From a virus: 50,765 nucleotides of DNA. Below are positions 1 through 50,765 of the stretch, one piece after another (the stretch's first letter is position 1; every line of letters begins with the position of its first letter). The stretch spans positions 1 through 50,765 of IMG/VR virus record IMGVR_UViG_3300034418_011047; one strand, written 5' to 3'. Under the pieces are notes generated by a model. The model was not told the DNA's origin. It searched no databases and saw only the letters and a list, made by a program, of their open reading frames with translations. A program made the position numbers and the translations under genes.

Positions 1-46
1 GTTTATTGTCATTACTTTCTTCGATTGGTCGAATTACGAATTTCAT
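1..46 (-). CDS. 5' end of an unknown late gene (partial)
   Basis: An ATG at 46-44 on the minus strand opens a reading frame that runs off the left edge: MKFVIRPIEESNDNK. It lies 20 nt after the hairpin that follows the capsid gene, on the same strand, so it is probably the next late (head-tail) gene. Only 15 residues are visible and no function can be given. Confidence 0.5.
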   Translation of the reverse strand, partial: MKFVIRPIEESNDNK

Positions 47-66
47 ATGTTTTGTTGTTTAAAGTT

Positions 67-90
67 GGGGGAGAGCAAACACCCTCCCCC
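67..90 (-). terminator. GC-rich hairpin after the capsid gene
   Basis: On the minus strand, GGGGGAGGG and CTCTCCCCC pair over 9 bp (one G-U) around the loop TGTTTG, just after the capsid stop codon. It is followed by AACTTTAAACAA rather than a solid T run, so it may terminate weakly, or act as a processing or leader hairpin for the gene starting 20 nt further on. Confidence 0.55.
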
Positions 91-96
91 TATGAA

Positions 97-1551
97 TTAC
101 GATACTTTAGGAATAAGCATTCCACAACGAGTAATGTCCTCAATGTGAATACCTACCTGCTCATGTGCGTGCATTTCGTAGTAGTCACCTGCATGAGCAA
201 CAGATGCCTGATTGGTATATCCAAATGGTGAAGCCATACCCTCAATGTAGCGGATAATCATAGAATCACGCTTGCGGACAAGCTTGATGTTTGACTCCAT
301 ACCTTCGCCTGAGAAATCAAGGAATACATAACGCTCAGATTCGTAAGGGAATCCAGTCTTAGGATTGATTTCTGTGTTTACGGTCGTGTCATCGAAAGCT
401 GGAACGTGGAATACTTCCATCTCAATTCCGTTTGCAAACCTTGCACGAGTAAACTGATAGCCAGCAGTCAACGAGTTAGCATGGTAGCTAGAGCTTGTCT
501 TCTGAAGGTTGATGTCATCAGTTACCTGAAGGAAGCCATTGGACTTCTCACGATCGTTGATCGCACGGTGGAAGTTACGCATTCCGATTTCACCAGTACC
601 TACACGCAACTTACGAGCTGGTGCGCCTGGGGCAATACGTCCGTAGAAGATGTCGCTTGCAAAGTCTTCGAAAAGCTGTGCGCTTACAGTGCTGTAAGTG
701 TAAGTGTGCGACTTCTCAAGAAGCTCAAGGATACCGGGACCCTGACGAGTCGGGCGGCCTGTTGAACCGGGAACTGAAGTAGTCGACTGGCTGTACCAAC
801 GAAGACGCTCAATTTCACGATACCACTGGTAGTAAAATTCTGCTTCTGCATACTTAATCCAACCATTGTACTTGTTACCATCTTCGCCAATCATAGTTAC
901 ATCCAATACCTCACGAGCAGCATCTCCAGTTACTTTGTAGTGCTTCCGGATACGGCTCAAGCGTGAAGCAAGGTGCATTGGCATACTGTAGTCAGTTGAA
1001 CCAGACTGCTCTGATCCTTCTTCGTATACTGAAAACAGCTTTACCCACTTTGTGTTAGGCTCAAGATACTTGGCAGGGATGAACATTGCTTTGTCGTCCC
1101 AGTTTCCAACTACTGTGTAAAGCCATCCAGCTCCATGACGAGTTGGGTCTGCTTGTACACGAACTTGATAACTCTTGTTAAGCGTACCGGGATAGATTAC
1201 ATCACCAGCTACGAAACGATTCTCAGCAAATTTCAGGGTGAACTGAGTTTTGTTCAGACCTGCTGCTGCGCCACTCGTAAGGGTGTTTTCCATAATCAAG
1301 GCAGGGCGTTCAGATGCACCACGGAGCATCCATTCCCATTCTGATTTGTCGATGACAAGTTCTGATTTGCCACCTAAGATTACTGAGAGGGGGTTTTCAC
1401 TATAGCGATAAGCAGAGAAGATTTTTTGCATATTATCATACATCATCTCCGGCTTTGCGACTAAAGCACGACCCAAGTGGTTCAACTCAGTATGATTCGA
1501 ATGCCATTGCATTTTCCGAATCACCATGTCTTTAATTCCTACTGAAGCCAT
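97..1551 (-). CDS. major capsid protein (probable)
   Basis: A 484-residue protein without signal peptide or membrane segment. It is the last gene of the order TerL, portal, acidic scaffold-like protein, this gene, which is the usual position of the major capsid protein. The protein is rich in aromatic residues and beta-strand-like stretches, and length and position fit an HK97-fold capsid subunit. Near the C-terminus it has a FGYTNQASVAHAGDYYE segment typical of a folded shell domain rather than a fibre. It is followed by a hairpin at 67-90, consistent with high expression of this transcript segment. The identification rests on gene order, size and composition; no diagnostic motif is visible. 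A different head protein is the main alternative. Confidence 0.75.
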   Translation of the reverse strand: MASVGIKDMVIRKMQWHSNHTELNHLGRALVAKPEMMYDNMQKIFSAYRYSENPLSVILGGKSELVIDKSEWEWMLRGASERPALIMENTLTSGAAAGLNKTQFTLKFAENRFVAGDVIYPGTLNKSYQVRVQADPTRHGAGWLYTVVGNWDDKAMFIPAKYLEPNTKWVKLFSVYEEGSEQSGSTDYSMPMHLASRLSRIRKHYKVTGDAAREVLDVTMIGEDGNKYNGWIKYAEAEFYYQWYREIERLRWYSQSTTSVPGSTGRPTRQGPGILELLEKSHTYTYSTVSAQLFEDFASDIFYGRIAPGAPARKLRVGTGEIGMRNFHRAINDREKSNGFLQVTDDINLQKTSSSYHANSLTAGYQFTRARFANGIEMEVFHVPAFDDTTVNTEINPKTGFPYESERYVFLDFSGEGMESNIKLVRKRDSMIIRYIEGMASPFGYTNQASVAHAGDYYEMHAHEQVGIHIEDITRCGMLIPKVS

Positions 1552-1577
1552 TGGTTAATTGATTTTAGTTAAATAAT

Positions 1578-2675
1578 TTATCGATTTCTATCCATTTGTT
1601 CCCAAAGTGGGACTTGTGTTTTTGATGCGCCAGATTTTTTACTTCGTGGCGGTGTCTTTCTTTGTAAATCTTTTTCAGTTTTTGAGATGACCTCTGTCGC
1701 TCCTTTCTTCTTTACAATGTCAAGCTTAAAGTCATTTCGCAAAACATAGTCTAAAGCAATTAATTTATCAGGATCAGAAAACGCATCTCGGAGCATTTGC
1801 GTAAGTTTTGTTTCATACTTTTTAGTCTCCTTGTTGTATTCCGTTTTCTTTAAAATGTCCCGTTCAATCAATTTTTTATCTCGTGCCGACAATCCGATAT
1901 CGTTATATCCAGTTGTCTTTTTCAGATGATTCGCAACCATTTGCTCACGTTCACGAGCCGCTTGTATTTGTTGCTGTTGTTGCTGCTTCTTTTGTTCAAT
2001 CTCCTGTTGGATAAGTTGGCTTTCGGCAGCTTCTAACTTGGAATAAAGTTCCGTGGCTTCTTCTTCCAACGATCCTTCGTCTTCCAGGAAATCAAGTTCT
2101 CTCTTAACTCGTGCTGCACTCTTGCCTTCAATCTGCGTATAGTAGTATTCCAAAAATTTACGTTGGTCTTGTTCTGTTTCCATCGTAAATTGTTTGGATG
2201 CACTTTGCTGACGCAGCGATTGAAAGTCTTTCCAACTACCTCCTTTCAACAAATAATCGACAAGTTTATACGAATCCTGATCAAGCGAATTAGCCATTTC
2301 GTTAAATTGCTCTAATACCGCTTGCTGTATCTTGCCTTCAATCTTTTCTTGCAGCACTACATCATCAACTTCTTCATCATCGTTTAAATCAATGATTCCA
2401 AGTTCATGAAGCATCTTTGCCGCAGCACTATGTCCTACTTCTTCTTCCTCGTCTTCCTCGTCTTCTGAAACTTCTTCCGAATTTTCCTCAACTTCAGCAG
2501 TAGGAGTATCTTCAGTATCAATCTCATTGTCTTCAGGTTCCTCTTGTGGTTCCTCTTGCGGTTCTTCCTGTGTCTCCTCTTGCGGAGTTTGTGGGGTTTC
2601 TTCTTCCGTTATAAGAAATCCTGCTAACGGATCATCGTCATCCCATGTGATAGTGTTTGGTTGTTCTTTGCTCAT
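1578..2675 (-). CDS. acidic coiled-coil protein, probable capsid scaffold
   Basis: 365 residues. Residues about 20-85 are extremely acidic, with short P-Q-E-E repeats and runs of D/E. The middle (about 100-250) is predicted helix and coiled coil with a glutamine-rich stretch (six to seven consecutive Q), and the C-terminus is basic and ends PLWEQMDRNR. A highly charged helical protein encoded between portal and capsid is the classic position and composition of a scaffolding protein that guides procapsid assembly and then leaves. The gap to the capsid gene is 26 nt and to the portal gene 43 nt, so the three are probably co-transcribed. No protease motif is seen, so cleavage would need another protein. 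Function is inferred from context. Confidence 0.6.
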   Translation of the reverse strand: MSKEQPNTITWDDDDPLAGFLITEEETPQTPQEETQEEPQEEPQEEPEDNEIDTEDTPTAEVEENSEEVSEDEEDEEEEVGHSAAAKMLHELGIIDLNDDEEVDDVVLQEKIEGKIQQAVLEQFNEMANSLDQDSYKLVDYLLKGGSWKDFQSLRQQSASKQFTMETEQDQRKFLEYYYTQIEGKSAARVKRELDFLEDEGSLEEEATELYSKLEAAESQLIQQEIEQKKQQQQQQIQAAREREQMVANHLKKTTGYNDIGLSARDKKLIERDILKKTEYNKETKKYETKLTQMLRDAFSDPDKLIALDYVLRNDFKLDIVKKKGATEVISKTEKDLQRKTPPRSKKSGASKTQVPLWEQMDRNR

Positions 2676-2718
2676 AACAATTTTTTATATAAAAAAAGTT
2701 TCAATTTGTAAATAAATT

Positions 2719-5103
2719 CTATTTATTCGTTTGTTTTTCTGCCTTTTTTTGCTCTATTTTCTTTTCTTCGATGTCTAATTTACGTTTGTCAACCTCTTTT
2801 TGGTGTTCAAACTTTCGTTCCTCTAATAACTGCTTTCCAATCTCATAGGTGTCGGGAATATTGTTCTGATTTAAATCTCCCTCCTCCGCAAACCCGGACG
2901 AGAATACAATCTGCTTTTTCAAATCCCACTCACCCTTGCGCTCAATTTCCATTAGTTTAGTTTCTCGCTCAAACTGCAACCTTTGCATCTCCATCTGATG
3001 TTTTTGTTGCTCCATTTCTTGAGCCGCCTGAATTTGTTGCTGCTGCATTTGCTGTTCTTGCTCCTGCTTTTCTCGTTCAGACTTTCTCAATAATTCCTCT
3101 GCTTCAATGAGCGAATCCTGTCGCATAATGTTGATAATATCCGACATTCCTATTGAACCGGACTGCATTCCAAACTTTGCAATTTCATTTACAGTTTGGC
3201 GAATCTCCGTAATCTTTCTTGAGTTGCTCACATAGATACCATACGAAGAATTAGCCAATAGTACAGGATCGACTTTTAAATAAGCGTAGGTGTGGTCATC
3301 TAAGATATAAGACAACACCACGGGGTCTTCTTGCGTATACACTACTTTAGCAGACTCAATCAAAGCCTGTAAAACGTTCTGCTTTACTTTTGCCCTCTTA
3401 CTAAAGAACACCTCTAATTTATTTGAGGTAAGATTTAAGGCTTGGTTGACATTCTTGACTGCCTCCCTTTCTTGGATTTGACCTTCCAATGTTTTGGTTA
3501 CTCCGATGGATTCTCCAGCTTGTTGGTCAATGTAACTCAGCAGGGTCTGGTAACGAGCAATGTCTGAGGTATTTGTCATATCTACCTCCTTGACAAACTG
3601 AGCAATACCCTGCGGATTAAACCTATCCCCCTCTTGTTTGGAGTTAAGGTAGATGATACTATCAGATTCGATGTAGTATTGCCACTTAGGTAGGTCAAGA
3701 TTCTGATTAAGCGGAATGGCATTCATGTCCACCGCAAACTTCTTACCCTTGTCTCGTGCAATGGCAAGTTCCATTCGATACCACAGAATGTTATAAAGAT
3801 ACTGATAAGGACGAAGCCTATCCATAAAGGAGGTGAGTACAGAGTTTGTATTGTCATATACTGCACCAACGTAAGGCAACTTACAATGGTAAATGTTGTT
3901 GATGTCTTTGTGTTGATTAGGAACAGGACGCATCCTTACAAAAATGTCGTCCATAATTTGGTATCCTTCGTGTACTTCGGGAACCCATAGCCATTTGATT
4001 GACACATCGCCTCTCGACTTATCAATCCTATAGTTTTCGCTTACATATTTCTTCAGGGTCTGCTCATTTTCCTCATAGGTCAAAATGCCTAATTTGCGCA
4101 AGGCTTTCCAAGTACAATGCAACACACGAATCGTATTTCCACTAAAAGCCGTATCTGTTGGCTCTGTTTGGAAATAATTCATGTTGTTTTCATAGTTGTA
4201 CGAAAAACTGTACACCCGATCTATCTGATCGTCTTTTAGTTCATCCCCAAACTCTGATATAATTTCAGTCGGAGTCATTCTATATTCAGCCACTGCCCAT
4301 TCGCCATCCTCTATGTAGTCTACATCGGGACTTTTATCAAAGTCAAAGGTCAATGGATTGACCACTTTTAGTACAGGCTCTCCATTAACCTCGCCAATCC
4401 AATATACTTCCTTAGCACTAATGGCTGCGTGTAATGCACCTTTGTTAAACTTGTCTTCAATACTTTCTTTCTGCTTTAAATAATTAAGTATCTGATTTCC
4501 AAGTAACTCTGCTACATCCTGATGCTGGCGAGCCATGTATTTTTTTACCTCGGGTGGTGTCATAGCCGCTTCTTGCTCTTGCATTTGCTGCATTATTTGC
4601 GGCTCTAATTCTTCTAAATTTTGCCCCTGCTCTTGGGCTTGTTGCATTACCTGCTGCGCTTGCTGTTGGAGTTGTTGACGAATAGGAGTCATAATCTGCT
4701 CCATCACATAATCTTGGATCAACTCAAACTCCTTCTTCTCCTTGCGTGTAGTTGCTTCTTTGTTTGTTGCAACTACTTGATAGGAAAAAGGACGCTGCAT
4801 TTCCAATCCAATAATCGCATTTATCTTACCCGAACAGATGTCCCTGTTTACCAATTCAGCTGGCATATCTTCGCTAACAGAATCCCCCCAAGGTTTGCAT
4901 ACATATTCAAAATCTGCCCGATTAATTTTATTGTGGTACAAGTCATAATTTATCTTATCTTTGTACCATGTCGAAGTGTACCCAAAATAATTATAGCCTT
5001 CAAAGGAACGATGATCTAGTGCTTTGATGTTCTGTTTATACCAAGCATAGTCATTTTCGTCTTTCTGACGTTGGGTAAGCCTTATTTCTTCTTGCGCCCT
5101 CAT
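2719..5103 (-). CDS. portal protein
   Basis: 794 residues, encoded directly after TerL with a 4-nt ATGA overlap. The middle contains the RPYQYLYNILWYRMEL helix followed by a KKFAVDMNAIP stretch and the SIGVTKTLEGQIQEREAVKNV segment, which match the wing/clip and stem organisation of large phage portals of the P22/crAss size class. Two glutamine-rich coiled-coil stretches are present: one near residues 145-185 (QQQAQQVMQQAQEQ) and a long one in the C-terminal 110 residues (QEQEQQMQQQQ...), probably the barrel that projects into the capsid. The product should form the dodecameric ring for DNA entry and exit at one vertex and dock the terminase. Size, order and motifs make this a firm call. Confidence 0.87.
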   Translation of the reverse strand: MRAQEEIRLTQRQKDENDYAWYKQNIKALDHRSFEGYNYFGYTSTWYKDKINYDLYHNKINRADFEYVCKPWGDSVSEDMPAELVNRDICSGKINAIIGLEMQRPFSYQVVATNKEATTRKEKKEFELIQDYVMEQIMTPIRQQLQQQAQQVMQQAQEQGQNLEELEPQIMQQMQEQEAAMTPPEVKKYMARQHQDVAELLGNQILNYLKQKESIEDKFNKGALHAAISAKEVYWIGEVNGEPVLKVVNPLTFDFDKSPDVDYIEDGEWAVAEYRMTPTEIISEFGDELKDDQIDRVYSFSYNYENNMNYFQTEPTDTAFSGNTIRVLHCTWKALRKLGILTYEENEQTLKKYVSENYRIDKSRGDVSIKWLWVPEVHEGYQIMDDIFVRMRPVPNQHKDINNIYHCKLPYVGAVYDNTNSVLTSFMDRLRPYQYLYNILWYRMELAIARDKGKKFAVDMNAIPLNQNLDLPKWQYYIESDSIIYLNSKQEGDRFNPQGIAQFVKEVDMTNTSDIARYQTLLSYIDQQAGESIGVTKTLEGQIQEREAVKNVNQALNLTSNKLEVFFSKRAKVKQNVLQALIESAKVVYTQEDPVVLSYILDDHTYAYLKVDPVLLANSSYGIYVSNSRKITEIRQTVNEIAKFGMQSGSIGMSDIINIMRQDSLIEAEELLRKSEREKQEQEQQMQQQQIQAAQEMEQQKHQMEMQRLQFERETKLMEIERKGEWDLKKQIVFSSGFAEEGDLNQNNIPDTYEIGKQLLEERKFEHQKEVDKRKLDIEEKKIEQKKAEKQTNK

Positions 5104-7136
5104 TTTTTATATTTAGACATATTAAGCAACTGATCTATGACCTTACTTTCCCTACTTTGCGTTTCACGGCTTTTACTATCATTGTCTTGAATCGCAATCA
5201 TTACCATAAAAAAGGACATAACTCGGTCAAAGTTGTCTGTCCTGTTATATTTAATTAACTCTTCTAACAAACCAATACTATATAAAACGTGTAAATTCAG
5301 TATTTTAGTTCCATCTTCTCGTGTACCCCTGGGTGTCAGGAGCCAACGCTTTGCATACTTTTCACAAGCCTCCTTAATTTTGGGACTCATATGCACACCG
5401 AACTTTCTATCTACTTTACTGTTTGGTACTATAGATGAAATAATATTACTTGGTTCTAAAGCCAAGAAATCTAATGCATTGTTGTAGGTAAAATAAGTTT
5501 TAGTATTTAAAACTTCATTCTCGTACATCACTTGCGCATTGTACAATTTTGCCAGCCTCAGTATAATTTCATCACAATCATCTGTCGTTTTAGGTCTACC
5601 TACATATTCTGCAACAATCGTATCACCTGTTGCCGAATATTCTTGATACCCCTTCCATACATAACACGATCCTAATGAATCTGTCTGTGATTTATCATGG
5701 CGATAAGGGTCGTATCCAATAAAATAAAGTCCCGGTGGTGGATTTGGAGGAGGCAATTCATAAATTACAACTGCGCCAGATTGATCTAAACTCTTTTGCC
5801 GATAATGTACAAGCGGTGTTTTCTTGCCTTTTAAATCCGGTTCAGCAACAATTTTATTTTCTAAGTATTTTAACTCATAAACTTTACCTAAGCGAGAGAG
5901 CTTTTCTGACGAACGTATTTTCGATAGTTGGGCTTGCAGTAGTTCTACAGGGAAGTCGTTGACTGAATCGACTAAGAATGCCTCTGATGGTTTTAAAGGA
6001 TGCTCAGACAATCTCTTTGCCATAGATACAGTCCCGCCAGATGCCACCATCAATTTTTTGCGCTCCTCTAATTCAAATTCTTTTGCCTCTTCCATAAACG
6101 AATTTCCTATATCGTCCATGAAACTTTTATTGCACAAATTCTCTGGAAAAAAGAATGCGCACTTCCCCTCGCCACTATCATCATCCCATATGTTTTCAAA
6201 CGCTAACAGGTTGTAAGCGTCTGGATTATAGAACATATCTGAAAAAGGAATAGAAGCCTTAGACATATCTCCACCTGTGCCACCAACTATAATTTGACCA
6301 GTTAATTTACCTCCTTCCTCACATCCAGGTCGTGTTGCCATGTATGCAGAGTCAAGACCTGGCCATTCCCCTGCCTCCTCAAATATCACATAGTATGGAA
6401 CTTTTCCCCGTGCTGCGGAAGCTGTTTGATGAAAGGTAACAGCAAACAACTCAGACTGAAACCCACCTTCTACTGGAATACCATCTACATATTCTACAAA
6501 TCCCTTTCTTTGGTAGGCACTATCGCTTTTAGCCTTTCCGAATTTCCATCCCGTGTGAGTGTTGACAAAGTTAAGACACTCTAATGTTCTATCCCATACA
6601 CCTCCCTTATACAAGTAACCCTTATCGTATGCCCCAAGAAGCGTCTGTGTTTTCCGCAGGTGGTTGAAAGTGTTAGAAGCAATACTTGCCAACTTCCATG
6701 TAAACCCTCGCTGACGACACTTTGCCATCATAAAATGGCGATTCCCCTCAAGATGTGTAGGCGTTGCTTCTAAATGCAGTTTCTTTAGTTCGGATTCTTT
6801 GATCCCATATCGTGCAATGTCTAAAAACCAAAAAAAGTCAAAGTCTCCATCCCAAAAATCAGGAAACTTTGACTGACCTGCACTTTTATCATAAATCTCA
6901 CAGAAGTTCAGATATGCGTAATGGTTGCCCGTAATTTTAACGCCACCTACCTCATAGCCTTCAAGACATCTTCGTCTCTGCTCGTCCCAATACTCTTTCC
7001 ATCCATAAGACAGATACGGATCGGGGCAGTAAAAACCATACTTCTCGTAATGGATAGCCTCCTCACGAAAAACATTACTGTTTATCCATAGCCCATCCTT
7101 GTTTCGGATTGAGTTCATCCCCTGTTTGGTTTTCAA
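5100..7136 (-). CDS. terL: terminase large subunit
   Basis: 678 residues. The N-terminal ATPase has a deviant Walker A (MAKCRQRGFTWKLAS, residues about 138-152), a Walker B YYVIFEEAGEW with the paired acidic residues, and a coupling motif IIVGGTGGDM. The C-terminal nuclease shows FIGYDPYRHD (first metal-binding Asp), VMYENEVLN and an acidic patch near LDFLALEPSN. These are the ATP-powered packaging motor and the headful or site-specific nuclease. The start overlaps the upstream membrane-protein gene by 62 nt; the next Met (7118) still leaves 44 nt of overlap, so the overlap is real. It is translationally coupled to the portal gene by ATGA. Confidence 0.93.
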   Translation of the reverse strand: MKTKQGMNSIRNKDGLWINSNVFREEAIHYEKYGFYCPDPYLSYGWKEYWDEQRRRCLEGYEVGGVKITGNHYAYLNFCEIYDKSAGQSKFPDFWDGDFDFFWFLDIARYGIKESELKKLHLEATPTHLEGNRHFMMAKCRQRGFTWKLASIASNTFNHLRKTQTLLGAYDKGYLYKGGVWDRTLECLNFVNTHTGWKFGKAKSDSAYQRKGFVEYVDGIPVEGGFQSELFAVTFHQTASAARGKVPYYVIFEEAGEWPGLDSAYMATRPGCEEGGKLTGQIIVGGTGGDMSKASIPFSDMFYNPDAYNLLAFENIWDDDSGEGKCAFFFPENLCNKSFMDDIGNSFMEEAKEFELEERKKLMVASGGTVSMAKRLSEHPLKPSEAFLVDSVNDFPVELLQAQLSKIRSSEKLSRLGKVYELKYLENKIVAEPDLKGKKTPLVHYRQKSLDQSGAVVIYELPPPNPPPGLYFIGYDPYRHDKSQTDSLGSCYVWKGYQEYSATGDTIVAEYVGRPKTTDDCDEIILRLAKLYNAQVMYENEVLNTKTYFTYNNALDFLALEPSNIISSIVPNSKVDRKFGVHMSPKIKEACEKYAKRWLLTPRGTREDGTKILNLHVLYSIGLLEELIKYNRTDNFDRVMSFFMVMIAIQDNDSKSRETQSRESKVIDQLLNMSKYKK

Positions 7137-7395
7137 AAACGGTGTCTCTAATCTTTTTAAAGCTGGTAATAAAGAACCCTGCGTTAAAAATCAATGTCCA
7201 AATCACAAACTTTCCTTTAAACACATTCAACATCTGAAGGACAATCGGGAAGATAATTTGCACATCATGCCATATCTCTTGTATGTTCCCAAGCCGAATA
7301 CGCAGCTTGTTATTTTCGTCTTTAACTTGCTTAACTTCCGCAGTAAGCCACTTAATTTCTTGCTGAAGAATTGCATTCTGTTCTTTTAATGTCAT
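7075..7395 (-). CDS. small coiled-coil membrane protein, holin-like topology
   Basis: 106 residues. Residues 1-40 form a heptad-like coiled coil (KEQNAILQQEIKWLTAEVKQVKDENNKLRIR). Residues about 48-85 are hydrophobic and can form one or two membrane segments (IIFPIVLQML, FVIWTLIFNAGFFITSF), and the tail is hydrophilic. It overlaps the upstream gene by 4 nt and the terL start by 62 nt. A short membrane protein with a coiled coil in a late operon that also encodes a lysin could be a holin or spanin-like factor, but no family is recognised and this is only a suggestion. Confidence 0.6.
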   Translation of the reverse strand: MTLKEQNAILQQEIKWLTAEVKQVKDENNKLRIRLGNIQEIWHDVQIIFPIVLQMLNVFKGKFVIWTLIFNAGFFITSFKKIRDTVFENQTGDELNPKQGWAMDKQ

Positions 7396-7937
7396 CTTTC
7401 TAGTGGATTTATTTCACGACCGCCCCGTGATTTAATGATGTCAAAAGCTTCTTCTTGTATCTTTCTACCTAAACTGTTTAACTGCTGAAGAATGTCACTC
7501 ACTTTAGCAAGAGTGGAAGCAACATGGCTTGGGTTGTGTACCATACTACCCCCTTTCGTACGCTCATCATAATCTACATTCTTTAAATAGTCCATTAAAG
7601 ACGTAGCAGCAGACTGCGCATCTTGCCACACTTCGATCTCAGGAATGTTCCGACTCCAATACTCTTGCCACCATTTAACTGCTTCATCCACCAATTTATC
7701 GGGGTTTTTGCTAGACAAAACCTCCTTTGTGAGCTTATCTTTGCGCTCCTCTAAATTCAAACCCATATACGGATTTGCCTTTCTTGGATCAGTCATAAAA
7801 ACCACATAACACAATTCATCGAACGCCCGCTCTTTTTTCTTGCTTTTATCCCTACTGTATAAAGCCGCAATCACCGGAACAGCCAAAGCCTCCGGTGTTG
7901 GAATTACACGACCTTCATGTATGTCTAATGCTCTCAT
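7392..7937 (-). CDS. hypothetical protein in the packaging operon
   Basis: 181 residues, soluble, mostly helical, with no recognised domain. It has a charged segment KSKKKERAFDELCYVVFMTDPRKANPY, a tryptophan-rich helix VKWWQEYWSRNIPEIEVWQ, and a C-terminal helical region (STLAKVSDILQQLNSLGRKIQEEAFD). ATGA overlaps link it to the genes on both sides, so it belongs to one translationally coupled run leading to terL. A structural or packaging accessory role is inferred only from its position. Confidence 0.6.
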   Translation of the reverse strand: MRALDIHEGRVIPTPEALAVPVIAALYSRDKSKKKERAFDELCYVVFMTDPRKANPYMGLNLEERKDKLTKEVLSSKNPDKLVDEAVKWWQEYWSRNIPEIEVWQDAQSAATSLMDYLKNVDYDERTKGGSMVHNPSHVASTLAKVSDILQQLNSLGRKIQEEAFDIIKSRGGREINPLER

Positions 7938-8209
7938 ACTACTGTTGCGTTAAATTGTATTTTCTCCTCCTCACCATCTGGTCGATATAATTTGATTGTT
8001 TTGCGAACTACCTGATTTCGTTCATGAGGCTTTGCCATAAATACTACATCAAGCGTATCATTTGAAATGCTTGTCGTGGTGCAGCCACAAGTGCCTTTTG
8101 CGGATTTAAACACTTCCGGCAAATGGAACTGTAGTTTCAGGGGTTGATTGACCTGAGCATCGCCTACATCAAAAACGCTTTCGAAATCGTTTACCCTTAA
8201 ATGTAACAT
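7934..8209 (-). CDS. DUF1573-like immunoglobulin-fold protein
   Basis: 91 residues with the DUF1573-like pattern: an N-terminal strand with FDVGDAQVNQPLKLQFHL, the hallmark KGTCGCTTTSI, and closing strands ending EEKIQFNATVV. DUF1573 domains are beta-sandwich modules very common in Bacteroidota secreted proteins, so this supports the host assignment. There is no signal peptide, so if virion-borne it would be assembled from the cytoplasm, possibly as a capsid decoration or connector. It is coupled by ATGA to the next gene. Family membership is by eye from the CGCT motif and spacing. Confidence 0.6.
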   Translation of the reverse strand: MLHLRVNDFESVFDVGDAQVNQPLKLQFHLPEVFKSAKGTCGCTTTSISNDTLDVVFMAKPHERNQVVRKTIKLYRPDGEEEKIQFNATVV

Positions 8210-8546
8210 TGTTGTTCTTTTTATAAATTAACCAATCAACTTTGTTCATAAACTCCAAATAACAATCCTCACCACACGATCCTTCGGCATACAACTTAAA
8301 AGGCATCTTACAGCCACACGATTGACACCTCTTCAGATGACTACATTTTGCATCAATATGCCGTTTTACAATCTGTTCTTGTACATAAACAGGAAGCAGC
8401 GGAAAGAACACATAGCGCACATAGGCAATAAAAACCTGGTATACTTTATTTAATCCGCTTCGTATTCCATTCATCTTGATCTCAAACAAAAGCATCTGAA
8501 AATCCGCTTTTATTTCATCGATAATTTGGCATGGCTTTGATAACAT
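8169..8546 (-). CDS. small membrane-linked protein with cysteine cluster
   Basis: 125 residues. A hydrophobic stretch (VYQVFIAYVRYVFFPLLPVYV, about residues 35-55) precedes a cysteine cluster CSHLKRCQSCGCKMPFKLY followed by SCGEDCY, which looks like a small zinc-binding finger (C-x6-C-x2-C-x1-C ... C-x3-C). The C-terminus is strongly basic (KGKRFRKRF). It overlaps the DUF1573-like gene by 41 nt and the preceding gene by 37 nt. I do not recognise a family. A membrane-tethered or nucleic-acid-binding zinc protein is possible. Confidence 0.55.
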   Translation of the reverse strand: MLSKPCQIIDEIKADFQMLLFEIKMNGIRSGLNKVYQVFIAYVRYVFFPLLPVYVQEQIVKRHIDAKCSHLKRCQSCGCKMPFKLYAEGSCGEDCYLEFMNKVDWLIYKKNNNVTFKGKRFRKRF

Positions 8547-8743
8547 AGGTCGATTAAGCGATTAGTAATGTGAGATAATTCTTTCGGAGGATCTTCTTTA
8601 CCTAAGCGTTCAGCTAATTTCTTAAAAAATTCTTGCGTGTATTTGAAAGTTTTAATATCGTGATTTATTAAATTAACTTTCTCTCCTGTAACACCTGTAA
8701 AAACCGCAGCCATCTCCGTTTCCAAACTCACAAACAAAAGCAT
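8510..8743 (-). CDS. small hypothetical protein
   Basis: 77 residues if started at the ATG at 8743, 13 nt after the stop of the previous gene; a longer frame exists upstream, but it would overlap that gene heavily. The product (MLLFVSLETEMAAVFTGVTGE...) is probably helical, ending DLCYQSHAKLSMK. No recognised domain. It overlaps the next gene by 37 nt. Confidence 0.5.
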   Translation of the reverse strand: MLLFVSLETEMAAVFTGVTGEKVNLINHDIKTFKYTQEFFKKLAERLGKEDPPKELSHITNRLIDLCYQSHAKLSMK

Positions 8744-8756
8744 CACTTCAATAAAA

Positions 8757-9185
8757 CTATTCTTCCGAGTCTCGCTCCGGGTGTTGTACGCCCAAAACCT
8801 CGTGTTGTGAATCACTTCCGCTATCCAATGAAATATTAGCATATTTGAGTACATTTATCACTACATTTTGGTATTTGTCAAAAGTTTCTTGGCTTATCTT
8901 GCCTTGATCTAACAGCTCTTGGTGTTTAAAATACATTCCAACTGCCTTCTTTACATTAGGCTTAATAATGCCTAAATCCCCTAAATCGATTAATGATATA
9001 TTTTCTCTATCATGTACAATATTCGCTAACTCACGAAAGAATTTATCAAACACCCGTTCATTACTCCGATACATCTTGGTTTTCTCCAGATCCAATAGAA
9101 ACTTGGAGTCCGATGATGAATCCCGCCCCTTCTTGCGACTTCGGGTGGAGTTCCGGGATGATTTCTTCTTTGCCATCTTTTTCAA
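8757..9185 (-). CDS. basic-tailed hypothetical protein (possible small terminase candidate)
   Basis: 142 residues. The first 25 are very basic and serine-rich (MKKMAKKKSSRNSTRSRKKG), followed by a helical body (RSNERVFDKFFRELANIVHDRENISLIDLGDLGIIKPN) and an acidic tail. The start shown overlaps the upstream gene by 125 nt. A later Met at 9074 would cut this to 14 nt but would remove the basic segment. Its location a few genes before terL and its basic, helical nature allow a DNA-binding or small-terminase role; nothing in the sequence proves it. Confidence 0.45.
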   Translation of the reverse strand: MKKMAKKKSSRNSTRSRKKGRDSSSDSKFLLDLEKTKMYRSNERVFDKFFRELANIVHDRENISLIDLGDLGIIKPNVKKAVGMYFKHQELLDQGKISQETFDKYQNVVINVLKYANISLDSGSDSQHEVLGVQHPERDSEE

Positions 9186-9480
9186 TAATTAAATTCTTTT
9201 TCTTTAATCCCTTCTTAATGTTCGTCATCCTTTGAGATGTCACCCCCATCTGCTTTTTAACAATCTCGGTAGCTGTTGCTGAAAATCGCCCTCCTAAATC
9301 TACAATATCACCGCTTAATGCTAAATAATACGCTAAGTAATCAATTTCCCGATTTGCCAATTTCTTCTCAAAAATGGCATTTATAAGTGCAACCCTTACA
9401 CGCTGCATTTCAAACTTATCACTAAAAACTAATTTCTTTTTAAATACAGGGTATTTTTGCTGTTGACTCTTCGTCTCCAT
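9061..9480 (-). CDS. helix-turn-helix protein, candidate small terminase or regulator
   Basis: 139 residues from the ATG at 9480 (METKSQQQKYPVFKKK); an in-frame start at 9555 would add 25 residues inside the HNH gene. Residues about 60-115 are helical and contain a likely HTH (SATATEIVKKQMGVTSQRMTNIKKGLKKKNLII), with a short wing-like strand following. HTH proteins close to terL are often small terminase subunits, but a late regulator would look similar. The 3' end overlaps the next gene by up to 125 nt in another frame, which is unusual. Confidence 0.5.
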   Translation of the reverse strand: METKSQQQKYPVFKKKLVFSDKFEMQRVRVALINAIFEKKLANREIDYLAYYLALSGDIVDLGGRFSATATEIVKKQMGVTSQRMTNIKKGLKKKNLIIEKDGKEEIIPELHPKSQEGAGFIIGLQVSIGSGENQDVSE

Positions 9481-9725
9481 TTCATAAACTTTTGATGTAT
9501 GTCGCTCAATTCTTCCCTTGTAATTCCTACCCCATCGTGATAGTGAGCGTGACAACCCCTACACAGCAACATTAGCTTTTCAGGGTTGTCGCAATCTTCG
9601 CACCATCTGCCATCTATGTGGTGTACATCATGACCAGGGTTATTGCATCGCTCACAGGGTAGTACATCGTTTGATCCCCATTTGGGGTAGAAAGTTTTGA
9701 GATAATTTTTCTTATGCTTTTCCAC
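9429..9725 (-). CDS. HNH endonuclease
   Basis: 98 residues with a complete HNH fold: zinc-binding CERCNNPG, the HDVHHIDGRW core with catalytic His, then NPEKLMLLCRGCHAHYHDG carrying the Asn, the second CxxC pair and the last His. HNH proteins next to terL commonly assist DNA packaging by nicking, as in HK97-type phages; a free-standing homing nuclease is the alternative. It overlaps the gene before it by 14 nt and the HTH gene after it by 52 nt. Confidence 0.88.
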   Translation of the reverse strand: MEKHKKNYLKTFYPKWGSNDVLPCERCNNPGHDVHHIDGRWCEDCDNPEKLMLLCRGCHAHYHDGVGITREELSDIHQKFMKWRRRVNSKNTLYLKRN

Positions 9726-10128
9726 TTAGCCAAGCCTGAATATATGCTTTCACAGAAACAGCGTCATCGTAATTCTCAAAAGGAATACTCCGATTTACAA
9801 CTCCGCTTAAAATTACAAAATATGGTTCGTCCTTCTGACCTGTCAGGGTAACAGCACTAATCGCACTCGGATAAATATTCGTCTCTTCTACATAATCTTC
9901 AGCGGTCTCGTATTCATCTGTTTGCTCATCTCCCGAAAGAACAATAGATGTCAACACTTCCGCACTATCCACAGCCACACGAATTGTCAAATAATCTTCG
10001 TAGAATACCAATAAAATCGGAAATGCGTGATCCTTGACCTTCATTTCAGGGGTAGAGATCATAGGAATGTAAAATCCCGACTCGCCACCAATTTCCTCTA
10101 ATTTGTTTTTAGAAATAGATTGAATCAT
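9712..10128 (-). CDS. hypothetical protein
   Basis: 138 residues, soluble, acidic, rich in beta-strand-like segments (FPILLVFYEDYLTIRVAV; PYFVILSGVVNRSIPF). No domain recognised. It is coupled by ATGA to the glucosaminidase gene before it and overlaps the HNH gene after it by 14 nt, so it is part of the late operon. The function is unknown. Confidence 0.6.
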   Translation of the reverse strand: MIQSISKNKLEEIGGESGFYIPMISTPEMKVKDHAFPILLVFYEDYLTIRVAVDSAEVLTSIVLSGDEQTDEYETAEDYVEETNIYPSAISAVTLTGQKDEPYFVILSGVVNRSIPFENYDDAVSVKAYIQAWLSGKA

Positions 10129-10664
10129 ACTGTGTCAAATTGTGAAAGGTTATATGCCTCAATAACGGCAATTAATTTATTCGCATAATTAGGATCCACC
10201 GCATACCCACTTCTATACAACCCCCAAGCCCATTTCCGGTAATCTTTCCCATAAGTCTGTAAATGTTTATAACGACTTCCAGACAACACCAAACTGTGCG
10301 CCCGATAAGATGCCCACACAGTCTTAAAATTTAAAAACTGCGCCTTCGACCATTTCCCATTTTTATCAGAATCCGGATAATCCACACAGCCATCAATCAA
10401 CTCCATAATAGAGTGATTAAAAGTGCGACACTTAATCCCAAAATGATTATTAGCAATAATAGCCAACCTGGATTTGCCTTTCCCACTTTCTAAAATAGCC
10501 TGACCTAACTTTATAGATGCAGGTATCCCATACTTGTCCATTTCAGATACAGCCACATGGGCATATCTCTGAATATACTTATCTACGTCTTCAGGGATAG
10601 GAACCTCCTTTGGTTTTGAAAACAGAACCCCTGTAGACACCAAGAATATCAATGCGTACTTCAT
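10125..10664 (-). CDS. secreted GH73-type N-acetylglucosaminidase (endolysin or virion lysin)
   Basis: 179 residues. An N-terminal hydrophobic signal (MKYALIFLVSTGVLFSK) precedes a glucosaminidase domain with the characteristic KLGQAILESGKGKSRLA (catalytic Glu), NNHFGIKC, RAHSLVLSGSRYKHL and a GYAVDPNYANKLIAVIE ending. The enzyme hydrolyses GlcNAc-beta-1,4-MurNAc linkages in peptidoglycan. The signal sequence implies export by the host Sec system, so lysis timing could be partly holin-independent. It is the second gene after the late promoter. A second wall hydrolase, an amidase, lies at 39,066-39,743. Confidence 0.88.
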   Translation of the reverse strand: MKYALIFLVSTGVLFSKPKEVPIPEDVDKYIQRYAHVAVSEMDKYGIPASIKLGQAILESGKGKSRLAIIANNHFGIKCRTFNHSIMELIDGCVDYPDSDKNGKWSKAQFLNFKTVWASYRAHSLVLSGSRYKHLQTYGKDYRKWAWGLYRSGYAVDPNYANKLIAVIEAYNLSQFDTV

Positions 10665-10703
10665 AACCTTCTAAACAACACAAAAATGTGTATAGTTCAA
10701 TAA

Positions 10704-11030
10704 TTAAAATAAAAATACCTTAATACGTCCCTTATCTAAAGAAAACCTCTCATAAGGATCCTCAAAGAAAGAAACCATCTCACTAGAAGAAACAACAATA
10801 AAGGTTCTATTCAATATAACCACCTTCGTAGAAACAGGTATAGGCGCACCCCTCCAAATAATCCGATAGCTATATACAGTACGAGAAGGCAAAGCCCTAT
10901 CCAAATATTTCCGAGAAAAATAATACAAAGTCAAAAACCTCTGACAAATCCTCTTCCATAAAGAAGAATACCTCACACCTCTCCCCTTAGATTCTATACA
11001 ATGTACAATTTCAATAACTCTGCTTTCCAT
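10704..11030 (-). CDS. first gene of the late operon, unknown
   Basis: 108 residues, basic, with aromatic-rich strands (YYFSRKYLDRALPSRTVYSYRIIWRG) and no recognised domain. It sits directly under the strongest host-type promoter in the window. The ATG lies about 12 nt after the end of the -7 box, so the mRNA leader would be only a few nucleotides. The 39-nt gap to the lysin gene shows no hairpin. As the promoter-proximal gene it could be a late regulator or superinfection factor; that is speculation. Confidence 0.6.
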   Translation of the reverse strand: MESRVIEIVHCIESKGRGVRYSSLWKRICQRFLTLYYFSRKYLDRALPSRTVYSYRIIWRGAPIPVSTKVVILNRTFIVVSSSEMVSFFEDPYERFSLDKGRIKVFLF

Positions 11031-11042
11031 AACAGTTTTTTA

Positions 11043-11074
11043 CAAATATACAAAATAATTCTATTTTTGTCAAG
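11043..11074 (-). promoter_or_regulatory. late-arm promoter (Bacteroidota type)
   Basis: On the minus strand TTGACA (11,074-11,069) is followed after 17 nt by TATATTTG (11,050-11,043), a full match to the TAnnTTTG -7 element of Bacteroidota primary sigma promoters. It points at the gene starting at 11,030 and is the only clear promoter ahead of the whole leftward block, so it probably drives lysin, packaging and head genes. Confidence 0.8.
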
Positions 11075-11081
11075 TGGTATT

Positions 11082-11105
11082 TGTGTCTACAGGGGATGAG
11101 ACACA
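11082..11105. repeat. inverted repeat beside the late promoter
   Basis: TGTGTCT and AGACACA form a perfect 7-bp inverted repeat with a 10-nt spacer, just upstream of the late promoter's -33 box. It could be an operator for a dimeric regulator or a weak bidirectional hairpin. There is no T run on either side. Confidence 0.5.
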
Positions 11106-11156
11106 GATTAAGCCGTTCCCCCCTTATTTCCTTTATTTTCCCTCCCGCCCTTTAAT

Positions 11157-11188
11157 CCCATCTTATTATGTCTGGTTTTTGTGACACC
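11157..11188. repeat. 32-nt repeat, copy 1 (divergent copy)
   Basis: Starts CCCATCTTATTATG and ends GGTTTTTGTGACACC. It differs at three positions from copies 2 and 3. Similarity to copy 2 extends leftward about 35 nt through a pyrimidine-rich tract (TTATTTC...CCCGCCC), so copies 1 and 2 are a tandem pair of roughly 80-nt units about 120 nt apart. Confidence 0.8.
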
Positions 11189-11277
11189 TGTTTTTGAAGG
11201 ATTTTTAAGTACACAATTTTTGTGAATTATGAGCCAGTACCCTCTATTTCTTCTATTTTAGCCACCCGCCCTTATAT

Positions 11278-11309
11278 CCCATCTTATTGTGTACGGTTTT
11301 TGTGACACC
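11278..11309. repeat. 32-nt repeat, copy 2
   Basis: Starts CCCATCTTATTGTG and ends GGTTTTTGTGACACC, identical over 32 nt to copy 3 at 22,225-22,256, which is 11 kb away. It is preceded by a pyrimidine-rich tract shared with copy 1. Confidence 0.85.
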
Positions 11310-11474
11310 CTTTTTAGGCGTTCTAAGCCACTTAAAAACAGTTGTGGGGGAAGTAGATTGGAAAAGCGTGAAAACCCCTTAGAAGGGCTTACAATAGGTA
11401 GGGGTACTTATTTGAGATCTTTGGCAAAAGACCCCCCCATTGTGCAGATTGTAGAAAATTTACTGGGCAGATTT

Positions 11475-11580
11475 TAGAGCGTGTTAGAAAAGTAGAGCGT
11501 ACTGAAAAAGTAGGGCGTGATTGAAATTGTTAGGTGTGCGATTAGAATTGTTGGTGCGTATTTTAGAATTTATAGCGTGA
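11475..11580. repeat. iteron-like tandem array (six units)
   Basis: Units begin at 11,475, 11,493, 11,511, 11,531, 11,552 and 11,573, with 18-21 nt spacing. The shared pattern is T-(A/G)-G-x-GCGT or GTGCG followed by T-x-GAA(A/T). Examples are TAGAGCGTGTTAGAAAAG and TAGAGCGTACTGAAAAAG; later units diverge. Near-helical spacing suggests one protein bound per turn or two, as in origin iterons. Confidence 0.6.
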
Positions 11581-11730
11581 GGGGGGACCATAATGTTTAA
11601 TGCACCCCCACCTGCGCGACATGGGGAAATACCCCCCACAAATTGTTTAAAACAAAAATTTTGTCGGAAAAATATATAGAAAAAAATTGTATCGTTTTTT
11701 TTCATGCAGCCACTACCTGACCACCTGTAA

Positions 11731-11975
11731 CACATAGAAAAATAACACATGGATCTCTTTCTCATGCGTCTCATCCCGCTCTCAACACATAGCAATATTT
11801 TATATCAAAGAAAAAACACATTGAAAAAAATATCATAAATAGCACATAGAAAAAATATATATTAATCTTTATAACATATCTAAAAATACCTGATGAATCA
11901 CATATGCAAATAAATTATATCCTTTTTCCTAACATATGCAAAAAAAATACATGATTGATCCCTATATATGTGAAA
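11731..11975. repeat. A/T-rich stretch with spaced CACATA/AACATA boxes
   Basis: CACATA-, CACATT-, CACATG- or AACATA-type boxes occur at about 11,731, 11,745, 11,786, 11,817, 11,843, 11,873, 11,899 and 11,931, with an inverted ATATGTG near 11,966. Most spacings are 26-35 nt. Between them the DNA is almost pure A/T. The arrangement suggests a duplex-unwinding element or a second class of initiator sites. Confidence 0.45.
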
Positions 11976-12031
11976 ATATTACCTAAGTACTCATATATTC
12001 ATATTATACATAAATCGATGTTTGTATTTGC

Positions 12032-12072
12032 GGTTTTAAGGCGTTCTACGGGCATTTTGTCCCGTTCTGGTA
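12032..12072. repeat. direct repeat upstream of the GP88-like gene
   Basis: GGTTTTAAGGCGTTCT followed by a short imperfect hairpin (ACGGG...CCCGT) and TTCTGGTAT. A diverged copy lies at 13,208-13,251 after the gene, and a core-only copy (TTTTTAGGCGTTCT) is at 11,311-11,324. The pair brackets the GP88-like gene and its micro-ORF. Confidence 0.5.
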
Positions 12073-12228
12073 TCTGTATTCATTTTTGCGTCAATCTGCG
12101 CTCAGAAGCGAAAAAACGGTTACAGCCAATAACCGCGCACGTTTGCGCTCCCTGTAGATTCCAATTTATTACAAATAAAAATATATTTTCAATCTGGAAA
12201 AAAAGATTAAAAAATACGGTTCTTTTTT

Positions 12229-12236
12229 TATCTTTG
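12229..12236 (+). promoter_or_regulatory. early promoter -7 box for the GP88-like gene
   Basis: TATCTTTG matches TAnnTTTG, 39 nt before the ATG at 12,276. No clear TTG or TTTG box is seen at the expected upstream distance, so it is weaker than the others or activator-dependent. Confidence 0.5.
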
Positions 12237-12275
12237 TGTATTATTCATTTTTTCACATATTAAAATTTTTCTATT

Positions 12276-13028
12276 ATGAATGTTTGGGATGAATTCGATT
12301 TTTGGCAAAAGCGTGATTTTTTGGAATACTACAAAAAGCGCGTCTTATTGTCCAAGGGACAAACAAACAGCAAAACGGCCAAGAATACACGCGAAACACG
12401 TATTTTGTACCTTGCTCCAGCCTTTCAAAACACCAAGGGTTGGACGGTTTGCTCGCACGCAACGGCCGGTTGTATCTCGGCTTGCCTCTTTAGTGCTGGC
12501 CGTGGTGCTTTCCAATCTGTACAGGTAGCGCGCTCTCGGCGTACGGAATTCTATCTACAGTATAAGCATGATTTTTTAACGCAACTACTTAGCGAGTTGA
12601 CGAAATTTGACAAGTTGATGAAAAAGCGCGGGACAGTTGGCGCCGTTCGGCTTAACGGTACATCAGATATCGATTTTCTCTATTCTTTTGACAAAGGGCT
12701 GGATATATCGCTTTTAGACGAGTTTCAAAATTTGGTCTTTTACGATTACACAAAGAACCCAGCACGTGTAAAAAGGTACACAGGCTCAAAGTATAACCTT
12801 TGCTTTTCGCGCTCCGATTGCAATGATAGGGATACATTGCAAGTGCTAAATTCAGGCGGCACGGTTTCCGTTGTTTTCAGGGATGACGACCTTCCCACAA
12901 CTTGGCACGGTTTCCGTGTTGTCGATGGTGACAAACGGGATGACCTTATGTTAGATGTCCGCAACGTGGTCTTAGGTCTTAGGGCAAAAGGCAAGGCCAA
13001 AAAGGATGCCAGCGGTTTTGTTATCTAA
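12276..13028 (+). CDS. GP88-family protein (DUF7227-like)
   Basis: 250 residues. It matches the phage GP88-type family as I know it: LYLAPAFQNTKGWTVCSHATAGCISACLFSAGRGAF near residues 45-80 with conserved cysteines, then GAVRLNGTSDIDF, VFYDYTKNPARVKRY, LCFSRSDCND, TVSVVFRDDDLP, and the terminal VLGLRAKGKAKKDASGFVI. The family is widespread in phages and plasmids. The cysteine pattern suggests a metal or Fe-S site, and the biochemical role is not established. It is the first early gene after the intergenic region, so it is probably expressed at once on infection. A matching leader (TTTCACATATTAAAATTTTTC) recurs before the micro-ORF that follows. Confidence 0.85.
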   Translation: MNVWDEFDFWQKRDFLEYYKKRVLLSKGQTNSKTAKNTRETRILYLAPAFQNTKGWTVCSHATAGCISACLFSAGRGAFQSVQVARSRRTEFYLQYKHDFLTQLLSELTKFDKLMKKRGTVGAVRLNGTSDIDFLYSFDKGLDISLLDEFQNLVFYDYTKNPARVKRYTGSKYNLCFSRSDCNDRDTLQVLNSGGTVSVVFRDDDLPTTWHGFRVVDGDKRDDLMLDVRNVVLGLRAKGKAKKDASGFVI

Positions 13029-13052
13029 TTTCCTCACATTAAATTATTTTCT

Positions 13053-13121
13053 ATGTTTGCTATCCTTTCCCTTATTTTGGTCTGCGTTATCTGCGCTGCG
13101 ATGATTGCCGACCCACGCTAA
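13053..13121 (+). CDS. 22-residue membrane micro-protein
   Basis: MFAILSLILVCVICAAMIADPR: a single hydrophobic helix and a short polar tail. The upstream sequence (CCTCACATTAAATTATTTTCT) resembles the leader of the GP88-like gene 0.8 kb earlier, and a strong terminator starts 6 nt after the stop codon. That suggests a real terminal gene of the first early transcript. Function unknown. Confidence 0.5.
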   Translation: MFAILSLILVCVICAAMIADPR

Positions 13122-13127
13122 ACTATT

Positions 13128-13161
13128 GCCCACAGGTGCGTAACCTGTGGGCATTTTTTTT
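13128..13161 (+). terminator. strong intrinsic terminator
   Basis: GCCCACAGGT / ACCTGTGGGC pair over 10 bp without mismatch around GCGTA, followed by A and eight T. It closes the first early transcript. Confidence 0.92.
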
Positions 13162-13651
13162 GCCCATACATATTTAATTTTTTTGTATTGGTTGTTTTTC
13201 GATTTCTGGTTTTAAGCCGTTCTGATGGACTTTTGACCTGTTTTGGGGTATTGGTATGGGTTGGGTATTTTCTTCGCTCTGTGGTCTTTAAAAAGGGCAA
13301 ATTTGGGATTTTTGGCGTGGTGGTCGGATCTCACACCAACCCATCAGCCCAGGCACTTGACATATTTTGGAAATTTATATTGGATTTTTTTTGATATTGG
13401 GATTATTGGTCGGGTGGTCAGAAATGCCTGGCGGTGGGCGGTGGGCAGTGGTGGGCTGCCTGTGATGCTTGGGCGGAGAGGAGAGGGAGAGAGGAGGAAA
13501 AAAGAAAGAAACCCATTCCGCCCCACAAAATTCTGCAAAAATCCATGTAAGAAAAACAAATACCTACCTCCCTGACCTACAACCCATCCCACAGAGACAT
13601 AGAAATATCTCATATCCTTTCAAAAAAAATGTAATTTTATTTTACAGCACA
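13162..13651. other. gene-free spacer
   Basis: About 490 bp between a terminator and the next promoter. It contains the diverged repeat at 13,208-13,251, a G/T-rich stretch (about 13,240-13,490) and an A-rich stretch. Open frames occur on both strands, but their composition (runs of G, W, K, R) is not protein-like and I see no start context. It may hold the remains of a decayed gene. Confidence 0.5.
13208..13251. repeat. diverged direct repeat downstream of the GP88-like gene
   Basis: GGTTTTAAGCCGTTCT...GTTTTGGGGTAT aligns with 12,032-12,072 over about 42 nt with roughly a quarter mismatched. Its function is unknown; it could be a relic of duplication or a regulatory site. Confidence 0.45.
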
Positions 13652-13684
13652 TTTGGATTTCTCATTCGGATGGGTATATATTTG
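13652..13684 (+). promoter_or_regulatory. promoter for the small-gene array
   Basis: TTTG (13,652-13,655) and TATATTTG (13,677-13,684) are separated by 21 nt, a consensus Bacteroidota promoter. It points into the small-gene array starting at 13,773. Confidence 0.75.
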
Positions 13685-13734
13685 CAGCAGTCCTGATGAG
13701 GACACGTTCATTGAAAATTCCATAATCTTAACCG

Positions 13735-13756
13735 ACAAACGGGGACACTCGTTTGT
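13735..13756 (+). promoter_or_regulatory. leader hairpin 1
   Basis: ACAAACG / CGTTTGT pair over 7 bp; the last stem base is 16 nt before the ATG at 13,773. The stem sequence differs completely from the G-rich hairpins that follow, but the spacing is the same. Confidence 0.65.
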
Positions 13757-13772
13757 GCAAAACCATTGTGTT

Positions 13773-14141
13773 ATGTTTTATCGAATCGTAAAGGAAACTT
13801 TCTCCCAAACCTCCGACATCTTCCAAACAGACAACCCATATTTGGCTGGTGTGGAATTCTACCAGATGATTCTGGAAATTGAGGGAAGGGATTACATGGG
13901 GGCATCGGAATTTGAGGGGTTTGTCGACAATGGGTATGTCATCAATTCTGAGACATACAGGCTCGATTCCTTTGAAAAGCCCGAAGATGCGAACACCATT
14001 CTTGTCACAATAGGGGAGACCATTTATGGGTCTACCACTTGGGCTGGCTTTTATAAGTTAGCCTATTATCACAAGGAGGTTAGGGCGTATGTTGCGGGCA
14101 TTGACGTTACACCAGAGCCATCAGATGAGGAGTACTATTGA
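13773..14141 (+). CDS. small protein of the MFYRI...DVTPEP family, copy 1
   Basis: 122 residues from the ATG at 13,773; an earlier in-frame codon exists, but the start chosen matches its paralogues and lies 16 nt after hairpin 1. It shares with the genes at 14,215 and 16,639 an N-terminal MFYRI, a central GVEFYQMI, then GYVINSETYRLDSFE, a VTIGETIYGSTTWAGFYKL segment and the C-terminal AYVAGIDVTPEP. No known domain is recognised. The charge pattern and lack of membrane segments suggest a soluble cytoplasmic protein. It is the first gene of a promoter-led array of small genes, probably early accessory or host-takeover factors. Confidence 0.7.
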   Translation: MFYRIVKETFSQTSDIFQTDNPYLAGVEFYQMILEIEGRDYMGASEFEGFVDNGYVINSETYRLDSFEKPEDANTILVTIGETIYGSTTWAGFYKLAYYHKEVRAYVAGIDVTPEPSDEEYY

Positions 14142-14174
14142 TTTTCTCCTCACTTGAACTAATTACTTTACAAC

Positions 14175-14198
14175 GAGGGCGGGGTAACACCCGTTCTC
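14175..14198 (+). promoter_or_regulatory. leader hairpin 2
   Basis: GAGGGCGGG / CCCGTTCTC, 9 bp with G-U pairs, loop GTAACA, followed by ACAAACTTTTTTT. It ends 16 nt before the ATG at 14,215. Confidence 0.8.
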
Positions 14199-14214
14199 AC
14201 AAACTTTTTTTGTT

Positions 14215-14589
14215 ATGCAATTGTACAGAATTACAAGCAAAAGCGAGGGCGTGTCAACAACCCTTTTTCAGCACTCCGAATGGAGTGTTGTTGGAGCAAA
14301 GTTTATGCAGTTCTACGTTGTCCAAACAATGGCTAACGAGAACATTGAAAAAATCGATGTGGGGTGGCTTGAGGAGTGGGCTGCGGGAGGCTGCGAAATT
14401 AACGGCAGCCGATATAGATTTGAAGAGTTCAGCGCAGAGCAAGCGGACTATGTAACCATCATTGTTGACGAGGAGGAATATGAAGGAACATGGGCGGATT
14501 TTTACCGAATGTTTTATCAGCATCCAGACAAAATTGTGAAGGCATACATAGGTAATGCGGATGTAACGCCTCAAAGGCATCCAAAATAA
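14215..14589 (+). CDS. small protein of the MFYRI...DVTPEP family, copy 2 (diverged)
   Basis: 124 residues. It is paralogous to the genes at 13,773 and 16,639: MQLYRI start, GGCEINGSRYRFEEF in the middle, a TWADFYRMFYQHPDK segment and AYIGNADVTPQ at the end. The central part has diverged more than in the other two copies. It is translated from the ATG 16 nt after a G-rich hairpin. Soluble, acidic, function unknown. Tandem paralogues in an early accessory region often reflect selection against host defences, but nothing here identifies a target. Confidence 0.7.
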   Translation: MQLYRITSKSEGVSTTLFQHSEWSVVGAKFMQFYVVQTMANENIEKIDVGWLEEWAAGGCEINGSRYRFEEFSAEQADYVTIIVDEEEYEGTWADFYRMFYQHPDKIVKAYIGNADVTPQRHPK

Positions 14590-14600
14590 TCATTAACCGA

Positions 14601-14624
14601 GAGGGCGGGGTAACACCCGCTCTC
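14601..14624 (+). promoter_or_regulatory. leader hairpin 3
   Basis: GAGGGCGGG / CCCGCTCTC, 9 bp, loop GTAACA, followed by ACAAACTTTTTTTGCT and the ATG at 14,641 (16 nt). Confidence 0.85.
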
Positions 14625-14640
14625 ACAAACTTTTTTTGCT

Positions 14641-14865
14641 ATGGAAACTTTAGTACTCAATTCGACCAACACGTTCGAACTGCCAAGCCGAGAGTTGTTG
14701 GTCGACCTCGAAATCGACCAAGGGTGCGGAGACCCGTTTACCCTCGCTGTTATCTTTATCGAGGAACATTGGCCATCGGACAGGGTAGTTCCTGACAACG
14801 TGGTCAATTTCCTTGTCGATTTAATTGTCGATTGGGGAGTAATTCGGGAGGCATTGAATTCTTAA
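14641..14865 (+). CDS. small acidic hypothetical protein
   Basis: 74 residues, acidic, with a hydrophobic core (PFTLAVIFIEEHWPS; NVVNFLVDLIVDWGVI). It starts METLVLNSTNTFELPSREL. No recognised domain. The start is fixed by the hairpin spacing, and the gene is one unit of the hairpin-led array. Confidence 0.6.
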   Translation: METLVLNSTNTFELPSRELLVDLEIDQGCGDPFTLAVIFIEEHWPSDRVVPDNVVNFLVDLIVDWGVIREALNS

Positions 14866-14868
14866 CCA

Positions 14869-14892
14869 GAGGGCGGGGTAACACCCGCTCTC
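14869..14892 (+). promoter_or_regulatory. leader hairpin 4
   Basis: GAGGGCGGG / CCCGCTCTC, 9 bp, loop GTAACA, then ATAATTTTTTTTGAT and the ATG at 14,908 (15 nt). Confidence 0.85.
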
Positions 14893-14907
14893 ATAATTTT
14901 TTTTGAT

Positions 14908-15183
14908 ATGAATTATGTAATCGTTAAAACTCGACATGGAGAGAGGAGAGGGAGAGTGGTCGGTCATTTTCCCTCCGCCAAACAGGCGAGGGAGGAAATG
15001 GTTGATATCGCCCTTTGGGAGGGCTACCACAAAAATGGGGAGGGGAGAGAGGTGCGTAACGGCAGACCATACGATTCTGCCAATAGGATGTATCTATACA
15101 CGAATGCCAATTGGCATCAGTTCACAGAGGATGTGTATACATGGGAGTGTATACCTGAGAGAGAGTGGAGAAAAGAGAGGTGA
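14908..15183 (+). CDS. small hypothetical protein
   Basis: 91 residues, basic, starting MNYVIVKTRHGERRGRVVGHFPSAKQAREEM, with later NRMYLYTNANWHQFTEDVYTWECIPEREW. The alternation of strand and helix resembles small phage proteins that bind nucleic acid or other proteins, but no family is recognised. It ends 28 nt before a promoter, so it closes this sub-operon. Confidence 0.6.
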   Translation: MNYVIVKTRHGERRGRVVGHFPSAKQAREEMVDIALWEGYHKNGEGREVRNGRPYDSANRMYLYTNANWHQFTEDVYTWECIPEREWRKER

Positions 15184-15211
15184 TTTTTTTTCATTCAGTT
15201 GAAGGGAGGGG

Positions 15212-15242
15212 TTGACTATGTCGATTCTTTCCTTTAACTTTG
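15212..15242 (+). promoter_or_regulatory. promoter P-A (one of a duplicated pair)
   Basis: TTGAC (15,212) and TAACTTTG (15,235-15,242), 23 nt apart start to start. The surrounding 60 nt, including an upstream T run and AGTTGAAGGGAGG, is repeated nearly identically at 17,673-17,734. Confidence 0.8.
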
Positions 15243-15260
15243 CGGTATATTTTTTTAACC

Positions 15261-15275
15261 GAGGCAATGCGCCTC
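15261..15275 (+). promoter_or_regulatory. leader hairpin 5
   Basis: GAGGC / GCCTC around AATGC, followed by ACAATACTTTTAGTT and the ATG at 15,291 (15 nt). It is shorter than the others but has the same spacing and the same ACAA after the stem. Confidence 0.65.
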
Positions 15276-15290
15276 ACAATACTTTTAGTT

Positions 15291-16280
15291 ATGGCTCATC
15301 ACATTGATTTCTCAAAAGGTTTCGCAAGCTTCGTAGGGACAGCACCTGCGTGGCATCAACTTGGAACGGTTTTGCCAGATGGCATTACTGTACAGGATGC
15401 ATTGGAGAAAGGAGGATTGGATTATTGGGTGGAAAAGCAGCCCAATGTTCACAGATTCCCAAATGGCAAGGAAGAGGTCAGCACCGACTCATTCTTCCTG
15501 TACAGGACAGACACAGACGCTGTCCTCGCAGGGTCTGTCGGGAGAGTGTACAAGACTCTCCAAAATGCGGAAGCGTTCACAATTGTGGACGACCTCGTTG
15601 CGGAGGGGTTGAAGATTGACACCGCAGGAGTTTTGAGAGGTGGTCAGAACACCTTTGTCAGCCTCCAAGCCCCATCATTCTCCGTGAAGGGAGACGAGGT
15701 GTCGCAGTACTTGCTGATTACCAATCCGCACGATGGCAAGGGCGCAATCCGTGTCATGTACACACCTGTCCGTGTGGTGTGTGCCAACACGCTTTCCGCT
15801 GCGCTCGGAAGCAAATCTGGTACACGCATTCGCCATAGCATTAATGCGGAGGCCAAGGTCAGGGAGACATTGGAGATTATGGGTTTACTGTCAGAGACAG
15901 GGCAGTCTACGCAGGAACTGTTTGAATATCTTGTCAGCGAGAGCGTGAACAGCAAAACTGTCAAGAACTACGCTGCGAACGTGCTGCTCACTCCTGAGGA
16001 GAAAAAAGCAGTCAAAAACGGTGCTGATTGGGAGGACGCTGTGTCCACTCGCAAGCGCAATCAGATTTCTGCAATCGCTGAGTTCACAGAGTCTGGCATT
16101 GGTCAGAACGTTCATAGTGGGACAGCATGGTGGATGTATAACGGATTTACGGGGTGGATGCGCCATGAGTGGAAAGACGTTGAGGCGCAATTCCCATCCG
16201 AAAGCCTGACTGCTGACCGCATGGCTGTGGAGGCTCTGAAAATGGCTGCCAATCCAAGCCAAATTATCCAACTTATCTAA
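15291..16280 (+). CDS. DUF932 phage/plasmid-like protein
   Basis: 329 residues from MAHHIDFSKGFASFVG; a longer frame exists, but it would start inside the promoter. Family features are visible: PAWHQLGTVLPDGIT near the start, a beta-rich middle with SFFLYRTDTDAVLAGSVGRVYKTLQNAEAF, PVRVVCANTLSAAL, and a C-terminal helical region with TAWWMYNGFTGWM. DUF932 (TIGR03299-type) proteins are widespread on phages and plasmids; their role is not established, though they are often found near replication or anti-defence genes. It has its own promoter and hairpin leader, so it is probably strongly expressed early. Confidence 0.88.
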   Translation: MAHHIDFSKGFASFVGTAPAWHQLGTVLPDGITVQDALEKGGLDYWVEKQPNVHRFPNGKEEVSTDSFFLYRTDTDAVLAGSVGRVYKTLQNAEAFTIVDDLVAEGLKIDTAGVLRGGQNTFVSLQAPSFSVKGDEVSQYLLITNPHDGKGAIRVMYTPVRVVCANTLSAALGSKSGTRIRHSINAEAKVRETLEIMGLLSETGQSTQELFEYLVSESVNSKTVKNYAANVLLTPEEKKAVKNGADWEDAVSTRKRNQISAIAEFTESGIGQNVHSGTAWWMYNGFTGWMRHEWKDVEAQFPSESLTADRMAVEALKMAANPSQIIQLI

Positions 16281-16287
16281 TCAAATC

Positions 16288-16311
16288 GGGGGCAGGGTAA
16301 CACCTGCTCCC
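16288..16311 (+). promoter_or_regulatory. leader hairpin 6
   Basis: GGGGGCAGG / CCTGCTCCC, 9 bp, loop GTAACA, then ACAAATCCTTTTGTT and the ATG at 16,327 (15 nt). Compared with hairpins 2-4 one C-G pair became A-T and outer pairs changed together. Confidence 0.85.
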
Positions 16312-16326
16312 ACAAATCCTTTTGTT

Positions 16327-16593
16327 ATGGGTTACGCAGATTTTGAGAAGTACCTGATGTATTGCATTGACTACCTCGAATTTTTTGGATTGCCCCTATC
16401 TGAGGCATTTTCAATAGTTGAAGATGCGAGTCACAGCAGGTACATACCTGACGATTACACGAACATTGCAGAGCGTGTGTACGATGCTTGTTTAGAACGT
16501 ACGGATTCGTACGAAACCGAGATGAATTGTCTGTATCTACCAACGTATATGCGCTTGACAGATTTTAAGTACAATGATTTTGCTGAATTTTAA
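16327..16593 (+). CDS. small hypothetical protein
   Basis: 88 residues, acidic, tyrosine-rich (YADFEKYLMYCIDYLEFFGLPL; CLYLPTYMRLTDFKYNDF). It is probably helical and has no recognised domain. It is one cassette of the array, with hairpins on both sides. Confidence 0.6.
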   Translation: MGYADFEKYLMYCIDYLEFFGLPLSEAFSIVEDASHSRYIPDDYTNIAERVYDACLERTDSYETEMNCLYLPTYMRLTDFKYNDFAEF

Positions 16594-16600
16594 TCACATC

Positions 16601-16622
16601 GGGGCAGGGTAATTCCTGTCCC
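16601..16622 (+). promoter_or_regulatory. leader hairpin 7
   Basis: GGGGCAGG / CCTGTCCC, 8 bp, loop GTAATT, then CACAAATCCTTTTATT and the ATG at 16,639 (16 nt). Confidence 0.85.
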
Positions 16623-16638
16623 CACAAATCCTTTTATT

Positions 16639-17019
16639 ATGTTTTACCGTATTATTAAACAAGAATATGATGGGTCTTGGAGCAGAGGTGAGACTGTCTA
16701 TCAGAGTGACAATTGGGCAATGGTAGGTGGCGAATTCTACCGCATTATTTGTGATTTGGAAGAAAAGCGACATTTGCTCGATGCCCATTTTAAGAAGTGG
16801 GTGGAAATGGGGTACGTCAACAACGGCTCAAAGTACTATTTGGAGACGTTTGAACAGGCAGTGGACGCTCAGGATGTGCTTGTGACCATCGATGGTAGCG
16901 TCAATTATACGACATCATGGGCTGGCTTTTACGCCATCTGCTTTCACAATCCAGATTTGAGTGTCAGAGCGTTCATTGGTGACGTAGACGTAACACCAGA
17001 GCCTAATTACAGTCGATAA
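16639..17019 (+). CDS. small protein of the MFYRI...DVTPEP family, copy 3
   Basis: 126 residues, closest to the copy at 13,773: MFYRIIKQ, GGEFYRIICDLEEK, GYVNNGSKYYLETFEQAVDAQDVLVTI, TTSWAGFYAICFHNPDLSVRAFIGDVDVTPEP. The three-copy family in one array, separated by unrelated genes, indicates duplication followed by cassette shuffling. Soluble; function unknown. Confidence 0.7.
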   Translation: MFYRIIKQEYDGSWSRGETVYQSDNWAMVGGEFYRIICDLEEKRHLLDAHFKKWVEMGYVNNGSKYYLETFEQAVDAQDVLVTIDGSVNYTTSWAGFYAICFHNPDLSVRAFIGDVDVTPEPNYSR

Positions 17020-17030
17020 TTTCTTAACGA

Positions 17031-17052
17031 GGGGCAGGGTAACACCTGCTCC
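17031..17052 (+). promoter_or_regulatory. leader hairpin 8
   Basis: GGGGCAGG / CCTGCTCC, 8 bp with one G-U, loop GTAACA, then CACAAACTTTTTTGTG. The stem ends 16 nt before the ATG at 17,069, or 15 nt counting from the C that extends the CCC run. Confidence 0.8.
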
Positions 17053-17068
17053 CACAAACTTTTTTGTG

Positions 17069-17428
17069 ATGATTTCGAAAAAACAATCAGAACAGATTTT
17101 TTTAGAAGCGTTGTGCAGCTTCAACTATTTGAGAAGCTACGGTCTTGAATTGGCCTACAACTTTTCGGACTACCAAACAGTCCGAAAAAATTGTCCAGAC
17201 CTGTCATTCGAAGAGGTACTGATGCACCTGCTGAGGAAAGGAGACAGCATACGAGTCTTAGATTTTGAGGGAGACTACAATTCCGAAATAAGAATCGGAG
17301 ATATTTGGGATAAAGTGCCTACAGCAAATTTGCGACATCTGGCTGCAATTGCAGAAGGAAACTACGATGCGGATGACTGTGACGCAGTGCTACAAACCGT
17401 ATTTTTCGGTGAGGTAATTTTTGGTTAA
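17069..17428 (+). CDS. small hypothetical protein
   Basis: 119 residues from the ATG at 17,069; a GTG lies one codon upstream, but the hairpin spacing favours the ATG. Features: MISKKQSEQIFLEALCSFNYLRSYG at the start, an acidic middle (RVLDFEGDYNSEIRIGDIWDKV) and ADDCDAVLQTVFFGEVIFG at the end. Predicted soluble and helical. No recognised family. Confidence 0.6.
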   Translation: MISKKQSEQIFLEALCSFNYLRSYGLELAYNFSDYQTVRKNCPDLSFEEVLMHLLRKGDSIRVLDFEGDYNSEIRIGDIWDKVPTANLRHLAAIAEGNYDADDCDAVLQTVFFGEVIFG

Positions 17429-17432
17429 AACA

Positions 17433-17456
17433 GAGGGCAGGGTAACACCTGCTCTC
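17433..17456 (+). promoter_or_regulatory. leader hairpin 9
   Basis: GAGGGCAGG / CCTGCTCTC, 9 bp, loop GTAACA, then ACAAATCATTTTATT and the ATG at 17,472 (15 nt). Confidence 0.85.
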
Positions 17457-17471
17457 ACAAATCATTTTATT

Positions 17472-17675
17472 ATGCTACACATTTTTTTCAGAGGCGCAAT
17501 TGGATTCGTTGTCTCATTTTTTGGGGTCATAGGCTTTGTCTGGGTCGTTGGACTTGTTTTCGGGGGCGGAATGGGTTGGATGTCAGAAAATCCCTTAGCG
17601 TTCTTTACAATCGTTCCTGCGCTTATCATAGGGGCGAATGTGGCACAGGAAGAGATTTTGAATGCGGTTGACTGA
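17472..17675 (+). CDS. small two-pass membrane protein
   Basis: 67 residues from the ATG set by the hairpin. Residues about 8-32 (AIGFVVSFFGVIGFVWVVGLVFGGG) and 42-56 (LAFFTIVPALIIGAN) are hydrophobic, with a short acidic tail. Small inner-membrane proteins in early phage regions can act in superinfection exclusion or membrane targeting; no family is recognised. It is the last gene before the second copy of the duplicated promoter. Confidence 0.6.
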   Translation: MLHIFFRGAIGFVVSFFGVIGFVWVVGLVFGGGMGWMSENPLAFFTIVPALIIGANVAQEEILNAVD

Positions 17676-17703
17676 TTTTTTTTCACTTAGTTGAAAGGAG
17701 GTC

Positions 17704-17734
17704 TTGACTATGTCGATTCTTCCTTTTAACTTTG
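17704..17734 (+). promoter_or_regulatory. promoter P-B (second of the duplicated pair)
   Basis: TTGAC (17,704) and TAACTTTG (17,727-17,734), same 23-nt offset as P-A. TTGACTATGTCGATTCTT is shared exactly with P-A. Confidence 0.8.
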
Positions 17735-17751
17735 TCATTCATTAATTCATC

Positions 17752-17763
17752 GGGCAGATGCCC
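17752..17763 (+). promoter_or_regulatory. leader hairpin 10
   Basis: GGGC / GCCC around AGAT, then ACAAACACATTAAGC and the ATG at 17,779 (15 nt). An in-frame ATG lies inside the stem; spacing in the array argues that the later ATG is used. Confidence 0.65.
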
Positions 17764-17778
17764 ACAAACACATTAAGC

Positions 17779-18255
17779 ATGGATATTATTAGCGTAGGAA
17801 ATCAACTGATGGCATCCGACCTCTCTGAGGATGTCAAGAAAATTGCAATCGAGGCGGTCGCTGAGCAGTACAATCTCAGAGTTTGCTCTGTGACCGGAGG
17901 CATTATCTCGCAAGGATACTGCGTTCAAGATGGCAGGTTCTATTTTAGCGACAATGAGTTGGATGAGGATGCCATTAACGAATGGATGGCAGCGAATGAT
18001 TCATTTCCATACAACAGCATTGAAGAGATGGCGGATGACTACGATGATGAGGAGGAGTATCCGTTTTATTATTGGACAGATTGGAGTGAGGGGGATGTCG
18101 AGAGTGTTATTAAGCTTGAAAATACGATTGCAAAAATGCGTAGGACGCTATTAACTATTCGTAACGATTATCACGAAGGTTTGGATGGCGAATGGTGGAA
18201 TCGGAAGTCCGCTTCCTTTGAGCGCATGATTGCACTTATTGACGATGTAATTTAA
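17779..18255 (+). CDS. hypothetical protein with a C-terminal module shared with the gene at 18,951
   Basis: 158 residues from the second ATG, chosen because the first lies in the hairpin stem. An N-terminal helical part (MDIISVGNQLMASDLSEDVK) is followed by a strand-rich part (CSVTGGIISQGYCVQDGRFYFS), an extremely acidic loop (MADDYDDEEEYPFYY), and a C-terminal module of about 40 residues with MRRTLLTIRNDYHEGLDGEW...FERMIALIDDVI. The same module ends the gene at 18,951. Unknown function; first gene under promoter P-B. Confidence 0.65.
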   Translation: MDIISVGNQLMASDLSEDVKKIAIEAVAEQYNLRVCSVTGGIISQGYCVQDGRFYFSDNELDEDAINEWMAANDSFPYNSIEEMADDYDDEEEYPFYYWTDWSEGDVESVIKLENTIAKMRRTLLTIRNDYHEGLDGEWWNRKSASFERMIALIDDVI

Positions 18256-18274
18256 TTAACCATTATTTTTAATC

Positions 18275-18290
18275 GGGGGCTTTGTCCCCC
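18275..18290 (+). promoter_or_regulatory. leader hairpin 11
   Basis: GGGGG / CCCCC around CTTTGT, then ACAAATATCTTTAAT and the ATG at 18,306 (15 nt). The 55 nt around it are nearly repeated before the gene at 18,951. Confidence 0.85.
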
Positions 18291-18305
18291 ACAAATATCT
18301 TTAAT

Positions 18306-18902
18306 ATGCCTAATTGGTGCTACAATTACATAACTATCACAGGCGAACCTCAATCCATCGCACGGATTGCGGATGTTTGCCAAAACCTACAGGGAGGGCT
18401 TTTTGAGGCTCTCATTGGCACTGCGCCAGATTCGGAGGCTGATTGGTATTGGGCTAACGTAGATTGGTTTGGGACAAAGTGGGATGTCGGATCGGAATTC
18501 GTAGAGGACATTGAAAAGGATACGATTGTGCTAAGTGGAGATACTGCATGGAGTCCTCCAACAAACTTTTGCGCTCGTCTGGCAAAGAAATATGGGGTAG
18601 AGGTGGAGATGCATTACGAAGAAATGGGCATTGATTTGTGTGGCCAGACACTTATTGATAAGCAAGGCAACTGCTCATATCAAGACTATGGTTTTGCTGA
18701 GGGAAAGTACAAGCTTGAAGGATATGTAGATTGGTACATGGAATGGGAATCCCACCTGTGTGAGTATTTGGCAGAACATATGAAGGACGAAGGGGATACT
18801 GATTTTGTAGGGAGAATCAAAGCGGAGTATCCGTATCTGCAGGAAGAGGAAGTAACAGAGTGCGCTGTCGATTTGACAGTAAAGTTCAAGGAAATTAATT
18901 AA
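18306..18902 (+). CDS. Api92-like ferredoxin-fold protein, copy 1
   Basis: 198 residues from MPNWCYNYITITGE, the hallmark start of Api92-like (DUF1281/YubB-type) proteins; an upstream in-frame codon would put the start inside the hairpin. Further family features are VDWFGTKWDVG, LSGDTAWSPPTNF, and a YEEMGIDLCGQTL segment. The proteins are common on phages and plasmids and have a ferredoxin-like alpha/beta fold; no activity is established. A shorter paralogue lies at 20,896. The C-terminus (QEEEVTECAVDLTVKFKEIN) resembles the end of that paralogue. Confidence 0.85.
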   Translation: MPNWCYNYITITGEPQSIARIADVCQNLQGGLFEALIGTAPDSEADWYWANVDWFGTKWDVGSEFVEDIEKDTIVLSGDTAWSPPTNFCARLAKKYGVEVEMHYEEMGIDLCGQTLIDKQGNCSYQDYGFAEGKYKLEGYVDWYMEWESHLCEYLAEHMKDEGDTDFVGRIKAEYPYLQEEEVTECAVDLTVKFKEIN

Positions 18903-18919
18903 CCATTATTTTTAATCGG

Positions 18920-18935
18920 GGGGGCTTTGTCCCCC
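18920..18935 (+). promoter_or_regulatory. leader hairpin 12
   Basis: GGGGG / CCCCC around CTTTGT with two extra G 5' of the stem, then ACAAATATTTTTATT and the ATG at 18,951 (15 nt). Confidence 0.85.
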
Positions 18936-18950
18936 ACAAATATTTTTATT

Positions 18951-19484
18951 ATGGACATGAAAGAAAAAATGTTGGAAGTTTTATCCGAGATTGTAAGGGT
19001 AAACTCCATTGCCAGAATCTTTGACACCGATTCAGATGTGGCAAAATCTCTGAATAAGGTAGCCAATAAAGCGGATGCTTTAATCCACCACAGCAATGGC
19101 GTGGTTTACTGCTGTGCGATTGAGATGGGTGACGAGATTTGGGTGTACGGAGCGGAGTGGGATAAGGTCATAGATGAGTCTTACATGACCTTTGCAACAG
19201 AGCAAGAGTTTGAAGAGTACTTGCGAGACAATGCATTTGGGGTAATCTACCAAGGCAAGGGATATCGCACAGAAAATATGTTAGGATATGTAGACTTGAA
19301 AAATTGCCATATTTTACGTTATGCGGACGCATACATAGAGGCGTTGGAGGAATTGACAGGAGAAATGCAAGAAACCTTGCAGACAATACAAAGTGACTGC
19401 GAGATGGCTTTAAACGGAGAATGGGATAAGTCTGATGATGGATTTGAGGCTATGATTTACTTAATCGAACAAATAATAGACTAA
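18951..19484 (+). CDS. hypothetical protein with a shared C-terminal module
   Basis: 177 residues from the ATG 15 nt after the hairpin. Acidic and helical (MDMKEKMLEVLSEIVRV...), with a middle strand region GVVYCCAIEMGDEIWVYGAEWDK. The C-terminal 40 residues (MQETLQTIQSDCEMALNGEW...FEAMIYLIEQIID) match the end of the protein at 17,779. The shared pattern is M-x2-TL-x-TI-x2-D...L-(D/N)-GEW...FE-x-MI-x-LI. It overlaps the next start codon by one base (TAATG). Function unknown. Confidence 0.65.
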   Translation: MDMKEKMLEVLSEIVRVNSIARIFDTDSDVAKSLNKVANKADALIHHSNGVVYCCAIEMGDEIWVYGAEWDKVIDESYMTFATEQEFEEYLRDNAFGVIYQGKGYRTENMLGYVDLKNCHILRYADAYIEALEELTGEMQETLQTIQSDCEMALNGEWDKSDDGFEAMIYLIEQIID

Positions 19485-19843
19485 TGAGAATTATTATAGC
19501 GTTAATTTTATTCTCCACATCGCTGTCCGCACAGGACTGTCTTGAATGTGGAATGACCAATAATCCAGACTCATTTACAGTTGGTCAGGAAATTCTGGAC
19601 ACCTCAGCATACGCAACGTGTGTATATGCAATCCAGATTGGCGCATACCATGAACTGATCCCTGCAACCTGCGGAGTCTGGGTGAGAGTGGATGGGAAAC
19701 TGTACAAGTATTATCTGCCTCGGTTTTACAGCACCAAGGAAGAGGCGTACGAGGATATTGACAAAGTGAGGGAATCTTTCCCTGAGGCTTTTGTTGCTCC
19801 CTTTCGGGGTCTGATGATGATGAGACCGAAATGGGTGGATTGA
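19484..19843 (+). CDS. secreted SPOR-like protein
   Basis: 119 residues. A signal peptide MRIIIALILFSTSLSAQDC (Bacteroidota-style A-Q cleavage) precedes a short linker and a SPOR-like domain: CVYAIQIGAYHEL, VDGKLYKYYLPRFYSTKEEAYEDIDKVRESFPEAFVAPF. SPOR domains bind denuded glycan strands at the division septum. An exported phage SPOR-like protein could act on wall remodelling or host division. The segment HELIPATCGVWVRVDGK closely resembles HELIPATSEILVRVDGE of the next gene, also at DNA level, which is unexpected. Coupled to the previous gene. Confidence 0.65.
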   Translation: MRIIIALILFSTSLSAQDCLECGMTNNPDSFTVGQEILDTSAYATCVYAIQIGAYHELIPATCGVWVRVDGKLYKYYLPRFYSTKEEAYEDIDKVRESFPEAFVAPFRGLMMMRPKWVD

Positions 19844-19851
19844 TTTTTATC

Positions 19852-19882
19852 TTGCACAATTGAAAAATTACTTTTACCTTTA
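19852..19882 (+). promoter_or_regulatory. promoter-like site before the NLTPH-family gene
   Basis: TTGCAC (19,852) and TACCTTTA (19,875-19,882) with the same 23-nt offset as the duplicated pair. The last base deviates from TAnnTTTG. Confidence 0.6.
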
Positions 19883-19911
19883 CGTTATTATTAACCTTTA
19901 AATAAATTACC

Positions 19912-20340
19912 ATGAACTCACAGACAAAAGTCATTAATTTGACACCTCACCCTGTGCATTTGCACAGAGACCATGAATTAATCCCTGCCACCTCGGAAAT
20001 CTTGGTGAGGGTGGATGGGGAAGTTTTGACCATCCCTGCAAGTGGGATTACGGTCAGAGTACAAGCATCGACCGAGCCAGACACACCTGTTCCAACGGAA
20101 TTAGGTAACCTGCCAATCAGCCGAACAGTATTCGCTGATGAGATTCTCTTTTTAAAAGGCTCTGAGAGCGTTTCTATTGACGAGGCAGGGGTAGAGTCAG
20201 GTTGTGTGGCAATCGTTTCCAGATTAGCAGGAAATGCCCTATCAGACAAATTCCCAGACCGCCTCTGGGTTGTACCAAACGAGATTGTCCGTGATGAAAA
20301 CGGACGCATTACGGGATGCAAAAGTTTTGACATAGTGTAA
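19912..20340 (+). CDS. NLTPH-family phage protein, copy 1
   Basis: 142 residues. KVINLTPHPVHLHRDHELIPATSEILVRVDGE at the start, PTELGNLPISRTVFADEILFL in the middle, and WVVPNEIVRDENGRITGCKSF at the end. The pattern N-L-T-x-H ... R-V ... VRD-x2-G-x-I-GC-x-S is shared with the shorter gene at 36,489 and with many phage proteins of unknown function. Beta-rich, probably a small barrel. Followed by a clear terminator at 20,350, so it is the end of that transcript. Confidence 0.72.
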   Translation: MNSQTKVINLTPHPVHLHRDHELIPATSEILVRVDGEVLTIPASGITVRVQASTEPDTPVPTELGNLPISRTVFADEILFLKGSESVSIDEAGVESGCVAIVSRLAGNALSDKFPDRLWVVPNEIVRDENGRITGCKSFDIV

Positions 20341-20349
20341 TCTGTTTTG

Positions 20350-20378
20350 CCTCACCCTGTCATAGGGTGGGGCTTTTT
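20350..20378 (+). terminator. intrinsic terminator
   Basis: CCTCACCCT / AGGGTGGGG pair over 9 bp (one G-U) around GTCAT and are followed by CTTTTT. Confidence 0.88.
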
Positions 20379-20380
20379 AT

Positions 20381-20401
20381 TTAACCTTAAATTTAATTAT
20401 T
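20381..20401 (+). promoter_or_regulatory. TTAACCTTAAATTTAA leader motif
   Basis: Representative of a second leader type without hairpin; closely similar sequences precede the starts at 19,912, 20,660, 20,896 and 23,375. Here it lies between the terminator and the ATG at 20,402. Probably a translation-initiation leader; too close to the start for a promoter. Confidence 0.5.
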
Positions 20402-20644
20402 ATGACCGCTCAAGAATTAGCAACGCTGTTAAAAGACGATTACAAGTCGTCAGACATTTACTTTGTCATAGGTTTTAAGAAAGCCGATTTGGAAAGATAC
20501 GACTACTTTTTGGAGAGGGTTTTCTCTAACGAAGACCAAGCCAACGATTACAAGGATGGCTATGATGACGATGCTGTGTCTGGTTTCGATGTCTGGTGGA
20601 AAGATGGGGATCAGATACTGTCATACGGAGATAGAATTATTTAA
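20402..20644 (+). CDS. small hypothetical protein
   Basis: 80 residues, acidic, starting MTAQELATLLKDDYKSSDIYF; later YKDGYDDDAVSGFDVWWKDGD. No domain recognised. It lies between a terminator and a gene with the same leader, and its stop codon is part of the next gene's leader motif. Confidence 0.6.
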   Translation: MTAQELATLLKDDYKSSDIYFVIGFKKADLERYDYFLERVFSNEDQANDYKDGYDDDAVSGFDVWWKDGDQILSYGDRII

Positions 20645-20659
20645 CCTTAAATTTAAAAC

Positions 20660-20884
20660 ATGGAAAAGAGATTAAAATCCACTCCGCAAGGTATTGTTAT
20701 CGAGGAAGTCACATCCAGATTTCTTCGGGATGAGGATTTGAAGCGTATGGGGTATGAATACCTCGGTGTATCCAAGGATGGTCGCATCCTTTACACTCAT
20801 CAGGACGATGCGGGAAACCAATTCTATTACACAACGGAGGACATCGTAAACAACCATAAAGACTACATTAAAAATTACCTTTAA
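20660..20884 (+). CDS. small hypothetical protein
   Basis: 74 residues (MEKRLKSTPQGIVIEEVTSR...YLGVSKDGRILYTHQDDAGNQFYYT...). The middle looks like a short beta-hairpin module. No family recognised. The 11-nt gap to the Api92-like gene overlaps its leader motif. Confidence 0.55.
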   Translation: MEKRLKSTPQGIVIEEVTSRFLRDEDLKRMGYEYLGVSKDGRILYTHQDDAGNQFYYTTEDIVNNHKDYIKNYL

Positions 20885-20895
20885 ATTTAACTATT

Positions 20896-21408
20896 ATGCC
20901 TAATTGGTGCTACAATGAAATCGAAATTTATGATGCATCTGGTAAATTCTGCCAACGACTTGCAGAACTGCCAAAAGATGCAGAACTTTTTAATTCCTTT
21001 TTGCCATCCGAAAATTACTACGATGATTGGGGAACACGGGATGTCTCTGTCGAGAAATTACTATTCATCCACCTTTTAAGCGAGAACTCCGCATACTTTC
21101 AAGGTGATACTGCATGGAGTCCACCCATAGAATTCTTTGAGGCGATGTCAAAAGAATACGGCATCACTGTTAAAATGTACTATGAAGAACCTCTGATGGA
21201 TTTTGCAGGTGAAACATTCATTGAAAACGGAGAGAGGCGAGAAAACAATTACAACTACGATTCTGGTCTGTATTTTATAAAAGGATTTGATGATTGGTTG
21301 TTTAGCGTAGATTTGGAGGATGTGACAGAGGAGGATGTACGGCATCAGTATCCGTATCTACAGGAGGAAGAGGTTCAAATTGTGTTGCAAAAATTAGTTC
21401 AGGTTTAA
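20896..21408 (+). CDS. Api92-like ferredoxin-fold protein, copy 2
   Basis: 170 residues starting MPNWCYNEIEIYDASGKF, with YFQGDTAWSPPIEFFEAMSKEYGITVKMYYEEPLMDFAGETFIENG, the same family as the gene at 18,306. It lacks the GTKWD segment of copy 1 and is 28 residues shorter. The C-terminal QYPYLQEEEVQIVL matches EYPYLQEEEVTECA of copy 1. Followed immediately by a terminator. Confidence 0.83.
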   Translation: MPNWCYNEIEIYDASGKFCQRLAELPKDAELFNSFLPSENYYDDWGTRDVSVEKLLFIHLLSENSAYFQGDTAWSPPIEFFEAMSKEYGITVKMYYEEPLMDFAGETFIENGERRENNYNYDSGLYFIKGFDDWLFSVDLEDVTEEDVRHQYPYLQEEEVQIVLQKLVQV

Positions 21409-21415
21409 GGTCGGC

Positions 21416-21444
21416 AGGGCAGGGTAATTCCTGCCCTACTTTTT
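21416..21444 (+). terminator. intrinsic terminator
   Basis: AGGGCAGG / CCTGCCCT pair perfectly over 8 bp around GTAATT and are followed by ACTTTTT. The stem and loop resemble the leader hairpins of the array, but no start codon follows closely (60 nt to 21,504). Confidence 0.85.
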
Positions 21445-21503
21445 CGAAAATCTAAGAACTTTTTTCAAACAGGAAGTGTTGTATTATCTCCAACCGAATT
21501 GTT

Positions 21504-22220
21504 ATGTCTATTTCACTTGATATGTTACTGAAAATAAAGGGCGGTATGTCTATGCTGCGCCTCTATTTGGCTATCAAGGTGAAGTACTCAGGAAAGGTCA
21601 AATGGAGTACCCAGAGGGGTGAATTAGAGGCCTATTTAGGAGTATCCGCATCAAATTTACGGAACATCAAATCAAGGGCGATCAAATTAGGAATATTGCA
21701 AAGTGGGTCGAAGGATTGGATCTTCGCTGTCGGCAATAAAAAGTGGATCGAAGAGAATGATGTTGTTACAAAGCGGAAAGTAGATATTCCTGCGGAAATA
21801 CATAACGATTCGAAAGAACTTAGAACCTATATAAATAGCGTCTTCATCTCTAATGTCGTTAGAGAGTATGGGACAGCTCATAAGATGGGAGATGCCGTGA
21901 TGCCATGTTCTATTTCCTTTTTGGAAAGGACATTGGGGTGGAGTCGCTATCGGGTTATTAAGTATCGGAGAGAGTGCGCCAAGGCTAAGTACATTCGGGT
22001 TGAAAAAGACTGGAATATTTTAGTCAGCACAGATGATGGATGGTCTGAGAAACAAGTGAAAAAAATGTTCACTAATCTCAAAAAAAGTCTACCACATTTG
22101 TTTGGTGAGGAATTCAAGTTTGCAAAAATTGCTGTTCTTTTTAAGAAGAAAGGCAAGGTTGAAATCTGTATTCCCTCTTCCTCTATTATCTATACAGGGA
22201 TAAGGACTACCAGAGCCTAA
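21504..22220 (+). CDS. two-domain helix-turn-helix protein (initiator or regulator candidate)
   Basis: 238 residues, basic. Residues about 12-75 form a first winged-helix-like unit (LRLYLAIKVKY...TQRGELEAYLGVSASNLRNIKSRAIKLGIL), and residues about 130-170 a second (MPCSISFLERTLGWSRYRVIKYRRECAKAKYI). The C-terminus is basic and strand-rich (FAKIAVLFKKKGKVEICIP). Two winged helices in one chain are found in Rep-type replication initiators and in regulators. The 32-nt repeat that also occurs twice in the putative origin region begins 5 nt after its stop codon, which fits a protein that binds those repeats; that link is inference. Confidence 0.6.
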   Translation: MSISLDMLLKIKGGMSMLRLYLAIKVKYSGKVKWSTQRGELEAYLGVSASNLRNIKSRAIKLGILQSGSKDWIFAVGNKKWIEENDVVTKRKVDIPAEIHNDSKELRTYINSVFISNVVREYGTAHKMGDAVMPCSISFLERTLGWSRYRVIKYRRECAKAKYIRVEKDWNILVSTDDGWSEKQVKKMFTNLKKSLPHLFGEEFKFAKIAVLFKKKGKVEICIPSSSIIYTGIRTTRA

Positions 22221-22224
22221 TATT

Positions 22225-22256
22225 CCCATCTTATTGTGTACGGTTTTTGTGACACC
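22225..22256. repeat. 32-nt repeat, copy 3
   Basis: Identical over 32 nt to copy 2 at 11,278-11,309. It lies between two DNA-binding-protein genes and covers the most 5' usable start (TTG at 22,234) of the second. An operator or initiator-binding site is likely. Confidence 0.85.
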
Positions 22257-22632
22257 TATTTCAGTCAAACTTAAAGGAAAACAGAGGTTGGCATTTGTTG
22301 TCGATTTCAAAGATGAGGATACCCATTTTCCGCATCTTTATGAACAGGCAATGAAGTTGAGGGAGGAAGGTCTATCGCCTAAACAGATTGCGCATAAGTT
22401 GCGTATGAAGAAAGGCACGGTAGCCGATTGGTGTTACAGAGGTACGCAGCCGAGAGGGAGAAAGGCAGGATATGTGATACTGATTCGAAAAAAGTGGTAC
22501 CATATCTGCGATCCGAATGTAGAATTCTATCACCCAGATTGGGAGGAATTCATCACGCCAGAGGGAGAGGAGGTTTTTATTGTTCCCTCTAAGATGAATA
22601 CAGAAGTTGACAATGTCAACAGAAAGTTTTAG
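22234..22632 (+). CDS. helix-turn-helix protein, start uncertain
   Basis: Up to 132 residues from a TTG inside repeat copy 3; the first ATG (22,351) would give 94 residues and still keep the HTH (REEGLSPKQIAHKLRMKKGTVADWCYRG). The N-terminal residues encoded by the repeat are probably not translated, so a start between 22,257 and 22,351 is likely; KQRLAFVVDFKDEDTHF looks protein-like. The C-terminal part (KKWYHICDPNVEFYHPDWEEFITPEGEEVFIV) is a small strand-rich domain. A regulator controlled through the repeat is a reasonable guess. Ends shortly before a terminator. Confidence 0.6.
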   Translation: MCTVFVTPISVKLKGKQRLAFVVDFKDEDTHFPHLYEQAMKLREEGLSPKQIAHKLRMKKGTVADWCYRGTQPRGRKAGYVILIRKKWYHICDPNVEFYHPDWEEFITPEGEEVFIVPSKMNTEVDNVNRKF

Positions 22633-22654
22633 ATTTGTAGCACCTATTGAAGTC

Positions 22655-22678
22655 GGGGCGGGTTTTCCCGCTCTTTTT
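22655..22678 (+). terminator. intrinsic terminator
   Basis: GGGCGGG / CCCGCTC pair (one G-U) around TTTT and are followed by TTTTT; it ends the regulator transcript 29 nt before the next ATG. Confidence 0.85.
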
Positions 22679-22706
22679 ACCGAACGATTAAATTTATTTA
22701 TTTACA

Positions 22707-23201
22707 ATGAAACTGCCAATTAGGCTTATGCAAAATAAACTACACAGCACGTTAATCGAACATCTGAAGTTGGCAGGTGCAAGTCAACCAAAAGAATTAA
22801 CGGCATTATATAGCGACCACAAACAGGCTGTTAGTCAGGCTCTGGTCGAACTCCAGAATGCAGGAATGGTCATGCACAGAAAGCATTCTACTTTCCCACC
22901 TACGAAGGTTTACGAAATCACGGATTTTGGATGGAACGCTACTAATGTGTTCAACAGACTCACCGCTCAGGATATTACAATCTTGCAGGGGAAGACCTAC
23001 ATGAGCATACTACGATCGCTGCCATGCAATCCAAAGGAATTAGGTGAGAAATTTGGGGTGACTATTAGCGACATCAGCCATCACCTTAGGTTGCTGAAAA
23101 AGGAAGCCTTGGTCAACTATGAAAAGCAAGGCAAAAAAAGGCTGTATTTTATTACGAAACGAGGTCAGGATTTACTGACTGCAAATTCTATCCTATGTTG
23201 A
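22707..23201 (+). CDS. tandem winged-helix regulator
   Basis: 164 residues with two ArsR/MarR-like winged helices: the first about residues 14-75 (EHLKLAGASQPKELTALYSDHKQAVSQALVELQNAGMVM...KVYEITDFG), the second about 95-155 (SILRSLPCNPKELGEKFGVTISDISHHLRLLKKEALVNYEKQGKKRLYFITKRG). No metal-binding cysteine cluster is evident. It probably regulates the recombination/replication block that starts next. Its stop codon overlaps the start of the micro-membrane gene. Confidence 0.75.
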   Translation: MKLPIRLMQNKLHSTLIEHLKLAGASQPKELTALYSDHKQAVSQALVELQNAGMVMHRKHSTFPPTKVYEITDFGWNATNVFNRLTAQDITILQGKTYMSILRSLPCNPKELGEKFGVTISDISHHLRLLKKEALVNYEKQGKKRLYFITKRGQDLLTANSILC

Positions 23202-23350
23202 AAAAATTAATTATAGCGTGTTTAATAACTCTTATGATAGTTCTTCATATTTTATTATTTTTTTATCCGCAAAAAATATTTACAATACTGACTGCAATGA
23301 CTGTTTTATCTTGGGTTACATTTATTTTTGGCATAGTCTGGGAAGACTAA
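23195..23350 (+). CDS. 51-residue two-pass membrane protein
   Basis: MLKKLIIACLITLMIVLHIL starts a hydrophobic hairpin; a second segment (FTILTAMTVLSWVTFIFGIVW) ends in WED. The ATG lies within the last codons of the regulator (7-nt overlap), suggesting coupled translation. No family recognised. Confidence 0.6.
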   Translation: MLKKLIIACLITLMIVLHILLFFYPQKIFTILTAMTVLSWVTFIFGIVWED

Positions 23351-23374
23351 TTATTTAACCTTTTAACTTTTATT

Positions 23375-23896
23375 ATGAAAAATTTATTGGACAGGATTTA
23401 CAAGATTCAGCAAAGGCTGCAATTGATTGAAGCCGATGGGGAAGGAAGAAACTACAACGGGAAAACCTTTAGGTTTACATCCTTGAGGCATCTCCAGAAA
23501 GTGATTCTACCCTTGTTTGCAGAAATGGCTTTGGTTTACACCTCGTATTGGGATGGCGATTTGTATGTAGTCGAAATCTTTTACGAAGACGAGTCATTGA
23601 AAAGCCAGATCCGAGTGAACACAGACCAACCTCATTACACGCTTACTGCGGTTACAAGCACCTACACAAAGAATATGCTGATGAAGATGCTTGGTCTGGT
23701 AAGCGAGGCTGAAGAGGCAAACGAGGACGAAGCGCAGGTTGTGATTATCTCTCCTGCTGACCTCGAAAAAGCCGTGCAGCAAGGAAAGCAATTAGGTATT
23801 ACAGGGGATAGCCTCATCAGCCAATTGCAAAGGCAAGGCTACATTCTAAGCGAGGGAAATAAGTCGTACATTAAAGAGCAGGTCGATGGGGTTTAA
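23375..23896 (+). CDS. ERF-like single-strand annealing protein (probable)
   Basis: 173 residues. The layout resembles ERF-superfamily recombinases: an N-terminal helix LLDRIYKIQQRLQLIEADGEG, a FRFTSLRHLQKVILPLFAEMALVY segment, a beta-rich part, then VTSTYTKNMLMKMLGLVSEAEEANEDE in place of the usual SY..RY..L...G....E-D signature. The C-terminal 50 residues look like a separate helical tail. It directly precedes a YqaJ-type exonuclease gene (11-nt overlap), the classic annealase-exonuclease pair for recombination-dependent replication. The family call is by pattern and context and is less firm than that of its partner. Confidence 0.6.
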   Translation: MKNLLDRIYKIQQRLQLIEADGEGRNYNGKTFRFTSLRHLQKVILPLFAEMALVYTSYWDGDLYVVEIFYEDESLKSQIRVNTDQPHYTLTAVTSTYTKNMLMKMLGLVSEAEEANEDEAQVVIISPADLEKAVQQGKQLGITGDSLISQLQRQGYILSEGNKSYIKEQVDGV

Positions 23897-24530
23897 TTTA
23901 GAACAAGGAACGGAGGCATGGTTTCAAGCAAGATTAGGTAGGTTTACTGCTTCGCAAATTAGCCGTTTAATTCCGCTCTCACGAGACAAAAGCACCATTG
24001 GTAGTGGTGGGTATACCTACATCAAAGAAAAGGCAGCAGAGATCATCTCAGGGGCAGATGACAGGTTTTCAAATGCTGCTACGGAGCGAGGAAACGAATT
24101 AGAAAGTGAGGCGGTATCATATTACGAAAAAGTAACAGGCAATACGGTGTTCGTTCCGGGCTTTATTCCCTATGGGAATTTTGCCGGAGCGTCACCAGAT
24201 GGTCTGGTTTTGTTGGATAAAACAATACAAGTTAAATGTCCTGCAAAACGAGCCAACCACTTAGAGTTTTTAATGATGTCAAGTCCGGAGGATTTGAAGA
24301 AAGCAGAGAGCAAGTATTGGTATCAGATTCAGATGGAGATGTTGGCAACGGACAGACCGTATTGTGACTTTATTAGTTACCATCCTGACTTTCCTGAGCC
24401 GTATCGAATTAAGATTTTGGAAGTACCTGCCGACAAAAAAGAGCATGAATTATTGATTAACCGCATTGATAGAGCAGGTACAATTTTGACTGAAATGATA
24501 GATTTAATAAGAAGTAATAATCATAGATAA
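23886..24530 (+). CDS. YqaJ/lambda-type exonuclease
   Basis: 214 residues. YqaJ motifs: QGTEAWFQARLGRFTASQIS at the N-terminus, ATERGNELESEAVSYYE (catalytic Glu helix), FAGASPDGLV then IQVKCP (the PD...(E/Q)xK core), and YWYQIQMEMLATD. The enzyme resects one strand from double-strand ends and hands the other to the annealase encoded just upstream. One-base overlap with the next gene. Confidence 0.92.
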   Translation: MGFNLEQGTEAWFQARLGRFTASQISRLIPLSRDKSTIGSGGYTYIKEKAAEIISGADDRFSNAATERGNELESEAVSYYEKVTGNTVFVPGFIPYGNFAGASPDGLVLLDKTIQVKCPAKRANHLEFLMMSSPEDLKKAESKYWYQIQMEMLATDRPYCDFISYHPDFPEPYRIKILEVPADKKEHELLINRIDRAGTILTEMIDLIRSNNHR

Positions 24531-24769
24531 TGGAATACACACGAAAGGAGATCGAAATAAATATGTCTGCGTACTCACGACCTGTAGTGCGTAGAATCTT
24601 CAAGAAGATGAAGAAAGACTCTCATTATCGTAACAATGGTTATTCGTTCAGCATTGAGGGCAGAGTTATTTCTGCCCTCGTGCCTGAACATTTATATGAC
24701 AATTTTTACGGAGGGTTTCAAGAAGCAGCAAAATTACTTTATCCAGAAACAAAATTTACTGAAAAATGA
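24530..24769 (+). CDS. small hypothetical protein
   Basis: 79 residues, basic N-terminus (MEYTRKEIEINMSAYSRPVVRRIFKKMKKD), then YSFSIEGRVISALVPEHLYDNFYGGF. No recognised domain. It overlaps the exonuclease gene by one base and the dUTPase gene by 4, so it is part of the same coupled operon. Confidence 0.6.
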   Translation: MEYTRKEIEINMSAYSRPVVRRIFKKMKKDSHYRNNGYSFSIEGRVISALVPEHLYDNFYGGFQEAAKLLYPETKFTEK

Positions 24770-25194
24770 AAGTACGGATTAGATTAAAAGAAGGCGCACA
24801 GATGCCAACCAAAGCACATTTAACAGACGCTGCATGGGATTTGTATGCCCATTGGATAGAAGCAAGCAGCGACCTGTATACAATTGGCACAGGCGTTCAC
24901 ATTGAAGTGCCTGTAAATTATGTGGGCTTGGTTTTCCCCCGATCCTCAGTGAGCAAAATGGATTTGCGATTAAGTAATGCTGTCGGGGTGATAGACCCAG
25001 GTTATACAGGAGAGATTATTGTCAAATTCGATCCCTTGAAATGGGGACGAGGTCTTCCTGTAAACTTGTATGAAACAGGTGAGAGGTGCGCGCAGTTTTT
25101 GTTGATTAAGAATACTGACATCACATGGAATGTGGTCGATGAGTTTGATGAAACTGCAAGGGGGATGAAGGGTTTTGGTTCATCTGGTAAATAA
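24766..25194 (+). CDS. dut: dUTPase
   Basis: 142 residues with all five trimeric dUTPase motifs: DAAWDLYA (motif 1, with a Trp in place of the usual Gly), PRSSVSK (2), GVIDPGYTGEI (3), GERCAQFLL (4) and RGMKGFGSSGK (5). It converts dUTP to dUMP, keeping uracil out of phage DNA and feeding ThyX (38,207). ATGA-coupled to the preceding gene. Confidence 0.93.
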   Translation: MKVRIRLKEGAQMPTKAHLTDAAWDLYAHWIEASSDLYTIGTGVHIEVPVNYVGLVFPRSSVSKMDLRLSNAVGVIDPGYTGEIIVKFDPLKWGRGLPVNLYETGERCAQFLLIKNTDITWNVVDEFDETARGMKGFGSSGK

Positions 25195-25200
25195 TATACA

Positions 25201-25623
25201 ATGAGTTTTGAAGAATTGCTCACGGAATGTATGGAAATTATTGAGGTCTATAAGACAGACCCCGATCAACCACTCCCTGTAATTACTGACGACAGGATTA
25301 AACTTGCAACATATTTATTAGAGTTGCAAATACACGCATCCGATGCATACGAGTCATGGGATACATTTGACAGACAGGCAGAAGTAAAGGAGAATCAATT
25401 GTACTTAGACTATACAGGCACAATTCCTGAGAAAAAGGCATTGGTCAAAACAAATGAGGAGTACAATAGACTAAGCGATTCTGCCAGAGATTACAAAGCC
25501 ATGCATAAAAGGCTTGAAAGCTTTATTCGCAGGGGAGATGCTGTACTTGAAGGCATGAAGCAAAAGATTTCTAACATCAAAAAAGATATGGATAATGTTC
25601 GAACCAGTCAGACCTACTCGTAG
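25201..25623 (+). CDS. helical hypothetical protein
   Basis: 140 residues, acidic, mainly helical and coiled-coil (NEEYNRLSDSARDYKAMHKRLESFIRRGDAVLEGMKQKISNIKKDM). No recognised domain. Similar small helical proteins often occur between recombination and polymerase genes in phages. It overlaps the next gene by up to 29 nt. Confidence 0.6.
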   Translation: MSFEELLTECMEIIEVYKTDPDQPLPVITDDRIKLATYLLELQIHASDAYESWDTFDRQAEVKENQLYLDYTGTIPEKKALVKTNEEYNRLSDSARDYKAMHKRLESFIRRGDAVLEGMKQKISNIKKDMDNVRTSQTYS

Positions 25624-25825
25624 ACGAATTGATAGTATTATGTACAATCCTAAAGATCCGCTCTGGTTTATGGTGCGTTTTATGGATGATCAGGTACTTT
25701 CGTTGTTGGCTACAAAAACAGTAGAGCCGTACAAATCTCATTTTGTCTCAAAATTAGGTTTAGAAAATGCCATTAAAAACATGGCAAATATGCGAGATTA
25801 TATAATCTTAGCACATTATAACTAA
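25595..25825 (+). CDS. small hypothetical protein
   Basis: 76 residues from the ATG at 25,595, or 61 from the ATG at 25,640 (MYNPKDPLWFMVRFMDDQ), which would avoid the overlap. Helical, no recognised domain. The last base of its stop codon is the first base of the polymerase ATG. Confidence 0.5.
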   Translation: MFEPVRPTRRRIDSIMYNPKDPLWFMVRFMDDQVLSLLATKTVEPYKSHFVSKLGLENAIKNMANMRDYIILAHYN

Positions 25826-27783
25826 TGATTAGATTACTTAGCAAGAAGTCGTTTGAGTGTGTCGAACCTGTCACTATTGAGGAAGTCCGATCATGGATTA
25901 CAGCAAAAGATGTAATAGAATTTGACATAGAGAGTGAGGGATTTGATTGGGTCAACCATAAAATTATCACTTACCAACTTGGAATTGGAGAGTATGAGGT
26001 TGTGGTGGACGCTGAAGATTATCCTATATCTTTATTTAAAGAAGAATTAGAGGCAAAAACCTTGGTTGGACACTACCTGCAATTTGATCTTAAATTTCTT
26101 TACCAAGCAGGTATATTTCCAACCAAGGTTATAGACACACAAATTGCAGAGAGAGTTCTCACAAACGGATACGATTTAGTGAGGCGTAGATTGAGTGACG
26201 TAGTTATGAAATATCTCAGCATTGAAGTGGACAAATCCTACCAGAAGAATTTTAAATTTGATTACGGAGGGATACAATATGCAGGTTTAGATGTGGCATA
26301 TTTACGCAGAGTCTGGGATCAGCAGAAACAAGCTTTGGAAAAGGCAGACATGATGAAATGCGCTCAGTTGGAGTTTTCCTTTGTCTTGGCATTGGCATAT
26401 ACTGAGTGGTGTGGCATCTATCTCAATGTAGAGGAATGGCAGAATAATGCAAAGCATGATTTAGAAATGCTTGAAAAAAGCAAGGACAAATTAAACGATT
26501 ATGTCAGAGACATTGAAAAGTACAATACCGCTCAGTTGAGTTTGTTTGACGAAGATAGAGTTACCGTAAATTGGAGCAGCCCAAAACAAGTGGTCGAAGT
26601 GATGACTGATTTTGGAGTGGATACCTATGATGAAAGAGAGCAGAAGCATTCTGTTGGTGTGAAGATTATGGAGAAGCAGAAGAACGCCCATGCTATTGTG
26701 AAAGATTATCTGGAATATAGCAAATGGGCGAAGAGAGCCAATACATTTGGAATGAATTGGTTGGAATTTGTACACAATAAGACAGGTAGAATACATACAT
26801 CCTTTAGCCAGATAAAGCACACAGGGCGTATGTCTTCAGGGAGTAAAAGGTTTAACGCTCCTAACATCCAAAACCTACCAAGGGACGATCGCTACAGGTT
26901 CTGCTTTCAAAGTGAATCTGGCAACACGTTGGTGGTGGCTGACTACTCCTCCCAAGAGAGTGTTGTGTTGGCGGATCGAAGCAAGGAAAAAAACTTGTTA
27001 GATTTTTACCAGAAAGGCGATGGTGATTTACACAGTTATGTGGCGGGATTGATTTATAATGTACCGTACGATGAGATTGTGGCTGCAAAGAAAGCAGAGA
27101 ATCCCACAGACGAACAGAAGAAGTATGTTGAATACAGGCAAAACGCCAAGGCAGCGAATTTTGCCATAGCATACGGAGGAAATGGACAGACGATAGCGGA
27201 TAATCTTTCACTTCCTGTAGAAGAGGGAGAGAGGGTGCTGAATAGTTACATGGATTCCTTTCCACAGTTAAAGGAATATTTTGATGAATGTGAGCGTAAA
27301 ATTTTAAGAGATGGTTATATTATTATTGATAATTTTACTGGTCGTAGGTTCTATTATCCAAGACATCCTGAGTGGGAATCCATAAACAAGAAAATGGATC
27401 AGGAGTATTGGCAGACCTACCGAGATTTAAAAGGGCAGGATAATGGATTAGCGCAACAGTACAAGAGCGAAGTGGCTTTCTACTTTAAGACCAAGTCTGA
27501 TATGCGCAAAATTAGCCTTAATTATCCTATACAAGGTACGTCTGGATCGATGACAAAATTAGCAGTCGTATTATTTTTTCAATGGATTAAGAAGTATGAC
27601 TTGATTGGTACTGTAAAAATTTGTAATATTGTACATGACGAAGTCGTAGTAGAGTGTCCAGAGCATATGTCTGAAGTAGTATCAAAGCAATTACAAAGTG
27701 CTATGGAGTATGCAGGATCAAAACTCTTAGACGAATTAACAATTAAAGCATCACCTGTAATCACTAAAAATTGGACACATTGA
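25825..27783 (+). CDS. polA: family A DNA polymerase with 3'-5' exonuclease
   Basis: 652 residues. Exonuclease motifs: VIEFDIESEGF (ExoI D-x-E), LVGHYLQFDLKFL (ExoII) and YAGLDVAYLRRVW (ExoIII). Polymerase motifs: QNLPRDDRYRF, VVADYSSQESVV (motif A), RQNAKAANFAIAYGGNG (motif B, Lys and Tyr) and CNIVHDEVVVE (motif C, H-D-E). There is no 5'-3' exonuclease domain. Size and layout match T7-like replicative polymerases, so this is the phage replicase. It is flanked by coupled small genes on both sides, in one operon with the dUTPase and helicase-like ATPase. Confidence 0.96.
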   Translation: MIRLLSKKSFECVEPVTIEEVRSWITAKDVIEFDIESEGFDWVNHKIITYQLGIGEYEVVVDAEDYPISLFKEELEAKTLVGHYLQFDLKFLYQAGIFPTKVIDTQIAERVLTNGYDLVRRRLSDVVMKYLSIEVDKSYQKNFKFDYGGIQYAGLDVAYLRRVWDQQKQALEKADMMKCAQLEFSFVLALAYTEWCGIYLNVEEWQNNAKHDLEMLEKSKDKLNDYVRDIEKYNTAQLSLFDEDRVTVNWSSPKQVVEVMTDFGVDTYDEREQKHSVGVKIMEKQKNAHAIVKDYLEYSKWAKRANTFGMNWLEFVHNKTGRIHTSFSQIKHTGRMSSGSKRFNAPNIQNLPRDDRYRFCFQSESGNTLVVADYSSQESVVLADRSKEKNLLDFYQKGDGDLHSYVAGLIYNVPYDEIVAAKKAENPTDEQKKYVEYRQNAKAANFAIAYGGNGQTIADNLSLPVEEGERVLNSYMDSFPQLKEYFDECERKILRDGYIIIDNFTGRRFYYPRHPEWESINKKMDQEYWQTYRDLKGQDNGLAQQYKSEVAFYFKTKSDMRKISLNYPIQGTSGSMTKLAVVLFFQWIKKYDLIGTVKICNIVHDEVVVECPEHMSEVVSKQLQSAMEYAGSKLLDELTIKASPVITKNWTH

Positions 27784-28130
27784 AACTTTGCGATCAAATT
27801 TATTTAGAGCAAATTAAAGGACAAGAAGTTAATTTGCGATTCCACAATCAGACAATTGTACAGATAAAGTACATAGAGTCAATAGACAGGTGGATTATTG
27901 CCACAGATAAAAATATCTATGTATACACCAAACCTGAAATGGAGGAACAGATTAAAGACTTAAAATCGCTTAATTGGACTCCCTCGTATTATACATTAAC
28001 AAGAGAAAAGGCTAAGAAAAAAGCAGATGTTATTGCAGATGTAATATTAGGAAAAGTACAATTATCAGATAGCAGTTACAATCCGGTAAAATTAGAGAAC
28101 ATTAAGAAGATAATTTTAGAACTGCCATGA
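27780..28130 (+). CDS. hypothetical protein, probable TTG start
   Basis: 116 residues if started at the TTG that overlaps the polymerase stop (TTGA), the TTG analogue of the ATGA couplings common here; another in-frame TTG is 9 nt upstream. It has a strand-rich first half (VNLRFHNQTIVQIKYIESIDRWIIATDKNIYVYTKP) and a helical basic second half (TLTREKAKKKADVIADVIL). Unknown function. Confidence 0.55.
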   Translation: MKLCDQIYLEQIKGQEVNLRFHNQTIVQIKYIESIDRWIIATDKNIYVYTKPEMEEQIKDLKSLNWTPSYYTLTREKAKKKADVIADVILGKVQLSDSSYNPVKLENIKKIILELP

Positions 28131-28198
28131 AAGTATTAAAGATTGTTTTATTAATTATTTACATTTTATTTTTAGGTTATTTAATTTATAGATTATGA
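28127..28198 (+). CDS. 23-residue membrane micro-protein
   Basis: MKVLKIVLLIIYILFLGYLI plus a short polar tail: one membrane helix. ATGA overlaps join it to the genes on both sides, which supports real translation despite its size. Confidence 0.5.
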   Translation: MKVLKIVLLIIYILFLGYLIYRL

Positions 28199-28527
28199 AA
28201 ATTTTACACAGAGAGGCAGGTAATGCATTTGTTTTCTTTGAGTTCGAAGACGACAATAAAACAAACAGCATTATTGTGTCTACGGACAAATTTATGAACT
28301 ACCTTAACAAGAAAAAAAGATTACCTATTGAATATGAATACACTGAAAAAGACTCAGATGGTAAACTCTGGCTCAGTAAAATCCACAAAAAACAATGGTA
28401 CGAAGAACGAGTATCATATCTTGCACTACAAGTTCTTGAAAGAGTGGATGAAGATGACACCATTGAAGCCGTAAAACATTTTGATAAAGTTATAAACAAA
28501 CAACGTTATGAAAATCAAATATCCTGA
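28195..28527 (+). CDS. hypothetical protein
   Basis: 110 residues (MKILHREAGNAFVFFEFEDDNK...), N-terminal strands then charged helices (KKRLPIEYEYTEKDSDGKLW; DTIEAVKHFDKVINKQRYE). No recognised domain. It overlaps the next gene by 20 nt. Confidence 0.6.
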   Translation: MKILHREAGNAFVFFEFEDDNKTNSIIVSTDKFMNYLNKKKRLPIEYEYTEKDSDGKLWLSKIHKKQWYEERVSYLALQVLERVDEDDTIEAVKHFDKVINKQRYENQIS

Positions 28528-29086
28528 GTTTAGTGATCAATTAGAGATTCATATCCGCACGTTAGACGAAACAGAGAAAGTGCCTTACAATGTATCTAAA
28601 GCGTACTTTATTTTAAGAGGATTAAAAGAAGACGTATCTTTTTTTCCTGCTATGTATCGTGTGCATTTAGATGAAGTCCCTCAAAATATTATATTTGCGA
28701 TGGACATTAGCGAATGGATCGAAGACTGGCGAATGTTGTGGCCAACCCCTAAAGATCTAAGCCATGAGTACGGAGTAAATCTGGGATACGATATTCGCTG
28801 TAGTAAAAAGGCAGTAGAGCGTAAAATGAAGACCTTTTTAAAGGAATTTCACATGAAGTTTTCTGAGAAAATGGGTAAGACAACGTTACAGCAAAAGAAG
28901 GAATTTATCATGGATGCTACTAAACTGTATTTAACCGAGTGTAAAGAAAAGGGATGGATGTATACGAAGAAAAGTATGTATTTTATCGAAAAAGAGGGTG
29001 ACAGCTTGCTTGAGAAATATATTTGGCGTATCTTGAACAACGAAAGAATTCCAGAGACGCAAGGGCAAAACTTTTACATTAACTGA
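28508..29086 (+). CDS. hypothetical replication-block protein
   Basis: 192 residues (MKIKYPEFSDQLEIHIRTLDE...), mostly helical with MDISEWIEDWRMLWPTPKDLS in the middle and a basic helical region (KKAVERKMKTFLKEFHMKFSEKMGKTTLQQKKEF). Its stop codon shares one base with the start of the ATPase gene, so the two may work together, for example as helicase loader and helicase, but I recognise no domain. Confidence 0.6.
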   Translation: MKIKYPEFSDQLEIHIRTLDETEKVPYNVSKAYFILRGLKEDVSFFPAMYRVHLDEVPQNIIFAMDISEWIEDWRMLWPTPKDLSHEYGVNLGYDIRCSKKAVERKMKTFLKEFHMKFSEKMGKTTLQQKKEFIMDATKLYLTECKEKGWMYTKKSMYFIEKEGDSLLEKYIWRILNNERIPETQGQNFYIN

Positions 29087-30150
29087 TGTACGAGGAGGTC
29101 AAACGGTTAATCCATAGAGGCTACAAGAGGGATATAAAATACCTTACCGTACACAAAACTCCTCACACAGACGAATTGGCTTTGATTAACAAAGTCGCTC
29201 CAATCATGCCGGGAAATTATTTAAGTGTTGGAGGTACTGGTGGGGCAGGTAAGAGCAGTTATGTAAATCATTACTTTGTTTTCTCTCTCTACAAAAAGTG
29301 GAAAGCGCAAGGTGGAATAAAACCTACATGGTTGTATTATTTCACTGAGCGTGATCCACGAATACAGCTCATCAGCAAGTTTATATGTTGGCTGATGTAT
29401 ATTGACTACAGGGAGGTTATTGATGTACCTACATTACTACAATGGCCAAACCGAACGAGAGCATTGACAGAAAGAGACTTGCAATTAGTAGAAGCCTTAG
29501 AGCCGCAAGTACGAGAATTAGAGAGCATGATTACCATCCACAGTTATGTGATGAAGGATGGTAAAAGGAAGCCGATTCAATTTGAAGACATTGTCAAATT
29601 GGATGAGGAATACCAACGGGAAAAAGGTGCAATGGTAATACGCATCTTAGATCACGTTAACAATGTCAAGCAGGAAGGAATGAGTGATATTAAGACGTTA
29701 ATTGAAACATCGGATCACTCAAAATGGGTACGAGATAACAGAAAAGGTTGGTTGATTATTGATCTTAATCAATTTAACAGAGAGACCACTGACACGAACA
29801 GACAGTTAAAGATGCAATTACGAGTGCGAAGAAACGATTGGTATGGCTCTGATAAGTTTTACCAGAATACAGATTGGATGTTGGGTATTTTAGATCCAAG
29901 TGATTTTGAAGTGAACAAGTTGTTTGGTTACCGAGTAGATGATTTACGAACAGCAAAGGGCGGATGTAGGCTTCGGGGAGCATGGCTTGTGAAAAACAGC
30001 TATGGCGATAAGGGAGCAAGTATACCGCTTATGTTTCAGGGTGAAGGAGGTATTTACTTAGAAGTGCCACCCCTGAAAGAAGGAGACGAACTCGCAATGA
30101 AAGAAATTGAAGAATTAAAGAACGGCAATATTTATTTTTTGAACCATTAA
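29086..30150 (+). CDS. RecA-fold ATPase, probable DnaB-like replicative helicase
   Basis: 354 residues. Walker A GGTGGAGKSSYVN (about residues 49-61), a long helical insertion, a Walker B-like MVIRILDHVNNV, then WLIIDLNQFNRE and a TDWMLGILDP segment resembling the sensor/loop region of DnaB-type RecA cores. There is no N-terminal DnaB helical domain; the first 45 residues are short. Its position between polymerase and SSB/primase supports a role in unwinding or loading at the fork. A RadA- or RecA-type recombinase is the main alternative. Confidence 0.75.
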   Translation: MYEEVKRLIHRGYKRDIKYLTVHKTPHTDELALINKVAPIMPGNYLSVGGTGGAGKSSYVNHYFVFSLYKKWKAQGGIKPTWLYYFTERDPRIQLISKFICWLMYIDYREVIDVPTLLQWPNRTRALTERDLQLVEALEPQVRELESMITIHSYVMKDGKRKPIQFEDIVKLDEEYQREKGAMVIRILDHVNNVKQEGMSDIKTLIETSDHSKWVRDNRKGWLIIDLNQFNRETTDTNRQLKMQLRVRRNDWYGSDKFYQNTDWMLGILDPSDFEVNKLFGYRVDDLRTAKGGCRLRGAWLVKNSYGDKGASIPLMFQGEGGIYLEVPPLKEGDELAMKEIEELKNGNIYFLNH

Positions 30151-30163
30151 AATTTTAGAAGTA

Positions 30164-30853
30164 ATGGGATTTATGCAGAAAGCCGAAAATTTGAAGTATG
30201 TTGGTGTGCGTTATGGAATGCTGTCGTATAAGACAGATGCAAACGACACCCACCCTAATGTTGTCAAACGTTCAGTAACGGACGACAATGGCAATGTTAC
30301 AGGGGCTAATCATTATGTTGAGTTTACCGGATTTGAAGGCTATGTGACACGCATGGCAGTAAAAGAGGTAGAATTTAACAACAAGATGCTGAAGTTTTTT
30401 GAGATTGACTTGGAGGATGGCGATGACCGCATCCGGCTTCAGTTGAAATGGGCGCACCCGATGTGTCGCTATACGTTGGCTAAGATTCCAAACATTGATT
30501 TTTCACAGAAATTGGAGATCATAGCAGGTAAGGACAAGCGAGACTACAACACCATGTATGTGCGTCAGAACGGACAGTTGGTAGATATGTATTACACTCG
30601 TGAAACTCCTCATGACAAGCCTAGTTGGGAGCCATTGAAGAACAAGAAGGGAGAGATTGTTCAATGGGACATGAGCGCAGAAGACGAGTACTACGAAAAG
30701 ATGATACAGGAATACAACGGCAAGTTGCCCTCAGTGCCTACGCAGATCGAAAATACGATTGAGATGAAGCCGGAGGTTAAAGCAGAACCTGCTAAAACTC
30801 CTGTTATTGAGGCAGAGTTTGATGATTTTGGCGATGATGATCTACCGTTTTAA
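30164..30853 (+). CDS. single-stranded DNA-binding protein (SSB-like)
   Basis: 229 residues. A strand-rich N-terminal part (residues about 10-150: YVGVRYGMLSYKTD, NHYVEFTGFEGYVTRMAV, LEIIAGKDKRDYNTMYVRQ) is followed by a disordered linker and an acidic tail ending FDDFGDDDLPF. The tail matches the acidic-hydrophobic tip by which SSB recruits replication partners. It is encoded between the RecA-fold ATPase and the primase. An OB-fold is likely but cannot be proven from the sequence alone. Confidence 0.78.
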   Translation: MGFMQKAENLKYVGVRYGMLSYKTDANDTHPNVVKRSVTDDNGNVTGANHYVEFTGFEGYVTRMAVKEVEFNNKMLKFFEIDLEDGDDRIRLQLKWAHPMCRYTLAKIPNIDFSQKLEIIAGKDKRDYNTMYVRQNGQLVDMYYTRETPHDKPSWEPLKNKKGEIVQWDMSAEDEYYEKMIQEYNGKLPSVPTQIENTIEMKPEVKAEPAKTPVIEAEFDDFGDDDLPF

Positions 30854-30855
30854 TT

Positions 30856-31092
30856 ATGTATACCTTAAACATTCGCTACACATCTGTAAAAGAACAGGTG
30901 GGCAACAAAACTATCTCCTACCACAACGTATATTTCGGTCCACTTCATGTGGGCCGGATATACGATGGTAAGGTGGTTGTGAAAAATATAGGGAACGATG
31001 ACACATACAAAGTTGAAACGGAAGAAGAAGGACGAGCCTGTATCGAATCCTTATGCGAAAAGTTTGCAGAAAGTCTCTATAGAAAACCTTGA
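30856..31092 (+). CDS. small hypothetical protein
   Basis: 78 residues, strand-rich (MYTLNIRYTSVKEQVGNKTISYHNVYFGPLHVGRIYDGKVVVK) with a helical end (RACIESLCEKFAESLYRKP). It sits just after the SSB gene and overlaps the next gene's frame. Confidence 0.55.
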   Translation: MYTLNIRYTSVKEQVGNKTISYHNVYFGPLHVGRIYDGKVVVKNIGNDDTYKVETEEEGRACIESLCEKFAESLYRKP

Positions 31093-31246
31093 TGGAGAAG
31101 TGGTTGCTCGGATTCTTACTGACTCTGGGCAACCCACCTCATGCGTAGTTCCTTATGAGGCTTGTATGAAATACGATATGCTTCTATGTGACGATGCCAA
31201 AACTGCCAAATTACTTTACGATAAGCTGTATAATATTCCGTTCTAA
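30998..31246 (+). CDS. small hypothetical protein, start uncertain
   Basis: 82 residues from the ATG at 30,998, which would overlap the previous gene by 95 nt; a GTG at 31,101, 9 nt after that gene's stop, would give 48 residues. The segment IENLDGEVVARILTDSGQPTSCVVPYEACMKYDML is protein-like, so a start before 31,101 is possible. Its last base is the first base of the primase ATG. Confidence 0.4.
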   Translation: MTHTKLKRKKKDEPVSNPYAKSLQKVSIENLDGEVVARILTDSGQPTSCVVPYEACMKYDMLLCDDAKTAKLLYDKLYNIPF

Positions 31247-32148
31247 TGGACAGAGATGTACAAGAAAGTATAGTATTACGGGTAACTGGGATAGACCCAC
31301 GTTTTACCGGAAGGTTTCGGAATCCCTTTCGGGAAGACAAGAATCCCAGTTGTTTTTGGCAATGGTACAATGGTTACCTGCGGTTGGTGGATAACTCCGA
31401 TCGCAGGTACTTTAATTACAATTGTTGGGACATGGTTATGGAAAAACATAACTGTGATTTTAAAGAGGCGAAGAAATTGGTGTCCTCTTGGAACATGGGA
31501 ATGCCAACTAAAGTGCAGACTCCAGAGGATAATTTTGAACCCCATGTAGAATGGACAACACGAGCATGGAATTCACGAGATGCAGCATATTGGGGACAGT
31601 ATGGTATTCGGATAATGCAGTTAGAAAGTGATGAGGTGCAGCCTATAAAACACTACAGATTTAATTCCCGAAGGTTTCCTACTAAATATTTTAATCACTT
31701 TCCTGCACAGGCATATGCTATACCTGCAAAAGATAAGATAAAAATTTATGCACCCTATGAAGATCCGAAGTTCATTACCAACTCCAAAAACAACGATCTA
31801 TTCTTTACGGGGTATCCTATTAGCGATGTTCTTTTTATTGCTTCTTCTTATAAGGATGGAAGGGTGCTAATGAATTTAGGCTTGTCTGTTAGAGGTCTAC
31901 AGGGAGAGACAATGATACCTGACGAGCGGATCATAAATGCTATGACAAAGAAAGCTACAGTGTATGTAGCATTAGATGGAGACGAGGCTGGCATTGAGAA
32001 CACAAAGCGGTTTGTAAAGGAGATGCCAAACGTTAAGCCGTTCTTTTTCCCTGAAGAGCTTCAAAAGTATGGCAAAGATTATGCGGAAGTCAGAGCCAAT
32101 ATTGTAAATCCGTATGAAATGAAAAAAATAATTTATGGGTTGCTTTGA
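31246..32148 (+). CDS. DnaG-like primase with degenerate TOPRIM
   Basis: 300 residues. The N-terminal part (FRNPFREDKNPSCFWQWYNGYLRLVDNSDRRYFNYNCWDMVM) has the layout of a CHC2-type DNA-binding domain but without the zinc cysteines. The C-terminal TOPRIM has VYVALDGDEAGIENTKRF (D-x-D-x-A-G), whereas the catalytic Glu position appears as SSYKDGRVLMNLG. It should make RNA primers for the polymerase, possibly with altered metal chemistry. It overlaps the RusA gene by 14 nt. Confidence 0.8.
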   Translation: MDRDVQESIVLRVTGIDPRFTGRFRNPFREDKNPSCFWQWYNGYLRLVDNSDRRYFNYNCWDMVMEKHNCDFKEAKKLVSSWNMGMPTKVQTPEDNFEPHVEWTTRAWNSRDAAYWGQYGIRIMQLESDEVQPIKHYRFNSRRFPTKYFNHFPAQAYAIPAKDKIKIYAPYEDPKFITNSKNNDLFFTGYPISDVLFIASSYKDGRVLMNLGLSVRGLQGETMIPDERIINAMTKKATVYVALDGDEAGIENTKRFVKEMPNVKPFFFPEELQKYGKDYAEVRANIVNPYEMKKIIYGLL

Positions 32149-32599
32149 CATATTAGATACAAATAGTATATTTATCCCAGGCAATGTACCGAGTTTAAAG
32201 AATAGCAAGGTAATGACATCAAGAGGGATATTCCCAAGTAAGACTGTGACCAAGTATTTGAGATCGTTAGGCATCCAAGGATTTAGCTCTTCTAAGAAAG
32301 AAGTGAAGGAGTATAAAACAAGGGATAACATATTCCGCAATGTGGTGCGGAATTACTTTGCGGATTCAGAATATCCCATCTTACTTTATACTCACTTTGT
32401 AAGGGACAGCAAAAGGAAGTGTGATTTTAACAACATGACGCAAATTATTGCAGACTTGCTAACTGCGCATGATTACATACCAGATGATGATATGGATCAC
32501 CTTTATTTTGTGCCTTGGTTAATTAACAGTAAATTTTATAGTGTAGATAAGCACAATCCCGGTGTGTATTTGCAAAAAATGAACTACAATGAGATGTAG
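32135..32599 (+). CDS. rusA: RusA-type Holliday junction resolvase
   Basis: 154 residues. RusA-like elements: IPGNVPSLKNSKVM at the N-terminus, then RDSKRKCDFNNMTQIIADLLTAHDYIPDDDMDHL with the conserved D-N pattern and the acidic D-D-D cluster that binds Mg2+. It cuts four-way junctions made by recombination or replication, which suits the annealase-exonuclease system upstream, and may also debranch DNA before packaging. Some N-terminal residues overlap the primase frame. Confidence 0.85.
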   Translation: MGCFDILDTNSIFIPGNVPSLKNSKVMTSRGIFPSKTVTKYLRSLGIQGFSSSKKEVKEYKTRDNIFRNVVRNYFADSEYPILLYTHFVRDSKRKCDFNNMTQIIADLLTAHDYIPDDDMDHLYFVPWLINSKFYSVDKHNPGVYLQKMNYNEM

Positions 32600-32640
32600 C
32601 GTGTTGTTAAACTGTTATTTAACCCCAAAAAACCTATACA

Positions 32641-32952
32641 ATGTACGGCATTAACGAAACTAAGGATGTATTAAAAACTGTCATGGCTTTTGTCGAAGCT
32701 TTTAAGGCAGCTAATGAAGATGGTACACTGAATTTTAACGATGTAGGATTGTTTGTAAATCCATTGGTTACTCTCCCTAACGCATTCACAGGTATTTCTA
32801 AAGTACCTCACGAGTTGGAAGATTTAACTGAAGAGGAAATTGTTGAACTGACTGCTACCTTTGGAGATATTGTTGAAGACGAAGATTTGCAAGAACTGTT
32901 CTTCCATTTTGTAAGCTTTCTGACAACTCTACACGGTCTATTAAAGAATTAA
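32641..32952 (+). CDS. hypothetical protein
   Basis: 103 residues, acidic, helical (MYGINETKDVLKTVMAFVEAFKAAN...LEDLTEEEIVELTATFGDIVEDEDLQELFFHFVSFLTTLHGLL). Similar small helical proteins are common in phages without known function. The leader (TTATTTAACCCCAAAAAACC) is related to the TTAACC leader type. Confidence 0.6.
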   Translation: MYGINETKDVLKTVMAFVEAFKAANEDGTLNFNDVGLFVNPLVTLPNAFTGISKVPHELEDLTEEEIVELTATFGDIVEDEDLQELFFHFVSFLTTLHGLLKN

Positions 32953-32989
32953 TTTTTATTTTTTAATTGTTTTTATTTTTTGTGTCTAG

Positions 32990-33008
32990 ATGGGGGTAAC
33001 TCCCCCAT
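32990..33008 (+). terminator. hairpin with T run, also a leader-hairpin candidate
   Basis: ATGGGGG / CCCCCAT pair perfectly over 7 bp around TAACT, followed by seven T. It lies 17 nt before the ATG at 33,026, close to the 15-16 nt rule of the small-gene array, so it may be both terminator-like and a leader hairpin. Confidence 0.75.
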
Positions 33009-33025
33009 TTTTTTAAAAATATTAT

Positions 33026-33217
33026 ATGACATTTAAAGAAAACGCACAAGTACAAGTAGTCGAAGCTAGCCTGACTATTACATTGATGGATCGACACGTT
33101 GCAGTAGAAGACATTTTAATTGATTCGGAAGATATTGATAGAGTAGAGGAAGCTCTTGAAATTCTACGTCAATTAGAAAGAGAAGCAGAGAATCAAAACA
33201 TAGTGAAATATATATGA
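33026..33217 (+). CDS. small acidic hypothetical protein
   Basis: 63 residues: N-terminal strands (AQVQVVEASLTITLMDRHVAVEDILI), then an acidic helix (SEDIDRVEEALEILRQLEREAENQN). No recognised domain. ATGA-coupled to the next gene. Confidence 0.55.
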   Translation: MTFKENAQVQVVEASLTITLMDRHVAVEDILIDSEDIDRVEEALEILRQLEREAENQNIVKYI

Positions 33218-33555
33218 CACGACAAGACTACCAACAATTTATTCAAGAATTTTTTGAGCAGTGTATTGAGACCAGTCAAAAAAAGGGTGCTGACTATGCT
33301 TTCTATGACGATATTCTCAGTAATTTTAAAGGAACAGAAGCTTACCGAATTCCACCTACAATAGGATTTATTACACGAATGCATGATAAGATGAGTAGGT
33401 TAGCTTCTTTTGCGAAGAAAGGATTCTTGGAAGTAGAGGACGAATCTATTACAGATACGCTACAGGATTTGGCAAATTACTGCTGTCTGTTTGCTGCGTA
33501 CATTAAAGAAACAAAACCTGACTACCAAGATGAATGGATCTCAGATGTGGCATGA
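33214..33555 (+). CDS. DUF1599-like nucleotide-associated protein
   Basis: 113 residues matching the DUF1599 (Nmad1-type) pattern: KKGADYAFYDDILSNFKG, then IPPTIGFITRMHDKMSRLASFAKKGFLEVEDESITDTLQDLANYCCLFAAY. The conserved R-x2-DK-x-SRL and DTL-x-DLANY motifs are visible. Members are all-alpha proteins suggested to act in modified nucleotide metabolism. The next gene is a deoxycytidylate deaminase, which fits a nucleotide role. Confidence 0.8.
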   Translation: MTRQDYQQFIQEFFEQCIETSQKKGADYAFYDDILSNFKGTEAYRIPPTIGFITRMHDKMSRLASFAKKGFLEVEDESITDTLQDLANYCCLFAAYIKETKPDYQDEWISDVA

Positions 33556-33979
33556 GCGGTTTTTAGATTTAGCCACTCACGTTGCAAATTGGTCAAAAGA
33601 TCCTCATACTAAAGTGGGGGCAGTAATTATAGGAGATAATAGAAGGATTGTGTCTGTCGGATACAACGGATTTCCATCTGGTGTTGATGACAATCGGATC
33701 GAAAGATATTCCCGCCCAGAAAAATATCTCTTCACAGAACACGCTGAGAGGAACGCAATTTACAATGCCCACCTAACAGATGCCTCTCCTGTAAATGGCT
33801 CAATATACGTCACGAAAATGACTTGTGCGGACTGCGCAAGAGCCATTATTCAATGCGGAATAAAACAAGTACATACTTATAAAGAGGATAACCCAGAATC
33901 CAGATGGGCTGATTCTTTTGCTGCTGCCTTTGAAATGTATAAAGAGGCTCAAGTAAAAATTACCTTACATATAAAATAG
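33530..33979 (+). CDS. dCMP deaminase
   Basis: 149 residues from the ATG at 33,530; another ATG at 33,545 is equally possible. Both overlap the DUF1599 gene by up to 26 nt. Zinc deaminase motifs: WSKDPHTKVGAVII, VGYNGFPSGVDD, FTEHAERNAIYNA (H-A-E) and MTCADCARAIIQCGI (C-x2-C). It converts dCMP to dUMP, supplying ThyX. Confidence 0.9.
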   Translation: MNGSQMWHERFLDLATHVANWSKDPHTKVGAVIIGDNRRIVSVGYNGFPSGVDDNRIERYSRPEKYLFTEHAERNAIYNAHLTDASPVNGSIYVTKMTCADCARAIIQCGIKQVHTYKEDNPESRWADSFAAAFEMYKEAQVKITLHIK

Positions 33980-33981
33980 CT

Positions 33982-35013
33982 ATGAATATTTTAGAATACA
34001 TTAAAACAAACCCCCCAAACGAATCGGAGGATACGATAAGTTATTACGATAGAGTAGCACAAGACTTGGGAATTACTTGGGATGCGGCAGATGGGAGAAT
34101 AAGAAGACTACTTAAAAAGAATGGCTATCCACAAGGTATCAATGGAGTAAAAGAATTCTTGGGTGCAAAGAATATTGTATCGGATGATGTCGAGTTGTCT
34201 GATCTTTCTTGGCGAGATATGCTTCCGGCAATCCATAGCATGAAAAACCTTCGGGGTTCATTAAAAAGTTCTTCACATTATATCAATGTCGATGTTAGTA
34301 CGCAAGATCCGATTTGTATTATTCCTTTTGGGGATGCTCACATTGGTGCTATTGGCACTGATTATGAGTTGTTTCAAAAGATTACAGATGAAATTCTCAA
34401 CACTCCGAATCTTTACATTATCCTAATGGGAGATGAATTGGATTTGGCAATTAAACTGCGGACGATTGCAGAGGTGCTTACCTCAGTTTTGACTCCTGAG
34501 TTGCAGGTTCAATTTGTGACGAGTTGGTTGACAGAAATTAAGCACAAGGTGTTGTTTGCTGTACAAGGTAATCATGATGCGAGGATTAAACAGTTTACTG
34601 GCTTGGATGTCCCTCAGCACATTATCACAAAGATTGTCCCTTATTCTACAGGGATATGTCATGTGAACCTTAAAGTTGGCGAGGTGCTTTATAAGATAGC
34701 AGCAGCGCACAAGTTCCCGGGTCACTCTATGTGGAACGTGAACCATGCGAATAAAAAGTACAGCGCAATGCAGTATCCCGAAGGAGATATTTATATGGGA
34801 GCGCATACGCACAGACCTGGGGGAGCATTTGATTGGGAATCCGGAAGGCTGAAAGTGTATCTGAATTCAGCTACCCTGAAGACACAAGATGAGTATGCTG
34901 CCACTTGGTTCTCTATCCTCACAAGCCCTGTATATCCCTGCGTAGTTCTACACCCAAATGAAAAACTAATTATGCCTTTTGTAAGTGTTCGTCATTGGAA
35001 ATCTTTGACATGA
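33982..35013 (+). CDS. metallophosphoesterase with N-terminal HTH-like region
   Basis: 343 residues. The N-terminal 60 residues (ISYYDRVAQDLGITWDAADGRIRRLLKKNG) look like a small HTH. The calcineurin-like core has PFGDAHIGAIG (D-x-H), ILMGDELDLA (GD), AVQGNHDARIK (GNHD), AAAHKFPGHS (H) and YMGAHTHRPGG (G-x-H-x-H). A two-metal phosphoesterase fused to a DNA-binding-like region, located beside nucleotide-metabolism and recombination genes, suggests action on nucleic acid or nucleotides. The substrate is unknown. Confidence 0.85.
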   Translation: MNILEYIKTNPPNESEDTISYYDRVAQDLGITWDAADGRIRRLLKKNGYPQGINGVKEFLGAKNIVSDDVELSDLSWRDMLPAIHSMKNLRGSLKSSSHYINVDVSTQDPICIIPFGDAHIGAIGTDYELFQKITDEILNTPNLYIILMGDELDLAIKLRTIAEVLTSVLTPELQVQFVTSWLTEIKHKVLFAVQGNHDARIKQFTGLDVPQHIITKIVPYSTGICHVNLKVGEVLYKIAAAHKFPGHSMWNVNHANKKYSAMQYPEGDIYMGAHTHRPGGAFDWESGRLKVYLNSATLKTQDEYAATWFSILTSPVYPCVVLHPNEKLIMPFVSVRHWKSLT

Positions 35014-35156
35014 AAATAGTAGTACACACCTTTAATCAAATAGGTATAGGTATTAGTTGGGGTAATGCAGTTATACCAAACAGAGCCTATTTTTGTATTG
35101 ATTTGCCATTTTTAACCATCCAATTCTTTCTTTGGAAACCTAAAAACAAAATATAA
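35010..35156 (+). CDS. 48-residue hypothetical protein
   Basis: MKIVVHTFNQIGIGISWGNA at the start, FCIDLPFLTIQFFLWKPKNK at the end; strand-rich and somewhat hydrophobic. ATGA overlap with the metallophosphoesterase gene supports translation. It ends 7 nt before the tRNA gene. No family recognised. Confidence 0.5.
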   Translation: MKIVVHTFNQIGIGISWGNAVIPNRAYFCIDLPFLTIQFFLWKPKNKI

Positions 35157-35163
35157 AATAAAT

Positions 35164-35249
35164 GCCCGGATGATGAAATTGGCAGTCATGCAAGGTTTAA
35201 GCCCTTGTGGCCAGTATTGGCCGTGTGGGTTCGAGTCCCACTCCGGGTA
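35164..35249 (+). tRNA. tRNA-Leu (anticodon UAA)
   Basis: Acceptor GCCCGGA / TCCGGGT (one G-U), anticodon stem CAAGG (35,191-35,195) / CCTTG (35,203-35,207) with loop TTTAAGC and anticodon TAA at 35,198-35,200, a long variable arm (TGGCCAGTATTGGCCG) as expected for Leu, and T-arm GTGGG-TTCGAGT-CCCAC. The 3' CCA is not encoded. It decodes TTA, a common leucine codon in these genes. Confidence 0.93.
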
Positions 35250-35263
35250 CAAAACAATTTATT

Positions 35264-35434
35264 ATGTACACTATTTACTATTACAACAACGAAAATGAGA
35301 AAGTCATTTATGTATGTTATACGATGGAGGAGGCTATTGAGTTTACTAAACAACATCAGGTGTCCTTGGTGTTAGATGAAGCAAATAATATTGTAACAGG
35401 TGAAGTTATTCGCCAATTAAATCCTACGACATGA
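35264..35434 (+). CDS. small hypothetical protein
   Basis: 56 residues from the ATG 15 nt after the tRNA (MYTIYYYNNENEKVIYVCYTM...VLDEANNIVTGEVIRQL). A longer in-frame extension would run through the tRNA and is rejected. Short strand-helix protein, unknown function. ATGA-coupled to the next gene. Confidence 0.55.
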   Translation: MYTIYYYNNENEKVIYVCYTMEEAIEFTKQHQVSLVLDEANNIVTGEVIRQLNPTT

Positions 35435-35718
35435 TACACCTTATTGTAAAGTCCCACGAGGGTAATTTCCAGCTTTATGTAACAGCCACAAAAAATGAAG
35501 AGGAAGTTAGTTTTGAGAACGAACAACTTCATTTGGCTCCTGCGGATGGCGATTTAATGACCATTGAAGGATGGGGACATATTAACGAGATTATGAAATT
35601 ATTGGCAGACATTGAAGCAGATGAATCTTCGAAAGTAGGTACTATATTTGCCAATTACACAGAAGACGATCTGTCTGACTTAACTGAATTATTTGAAATT
35701 CTTAAAACTATAACATAA
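35431..35718 (+). CDS. small acidic hypothetical protein
   Basis: 95 residues, acidic (MIHLIVKSHEGNFQLYVTATKNEEEVSF...TEDDLSDLTELFEILKTIT), strands then helix. No recognised domain. Confidence 0.55.
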   Translation: MIHLIVKSHEGNFQLYVTATKNEEEVSFENEQLHLAPADGDLMTIEGWGHINEIMKLLADIEADESSKVGTIFANYTEDDLSDLTELFEILKTIT

Positions 35719-35719
35719 A

Positions 35720-35866
35720 ATGCCTAAGAAAAAACTCAACAAACTTGGCGTAGAAAACAGCCTGTGGAATAATATTCGTGCAAAGAAAGGTAGCGGCAAG
35801 AAACCTACCAAAGCAATGTTAGAACAGGAACGTAAGATTAAAGCCAAGAAAAAGAAGAAAAAATGA
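35720..35866 (+). CDS. 48-residue lysine-rich protein
   Basis: MPKKKLNKLGVENSLWNNIR at the start, then AKKGSGKKPTKAMLEQERK and a poly-lysine end. Very basic; the N-S-L-W-N-N-I-R-A-K segment resembles small Lys-rich proteins I have seen in Bacteroidota phages. Probably nucleic-acid binding. ATGA overlap with the next gene. Confidence 0.6.
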   Translation: MPKKKLNKLGVENSLWNNIRAKKGSGKKPTKAMLEQERKIKAKKKKKK

Positions 35867-36492
35867 TCGTAAGTACACCTTATGTAGAATGCTATGTGAA
35901 GAAAAGTTTTTTGGATGGTACCTATGATTATAGTAATAATGAGACTATTTTTGGGGTTATAATCGCAATAAGATTTGTGCGAGGCAAAGCCCCTTTGTTT
36001 TTTGTCTATCTCCCTTCGATTGGAGCAGTATACGATAAGGTGGCGCAATGTGCTATCTTTAATAAGCCAAATCCCACAGAAGCCATTACAATGTTAGATG
36101 TAGGATGGTGGGATAGTATTAGTAATAATTGGCAGCTGACGACTATTAAGTTCATGGAAACCTTAGATATTATGGGCTATATGAATGGCGCAATAAATAC
36201 AATGAGGGGGAACTATCTGTTTACTTGTGAGCCTCTTCCCGAAGAAAATGTAGACTATGGTCAGGCTACTGCTTGGCATGAGCATAAAACAAAGACATTT
36301 GCGTTTGACTACGAAACAGGCGTGTTGTTTTGTGTTCCCAACAACCGGATGAGACTGTTGGATCAAAGCCTTTCACATGACCCCTTAGAAGATCCTACTT
36401 GGTTGAAAGTATATAAACCGGATATTGATCTTCAAACCCACGAAAACAAAGGATTTTTTGGTAAGACAACTAATTTTGACTATTCAGAATGA
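35863..36492 (+). CDS. hypothetical protein
   Basis: 209 residues, strand-rich, aromatic (ETIFGVIIAIRFVRGKAPLFFVYLPSIGAVYDK; EHKTKTFAFDYETGVLFCVPNNRMRLL). Neither signal peptide nor membrane segment is clear. No recognised domain. It overlaps the next gene by 4 nt. Confidence 0.6.
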   Translation: MIVSTPYVECYVKKSFLDGTYDYSNNETIFGVIIAIRFVRGKAPLFFVYLPSIGAVYDKVAQCAIFNKPNPTEAITMLDVGWWDSISNNWQLTTIKFMETLDIMGYMNGAINTMRGNYLFTCEPLPEENVDYGQATAWHEHKTKTFAFDYETGVLFCVPNNRMRLLDQSLSHDPLEDPTWLKVYKPDIDLQTHENKGFFGKTTNFDYSE

Positions 36493-36815
36493 AAATAGTA
36501 AATTTGACTAGTCATTTAATAACAATCCTTGACCAAAATAACAACACAGTAGAGACAATTCACCCCTGCGGAGAAGTAGCCCGGGTTGAGTATGAAGCCA
36601 AAATAGTCGATCATTTGGGAGCCATACCTGTCTCTACTACGAATTACAAGGTATCCGGATTACCAAAGCGAAGAAAGAACACTATTTACATAGTCAGCAG
36701 GAAGGTATTCGAAGCGTGTATAGCCATGAATAGGGAGGATTGTTACTACCCTAATCAGGTGGTAAGAGATCGTGCAGGGAATAAAATTGGTTGCAGAAGT
36801 TTAGGTTATAAGTAA
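36489..36815 (+). CDS. NLTPH-family phage protein, copy 2
   Basis: 108 residues, paralogous to 19,912: MKIVNLTSHLITIL start, VETIHPCGEVARVEYEAKIVD, AIPVSTTNYKVSGLPKRRKNTIYIVSRKVFEAC and YYPNQVVRDRAGNKIGCRSL. This copy is closer to the common phage form of the family (GLP...TIYIVS) than the first. Unknown function. Confidence 0.75.
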   Translation: MKIVNLTSHLITILDQNNNTVETIHPCGEVARVEYEAKIVDHLGAIPVSTTNYKVSGLPKRRKNTIYIVSRKVFEACIAMNREDCYYPNQVVRDRAGNKIGCRSLGYK

Positions 36816-36820
36816 ACGAT

Positions 36821-37087
36821 ATGAAATATAAAAACAGGCATAATAACGCTTTTGAGTTCTCTTACAATGAAAACGGAAACATTGATTGGAAGGGAGAATT
36901 TAAGTACACTCGCTGTGGATTTGATAAGGTAAAAGGTGAAGAAATATTGTTGTACATTGATCCATCGGGCGGTCCGTTCATTGGAGTAGATACAGATATG
37001 TCTCTCTTTGGACTTGAAGGTACTGTCAAAAACTTTGTGGATCATGGGGATTATTATGAAATTGTAATAGATAAGAACTCTCTGTAA
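36821..37087 (+). CDS. small hypothetical protein
   Basis: 88 residues, strand-rich (FEFSYNENGNIDWKGEFKYTRCGF; LLYIDPSGGPFIGVDTDMSLFGLEGTVKNFV). No recognised domain; 5 nt after the preceding stop. Confidence 0.55.
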   Translation: MKYKNRHNNAFEFSYNENGNIDWKGEFKYTRCGFDKVKGEEILLYIDPSGGPFIGVDTDMSLFGLEGTVKNFVDHGDYYEIVIDKNSL

Positions 37088-37103
37088 AATAAAACAAACA
37101 CAA

Positions 37104-37514
37104 ATGACACTAAACGAGGCAATTGAAATTCTAAGGAAACACAACAATTGGAGAAGGGGTGCTGACTCTATTCCTGAAACAAATCCCACTACACTTGGAT
37201 TGGCGATTGATACCATCATCAAGGATTTTGATGAAGGGTATTTTCAAACGGATGTGTTTCTTAAACCTGGGAATAAATTTGATCCTGCACCTGACAAGCA
37301 CTTGCTTTCAATTGATAACTTAAAAGAAAAACAGGCTACGGAAAAACAACCATTTAAAATTACGGTAACTCAATTTGATATGACAGTTACAATTGAAAAA
37401 GAAGATTCAGTTCACGATGTTTACGAATATCGTCAAATGCTGATGGCTATCACTACTGCATTGGGTTATGATTTCGACACCATAAATGAGCTATTTAAGG
37501 ATCCGTATAAATAG
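37104..37514 (+). CDS. hypothetical protein
   Basis: 136 residues: a helical N-terminus (LNEAIEILRKHNNWRRGADSIP), a loop, then ITVTQFDMTVTIEKEDSVHDVYEYRQMLMAITTALGYDFDTI. Phage proteins with a similar N-terminal LNEAI-x4-K-x-N-x-WRRG start are common and uncharacterised. Confidence 0.6.
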   Translation: MTLNEAIEILRKHNNWRRGADSIPETNPTTLGLAIDTIIKDFDEGYFQTDVFLKPGNKFDPAPDKHLLSIDNLKEKQATEKQPFKITVTQFDMTVTIEKEDSVHDVYEYRQMLMAITTALGYDFDTINELFKDPYK

Positions 37515-37521
37515 CAATAAT

Positions 37522-37755
37522 ATGGAAATTACAGTACATGAATTTATAGAGTTGACAGTTGAATGTCTTGAGGCTCTACTTGAGCAAGGGCATGATTACG
37601 ATTATGCAGTAAAAACTATTCATGATTCATACTACCCATACAAACCAGAAATGGCTAAAGGGAATTATGATGAAGTTACAGAGATGTTATCATTAACTTT
37701 CCTAAATAGAAAGTATCAAACACCTAACATTATTCCAAGATATCAAAACAGTTAA
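37522..37755 (+). CDS. small hypothetical protein
   Basis: 77 residues from the ATG at 37,522 (an in-frame extension would overlap the previous gene). MEITVHEFIELTVECLEALLEQGHDYDYAVKTIH is helical and acidic. No recognised domain. Confidence 0.55.
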   Translation: MEITVHEFIELTVECLEALLEQGHDYDYAVKTIHDSYYPYKPEMAKGNYDEVTEMLSLTFLNRKYQTPNIIPRYQNS

Positions 37756-37757
37756 TA

Positions 37758-38192
37758 ATGACTACCTTACATTTGACAGAAGACCAACTCCGACTTGTAC
37801 AACAAGCATTAGATTTGTACTCTCGTGTTGGTATTGGTCAATTTGACCATATCAAATATCATCCAACATTTGTAAACCACTTGTCTAATAAATTGACAGA
37901 TGGAAACGGTAGAATAGATTTTAATCAGTATCACCAGATTAGGAGTAAAGCGGATGAAAAGTTGATGGAAGCTCGAAATATCCTCATCCAAGAGGATTTA
38001 CATTCAAATGCAAGTTGGGGAATTTTTAATGAAAAGGGGGACGAATCGTGTAGAGTAGCGTATGATATTCTACGAGTGATTAGACATGAGTTTTGGAAGG
38101 CAAATCTTAACAGAAGTGAATTGACTGTGGATGCTAATGTGGATCTACAAACAAAAGATGGTGATAAGATTAAGTGTAAGTTGAGTATTTAA
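37758..38192 (+). CDS. helical hypothetical protein
   Basis: 144 residues (MTTLHLTEDQLRLVQQALDLYSRVGIGQFDHI...SCRVAYDILRVIRHEFWKANLNRSE...). The start, with L-x-L-T-E-D-Q-L-x2-V-x2-A-L-x3-R-x-G-I-G-Q, is seen in many phage proteins of unknown role. It precedes ThyX by 14 nt. Confidence 0.6.
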   Translation: MTTLHLTEDQLRLVQQALDLYSRVGIGQFDHIKYHPTFVNHLSNKLTDGNGRIDFNQYHQIRSKADEKLMEARNILIQEDLHSNASWGIFNEKGDESCRVAYDILRVIRHEFWKANLNRSELTVDANVDLQTKDGDKIKCKLSI

Positions 38193-38206
38193 GATTAAAA
38201 TAAATT

Positions 38207-38830
38207 ATGTATAATAACAAAGTAGAACTAATCGGTTACTATGGTAGTGACCTAACCCATGCACAATCCGCATGGACATCTACGAGTCGTGACTTAACTG
38301 AGGACAAATTAAACCGTGTGGACAAGCTACTTAAAATGTTAGCTGAGAATGGTCACCACACGCCATTTGAGAAGTCCTCGCTGCACTTCTTGGTTACCTG
38401 TGATCAAGCTTCCCATATTCATTTATTGAAGCACAGGGTAGGTGTGAGCGTCAATGCTGCGAGTTTGAGATATCGAGAGTTTAAGGATGATAAGTTTTAT
38501 GTACCTGAAGATTGGCCAGATACATTTCAACAAGATTTGATAGAATTTACTGAACAAGCAAATGAATTCTATCATACTTATCTTGATATACTTATACCTG
38601 TTGTTGGGAGAAAACGAGCAAAAGAATCCGCCAGGTTCTTCAAAACCATGAACTCCCAAATCACAATGGATGTGATGTTTAATTGGCGATCGTTCTATCA
38701 CTTCCTAAACTTGAGAAATAAACCGGATGCTCAATTAGAAATTAGGGAAATTGCCCAAAATATGTTATCTTTGGTGAAGGGTATTGAAGGCAACCCATTT
38801 GAACATACAATTAAAGCATTTAATGTATGA
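38207..38830 (+). CDS. thyX: flavin-dependent thymidylate synthase
   Basis: 207 residues. The ThyX signature is HRVGVSVNAASLRYREF (residues about 76-92), in which the usual first Arg of R-H-R is Lys. HHTPFEKSSLHFLV and KESARFFKTMNSQITMDVMFNWRSFYHFLNLR supply the nucleotide- and FAD-binding residues. It makes dTMP from dUMP using methylene-tetrahydrofolate and FADH2, completing the dUTPase and dCMP deaminase route. It overlaps the next gene by 4 nt. Confidence 0.95.
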   Translation: MYNNKVELIGYYGSDLTHAQSAWTSTSRDLTEDKLNRVDKLLKMLAENGHHTPFEKSSLHFLVTCDQASHIHLLKHRVGVSVNAASLRYREFKDDKFYVPEDWPDTFQQDLIEFTEQANEFYHTYLDILIPVVGRKRAKESARFFKTMNSQITMDVMFNWRSFYHFLNLRNKPDAQLEIREIAQNMLSLVKGIEGNPFEHTIKAFNV

Positions 38831-39069
38831 CCATGTTAGAACAAATTATTGAAAAATACGGACCCGTTTTAATTGCGGATGGGTTTGATGATGCAATCTT
38901 AGGAGTCTCTAGCCAAGGTGGGCAGGTGATATATTCTATCCAAAAGTGTATTGACATCCTCATAGCCGAAGGAATGTCAGAAGAAGACGCAATAGAACAC
39001 TTTTACTTTAATGTAGAATGTGCGTATGTTGGGGAAGATACTCCCCTTTGGTGCGATGATTTCTTTTAA
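38827..39069 (+). CDS. small conserved phage protein, last gene of the early arm
   Basis: 80 residues: EQIIEKYGPVLIADGFDDAILG then YSIQKCIDILIAEGMSEEDAIEHFYFNVECAYVGEDTPLW. The IADGFDDA and FN-x3-AYVGE-x-TP pattern occurs in many phage proteins without known function. Its stop codon overlaps the stop of the opposing amidase gene by 3 nt, with no terminator between them. Confidence 0.75.
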   Translation: MTMLEQIIEKYGPVLIADGFDDAILGVSSQGGQVIYSIQKCIDILIAEGMSEEDAIEHFYFNVECAYVGEDTPLWCDDFF

Positions 39070-39743
39070 ATCCCTCTCTCTTCTATATATTTTATTGCCC
39101 TTAGATGAGCCTCAGCTACTATCCTCCGGAAGTTGGGGTTCATCATTTTATCAAACTCGTCCGGATTGTTGTAAAAACCTGTCTCTGTTAAAATAGCGGG
39201 ATGATCTGTTTTGGCTAATACATACAGCCTTTTACCTTCCTTTACTCCCCTATCCTTTAGTTTTACCTTAGCGACTAATTCTTTTTGAAATACTTCGGCT
39301 ATTCTTCTACCTATGGGAGAGTAATAGTAAGTTTCGATTCCTCTAAAGGCTGTGCTAAATTCATCCCCAGGACCTGCATTGCCGTGTACAGATACGAATA
39401 TCTTTGGCAGATCTGTATGGTATGTATTGGCTTTATCCACTCTATACTTTAGAGCATTTCCAAAGTCTTCAGGGTTAGGAATAGTGACCAAGTGCTGTAT
39501 GCTCATCTGCTTTAACTCCTGTGAGATGTGCTTTACGATGTCTTGATTGTATTCGTACTCCAACAGTTGTTTCCCATCCTTTATAGGGGATCGTTTTCCT
39601 TGCGTCTTTGCTCCATGACCGGGATCTAATATCCAAAAGTATCTTTGAGACAGGTTTATTATTTGAGCGTCCACTTCAATGTCTTGCCCATCGTTTACAT
39701 AATAACCTGTAAACATATTTTTAAAGAACTTTTTAATAGCCAT
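39066..39743 (-). CDS. N-acetylmuramoyl-L-alanine amidase
   Basis: 225 residues with the amidase_3 zinc core: FWILDPGHGAKTQG (first His ligand), a YEYNQDIV segment with a conserved Glu, IFVSVHGNAGPGD (second His), RGVKEGKRLYVL and PAILTETGFYNN (catalytic Glu). It cleaves the MurNAc-L-Ala bond. There is no signal peptide, so it is either released through a holin or carried with the virion. It overlaps the 3' end of the giant gene by 11 nt, which suggests joint late expression and perhaps a joint role in DNA entry. Confidence 0.92.
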   Translation of the reverse strand: MAIKKFFKNMFTGYYVNDGQDIEVDAQIINLSQRYFWILDPGHGAKTQGKRSPIKDGKQLLEYEYNQDIVKHISQELKQMSIQHLVTIPNPEDFGNALKYRVDKANTYHTDLPKIFVSVHGNAGPGDEFSTAFRGIETYYYSPIGRRIAEVFQKELVAKVKLKDRGVKEGKRLYVLAKTDHPAILTETGFYNNPDEFDKMMNPNFRRIVAEAHLRAIKYIEERGI

Positions 39744-42700
39744 AGTATAGGTATTGGTCTTTTGCTTCTTTAATAGCTTCTTCTCTTAATTTTTTAAAGT
39801 CCTCTAATAATTTTTCTGTAGACATATTTTCATAATCGTAATCCATAGCATATTGGTCTACCTTTGCGCCATATATGGTTGCTACTCTGTTTGCTAATTC
39901 TATTTTTTCTTGATTATTTAATTTGTAAGTATTTCCTTTATGGGTAACTGTATTACCGGGCATCCAATAACGATTTTGCACGTTTAAATTTGTTCTACTT
40001 AAAAACAACTTATGTCCCGGACTTTTTTTACTTGTTTCATTCACCCAATTATCCAACATTTCTAAGGCATTGTTCATAAATAAGAAATTTTCCGGAAAAA
40101 CCAGCCTATCTTCAACAGGTTTTCCAAGTGGATCTAACAAGGCTCTTTTCTCTCCACTAAGATATGGAGTAAGCAATCCAGAGAAAAATGCTCTTTTTAC
40201 AAGGTTGTATGCATATGTTTCTGTAAAAGTCGTGGTCTCCGGAATATATCTAGGTTTATCCGTTACTTGTCCATATGCTTTTGACATTTGGCTATAAAGG
40301 TTAGCACCTAATGGAACGTACATACTACCCTTTTCCCCAAGAAATTTAGCCAAAGCTATAATTTTACGTTCTTGTTCTTTAGCTGTGTCTGTTGTTGGAT
40401 CTACGGCTTCGGAAATACCTGCTAATTTTACGATCTCATTTAATGACCTACTAAAAGACTGAGCAGTTATAAACTGAAGACCGCCTAAAATTATGCTTAA
40501 ATTAGCTTGGTTAACAGAGTTCTCGCTTTTAGGATTCAGAGCTGCTGCATCATACATTTGACCTATTGGATAAAGTACAATCCCTAATGGGGAATCCGCA
40601 TAGTTCATGCTAATTACCCAGTCTGGATATTTCTTGGGGAATGGTCGAATTTGTAACTCAAGAATTCTATAATGCTTATCTATATATTCATCCTTCACGA
40701 AATTAGTTGAACCTAACCCGGTAATCCGCATTCTCCAATCATCGTTAACTTTAAGAATTTTGTTACCTTCTTCATCATCGTCAAAATCAAACATAGAGAA
40801 AAACAAAGAAATAAACGTTGAGAACCCTAGGGTTGCTGCTGCCATTTGTCTGTAACCTTTTTCTTTTGCCTCCTGTGTACTACCTTCACTAAATACATTA
40901 ATTCCACCTGCGATAAGGCCAAAAGGTGTATAATAAGTAGCTTGTTCTATAAATGCAGCTGGTGTCCGAACAATTGGAAACAATGTCATTAAAATCATTT
41001 TTCCAAGCATCTGTGCCACATTATCTTTTTCTTTAATCCTAACATTAGCTACACGAGATGCTTGTGTAACGTGCATAATCAACGCCTCGTCTGCTAAATA
41101 CGCAGCTTCTTCTACTAACTCAGGGTTCATTTTAGTAACTCGTAATTCTCTAATACGGGCTTGCTTATATCCAAGAGGAATTTTCTTTCCCGCAGTTTTT
41201 AAAATGGCGATTTCTTCTTCAACCTGTTCTTTAATTTCTGCTTGGTGTATTCTACCTAATTCTGTTTTTAATTTAATTACAAAATCTGCATCGTTTGGGT
41301 CTACTCCATTATCTATTAGCTTTGCTCTTGCCACTTGTGCAGCTTTAAAATTCATAATAGATGATTTTATCAGCATATCCCCCATAGCTAAAGCTCTAAC
41401 TGCAAGCATAGGTGGAGTATACGCAAGTAGCATTACCCGTGCAATATATTTTTTTAAATCACTTGGGTTTTTTACAGGAGACACTTTAAAAATGTTCTCC
41501 ATAAAATTATTAATTTCAATGTCTAACGGGGAAAATCCTGAACCTGTTGGATCATTATATCTTGTAGTAGCAATACCGTATTTTAATTGATATCCAAATT
41601 CATAAATAAATCTAGAAATAAAATTTTTGACATTATTTGCGTAACTTAAAAAGATATTGTTTATTTCTGGATCTGGTTCTCCTCTAAACAACTCTCCCAT
41701 AATGTAAGATAACGCTTCTCTTTCATTTTTCCTGCCTCTCACAAACGCTGTTGCATATTGAGGTAGTAACACCATAAAGTCTCGCATTAAATTAGGACCA
41801 GCAGCTTTAAAAGCCCCTAAAAATGCCCTTACACCAGAAGTAAATCCACTAAGAAGATTAACAATACCTAATGTTTGTAACTTCATTAAAAATAACTTCT
41901 TCCAAGGATCTTTTTTCAATCTTGCTATCTCATAATCAATTTCTTTATAAATCCTTTCTTTATCTCTAACAGAGAAAGCTTTATTAGCTTTATCAACTAA
42001 TTCTTTTAGTTTTTCAATTTTGTCTCTGTTACCCTCAGCAATGGCATATTTCTCAAACCAAAGATCAGCCATCCGAGCTTCATTTAAAACGCCCATAGAA
42101 AGCTCCTCTACCATTCTTTGAGTGGCAGATTTAGTTTTCTTTCTTAGCTTTTTAATCCTAGTCCTAATTTTGGCAGCATTTTCATAATCTTTAGCTCTTA
42201 CAGCTTCATCTAAACGCCTTTCAAGAATATCAAGATTTTCTTTTAATCGTTGTTTTAAAATCTTTTTCTTCTTATCCTCCATCAAGTCTTTCCAAATTAA
42301 TTTAAACTCCTCTTGGAATTTACGAGCTTCCATAGGAGATAAATTTAATGCTTGGACAAGTTTAGACGATAGTGATTGGGATTGGTCTCCCTTTGTGTAA
42401 TGATTTATAACTACTTCAGAAAGAGTTGTACCTAATTCTCTGGCTCCTTGACGAATCTTATCTCCAAAAGAAGTATTGTATTCTGACGAAATAACTATAA
42501 ACACTTTGTCAAGAACATTATGCAATAAAGCTATTTCCTCTTCTTCTAAAAATCTAAATTGTTCAATAATACTATTCCGTATGGCTCTTGCTGCGGGTCC
42601 TTTTAACGACCTATTTTTAATTACATCCTGTACTGTCCCTAATTCTGGATTTTCACTAGTAATTTTTTCTATCTCAGATAGAATTAAATTATAAATGTTT

Positions 42701-45700
42701 TCCATTTGAACTGCTACCTCTGGCCCTCCTCTACGAAGAGCTTGTTTCATACGCTCTTCCATTTCTAAGAGACGATCTACTAATTCCTGTTCTTGAATTT
42801 TCGCAATATCAATCTTATTGTTAGATGTTAGAAAATTCCAAATGGCGGTTGCATCGTAGTTTTGACCACTTAAAAGATTGTAAATATCTACTTCCTCAAC
42901 AAACGCTTCTTTTACTTTTAATATGTTACCTTTAAATTTATAAATCAATCCTGTTATGATATCTACAATTCCTTCTATTTGATCTTGATTGAAAATTAGT
43001 CCTGCACTTAATTGCCCTCTACCACCCTTGCTGAATTTATCCCATCCTCTTTTAATTAAACTATCTCCTTTTTTTGAAGCTTTTGTAGATCCCTTTATCC
43101 TTGTAGCAGGTCTCCCCTGTAATCCTAGTACTTTATTAATTACTTCTTGTATTTCTTCAGGGGAATGGCTTACCATAAGACTGGCAATCTCCTCTTCTAA
43201 CGTACGTCCAGATTCAACTTTTTGACCTAAGTTGTTAATAAATTTTTCTTCAAGTTCATTTATTACGTCCGAATAGAGACTTTCAGGCACAACTTTAGCG
43301 ATACCTGCTCGTAATTCGGTTGCAGCCGTTCTTCTAAATCTTGCAATATCTTGTTGCATTTGCACAGCTAAACGGGTGTCTCCTGTTTGCCGGACTCTAT
43401 CCCACACAATGTCCATAATAATAGTGTACATTGCATCCTCTGCTCTCCTTTGCTGTTCTTGCTCTTTAGTCTCTCTACTAGGGATTTGACTTGTAATATT
43501 CTTTCCCGCCTTAGCTTCTTCAAATATTTCGCTATAGCTTAATCCATCTAATATAAGATTTTCAATAACAATTCGTGCAGCATTAGCAACCCGTTGTAAA
43601 GAAATAGGTAAATATTTGCTATCCTCGTCTAACAGAAGAGCCTCCTGTAGTTCTACATCCACTCGTGGATCATTTGCTGCTCTACGAATCCGCTTAGACT
43701 CTTTGGCTTTTTCGTCCGTTTTACCTGTATTTTGACTAGAAGGCGGTTGCTGACTAGGTGGTTGCTGACCAGAAGGCTGCGGTTGATTTGGTGTAGGCGT
43801 TGAGGGCTGCTGCGGAGTTGCCTGACTAGCTGGTTGCTCTGGCTCAGCTTGTGCTTCTTCAGGAGCAAGAATTTCTTCTTCAGCTGTTTCTTCCCCTTTT
43901 ATTGCCTCTTCCAACTTTTCATCAAAATCGTCATTAATGTTATCTATCTCCTCTTTTGTAGGTTCGGATTCGATGATTTCATTTAATACGGCAATCCTAT
44001 CAGTAATTTGATTAACACGATTAATTAAAGCTTCAATAAGATTTAAAAGCTCTGCTCTTTCTCCAAGAGTAAGCGTATCCTCTGTAAACTTTTTGACGTT
44101 TGCATCTATCTGCTTTGCCAAATTTTCTCTTTCCTGCTCTAAATCCCGTAACTCGTCTTTTTCTAATTTACGATTTTTTAAATCTTCTAAAGCTTGTTCT
44201 CTTTCTTGTTTAATCTGCTCACGAAGTTCCCGTATTCTTCTTGTCTCCTCATCCTCCTCTTGTTTCTTACGCCTTCTTCTAAAACGAATGCGGTCTAATA
44301 AATTTGCAATATTAGGTAACTTAGTAAAGCTAAGAATTACTTTGTCTGAAACTGGAGCAAGATCCGCATCTAACATTCTAGCGTAAATCTTACGCATTTT
44401 ACGGTTTAAGACAATACGTTCTCCGTTATATTCAAGTACATTATTGTACATAGTCTGTAGCCAAATGGCAAAACGATCAAACACATTGGCAAGTTTAGCA
44501 TTTTCAGTTCGCCCTTCCATTACATATGCCTCAAACCCTTTGGCAAACTTTTCTCTAAAATCAATTGTACCAAATGTTGCTTTTGACCATCTTTCTACAA
44601 TCCGGATTTCGTCTGCTGTTAACTCAGACTCAAATTCATGGGCAAGCTCGTGCAATGGGCTACTTACATCCGGATTTGTAAGCGCATGAATAATAATTTT
44701 ACCATCCCCTGTTGTTACAATTGCTGCCCTTTGTTCTCCATCTTTTGTCTGATACACCGTATCTCCCTGCTGATAATCTTCCTCAGTAGGTTCATATAAT
44801 TCCAAATTACTATTTAACCTAACACCGTTCAATGACCTGGCTGCAAAATCACTTTCCGACATCCCCTCTTCTTTAGCCATGCCAAAAGAAATCAACTGGT
44901 GATGCGGTTCAGGGAAATTAGTCCTTCCTAAAACTTCTGGTCTAATGAAATTAAAACTACCATCAGGCATCTGGACTCTCATCAGCTGTCTTCCATCGGC
45001 AGTCTCAACTACTCTATCGTTATGGGAAGCATCTATCTTTTCCCCTAAAGTCAGCTTTTTCATAATCCCTGCAACCCGATCCATTTCAGCAAGGATACGA
45101 TTTTTCTCTGCCTGATTGGCTTCGTTTGTGTTATCAGCAAGCCCACTTTGTTCAAGAAAACTTTGTAAAGTATAGTAATAAATACTATAATCTTCAAATG
45201 TAGGTGTCCCTTTTGTCTTTAAATCAAAAAAGTTAGCAACTTTCTTTGCTATTGGAGTAGCAACTCCTAACTTTTTTAATCCATCTATGAATTTAGCCTT
45301 ATCGTAATTATTATTAAAAGCCTCATTCATATTCGAAGCTACAAGATTTCGCAATGCTTCGACACTATTTTCCGATACAGATAATTCTAATACATCCATC
45401 ATACGGATGTCATTAGAATTTTCAAGATAATTATTTACTATCAGATAATACAGTTGCTTTTCTGTTATATTATCTAAATTCGTATAATTTAGATCGGCTT
45501 TTTCTTTAGATAAAATTTCTTCAGCGATTGCTGCAAAATCAGGATTTATAGTAAACTTTGTCTTTGGAAGCTTTGCACGAAGTTGCCCAATCTTTTGATC
45601 TAAGTCAAAGGTATCTTGATTGGCATTAATGCGAAGCCTACGCTGAAGCTGTAATTCTTCATAGGTATCCCACATCTCAGACATGGTAATCATGCCGATC

Positions 45701-48700
45701 CTACGCAAATCCATTAAAGTAGCATGATCCGATTGACGAATTAAATCATTAATCCATGCTTTAAGGGTACGAGTTTTTGGGCTAACCCTTTCAATGGCTT
45801 GACGCAGATTTGTGAGATACCTACTTCCTGGAGAACCATCTACACCTTTAATGTAAATAGAAGATGCCAATTTAAAATTGGTAGGCATCTGACTATTGTT
45901 TTTTACAATACCTTCTAATCTTTCTTTGTACCAATCATTTTTTCGCTTGTTGTTCCTTTTCGCCCAAGCTGCTGCTCTTGCGTCTATTAAACTGGCGTTT
46001 GCTTGTGCCTCTTCTAAAGAAAGTCCAAAAGTTTGTACTAAAGTTTCTACGAGTTCCGATCTGTTTCTAGGCTTGTACATCGGTCCTCTACTTGTGGACT
46101 CTATCTCTATTTCTTGCTTTGTAGCAAGTCCAGCCTCTATCAACGCAGCTCCATCTAAAACTATGGTATATCTACCATTGCTATCAATCTGTGCAGTTTT
46201 AACTACCTTATCTGCAACTTTTTTTAATTCTGCGGGAACGTTTTCTTCTGAGCTATATGAAACAGTATATTCTACAGATGGTACAAGAGGCCCAAACATA
46301 CTTCGTCCAAATCCTTTTGGATCAACTCCTCTCTTTTCATACTCTTGACGAATTTGCGTATTTAAATCGAATATCTCTTCGGTTAGCTCATTAAGCTGTT
46401 GTTGGATTTTAGGAGGAACTTTACGAACAGCTTCTAATTTTATATCATTGTATTTCTTACGAATTTTAGTAATACCTTCAGCCAGTTTTTCCATACCCTT
46501 TTCAGAAAGCGCACCTTTTGTTCCATACTCCCTTTGAACTTCCTTAACTAGCTTATCTATTTCAGCTTGTTCCTGCTCCAATATTTCAGCAACAACTTCT
46601 TCATCCACTTTCCTACCAAAAAGTTCACTTACACGTTCATCTATGCCAATTTTTTTACGAGCTTCATCAAGTATTTCATTATATTCTTTTTGTAATTCAA
46701 TTACCCTAGCCCGTAGTTCCGCTTGTCTTTTGCGAACCTCTGCCTTTATCTTCCTTAGTTTGGTAGATGGTAAATGATGAGCATCCTTTTTGGCTTGTTC
46801 TGTGCCAAATATTTCTGCGTATAGACGATTTATTTTAGTTTCGTACTTAGCTTTTTCTTCGCTGTATTTTCTTTGGGCTTCTTCTAATTGTTGGGATCGT
46901 AATTTTTGCCATCCTGTAATTATTGAAGGCGCAGCAAAACTTTGCCCAGGAGGCATTTCTGAGATAATATCTGTCACATACTTTACAGCTAAGTCGTAAG
47001 CATTTTTTACGCCTAATAATTCTTCTGCGTTAGATTTAGTGATACCAAGTATTTGAGTGATGGCATCATAAACTTTCTCTAAAAATCCTTTTTTTCTTTT
47101 CTTTAATAAATATGTGAATTTTTCGTCCGATAAATGTGCTACAAATTCGTAGATGTTTGATATAGCATATTTATCCAAATTATGGTCGTTTACAGCATCT
47201 TTGGCAAATTCCGTGTATAATTTTTGTAATTTTAATACAGCTTTCTTTTGGTTTTCGGTAATAGCTGGGTCTTTTTGATTTTCTAAAACAGAATAAATAG
47301 TTCTAACTGTAAACCCATGAATTAATTCATGTATAAAAATCCTCGCAATAATTTCTTGACCATCCTTCAAATAGTCAATGTTATTTCCTTTTAACTGATC
47401 TAAATACTGAAAAAATTCTTCTGGATTAACGTATATTACATTAGTACCATAATTAAAAAAACCTTCCGCTGTTAAGTCTACTTCATCCCGACTACTTGGT
47501 ATGTAAAAAGGTATTGCAAAATTATCGACAAAAGGTTTTAATACTTTATAAATTGCTTTTGATTGTCCTTTTAAAGGAATTAACTTAAAGACTTCTGCTA
47601 GTGTGTATACATTACTATCTCGTGGTTGAACTCCTCTTTCTTTTGCATATGCTTCAAAGTCGGCTTTGTCTTTTTCATTAAGTCTTTTTATTAATTTTTT
47701 ATAAATAGTCAAAATCTGCCGTCTGGTTTTTTCGTCTAATTTATTATAAGCTTTTAAATCAGGAATAAGCCCTGAATTGACTGTTTTATCAGTTTTAAAC
47801 TCTAGTGAAAGGGAGCTATTAGGAAATGTTCTACCAAATAAAAGAAGTTTTACTAATCGCAAATATTCTTTAAAAATGTCTTTTATCTGCTCATTTGGAA
47901 TTAAATCGCTGACCATTTCTACGAAAGGATCTAAAGATTCTGCATTGCGTAGTTTTAGATTATGTTTATTTTTTTTAATAGTCGGCTTGTTTACTGATCC
48001 CAACTCAAGAGTGGCATTCTCTCTTTCTCTTCTCGCTTGCTCTAATGGTGCATTGGAAGGACCTCTTTGTAATGCCTCGTTGTATAGTGCAATCTCATCG
48101 TTTAATGCATCTATCTCTTTCTGCTTTTCCTCCAACTCGGGGTTGATAGGAGCAGCCTCTTCAGGACGAGCAAATTGATTGTTAAAACTTGTTACATAAT
48201 TGTCATACTTATTATTGACAAACTGTACATTTGCTGCCTCAGATGTCTGCGCCAATTCATCCTGCCTCCGATTTTCAATCTGTGTGAGAACATCAAATAA
48301 TTGCTTGTTTTCATCAATTAATCGCTGATCGTCTTCACTAAAATCTGTTTCCCCCTCAGCGGTAGAACGTGCTAATTTGCTCAGATTTTCAAAAGTACCA
48401 TCAGCTACCAGATTCTCACCCTGCATACGAGCGTCCATCAAATCATCATACACCTCAGACTCTGTACGATTTGCCAGTTCCATCGCTTGAATAGCATCAT
48501 CCAAACTTATTTCACCTTTATTTACATCGTCCTTATACCGGGCATCAAACCTTTCATTGATAGCATCCTCATCCGCATCTTCTGCTTGCAATGCTTCTTG
48601 TCGTGCTGCCTCTACCTGAGCTGATTTTGCCCTTGCTTCATTGGTCGGTCCTTCAGGTTTTGGAGCCAACCTACGCATCTCATTAGCCTGTCTGTTTAAC

Positions 48701-50765
48701 CTGTTTCTTTCTTTGATTAATTCAAGACGCTGCTTACGAAGCTGCCTTATAATGTCTGTGCCTCTTCTTTCAGGGGTAAGGATTGCCACACCGTACCTCT
48801 TTTCAATGTCCTCAATCTGCGATTCTGTAAGCCTTCCTTGTTTGTTTGTAGGTAAGTTAGATACACGACTATCTACATCTTCTTTAAATGCCTCATATAT
48901 TCGCCTCTCTCTTGAAGTTAACTCCTCATTATTTGCAATCTTACGAGCAATGCTTTGTAGTCTAAATGGATTTGCTTTAGGGTTATTCGGATCCAAAGAT
49001 TCAATTAATTCTGTATTTGTAACGTCATCCTCTATTTTACCCTCTACAGGTATTCCTAATATGTCATTCACTTCGTTCTGTGCCTCTTGACGGGACATTT
49101 CAGATTCGACACTATTATCCAGTTTAACCACTTCCGGAGTAACCTGCTTAGCTAACTCCTTAATCTCGTTGTCTAATTCTTCAATTCGATCTTCTGTACG
49201 TCTAATTTCTACAACGTCTTCTGAAGGAACAGCAGCTAAGTCGGTATTTAGTTTCTCTCTTTCTGCTGTTAATTCCTGTATCCTGCTGTCAGCATTACTA
49301 CGCTGTTCATTGTTGGCTGTAATTTGATCCGTACGCCTATTTTGCGCTTGCTGAGTGGCTTCTGCAAGCTTTTCGTTATATTGCTGCTCTGCTTGCGTAA
49401 CTGCCTCCTGAGCAGCCTGTGCTTCTGCTTGAATGACATCATCACCTGTAATGTTGGTCATGATGTTAGGAGCAGCTTTAATAGGCAATTCCCCATTAAA
49501 GTAATCTGACTTAACCATCACCGTACCATCCGGCATTACCTTGGTGACAACTGCCGTATATCCGATAGCAGTTTTAGACGCTGCTCCAACTGCATCTGCA
49601 TCTACCCCTAAATCTTGTAGAGATACATTTAATTGGATGTAGTCTCCTTCTTTTGGAGTTACAAACTCTCCGTTTTGTCGTGCTTGTAATCGACCATTTG
49701 CAACTTGAGCATTTTGTTGCGCTGTTGCTAAGTTTTGTCGGGCTGGTTGTACTGTAGTAGACAACTCAGGAGTTAATGGCGTGCCTTCAATGTTCCCCCG
49801 CTCTGTTTCAATTTCGCCTAACCTTTCTTGCTCATCAATTAATTCCTGCTCTATTTCTTGCAACCGCTCCTGAATTCTTTCTCGCTCCTGAATAGGCTTT
49901 TGAAGCTGATCAGACTTTGAAATCAACTCACTTCTCTCTGTCTCTAACTTAGTAATCTTATTTCGTGTAGTAAATTCTGCCTCAGACAACTTCCCTTCTT
50001 TGGCTAACTTCGCATCAATAAGCTGTTGTCCTGTAAAAGTAAATGTTACTTTTTTGTCCCCCCCATGCTCTATGGTTGTAATCTCTGTTGCTCCCAAACT
50101 CCTAAATTCCTTAGGTATGTCGGCAGTATTGTCAAAAGTAAATGTATAGGTAAGACGAGGATCAACTGTCCCCAAATCTTTAATTGAGGGAGCCATTTCC
50201 CTCTCCCTCCTTTTGCGCAACTCTTCGTTTACTTCCTTTCTTTTTTCGTTCAGTTCTTCTTCTGTAAATCCTAACTTCTTCCCTACTTCCATGAACTTTT
50301 TAGGATTCCTACCAATAAATTGCATAGCTTCCTCCTTCAAATTAATCGGAGTCGCTGCGCCAAACAATGCAGATACCATCGTGGTAACCACACCTTCACC
50401 AATTATCTCATTTCGTTCCCTCCCTGTAAAAGCTGGCTTAAATTCAATCTGCTCTGAATCTGTCATCATAATCTGCATCAACTCTTGCCAAGCAGGTTCT
50501 GCTAACAATTCTTCAAAGTTTTCCCCTAATATATTTAAACCAATTTCCTTTAGTCTTGCTTTAGCCAACATTTTTGGAGTAGTTCCCCTCATACCCACTT
50601 GTGTAAGAGCCTTAGATCCGCCTCCAACCCACTTCATCAAATAGTCAGTAACATTACCATACTTACTACCTTGGATCAATTTACCGCTAATACCAAATAA
50701 TCCATTGATGGCACCAATACCAAATCCAACAGAATTTGCATATGTACTTGCTTTGCTTTTAGTTA
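39733..50765 (-). CDS. giant multidomain virion-type protein (>3,670 residues, partial)
   Basis: The frame is open to the right edge (upstream residues include SVGFGIGAINGLFGISGK), so the true start is outside; a TTG at 50,679 is not the start. In order: a strand-rich unit (DNA 49,985-50,165) with a diverged copy at 46,070-46,290; long coiled coils rich in E, Q and R; a first HELIH metallopeptidase motif (47,317-47,331) with a downstream NIYEFVA; a second HELAH (44,638-44,652) with FAKGFEAYVMEG; a Pro/Gln-rich linker near 43,690-43,870; more helices; and a C-terminal region with hydrophobic stretches (KMILMTLFPIVRTPAAFIEQ; LGFSTFISLFFSMFDF). This resembles the polyvalent proteins of large phages that are packaged and ejected with the DNA. 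Such proteins may be processed by their own proteases. No RNA polymerase motif is visible. Confidence 0.8.
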   Translation of the reverse strand, partial: TKSKASTYANSVGFGIGAINGLFGISGKLIQGSKYGNVTDYLMKWVGGGSKALTQVGMRGTTPKMLAKARLKEIGLNILGENFEELLAEPAWQELMQIMMTDSEQIEFKPAFTGRERNEIIGEGVVTTMVSALFGAATPINLKEEAMQFIGRNPKKFMEVGKKLGFTEEELNEKRKEVNEELRKRREREMAPSIKDLGTVDPRLTYTFTFDNTADIPKEFRSLGATEITTIEHGGDKKVTFTFTGQQLIDAKLAKEGKLSEAEFTTRNKITKLETERSELISKSDQLQKPIQERERIQERLQEIEQELIDEQERLGEIETERGNIEGTPLTPELSTTVQPARQNLATAQQNAQVANGRLQARQNGEFVTPKEGDYIQLNVSLQDLGVDADAVGAASKTAIGYTAVVTKVMPDGTVMVKSDYFNGELPIKAAPNIMTNITGDDVIQAEAQAAQEAVTQAEQQYNEKLAEATQQAQNRRTDQITANNEQRSNADSRIQELTAEREKLNTDLAAVPSEDVVEIRRTEDRIEELDNEIKELAKQVTPEVVKLDNSVESEMSRQEAQNEVNDILGIPVEGKIEDDVTNTELIESLDPNNPKANPFRLQSIARKIANNEELTSRERRIYEAFKEDVDSRVSNLPTNKQGRLTESQIEDIEKRYGVAILTPERRGTDIIRQLRKQRLELIKERNRLNRQANEMRRLAPKPEGPTNEARAKSAQVEAARQEALQAEDADEDAINERFDARYKDDVNKGEISLDDAIQAMELANRTESEVYDDLMDARMQGENLVADGTFENLSKLARSTAEGETDFSEDDQRLIDENKQLFDVLTQIENRRQDELAQTSEAANVQFVNNKYDNYVTSFNNQFARPEEAAPINPELEEKQKEIDALNDEIALYNEALQRGPSNAPLEQARRERENATLELGSVNKPTIKKNKHNLKLRNAESLDPFVEMVSDLIPNEQIKDIFKEYLRLVKLLLFGRTFPNSSLSLEFKTDKTVNSGLIPDLKAYNKLDEKTRRQILTIYKKLIKRLNEKDKADFEAYAKERGVQPRDSNVYTLAEVFKLIPLKGQSKAIYKVLKPFVDNFAIPFYIPSSRDEVDLTAEGFFNYGTNVIYVNPEEFFQYLDQLKGNNIDYLKDGQEIIARIFIHELIHGFTVRTIYSVLENQKDPAITENQKKAVLKLQKLYTEFAKDAVNDHNLDKYAISNIYEFVAHLSDEKFTYLLKKRKKGFLEKVYDAITQILGITKSNAEELLGVKNAYDLAVKYVTDIISEMPPGQSFAAPSIITGWQKLRSQQLEEAQRKYSEEKAKYETKINRLYAEIFGTEQAKKDAHHLPSTKLRKIKAEVRKRQAELRARVIELQKEYNEILDEARKKIGIDERVSELFGRKVDEEVVAEILEQEQAEIDKLVKEVQREYGTKGALSEKGMEKLAEGITKIRKKYNDIKLEAVRKVPPKIQQQLNELTEEIFDLNTQIRQEYEKRGVDPKGFGRSMFGPLVPSVEYTVSYSSEENVPAELKKVADKVVKTAQIDSNGRYTIVLDGAALIEAGLATKQEIEIESTSRGPMYKPRNRSELVETLVQTFGLSLEEAQANASLIDARAAAWAKRNNKRKNDWYKERLEGIVKNNSQMPTNFKLASSIYIKGVDGSPGSRYLTNLRQAIERVSPKTRTLKAWINDLIRQSDHATLMDLRRIGMITMSEMWDTYEELQLQRRLRINANQDTFDLDQKIGQLRAKLPKTKFTINPDFAAIAEEILSKEKADLNYTNLDNITEKQLYYLIVNNYLENSNDIRMMDVLELSVSENSVEALRNLVASNMNEAFNNNYDKAKFIDGLKKLGVATPIAKKVANFFDLKTKGTPTFEDYSIYYYTLQSFLEQSGLADNTNEANQAEKNRILAEMDRVAGIMKKLTLGEKIDASHNDRVVETADGRQLMRVQMPDGSFNFIRPEVLGRTNFPEPHHQLISFGMAKEEGMSESDFAARSLNGVRLNSNLELYEPTEEDYQQGDTVYQTKDGEQRAAIVTTGDGKIIIHALTNPDVSSPLHELAHEFESELTADEIRIVERWSKATFGTIDFREKFAKGFEAYVMEGRTENAKLANVFDRFAIWLQTMYNNVLEYNGERIVLNRKMRKIYARMLDADLAPVSDKVILSFTKLPNIANLLDRIRFRRRRKKQEEDEETRRIRELREQIKQEREQALEDLKNRKLEKDELRDLEQERENLAKQIDANVKKFTEDTLTLGERAELLNLIEALINRVNQITDRIAVLNEIIESEPTKEEIDNINDDFDEKLEEAIKGEETAEEEILAPEEAQAEPEQPASQATPQQPSTPTPNQPQPSGQQPPSQQPPSSQNTGKTDEKAKESKRIRRAANDPRVDVELQEALLLDEDSKYLPISLQRVANAARIVIENLILDGLSYSEIFEEAKAGKNITSQIPSRETKEQEQQRRAEDAMYTIIMDIVWDRVRQTGDTRLAVQMQQDIARFRRTAATELRAGIAKVVPESLYSDVINELEEKFINNLGQKVESGRTLEEEIASLMVSHSPEEIQEVINKVLGLQGRPATRIKGSTKASKKGDSLIKRGWDKFSKGGRGQLSAGLIFNQDQIEGIVDIITGLIYKFKGNILKVKEAFVEEVDIYNLLSGQNYDATAIWNFLTSNNKIDIAKIQEQELVDRLLEMEERMKQALRRGGPEVAVQMENIYNLILSEIEKITSENPELGTVQDVIKNRSLKGPAARAIRNSIIEQFRFLEEEEIALLHNVLDKVFIVISSEYNTSFGDKIRQGARELGTTLSEVVINHYTKGDQSQSLSSKLVQALNLSPMEARKFQEEFKLIWKDLMEDKKKKILKQRLKENLDILERRLDEAVRAKDYENAAKIRTRIKKLRKKTKSATQRMVEELSMGVLNEARMADLWFEKYAIAEGNRDKIEKLKELVDKANKAFSVRDKERIYKEIDYEIARLKKDPWKKLFLMKLQTLGIVNLLSGFTSGVRAFLGAFKAAGPNLMRDFMVLLPQYATAFVRGRKNEREALSYIMGELFRGEPDPEINNIFLSYANNVKNFISRFIYEFGYQLKYGIATTRYNDPTGSGFSPLDIEINNFMENIFKVSPVKNPSDLKKYIARVMLLAYTPPMLAVRALAMGDMLIKSSIMNFKAAQVARAKLIDNGVDPNDADFVIKLKTELGRIHQAEIKEQVEEEIAILKTAGKKIPLGYKQARIRELRVTKMNPELVEEAAYLADEALIMHVTQASRVANVRIKEKDNVAQMLGKMILMTLFPIVRTPAAFIEQATYYTPFGLIAGGINVFSEGSTQEAKEKGYRQMAAATLGFSTFISLFFSMFDFDDDEEGNKILKVNDDWRMRITGLGSTNFVKDEYIDKHYRILELQIRPFPKKYPDWVISMNYADSPLGIVLYPIGQMYDAAALNPKSENSVNQANLSIILGGLQFITAQSFSRSLNEIVKLAGISEAVDPTTDTAKEQERKIIALAKFLGEKGSMYVPLGANLYSQMSKAYGQVTDKPRYIPETTTFTETYAYNLVKRAFFSGLLTPYLSGEKRALLDPLGKPVEDRLVFPENFLFMNNALEMLDNWVNETSKKSPGHKLFLSRTNLNVQNRYWMPGNTVTHKGNTYKLNNQEKIELANRVATIYGAKVDQYAMDYDYENMSTEKLLEDFKKLREEAIKEAKDQYLYYGY

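What the first reader, a model, noticed from the sequence alone, without database searches (positions are those of the whole stretch)
13735..18953. Twelve leader hairpins at a fixed 15-16 nt from small-gene start codons
Every gene starting at 13,773, 14,215, 14,641, 14,908, 15,291, 16,327, 16,639, 17,069, 17,472, 17,779, 18,306 and 18,951 begins 15-16 nt after an RNA hairpin. Most stems are followed by ACAA and an A/T-rich tract. The stems differ (GGGCGGG/CCCGCTC, GGGCAGG/CCTGCTC, GGGGG/CCCCC, GAGGC/GCCTC, ACAAACG/CGTTTGT) but pairing is kept, so structure and spacing are conserved rather than sequence. As terminators they would cut off every gene just before its start. They could instead be translation-initiation structures replacing a Shine-Dalgarno, RNase-processing or stabilising 5' caps, or attenuators relieved by a phage factor. 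A hairpin placed the same way also precedes 33,026 (17 nt). I know of no described system with this regularity.
Basis: partly seen in the sequence, partly recalled or inferred. Interest (0 to 1): 0.85.

Follow-up and report, generated by a model that had tools for sequence, protein, structure and literature searches.

The report
Hairpin leaders on phage early genes
Twelve neighbouring genes in a relative of the crAss-type gut phages each carry a small RNA hairpin placed exactly 15-16 letters before the start of the protein, just upstream of the sequence that bacteria of this group use to start translation, so the hairpins probably help ribosomes start on each gene separately, but no experiment has tested this.

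Summary
All 12 consecutive genes from 13,773 to 18,951 have a hairpin whose last paired base lies 15-16 nt before the ATG; the rate at other ATGs is 16/597. The window is a Crassvirales-like phage fragment. Bacteroidota-type promoters upstream of 13,773, 15,291 and 17,779 put the hairpins inside the transcribed leader. Stems hold two compensatory changes, and their G-U pairs make the coding-strand RNA more stable than its complement, so this is RNA. They are not ordinary terminators: ACAAA, not U, follows the stem, while true terminators occur elsewhere in the phage. The 15-16 nt after the hairpin look like a strong Bacteroidota non-Shine-Dalgarno initiation region: adenines at -13/-12 in 12/12 genes (19/49 elsewhere), purine at -3 in 12/12. 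A TTAAC-like box borders most stems on the 5' side; in hairpin-free leaders the same box lies about 15-19 nt before ATG. The hairpin thus looks inserted between two standard leader elements. Internal hairpins are unit-specific, and each unit's first hairpin is its weakest. Best reading: a translation-initiation leader with an insulating hairpin. No relative carrying this gene region was found, so conservation between species is untested.

The parts
13653..13684 (+). Bacteroidota-type promoter of unit 1 (TTG...TATATTTG)
   Evidence: pattern scan; consensus TTTG/TANNTTTG from PMC6847099
13728..13733 (+). TTAACC box at the 5' foot of the first hairpin
   Evidence: sequence; TTAAC position test
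13735..13756 (+). leader hairpin of gene 13773-14141 (-10.7 kcal/mol, gap 16)
14175..14198 (+). leader hairpin of gene 14215-14589 (GGGCGGG type, -15.1, gap 16)
14601..14624 (+). leader hairpin of gene 14641-14865 (GGGCGGG type, -17.6, gap 16)
14869..14892 (+). leader hairpin of gene 14908-15183 (GGGCGGG type, -17.6, gap 15); the only one of the 12 that passes the terminator scan
15212..15242 (+). Bacteroidota-type promoter of unit 2 (TTGA-N19-TAACTTTG), part of a 62-bp duplicated block 15181-15242
15261..15275 (+). leader hairpin of gene 15291-16280 (DUF932 protein; -7.0, gap 15)
16288..16311 (+). leader hairpin of gene 16327-16593 (GGGCAGG type, -18.2, gap 15)
16601..16622 (+). leader hairpin of gene 16639-17019 (GGGCAGG type, -15.0, gap 16)
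17031..17052 (+). leader hairpin of gene 17069-17428 (GGGCAGG type, -14.9, gap 16)
17433..17456 (+). leader hairpin of gene 17472-17675 (GGGCAGG type, -16.1, gap 15)
17704..17734 (+). Bacteroidota-type promoter of unit 3 (TTGA-N19-TAACTTTG), in the second copy of the 62-bp block
17752..17763 (+). leader hairpin of gene 17779-18255 (GGGC/GCCC, -5.9, gap 15)
18275..18289 (+). leader hairpin of gene 18306-18902 (GGGGG type, -8.5, gap 16)
18919..18935 (+). leader hairpin of gene 18951-19484 (GGGGG type, -11.8, gap 15)
16312..16326 (+). example of the initiation region between hairpin and ATG (ACAAATCCTTTTGTT); its counterpart in all 12 leaders has AA at -13/-12 and a purine at -3
   Evidence: positions of the translation determinants from PMC6847099
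35164..35249 (+). tRNA-Leu(TAA) whose acceptor stem ends 15 nt before the ATG at 35264, followed by ACAAAACAATTTATT: a tRNA in the place of the hairpin

Best explanation
Each hairpin is part of a modular RNA leader: TTAAC-like box, hairpin, 15-16 nt A/U-rich initiation region (ACAAA, then a U-rich tract, then purine-NN-AUG). The 15-16 nt region is the actual ribosome start site of a Bacteroidota-type, Shine-Dalgarno-independent gene. The hairpin abuts its 5' edge, about where the 30S footprint ends, and most likely acts as an insulator: it ties up upstream sequence and separates the start site from the preceding gene, so that each small early gene in a shared transcript is initiated independently and strongly; it may also stabilise the 5' side of the RNA. 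Shown by sequence: position, spacing, pairing, RNA strand bias, promoter matches upstream of three of the genes, A-13/A-12 and R-3. Inferred: expression as three units, that the hairpin folds in vivo, the insulating effect, and any gain in translation.
For: 12/12 hairpins at gap 15-16 against 16/597 other ATGs. The fixed distance is to the downstream ATG; the distance from the upstream stop codon varies from 3 to 33 nt. The first genes of the three promoter-led units also carry one, while the last genes of units 1 and 2 are followed by a promoter block and no hairpin, so the element belongs to the downstream gene. AA at -13/-12 in 12/12 against 19/49 other genes (Fisher p = 1.3e-4) and purine at -3 in 12/12. 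In F. johnsoniae A-12, A-13 and A-3 raise translation, bS1 is proposed to touch -12 to -15, and low structure from -20 to +20 is favoured (PMC6847099). TTAAC is enriched 15-19 nt before ATG in this phage and several Crassvirales, with a second cluster at 40-49 nt in this phage, where hairpins intervene. Two compensatory pair changes among seven copies. The coding-strand RNA folds better than its complement in 10 of 12 and equally in 2. Replacing hairpins by shuffled sequence lowers predicted accessibility of the start region slightly (mean z +0.7 over 12 genes). A tRNA occupies the same place at 35,249.
Against: The in-silico insulation effect is weak and about zero or negative in 5 of the 12 genes. 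Many genes of the same phage, including 20896, a paralogue of 18306 judged by its sequence, have no hairpin, so it is not required for translation. In several leaders ACAAA can itself pair weakly with UUUGU near the start. The seven main copies are paralogous, so part of the regularity is copied rather than selected. No relative carrying the element in this gene region was found.
Confidence: 0.5

Rival explanations
1. 5' RNA stabiliser or processing boundary: the polycistronic early RNA is cut in the A/U-rich stretch between stop codon and hairpin, and each hairpin then protects the 5' end of one gene's mRNA, as 5' stem-loops stabilise bacterial mRNAs.
For: A/U-rich single-stranded stretch (TTAACC, TAATC) directly 5' of most stems. 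In units 2 and 3 the predicted start of transcription lies only about 10-15 nt upstream of the hairpin, which would resemble a processed end. 5' UTR hairpins are reported to raise mRNA half-life (PMC6993053). The tRNA at 35,164-35,249, which must be processed, sits in the same place.
Against: Stability alone does not need a fixed 15-16 nt to the AUG. Stems of 4-9 bp are too short for RNase III (general knowledge). No processing data.
Confidence: 0.2
2. Binding site for a phage or host RNA-binding protein that represses or activates the whole early set (operator hairpins).
For: One regulator could address 12 genes at once; T4 gp43 binds a hairpin about 40 nt upstream of its own start codon, with a UAAC loop (PMC3014915), and seven loops here contain GUAA.
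Against: Loops differ completely between classes (GUAACA, GUAAUU, CUUUGU, AAUGC, AGAU, GGGACACU), so there is no shared recognition sequence besides the stem foot and ACAAA.
Confidence: 0.1
3. Promoter-terminator-like shuffling cassettes (as the PeSLs of T4-like phages): repeated hairpins are homology blocks by which small accessory genes are exchanged.
For: Cluster of small genes mostly without Pfam match, each between copies of the same block; copies are most alike within a unit, as expected from tandem duplication or conversion; paralogous genes 13773, 14215 and 16639 lie in the array.
Against: Most blocks carry neither a terminator nor a recognisable promoter; five of the 12 stems share too little sequence with the main set to serve as homology; explains copying, not the spacing kept by unrelated stems.
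Confidence: 0.1
4. Transcription attenuators or weak terminators relieved by a phage factor.
For: GC-rich stems, similar in sequence to the terminator-like hairpin at 21416-21437; a U-rich tract lies a few nt downstream; one of the 12 (14,869-14,892) passes a terminator scan.
Against: In 11 of 12 the 8 nt after the stem hold at most two U, whereas the phage's own terminator-like hairpins run straight into U tracts. Two hairpins lie within about 15 nt of predicted transcription starts.
Confidence: 0.07
5. Hairpin promoters, extruded in DNA, for the giant virion RNA polymerase that transcribes Crassvirales early genes, as N4 virion polymerase uses DNA hairpins.
For: Crassvirales early genes are transcribed by a virion polymerase and their programme is likened to that of N4 (PMC10136315; PMC8375218); the promoter of that enzyme was not described in the passages read; hairpins stand at a fixed place before the early genes.
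Against: Bacteroidota-type promoters precede the three units. G-T pairs on the coding strand mean C-A mismatches on the other strand; the reverse strand folds less well (-120.9 against -160.5 kcal/mol summed, RNA parameters). ACAAA reads as a translation element inside the RNA. crAss001, cr108_1, DAC15, cr113_1 and Fpv2 lack regular hairpins of this kind before their early genes.
Confidence: 0.05

Closest known systems
Bacteroidota translation initiation region without Shine-Dalgarno (Kozak-like A-3/A-6 and A-12/A-13; Flavobacterium johnsoniae, PMC6847099)
   Same: A at -12 and -13, purine at -3, A/U-rich start region, no Shine-Dalgarno, presumed Bacteroidota host.
   Different: The described regions are simply low in structure; no dedicated hairpin at a fixed distance on every gene of a cluster is described there.
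Synthetic 5' insulators with a hairpin before the ribosome binding site (RiboJ, PMC6993053)
   Same: A hairpin directly upstream of the start region that exposes it and separates it from upstream sequence.
   Different: Man-made and coupled to a self-cleaving ribozyme; here natural, repeated 12 times, and no ribozyme found by Rfam.
PeSL cassettes of T4-like phages (Arbiol 2010, Comeau 2014; as cited in PMC4503421)
   Same: Repeated stem-loops between small early genes of a phage.
   Different: PeSLs combine terminator and early promoter; these leaders mostly have neither, and the fixed distance is to the ATG.
N4 virion RNA polymerase hairpin promoters (general knowledge)
   Same: Short hairpins at a fixed place before early genes of a phage type with a virion RNA polymerase.
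   Different: N4 has few, at the DNA level, with small conserved loops; here twelve, varied loops, and RNA-strand bias.

Membership tests
Intrinsic transcription terminator | U-rich tract directly after the stem | tested here: not met
   0-2 U in the 8 nt after the stem in 11 of 12; 1 of 12 passes the terminator scan
Intrinsic transcription terminator | located at the end of a transcription unit | tested here: not met
   first genes of the three promoter-led units also have the hairpin in their leader
Bacteroidota non-SD translation initiation region | adenines at -12/-13 | tested here: met
   12/12 against 19/49 other genes
Bacteroidota non-SD translation initiation region | A (or purine) at -3 | tested here: met
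   purine 12/12, but A itself in only about half
Bacteroidota non-SD translation initiation region | supports initiation in vivo | not testable with these tools
   needs a reporter assay
Structured RNA leader | compensatory changes that keep pairing | tested here: met
   2 of 9 pairs with double changes, 96.8% of cells paired against 49-60% for slid controls; paralogous copies only, few independent events
Structured RNA leader | covariation between species | not testable with these tools
   no relative carrying the region was found
Rfam RNA family | match at the family's gathering score | tested here: not met
   only tRNA-Leu reaches its threshold in 10-38 kb
PeSL shuffling cassette | terminator plus early promoter in one block | tested here: not met
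N4-type vRNAP hairpin promoter | transcript starts just downstream of a DNA hairpin | not testable with these tools
   strand bias and upstream promoters argue against it
RNase III processing site | long double-stranded stem | tested here: not met
   stems are 4-9 bp

The most novel reading that the evidence does not exclude
A Crassvirales-type phage uses a dedicated, repeated hairpin module, placed against the 5' edge of the ribosome footprint, as a structural part of translation initiation on its early genes in hosts whose ribosomes do not use Shine-Dalgarno pairing; a tRNA can stand in for the hairpin.
Probability: 0.25. Interest if true: 0.75.

Novelty: new variant of a known kind. Interest (0 to 1): 0.55.

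Why it matters
How ribosomes of Bacteroidota and their phages choose start sites without Shine-Dalgarno is an open question. A natural array of twelve leaders that vary the hairpin while holding start-region elements and spacing constant is a ready test set. If the hairpin boosts or insulates initiation, it is also a usable part for engineering gut Bacteroidota.

Tried and rejected
Relatives of the region: IMG/VR scans with DUF932, DNA polymerase, the 18306 protein, a paralogue alignment and three leader patterns, and phage and plasmid BLAST, gave no second copy of this gene cluster. TerL gave six contigs at 78-100% identity, all short; L006, the one reaching furthest, ends before the early region. 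A covariance model of the seven alike leaders found no convincing match in 35 related or comparison loci besides L077, and its two matches in 396 Bacteroidota genomes did not look like leaders of genes on the flanks inspected (fast filters, so weak cases could be missed). A genome-wide scan for the post-hairpin sequence found, among 45 hits, a set of Hymenobacter atpE leaders without hairpins and no clear hairpin leader. Hairpins 14-18 nt before genes in other Crassvirales, where printed, were mostly stems with U tracts directly after them. A hammerhead ribozyme was considered for CTGATGAG near 13,694; Rfam shows none. The weak Termite-leu match at 21,410 (E = 0.4, below threshold) was not pursued.
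Full report
What the window is. The window is a 50,765-base virus record. Its major head, portal and large terminase proteins match PHROG families, and the terminase is 40% identical to Flavobacterium phages of the Fpv group and 33-36% to human-gut crAss-like phages, so it is a fragment of a Crassvirales-like phage with a presumed Bacteroidota host. The small genes at 13.7-19.5 kb lie at the start of the rightward gene block, where early genes lie in relatives (Fpv2, crAss001).

The observation. All 12 genes from 13,773 to 18,951 have a hairpin ending 15 or 16 nt before the ATG. The same criterion is met by 16 of 597 other ATGs and by 3 of 37 other plus-strand genes checked (23195, 33026, 35431). 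At 33,026 the stem runs into U7 and looks like a terminator. Seven stems are close copies, 18,306 and 18,951 are a second pair, and 13,773, 15,291 and 17,779 have their own. Structure is kept across these unlike stems. Among the seven copies two of nine pairs show double changes, and 96.8% of cells are paired against 49-60% for slid controls. These are paralogues, so the number of independent events is small, probably two.

RNA, coding strand. Twelve G-U pairs occur in the stems; the reverse complement is less stable in 10 of 12 and equal in 2. Bacteroidota-type promoters (TTG, about 19-21 nt, TAnnTTTG) lie before 13,773, 15,291 and 17,779, two of them in an 89%-identical 62-bp block. For 15,291 and 17,779 the expected start lies about 10-15 nt upstream of the hairpin, so the hairpin would be transcribed. 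The hairpin is tied to the downstream gene: its distance to the ATG is fixed, its distance from the upstream stop codon is 3-33 nt, first genes have it, and no hairpin directly follows the last genes of units 1 and 2.

A regularity within units. If the promoters define three units, the internal hairpins are unit-specific: GGGCGGG three times in unit 1, GGGCAGG four times in unit 2, GGGGG-CUUUGU twice in unit 3. The promoter-proximal hairpin is the weakest of its unit each time (-10.7, -7.0, -5.9); by chance 1 in 60. This pattern was noticed after the fact.

The start region. Between hairpin and ATG lies ACAAA (ACAA in ten of twelve), a U-rich tract and purine-NN. Adenines fill -13 and -12 in 12/12, against 19/49 other genes (p = 1.3e-4), and -3 is a purine in 12/12. 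In Flavobacterium johnsoniae A-12, A-13 and A-3 raise translation; bS1 is proposed to contact -12 to -15, and the region -20 to +20 is low in structure (PMC6847099). The hairpin therefore abuts the upstream edge of a standard non-Shine-Dalgarno start region. A sampled 200 kb of Maribacter shows the same A-rich zone but no fixed hairpins.

The 5' side. A TTAAC or TTAATC-like box precedes most stems. TTAAC is enriched 15-19 nt before ATG in this phage, Fpv2, cr113_1, G002 and G009; in the window a second cluster at 40-49 nt corresponds to hairpin leaders. Hairpin-free leaders such as 20,402 (TTTAACC, 15 nt, ATG) look like the same leader without the hairpin. The bin choice was exploratory and counts are small.

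A tRNA in the same place. tRNA-Leu at 35,164-35,249 is followed by CAAAACAATTTATT-ATG, the same spacing and sequence style. One case only.

Mechanism. I judge an insulated translation-initiation leader most likely (0.5). Predicted accessibility of the start region is only slightly better with the native hairpin than with shuffled ones (mean z +0.7), so insulation is the weakest inferred step. Stabilisation or processing (0.2), operator (0.1), shuffling cassette (0.1), attenuator (0.07) and virion-polymerase promoter (0.05) remain.

Generality. No other copy of this cluster was found in IMG/VR, phage or plasmid collections. One outside leader of the same build was found: L077:10604-10648, TTATTAACC-GAGCG...CGCTC-ACAAATTCTTTTATTATG before a 65-aa gene on another phage contig. 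Other Crassvirales tested lack regular hairpins of this kind. With a single genome, conservation is unproven.

Noticed in passing
35164-35266: tRNA-Leu ends at the same distance before an ATG as the hairpins and is followed by a similar ACAAAACAATTTATTATG.
   Followed up: partly
19912, 20402, 20660, 23375, 32641 and relatives: A TTAAC(C) box about 13-19 nt before ATG recurs in this phage and several Crassvirales; function unknown.
   Followed up: partly
15181-15242 and 17673-17734: A 62-bp block holding the stop codon, T8 and a Bacteroidota-type promoter is duplicated at 89% identity.
   Followed up: partly
13773, 14215, 16639; 18306 and 20896; 17779 and 18951: Paralogous or similar small-gene sets in the early cluster; 20896 lacks the hairpin that its paralogue 18306 has.
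   Followed up: partly
about 11618-11650; L006 around 170-200: A GGGG..CCCC hairpin in non-coding DNA is shared with a contig whose terminase is 78% identical.
   Followed up: no
L077:10604-10648: Single leader of the same build (TTAACC, stem, ACAAATTCTTTTATTATG) in another phage contig.
   Followed up: partly
L081, L083, L086, L106, L113, L114, L118, L123: Hymenobacter atpE-like leaders share CCCCACAAAC..TTTTTTTATG without a hairpin.
   Followed up: no
39733-50763 (-): Open frame of over 3,600 aa; whether it is a virion RNA polymerase or another virion protein was not settled.
   Followed up: no
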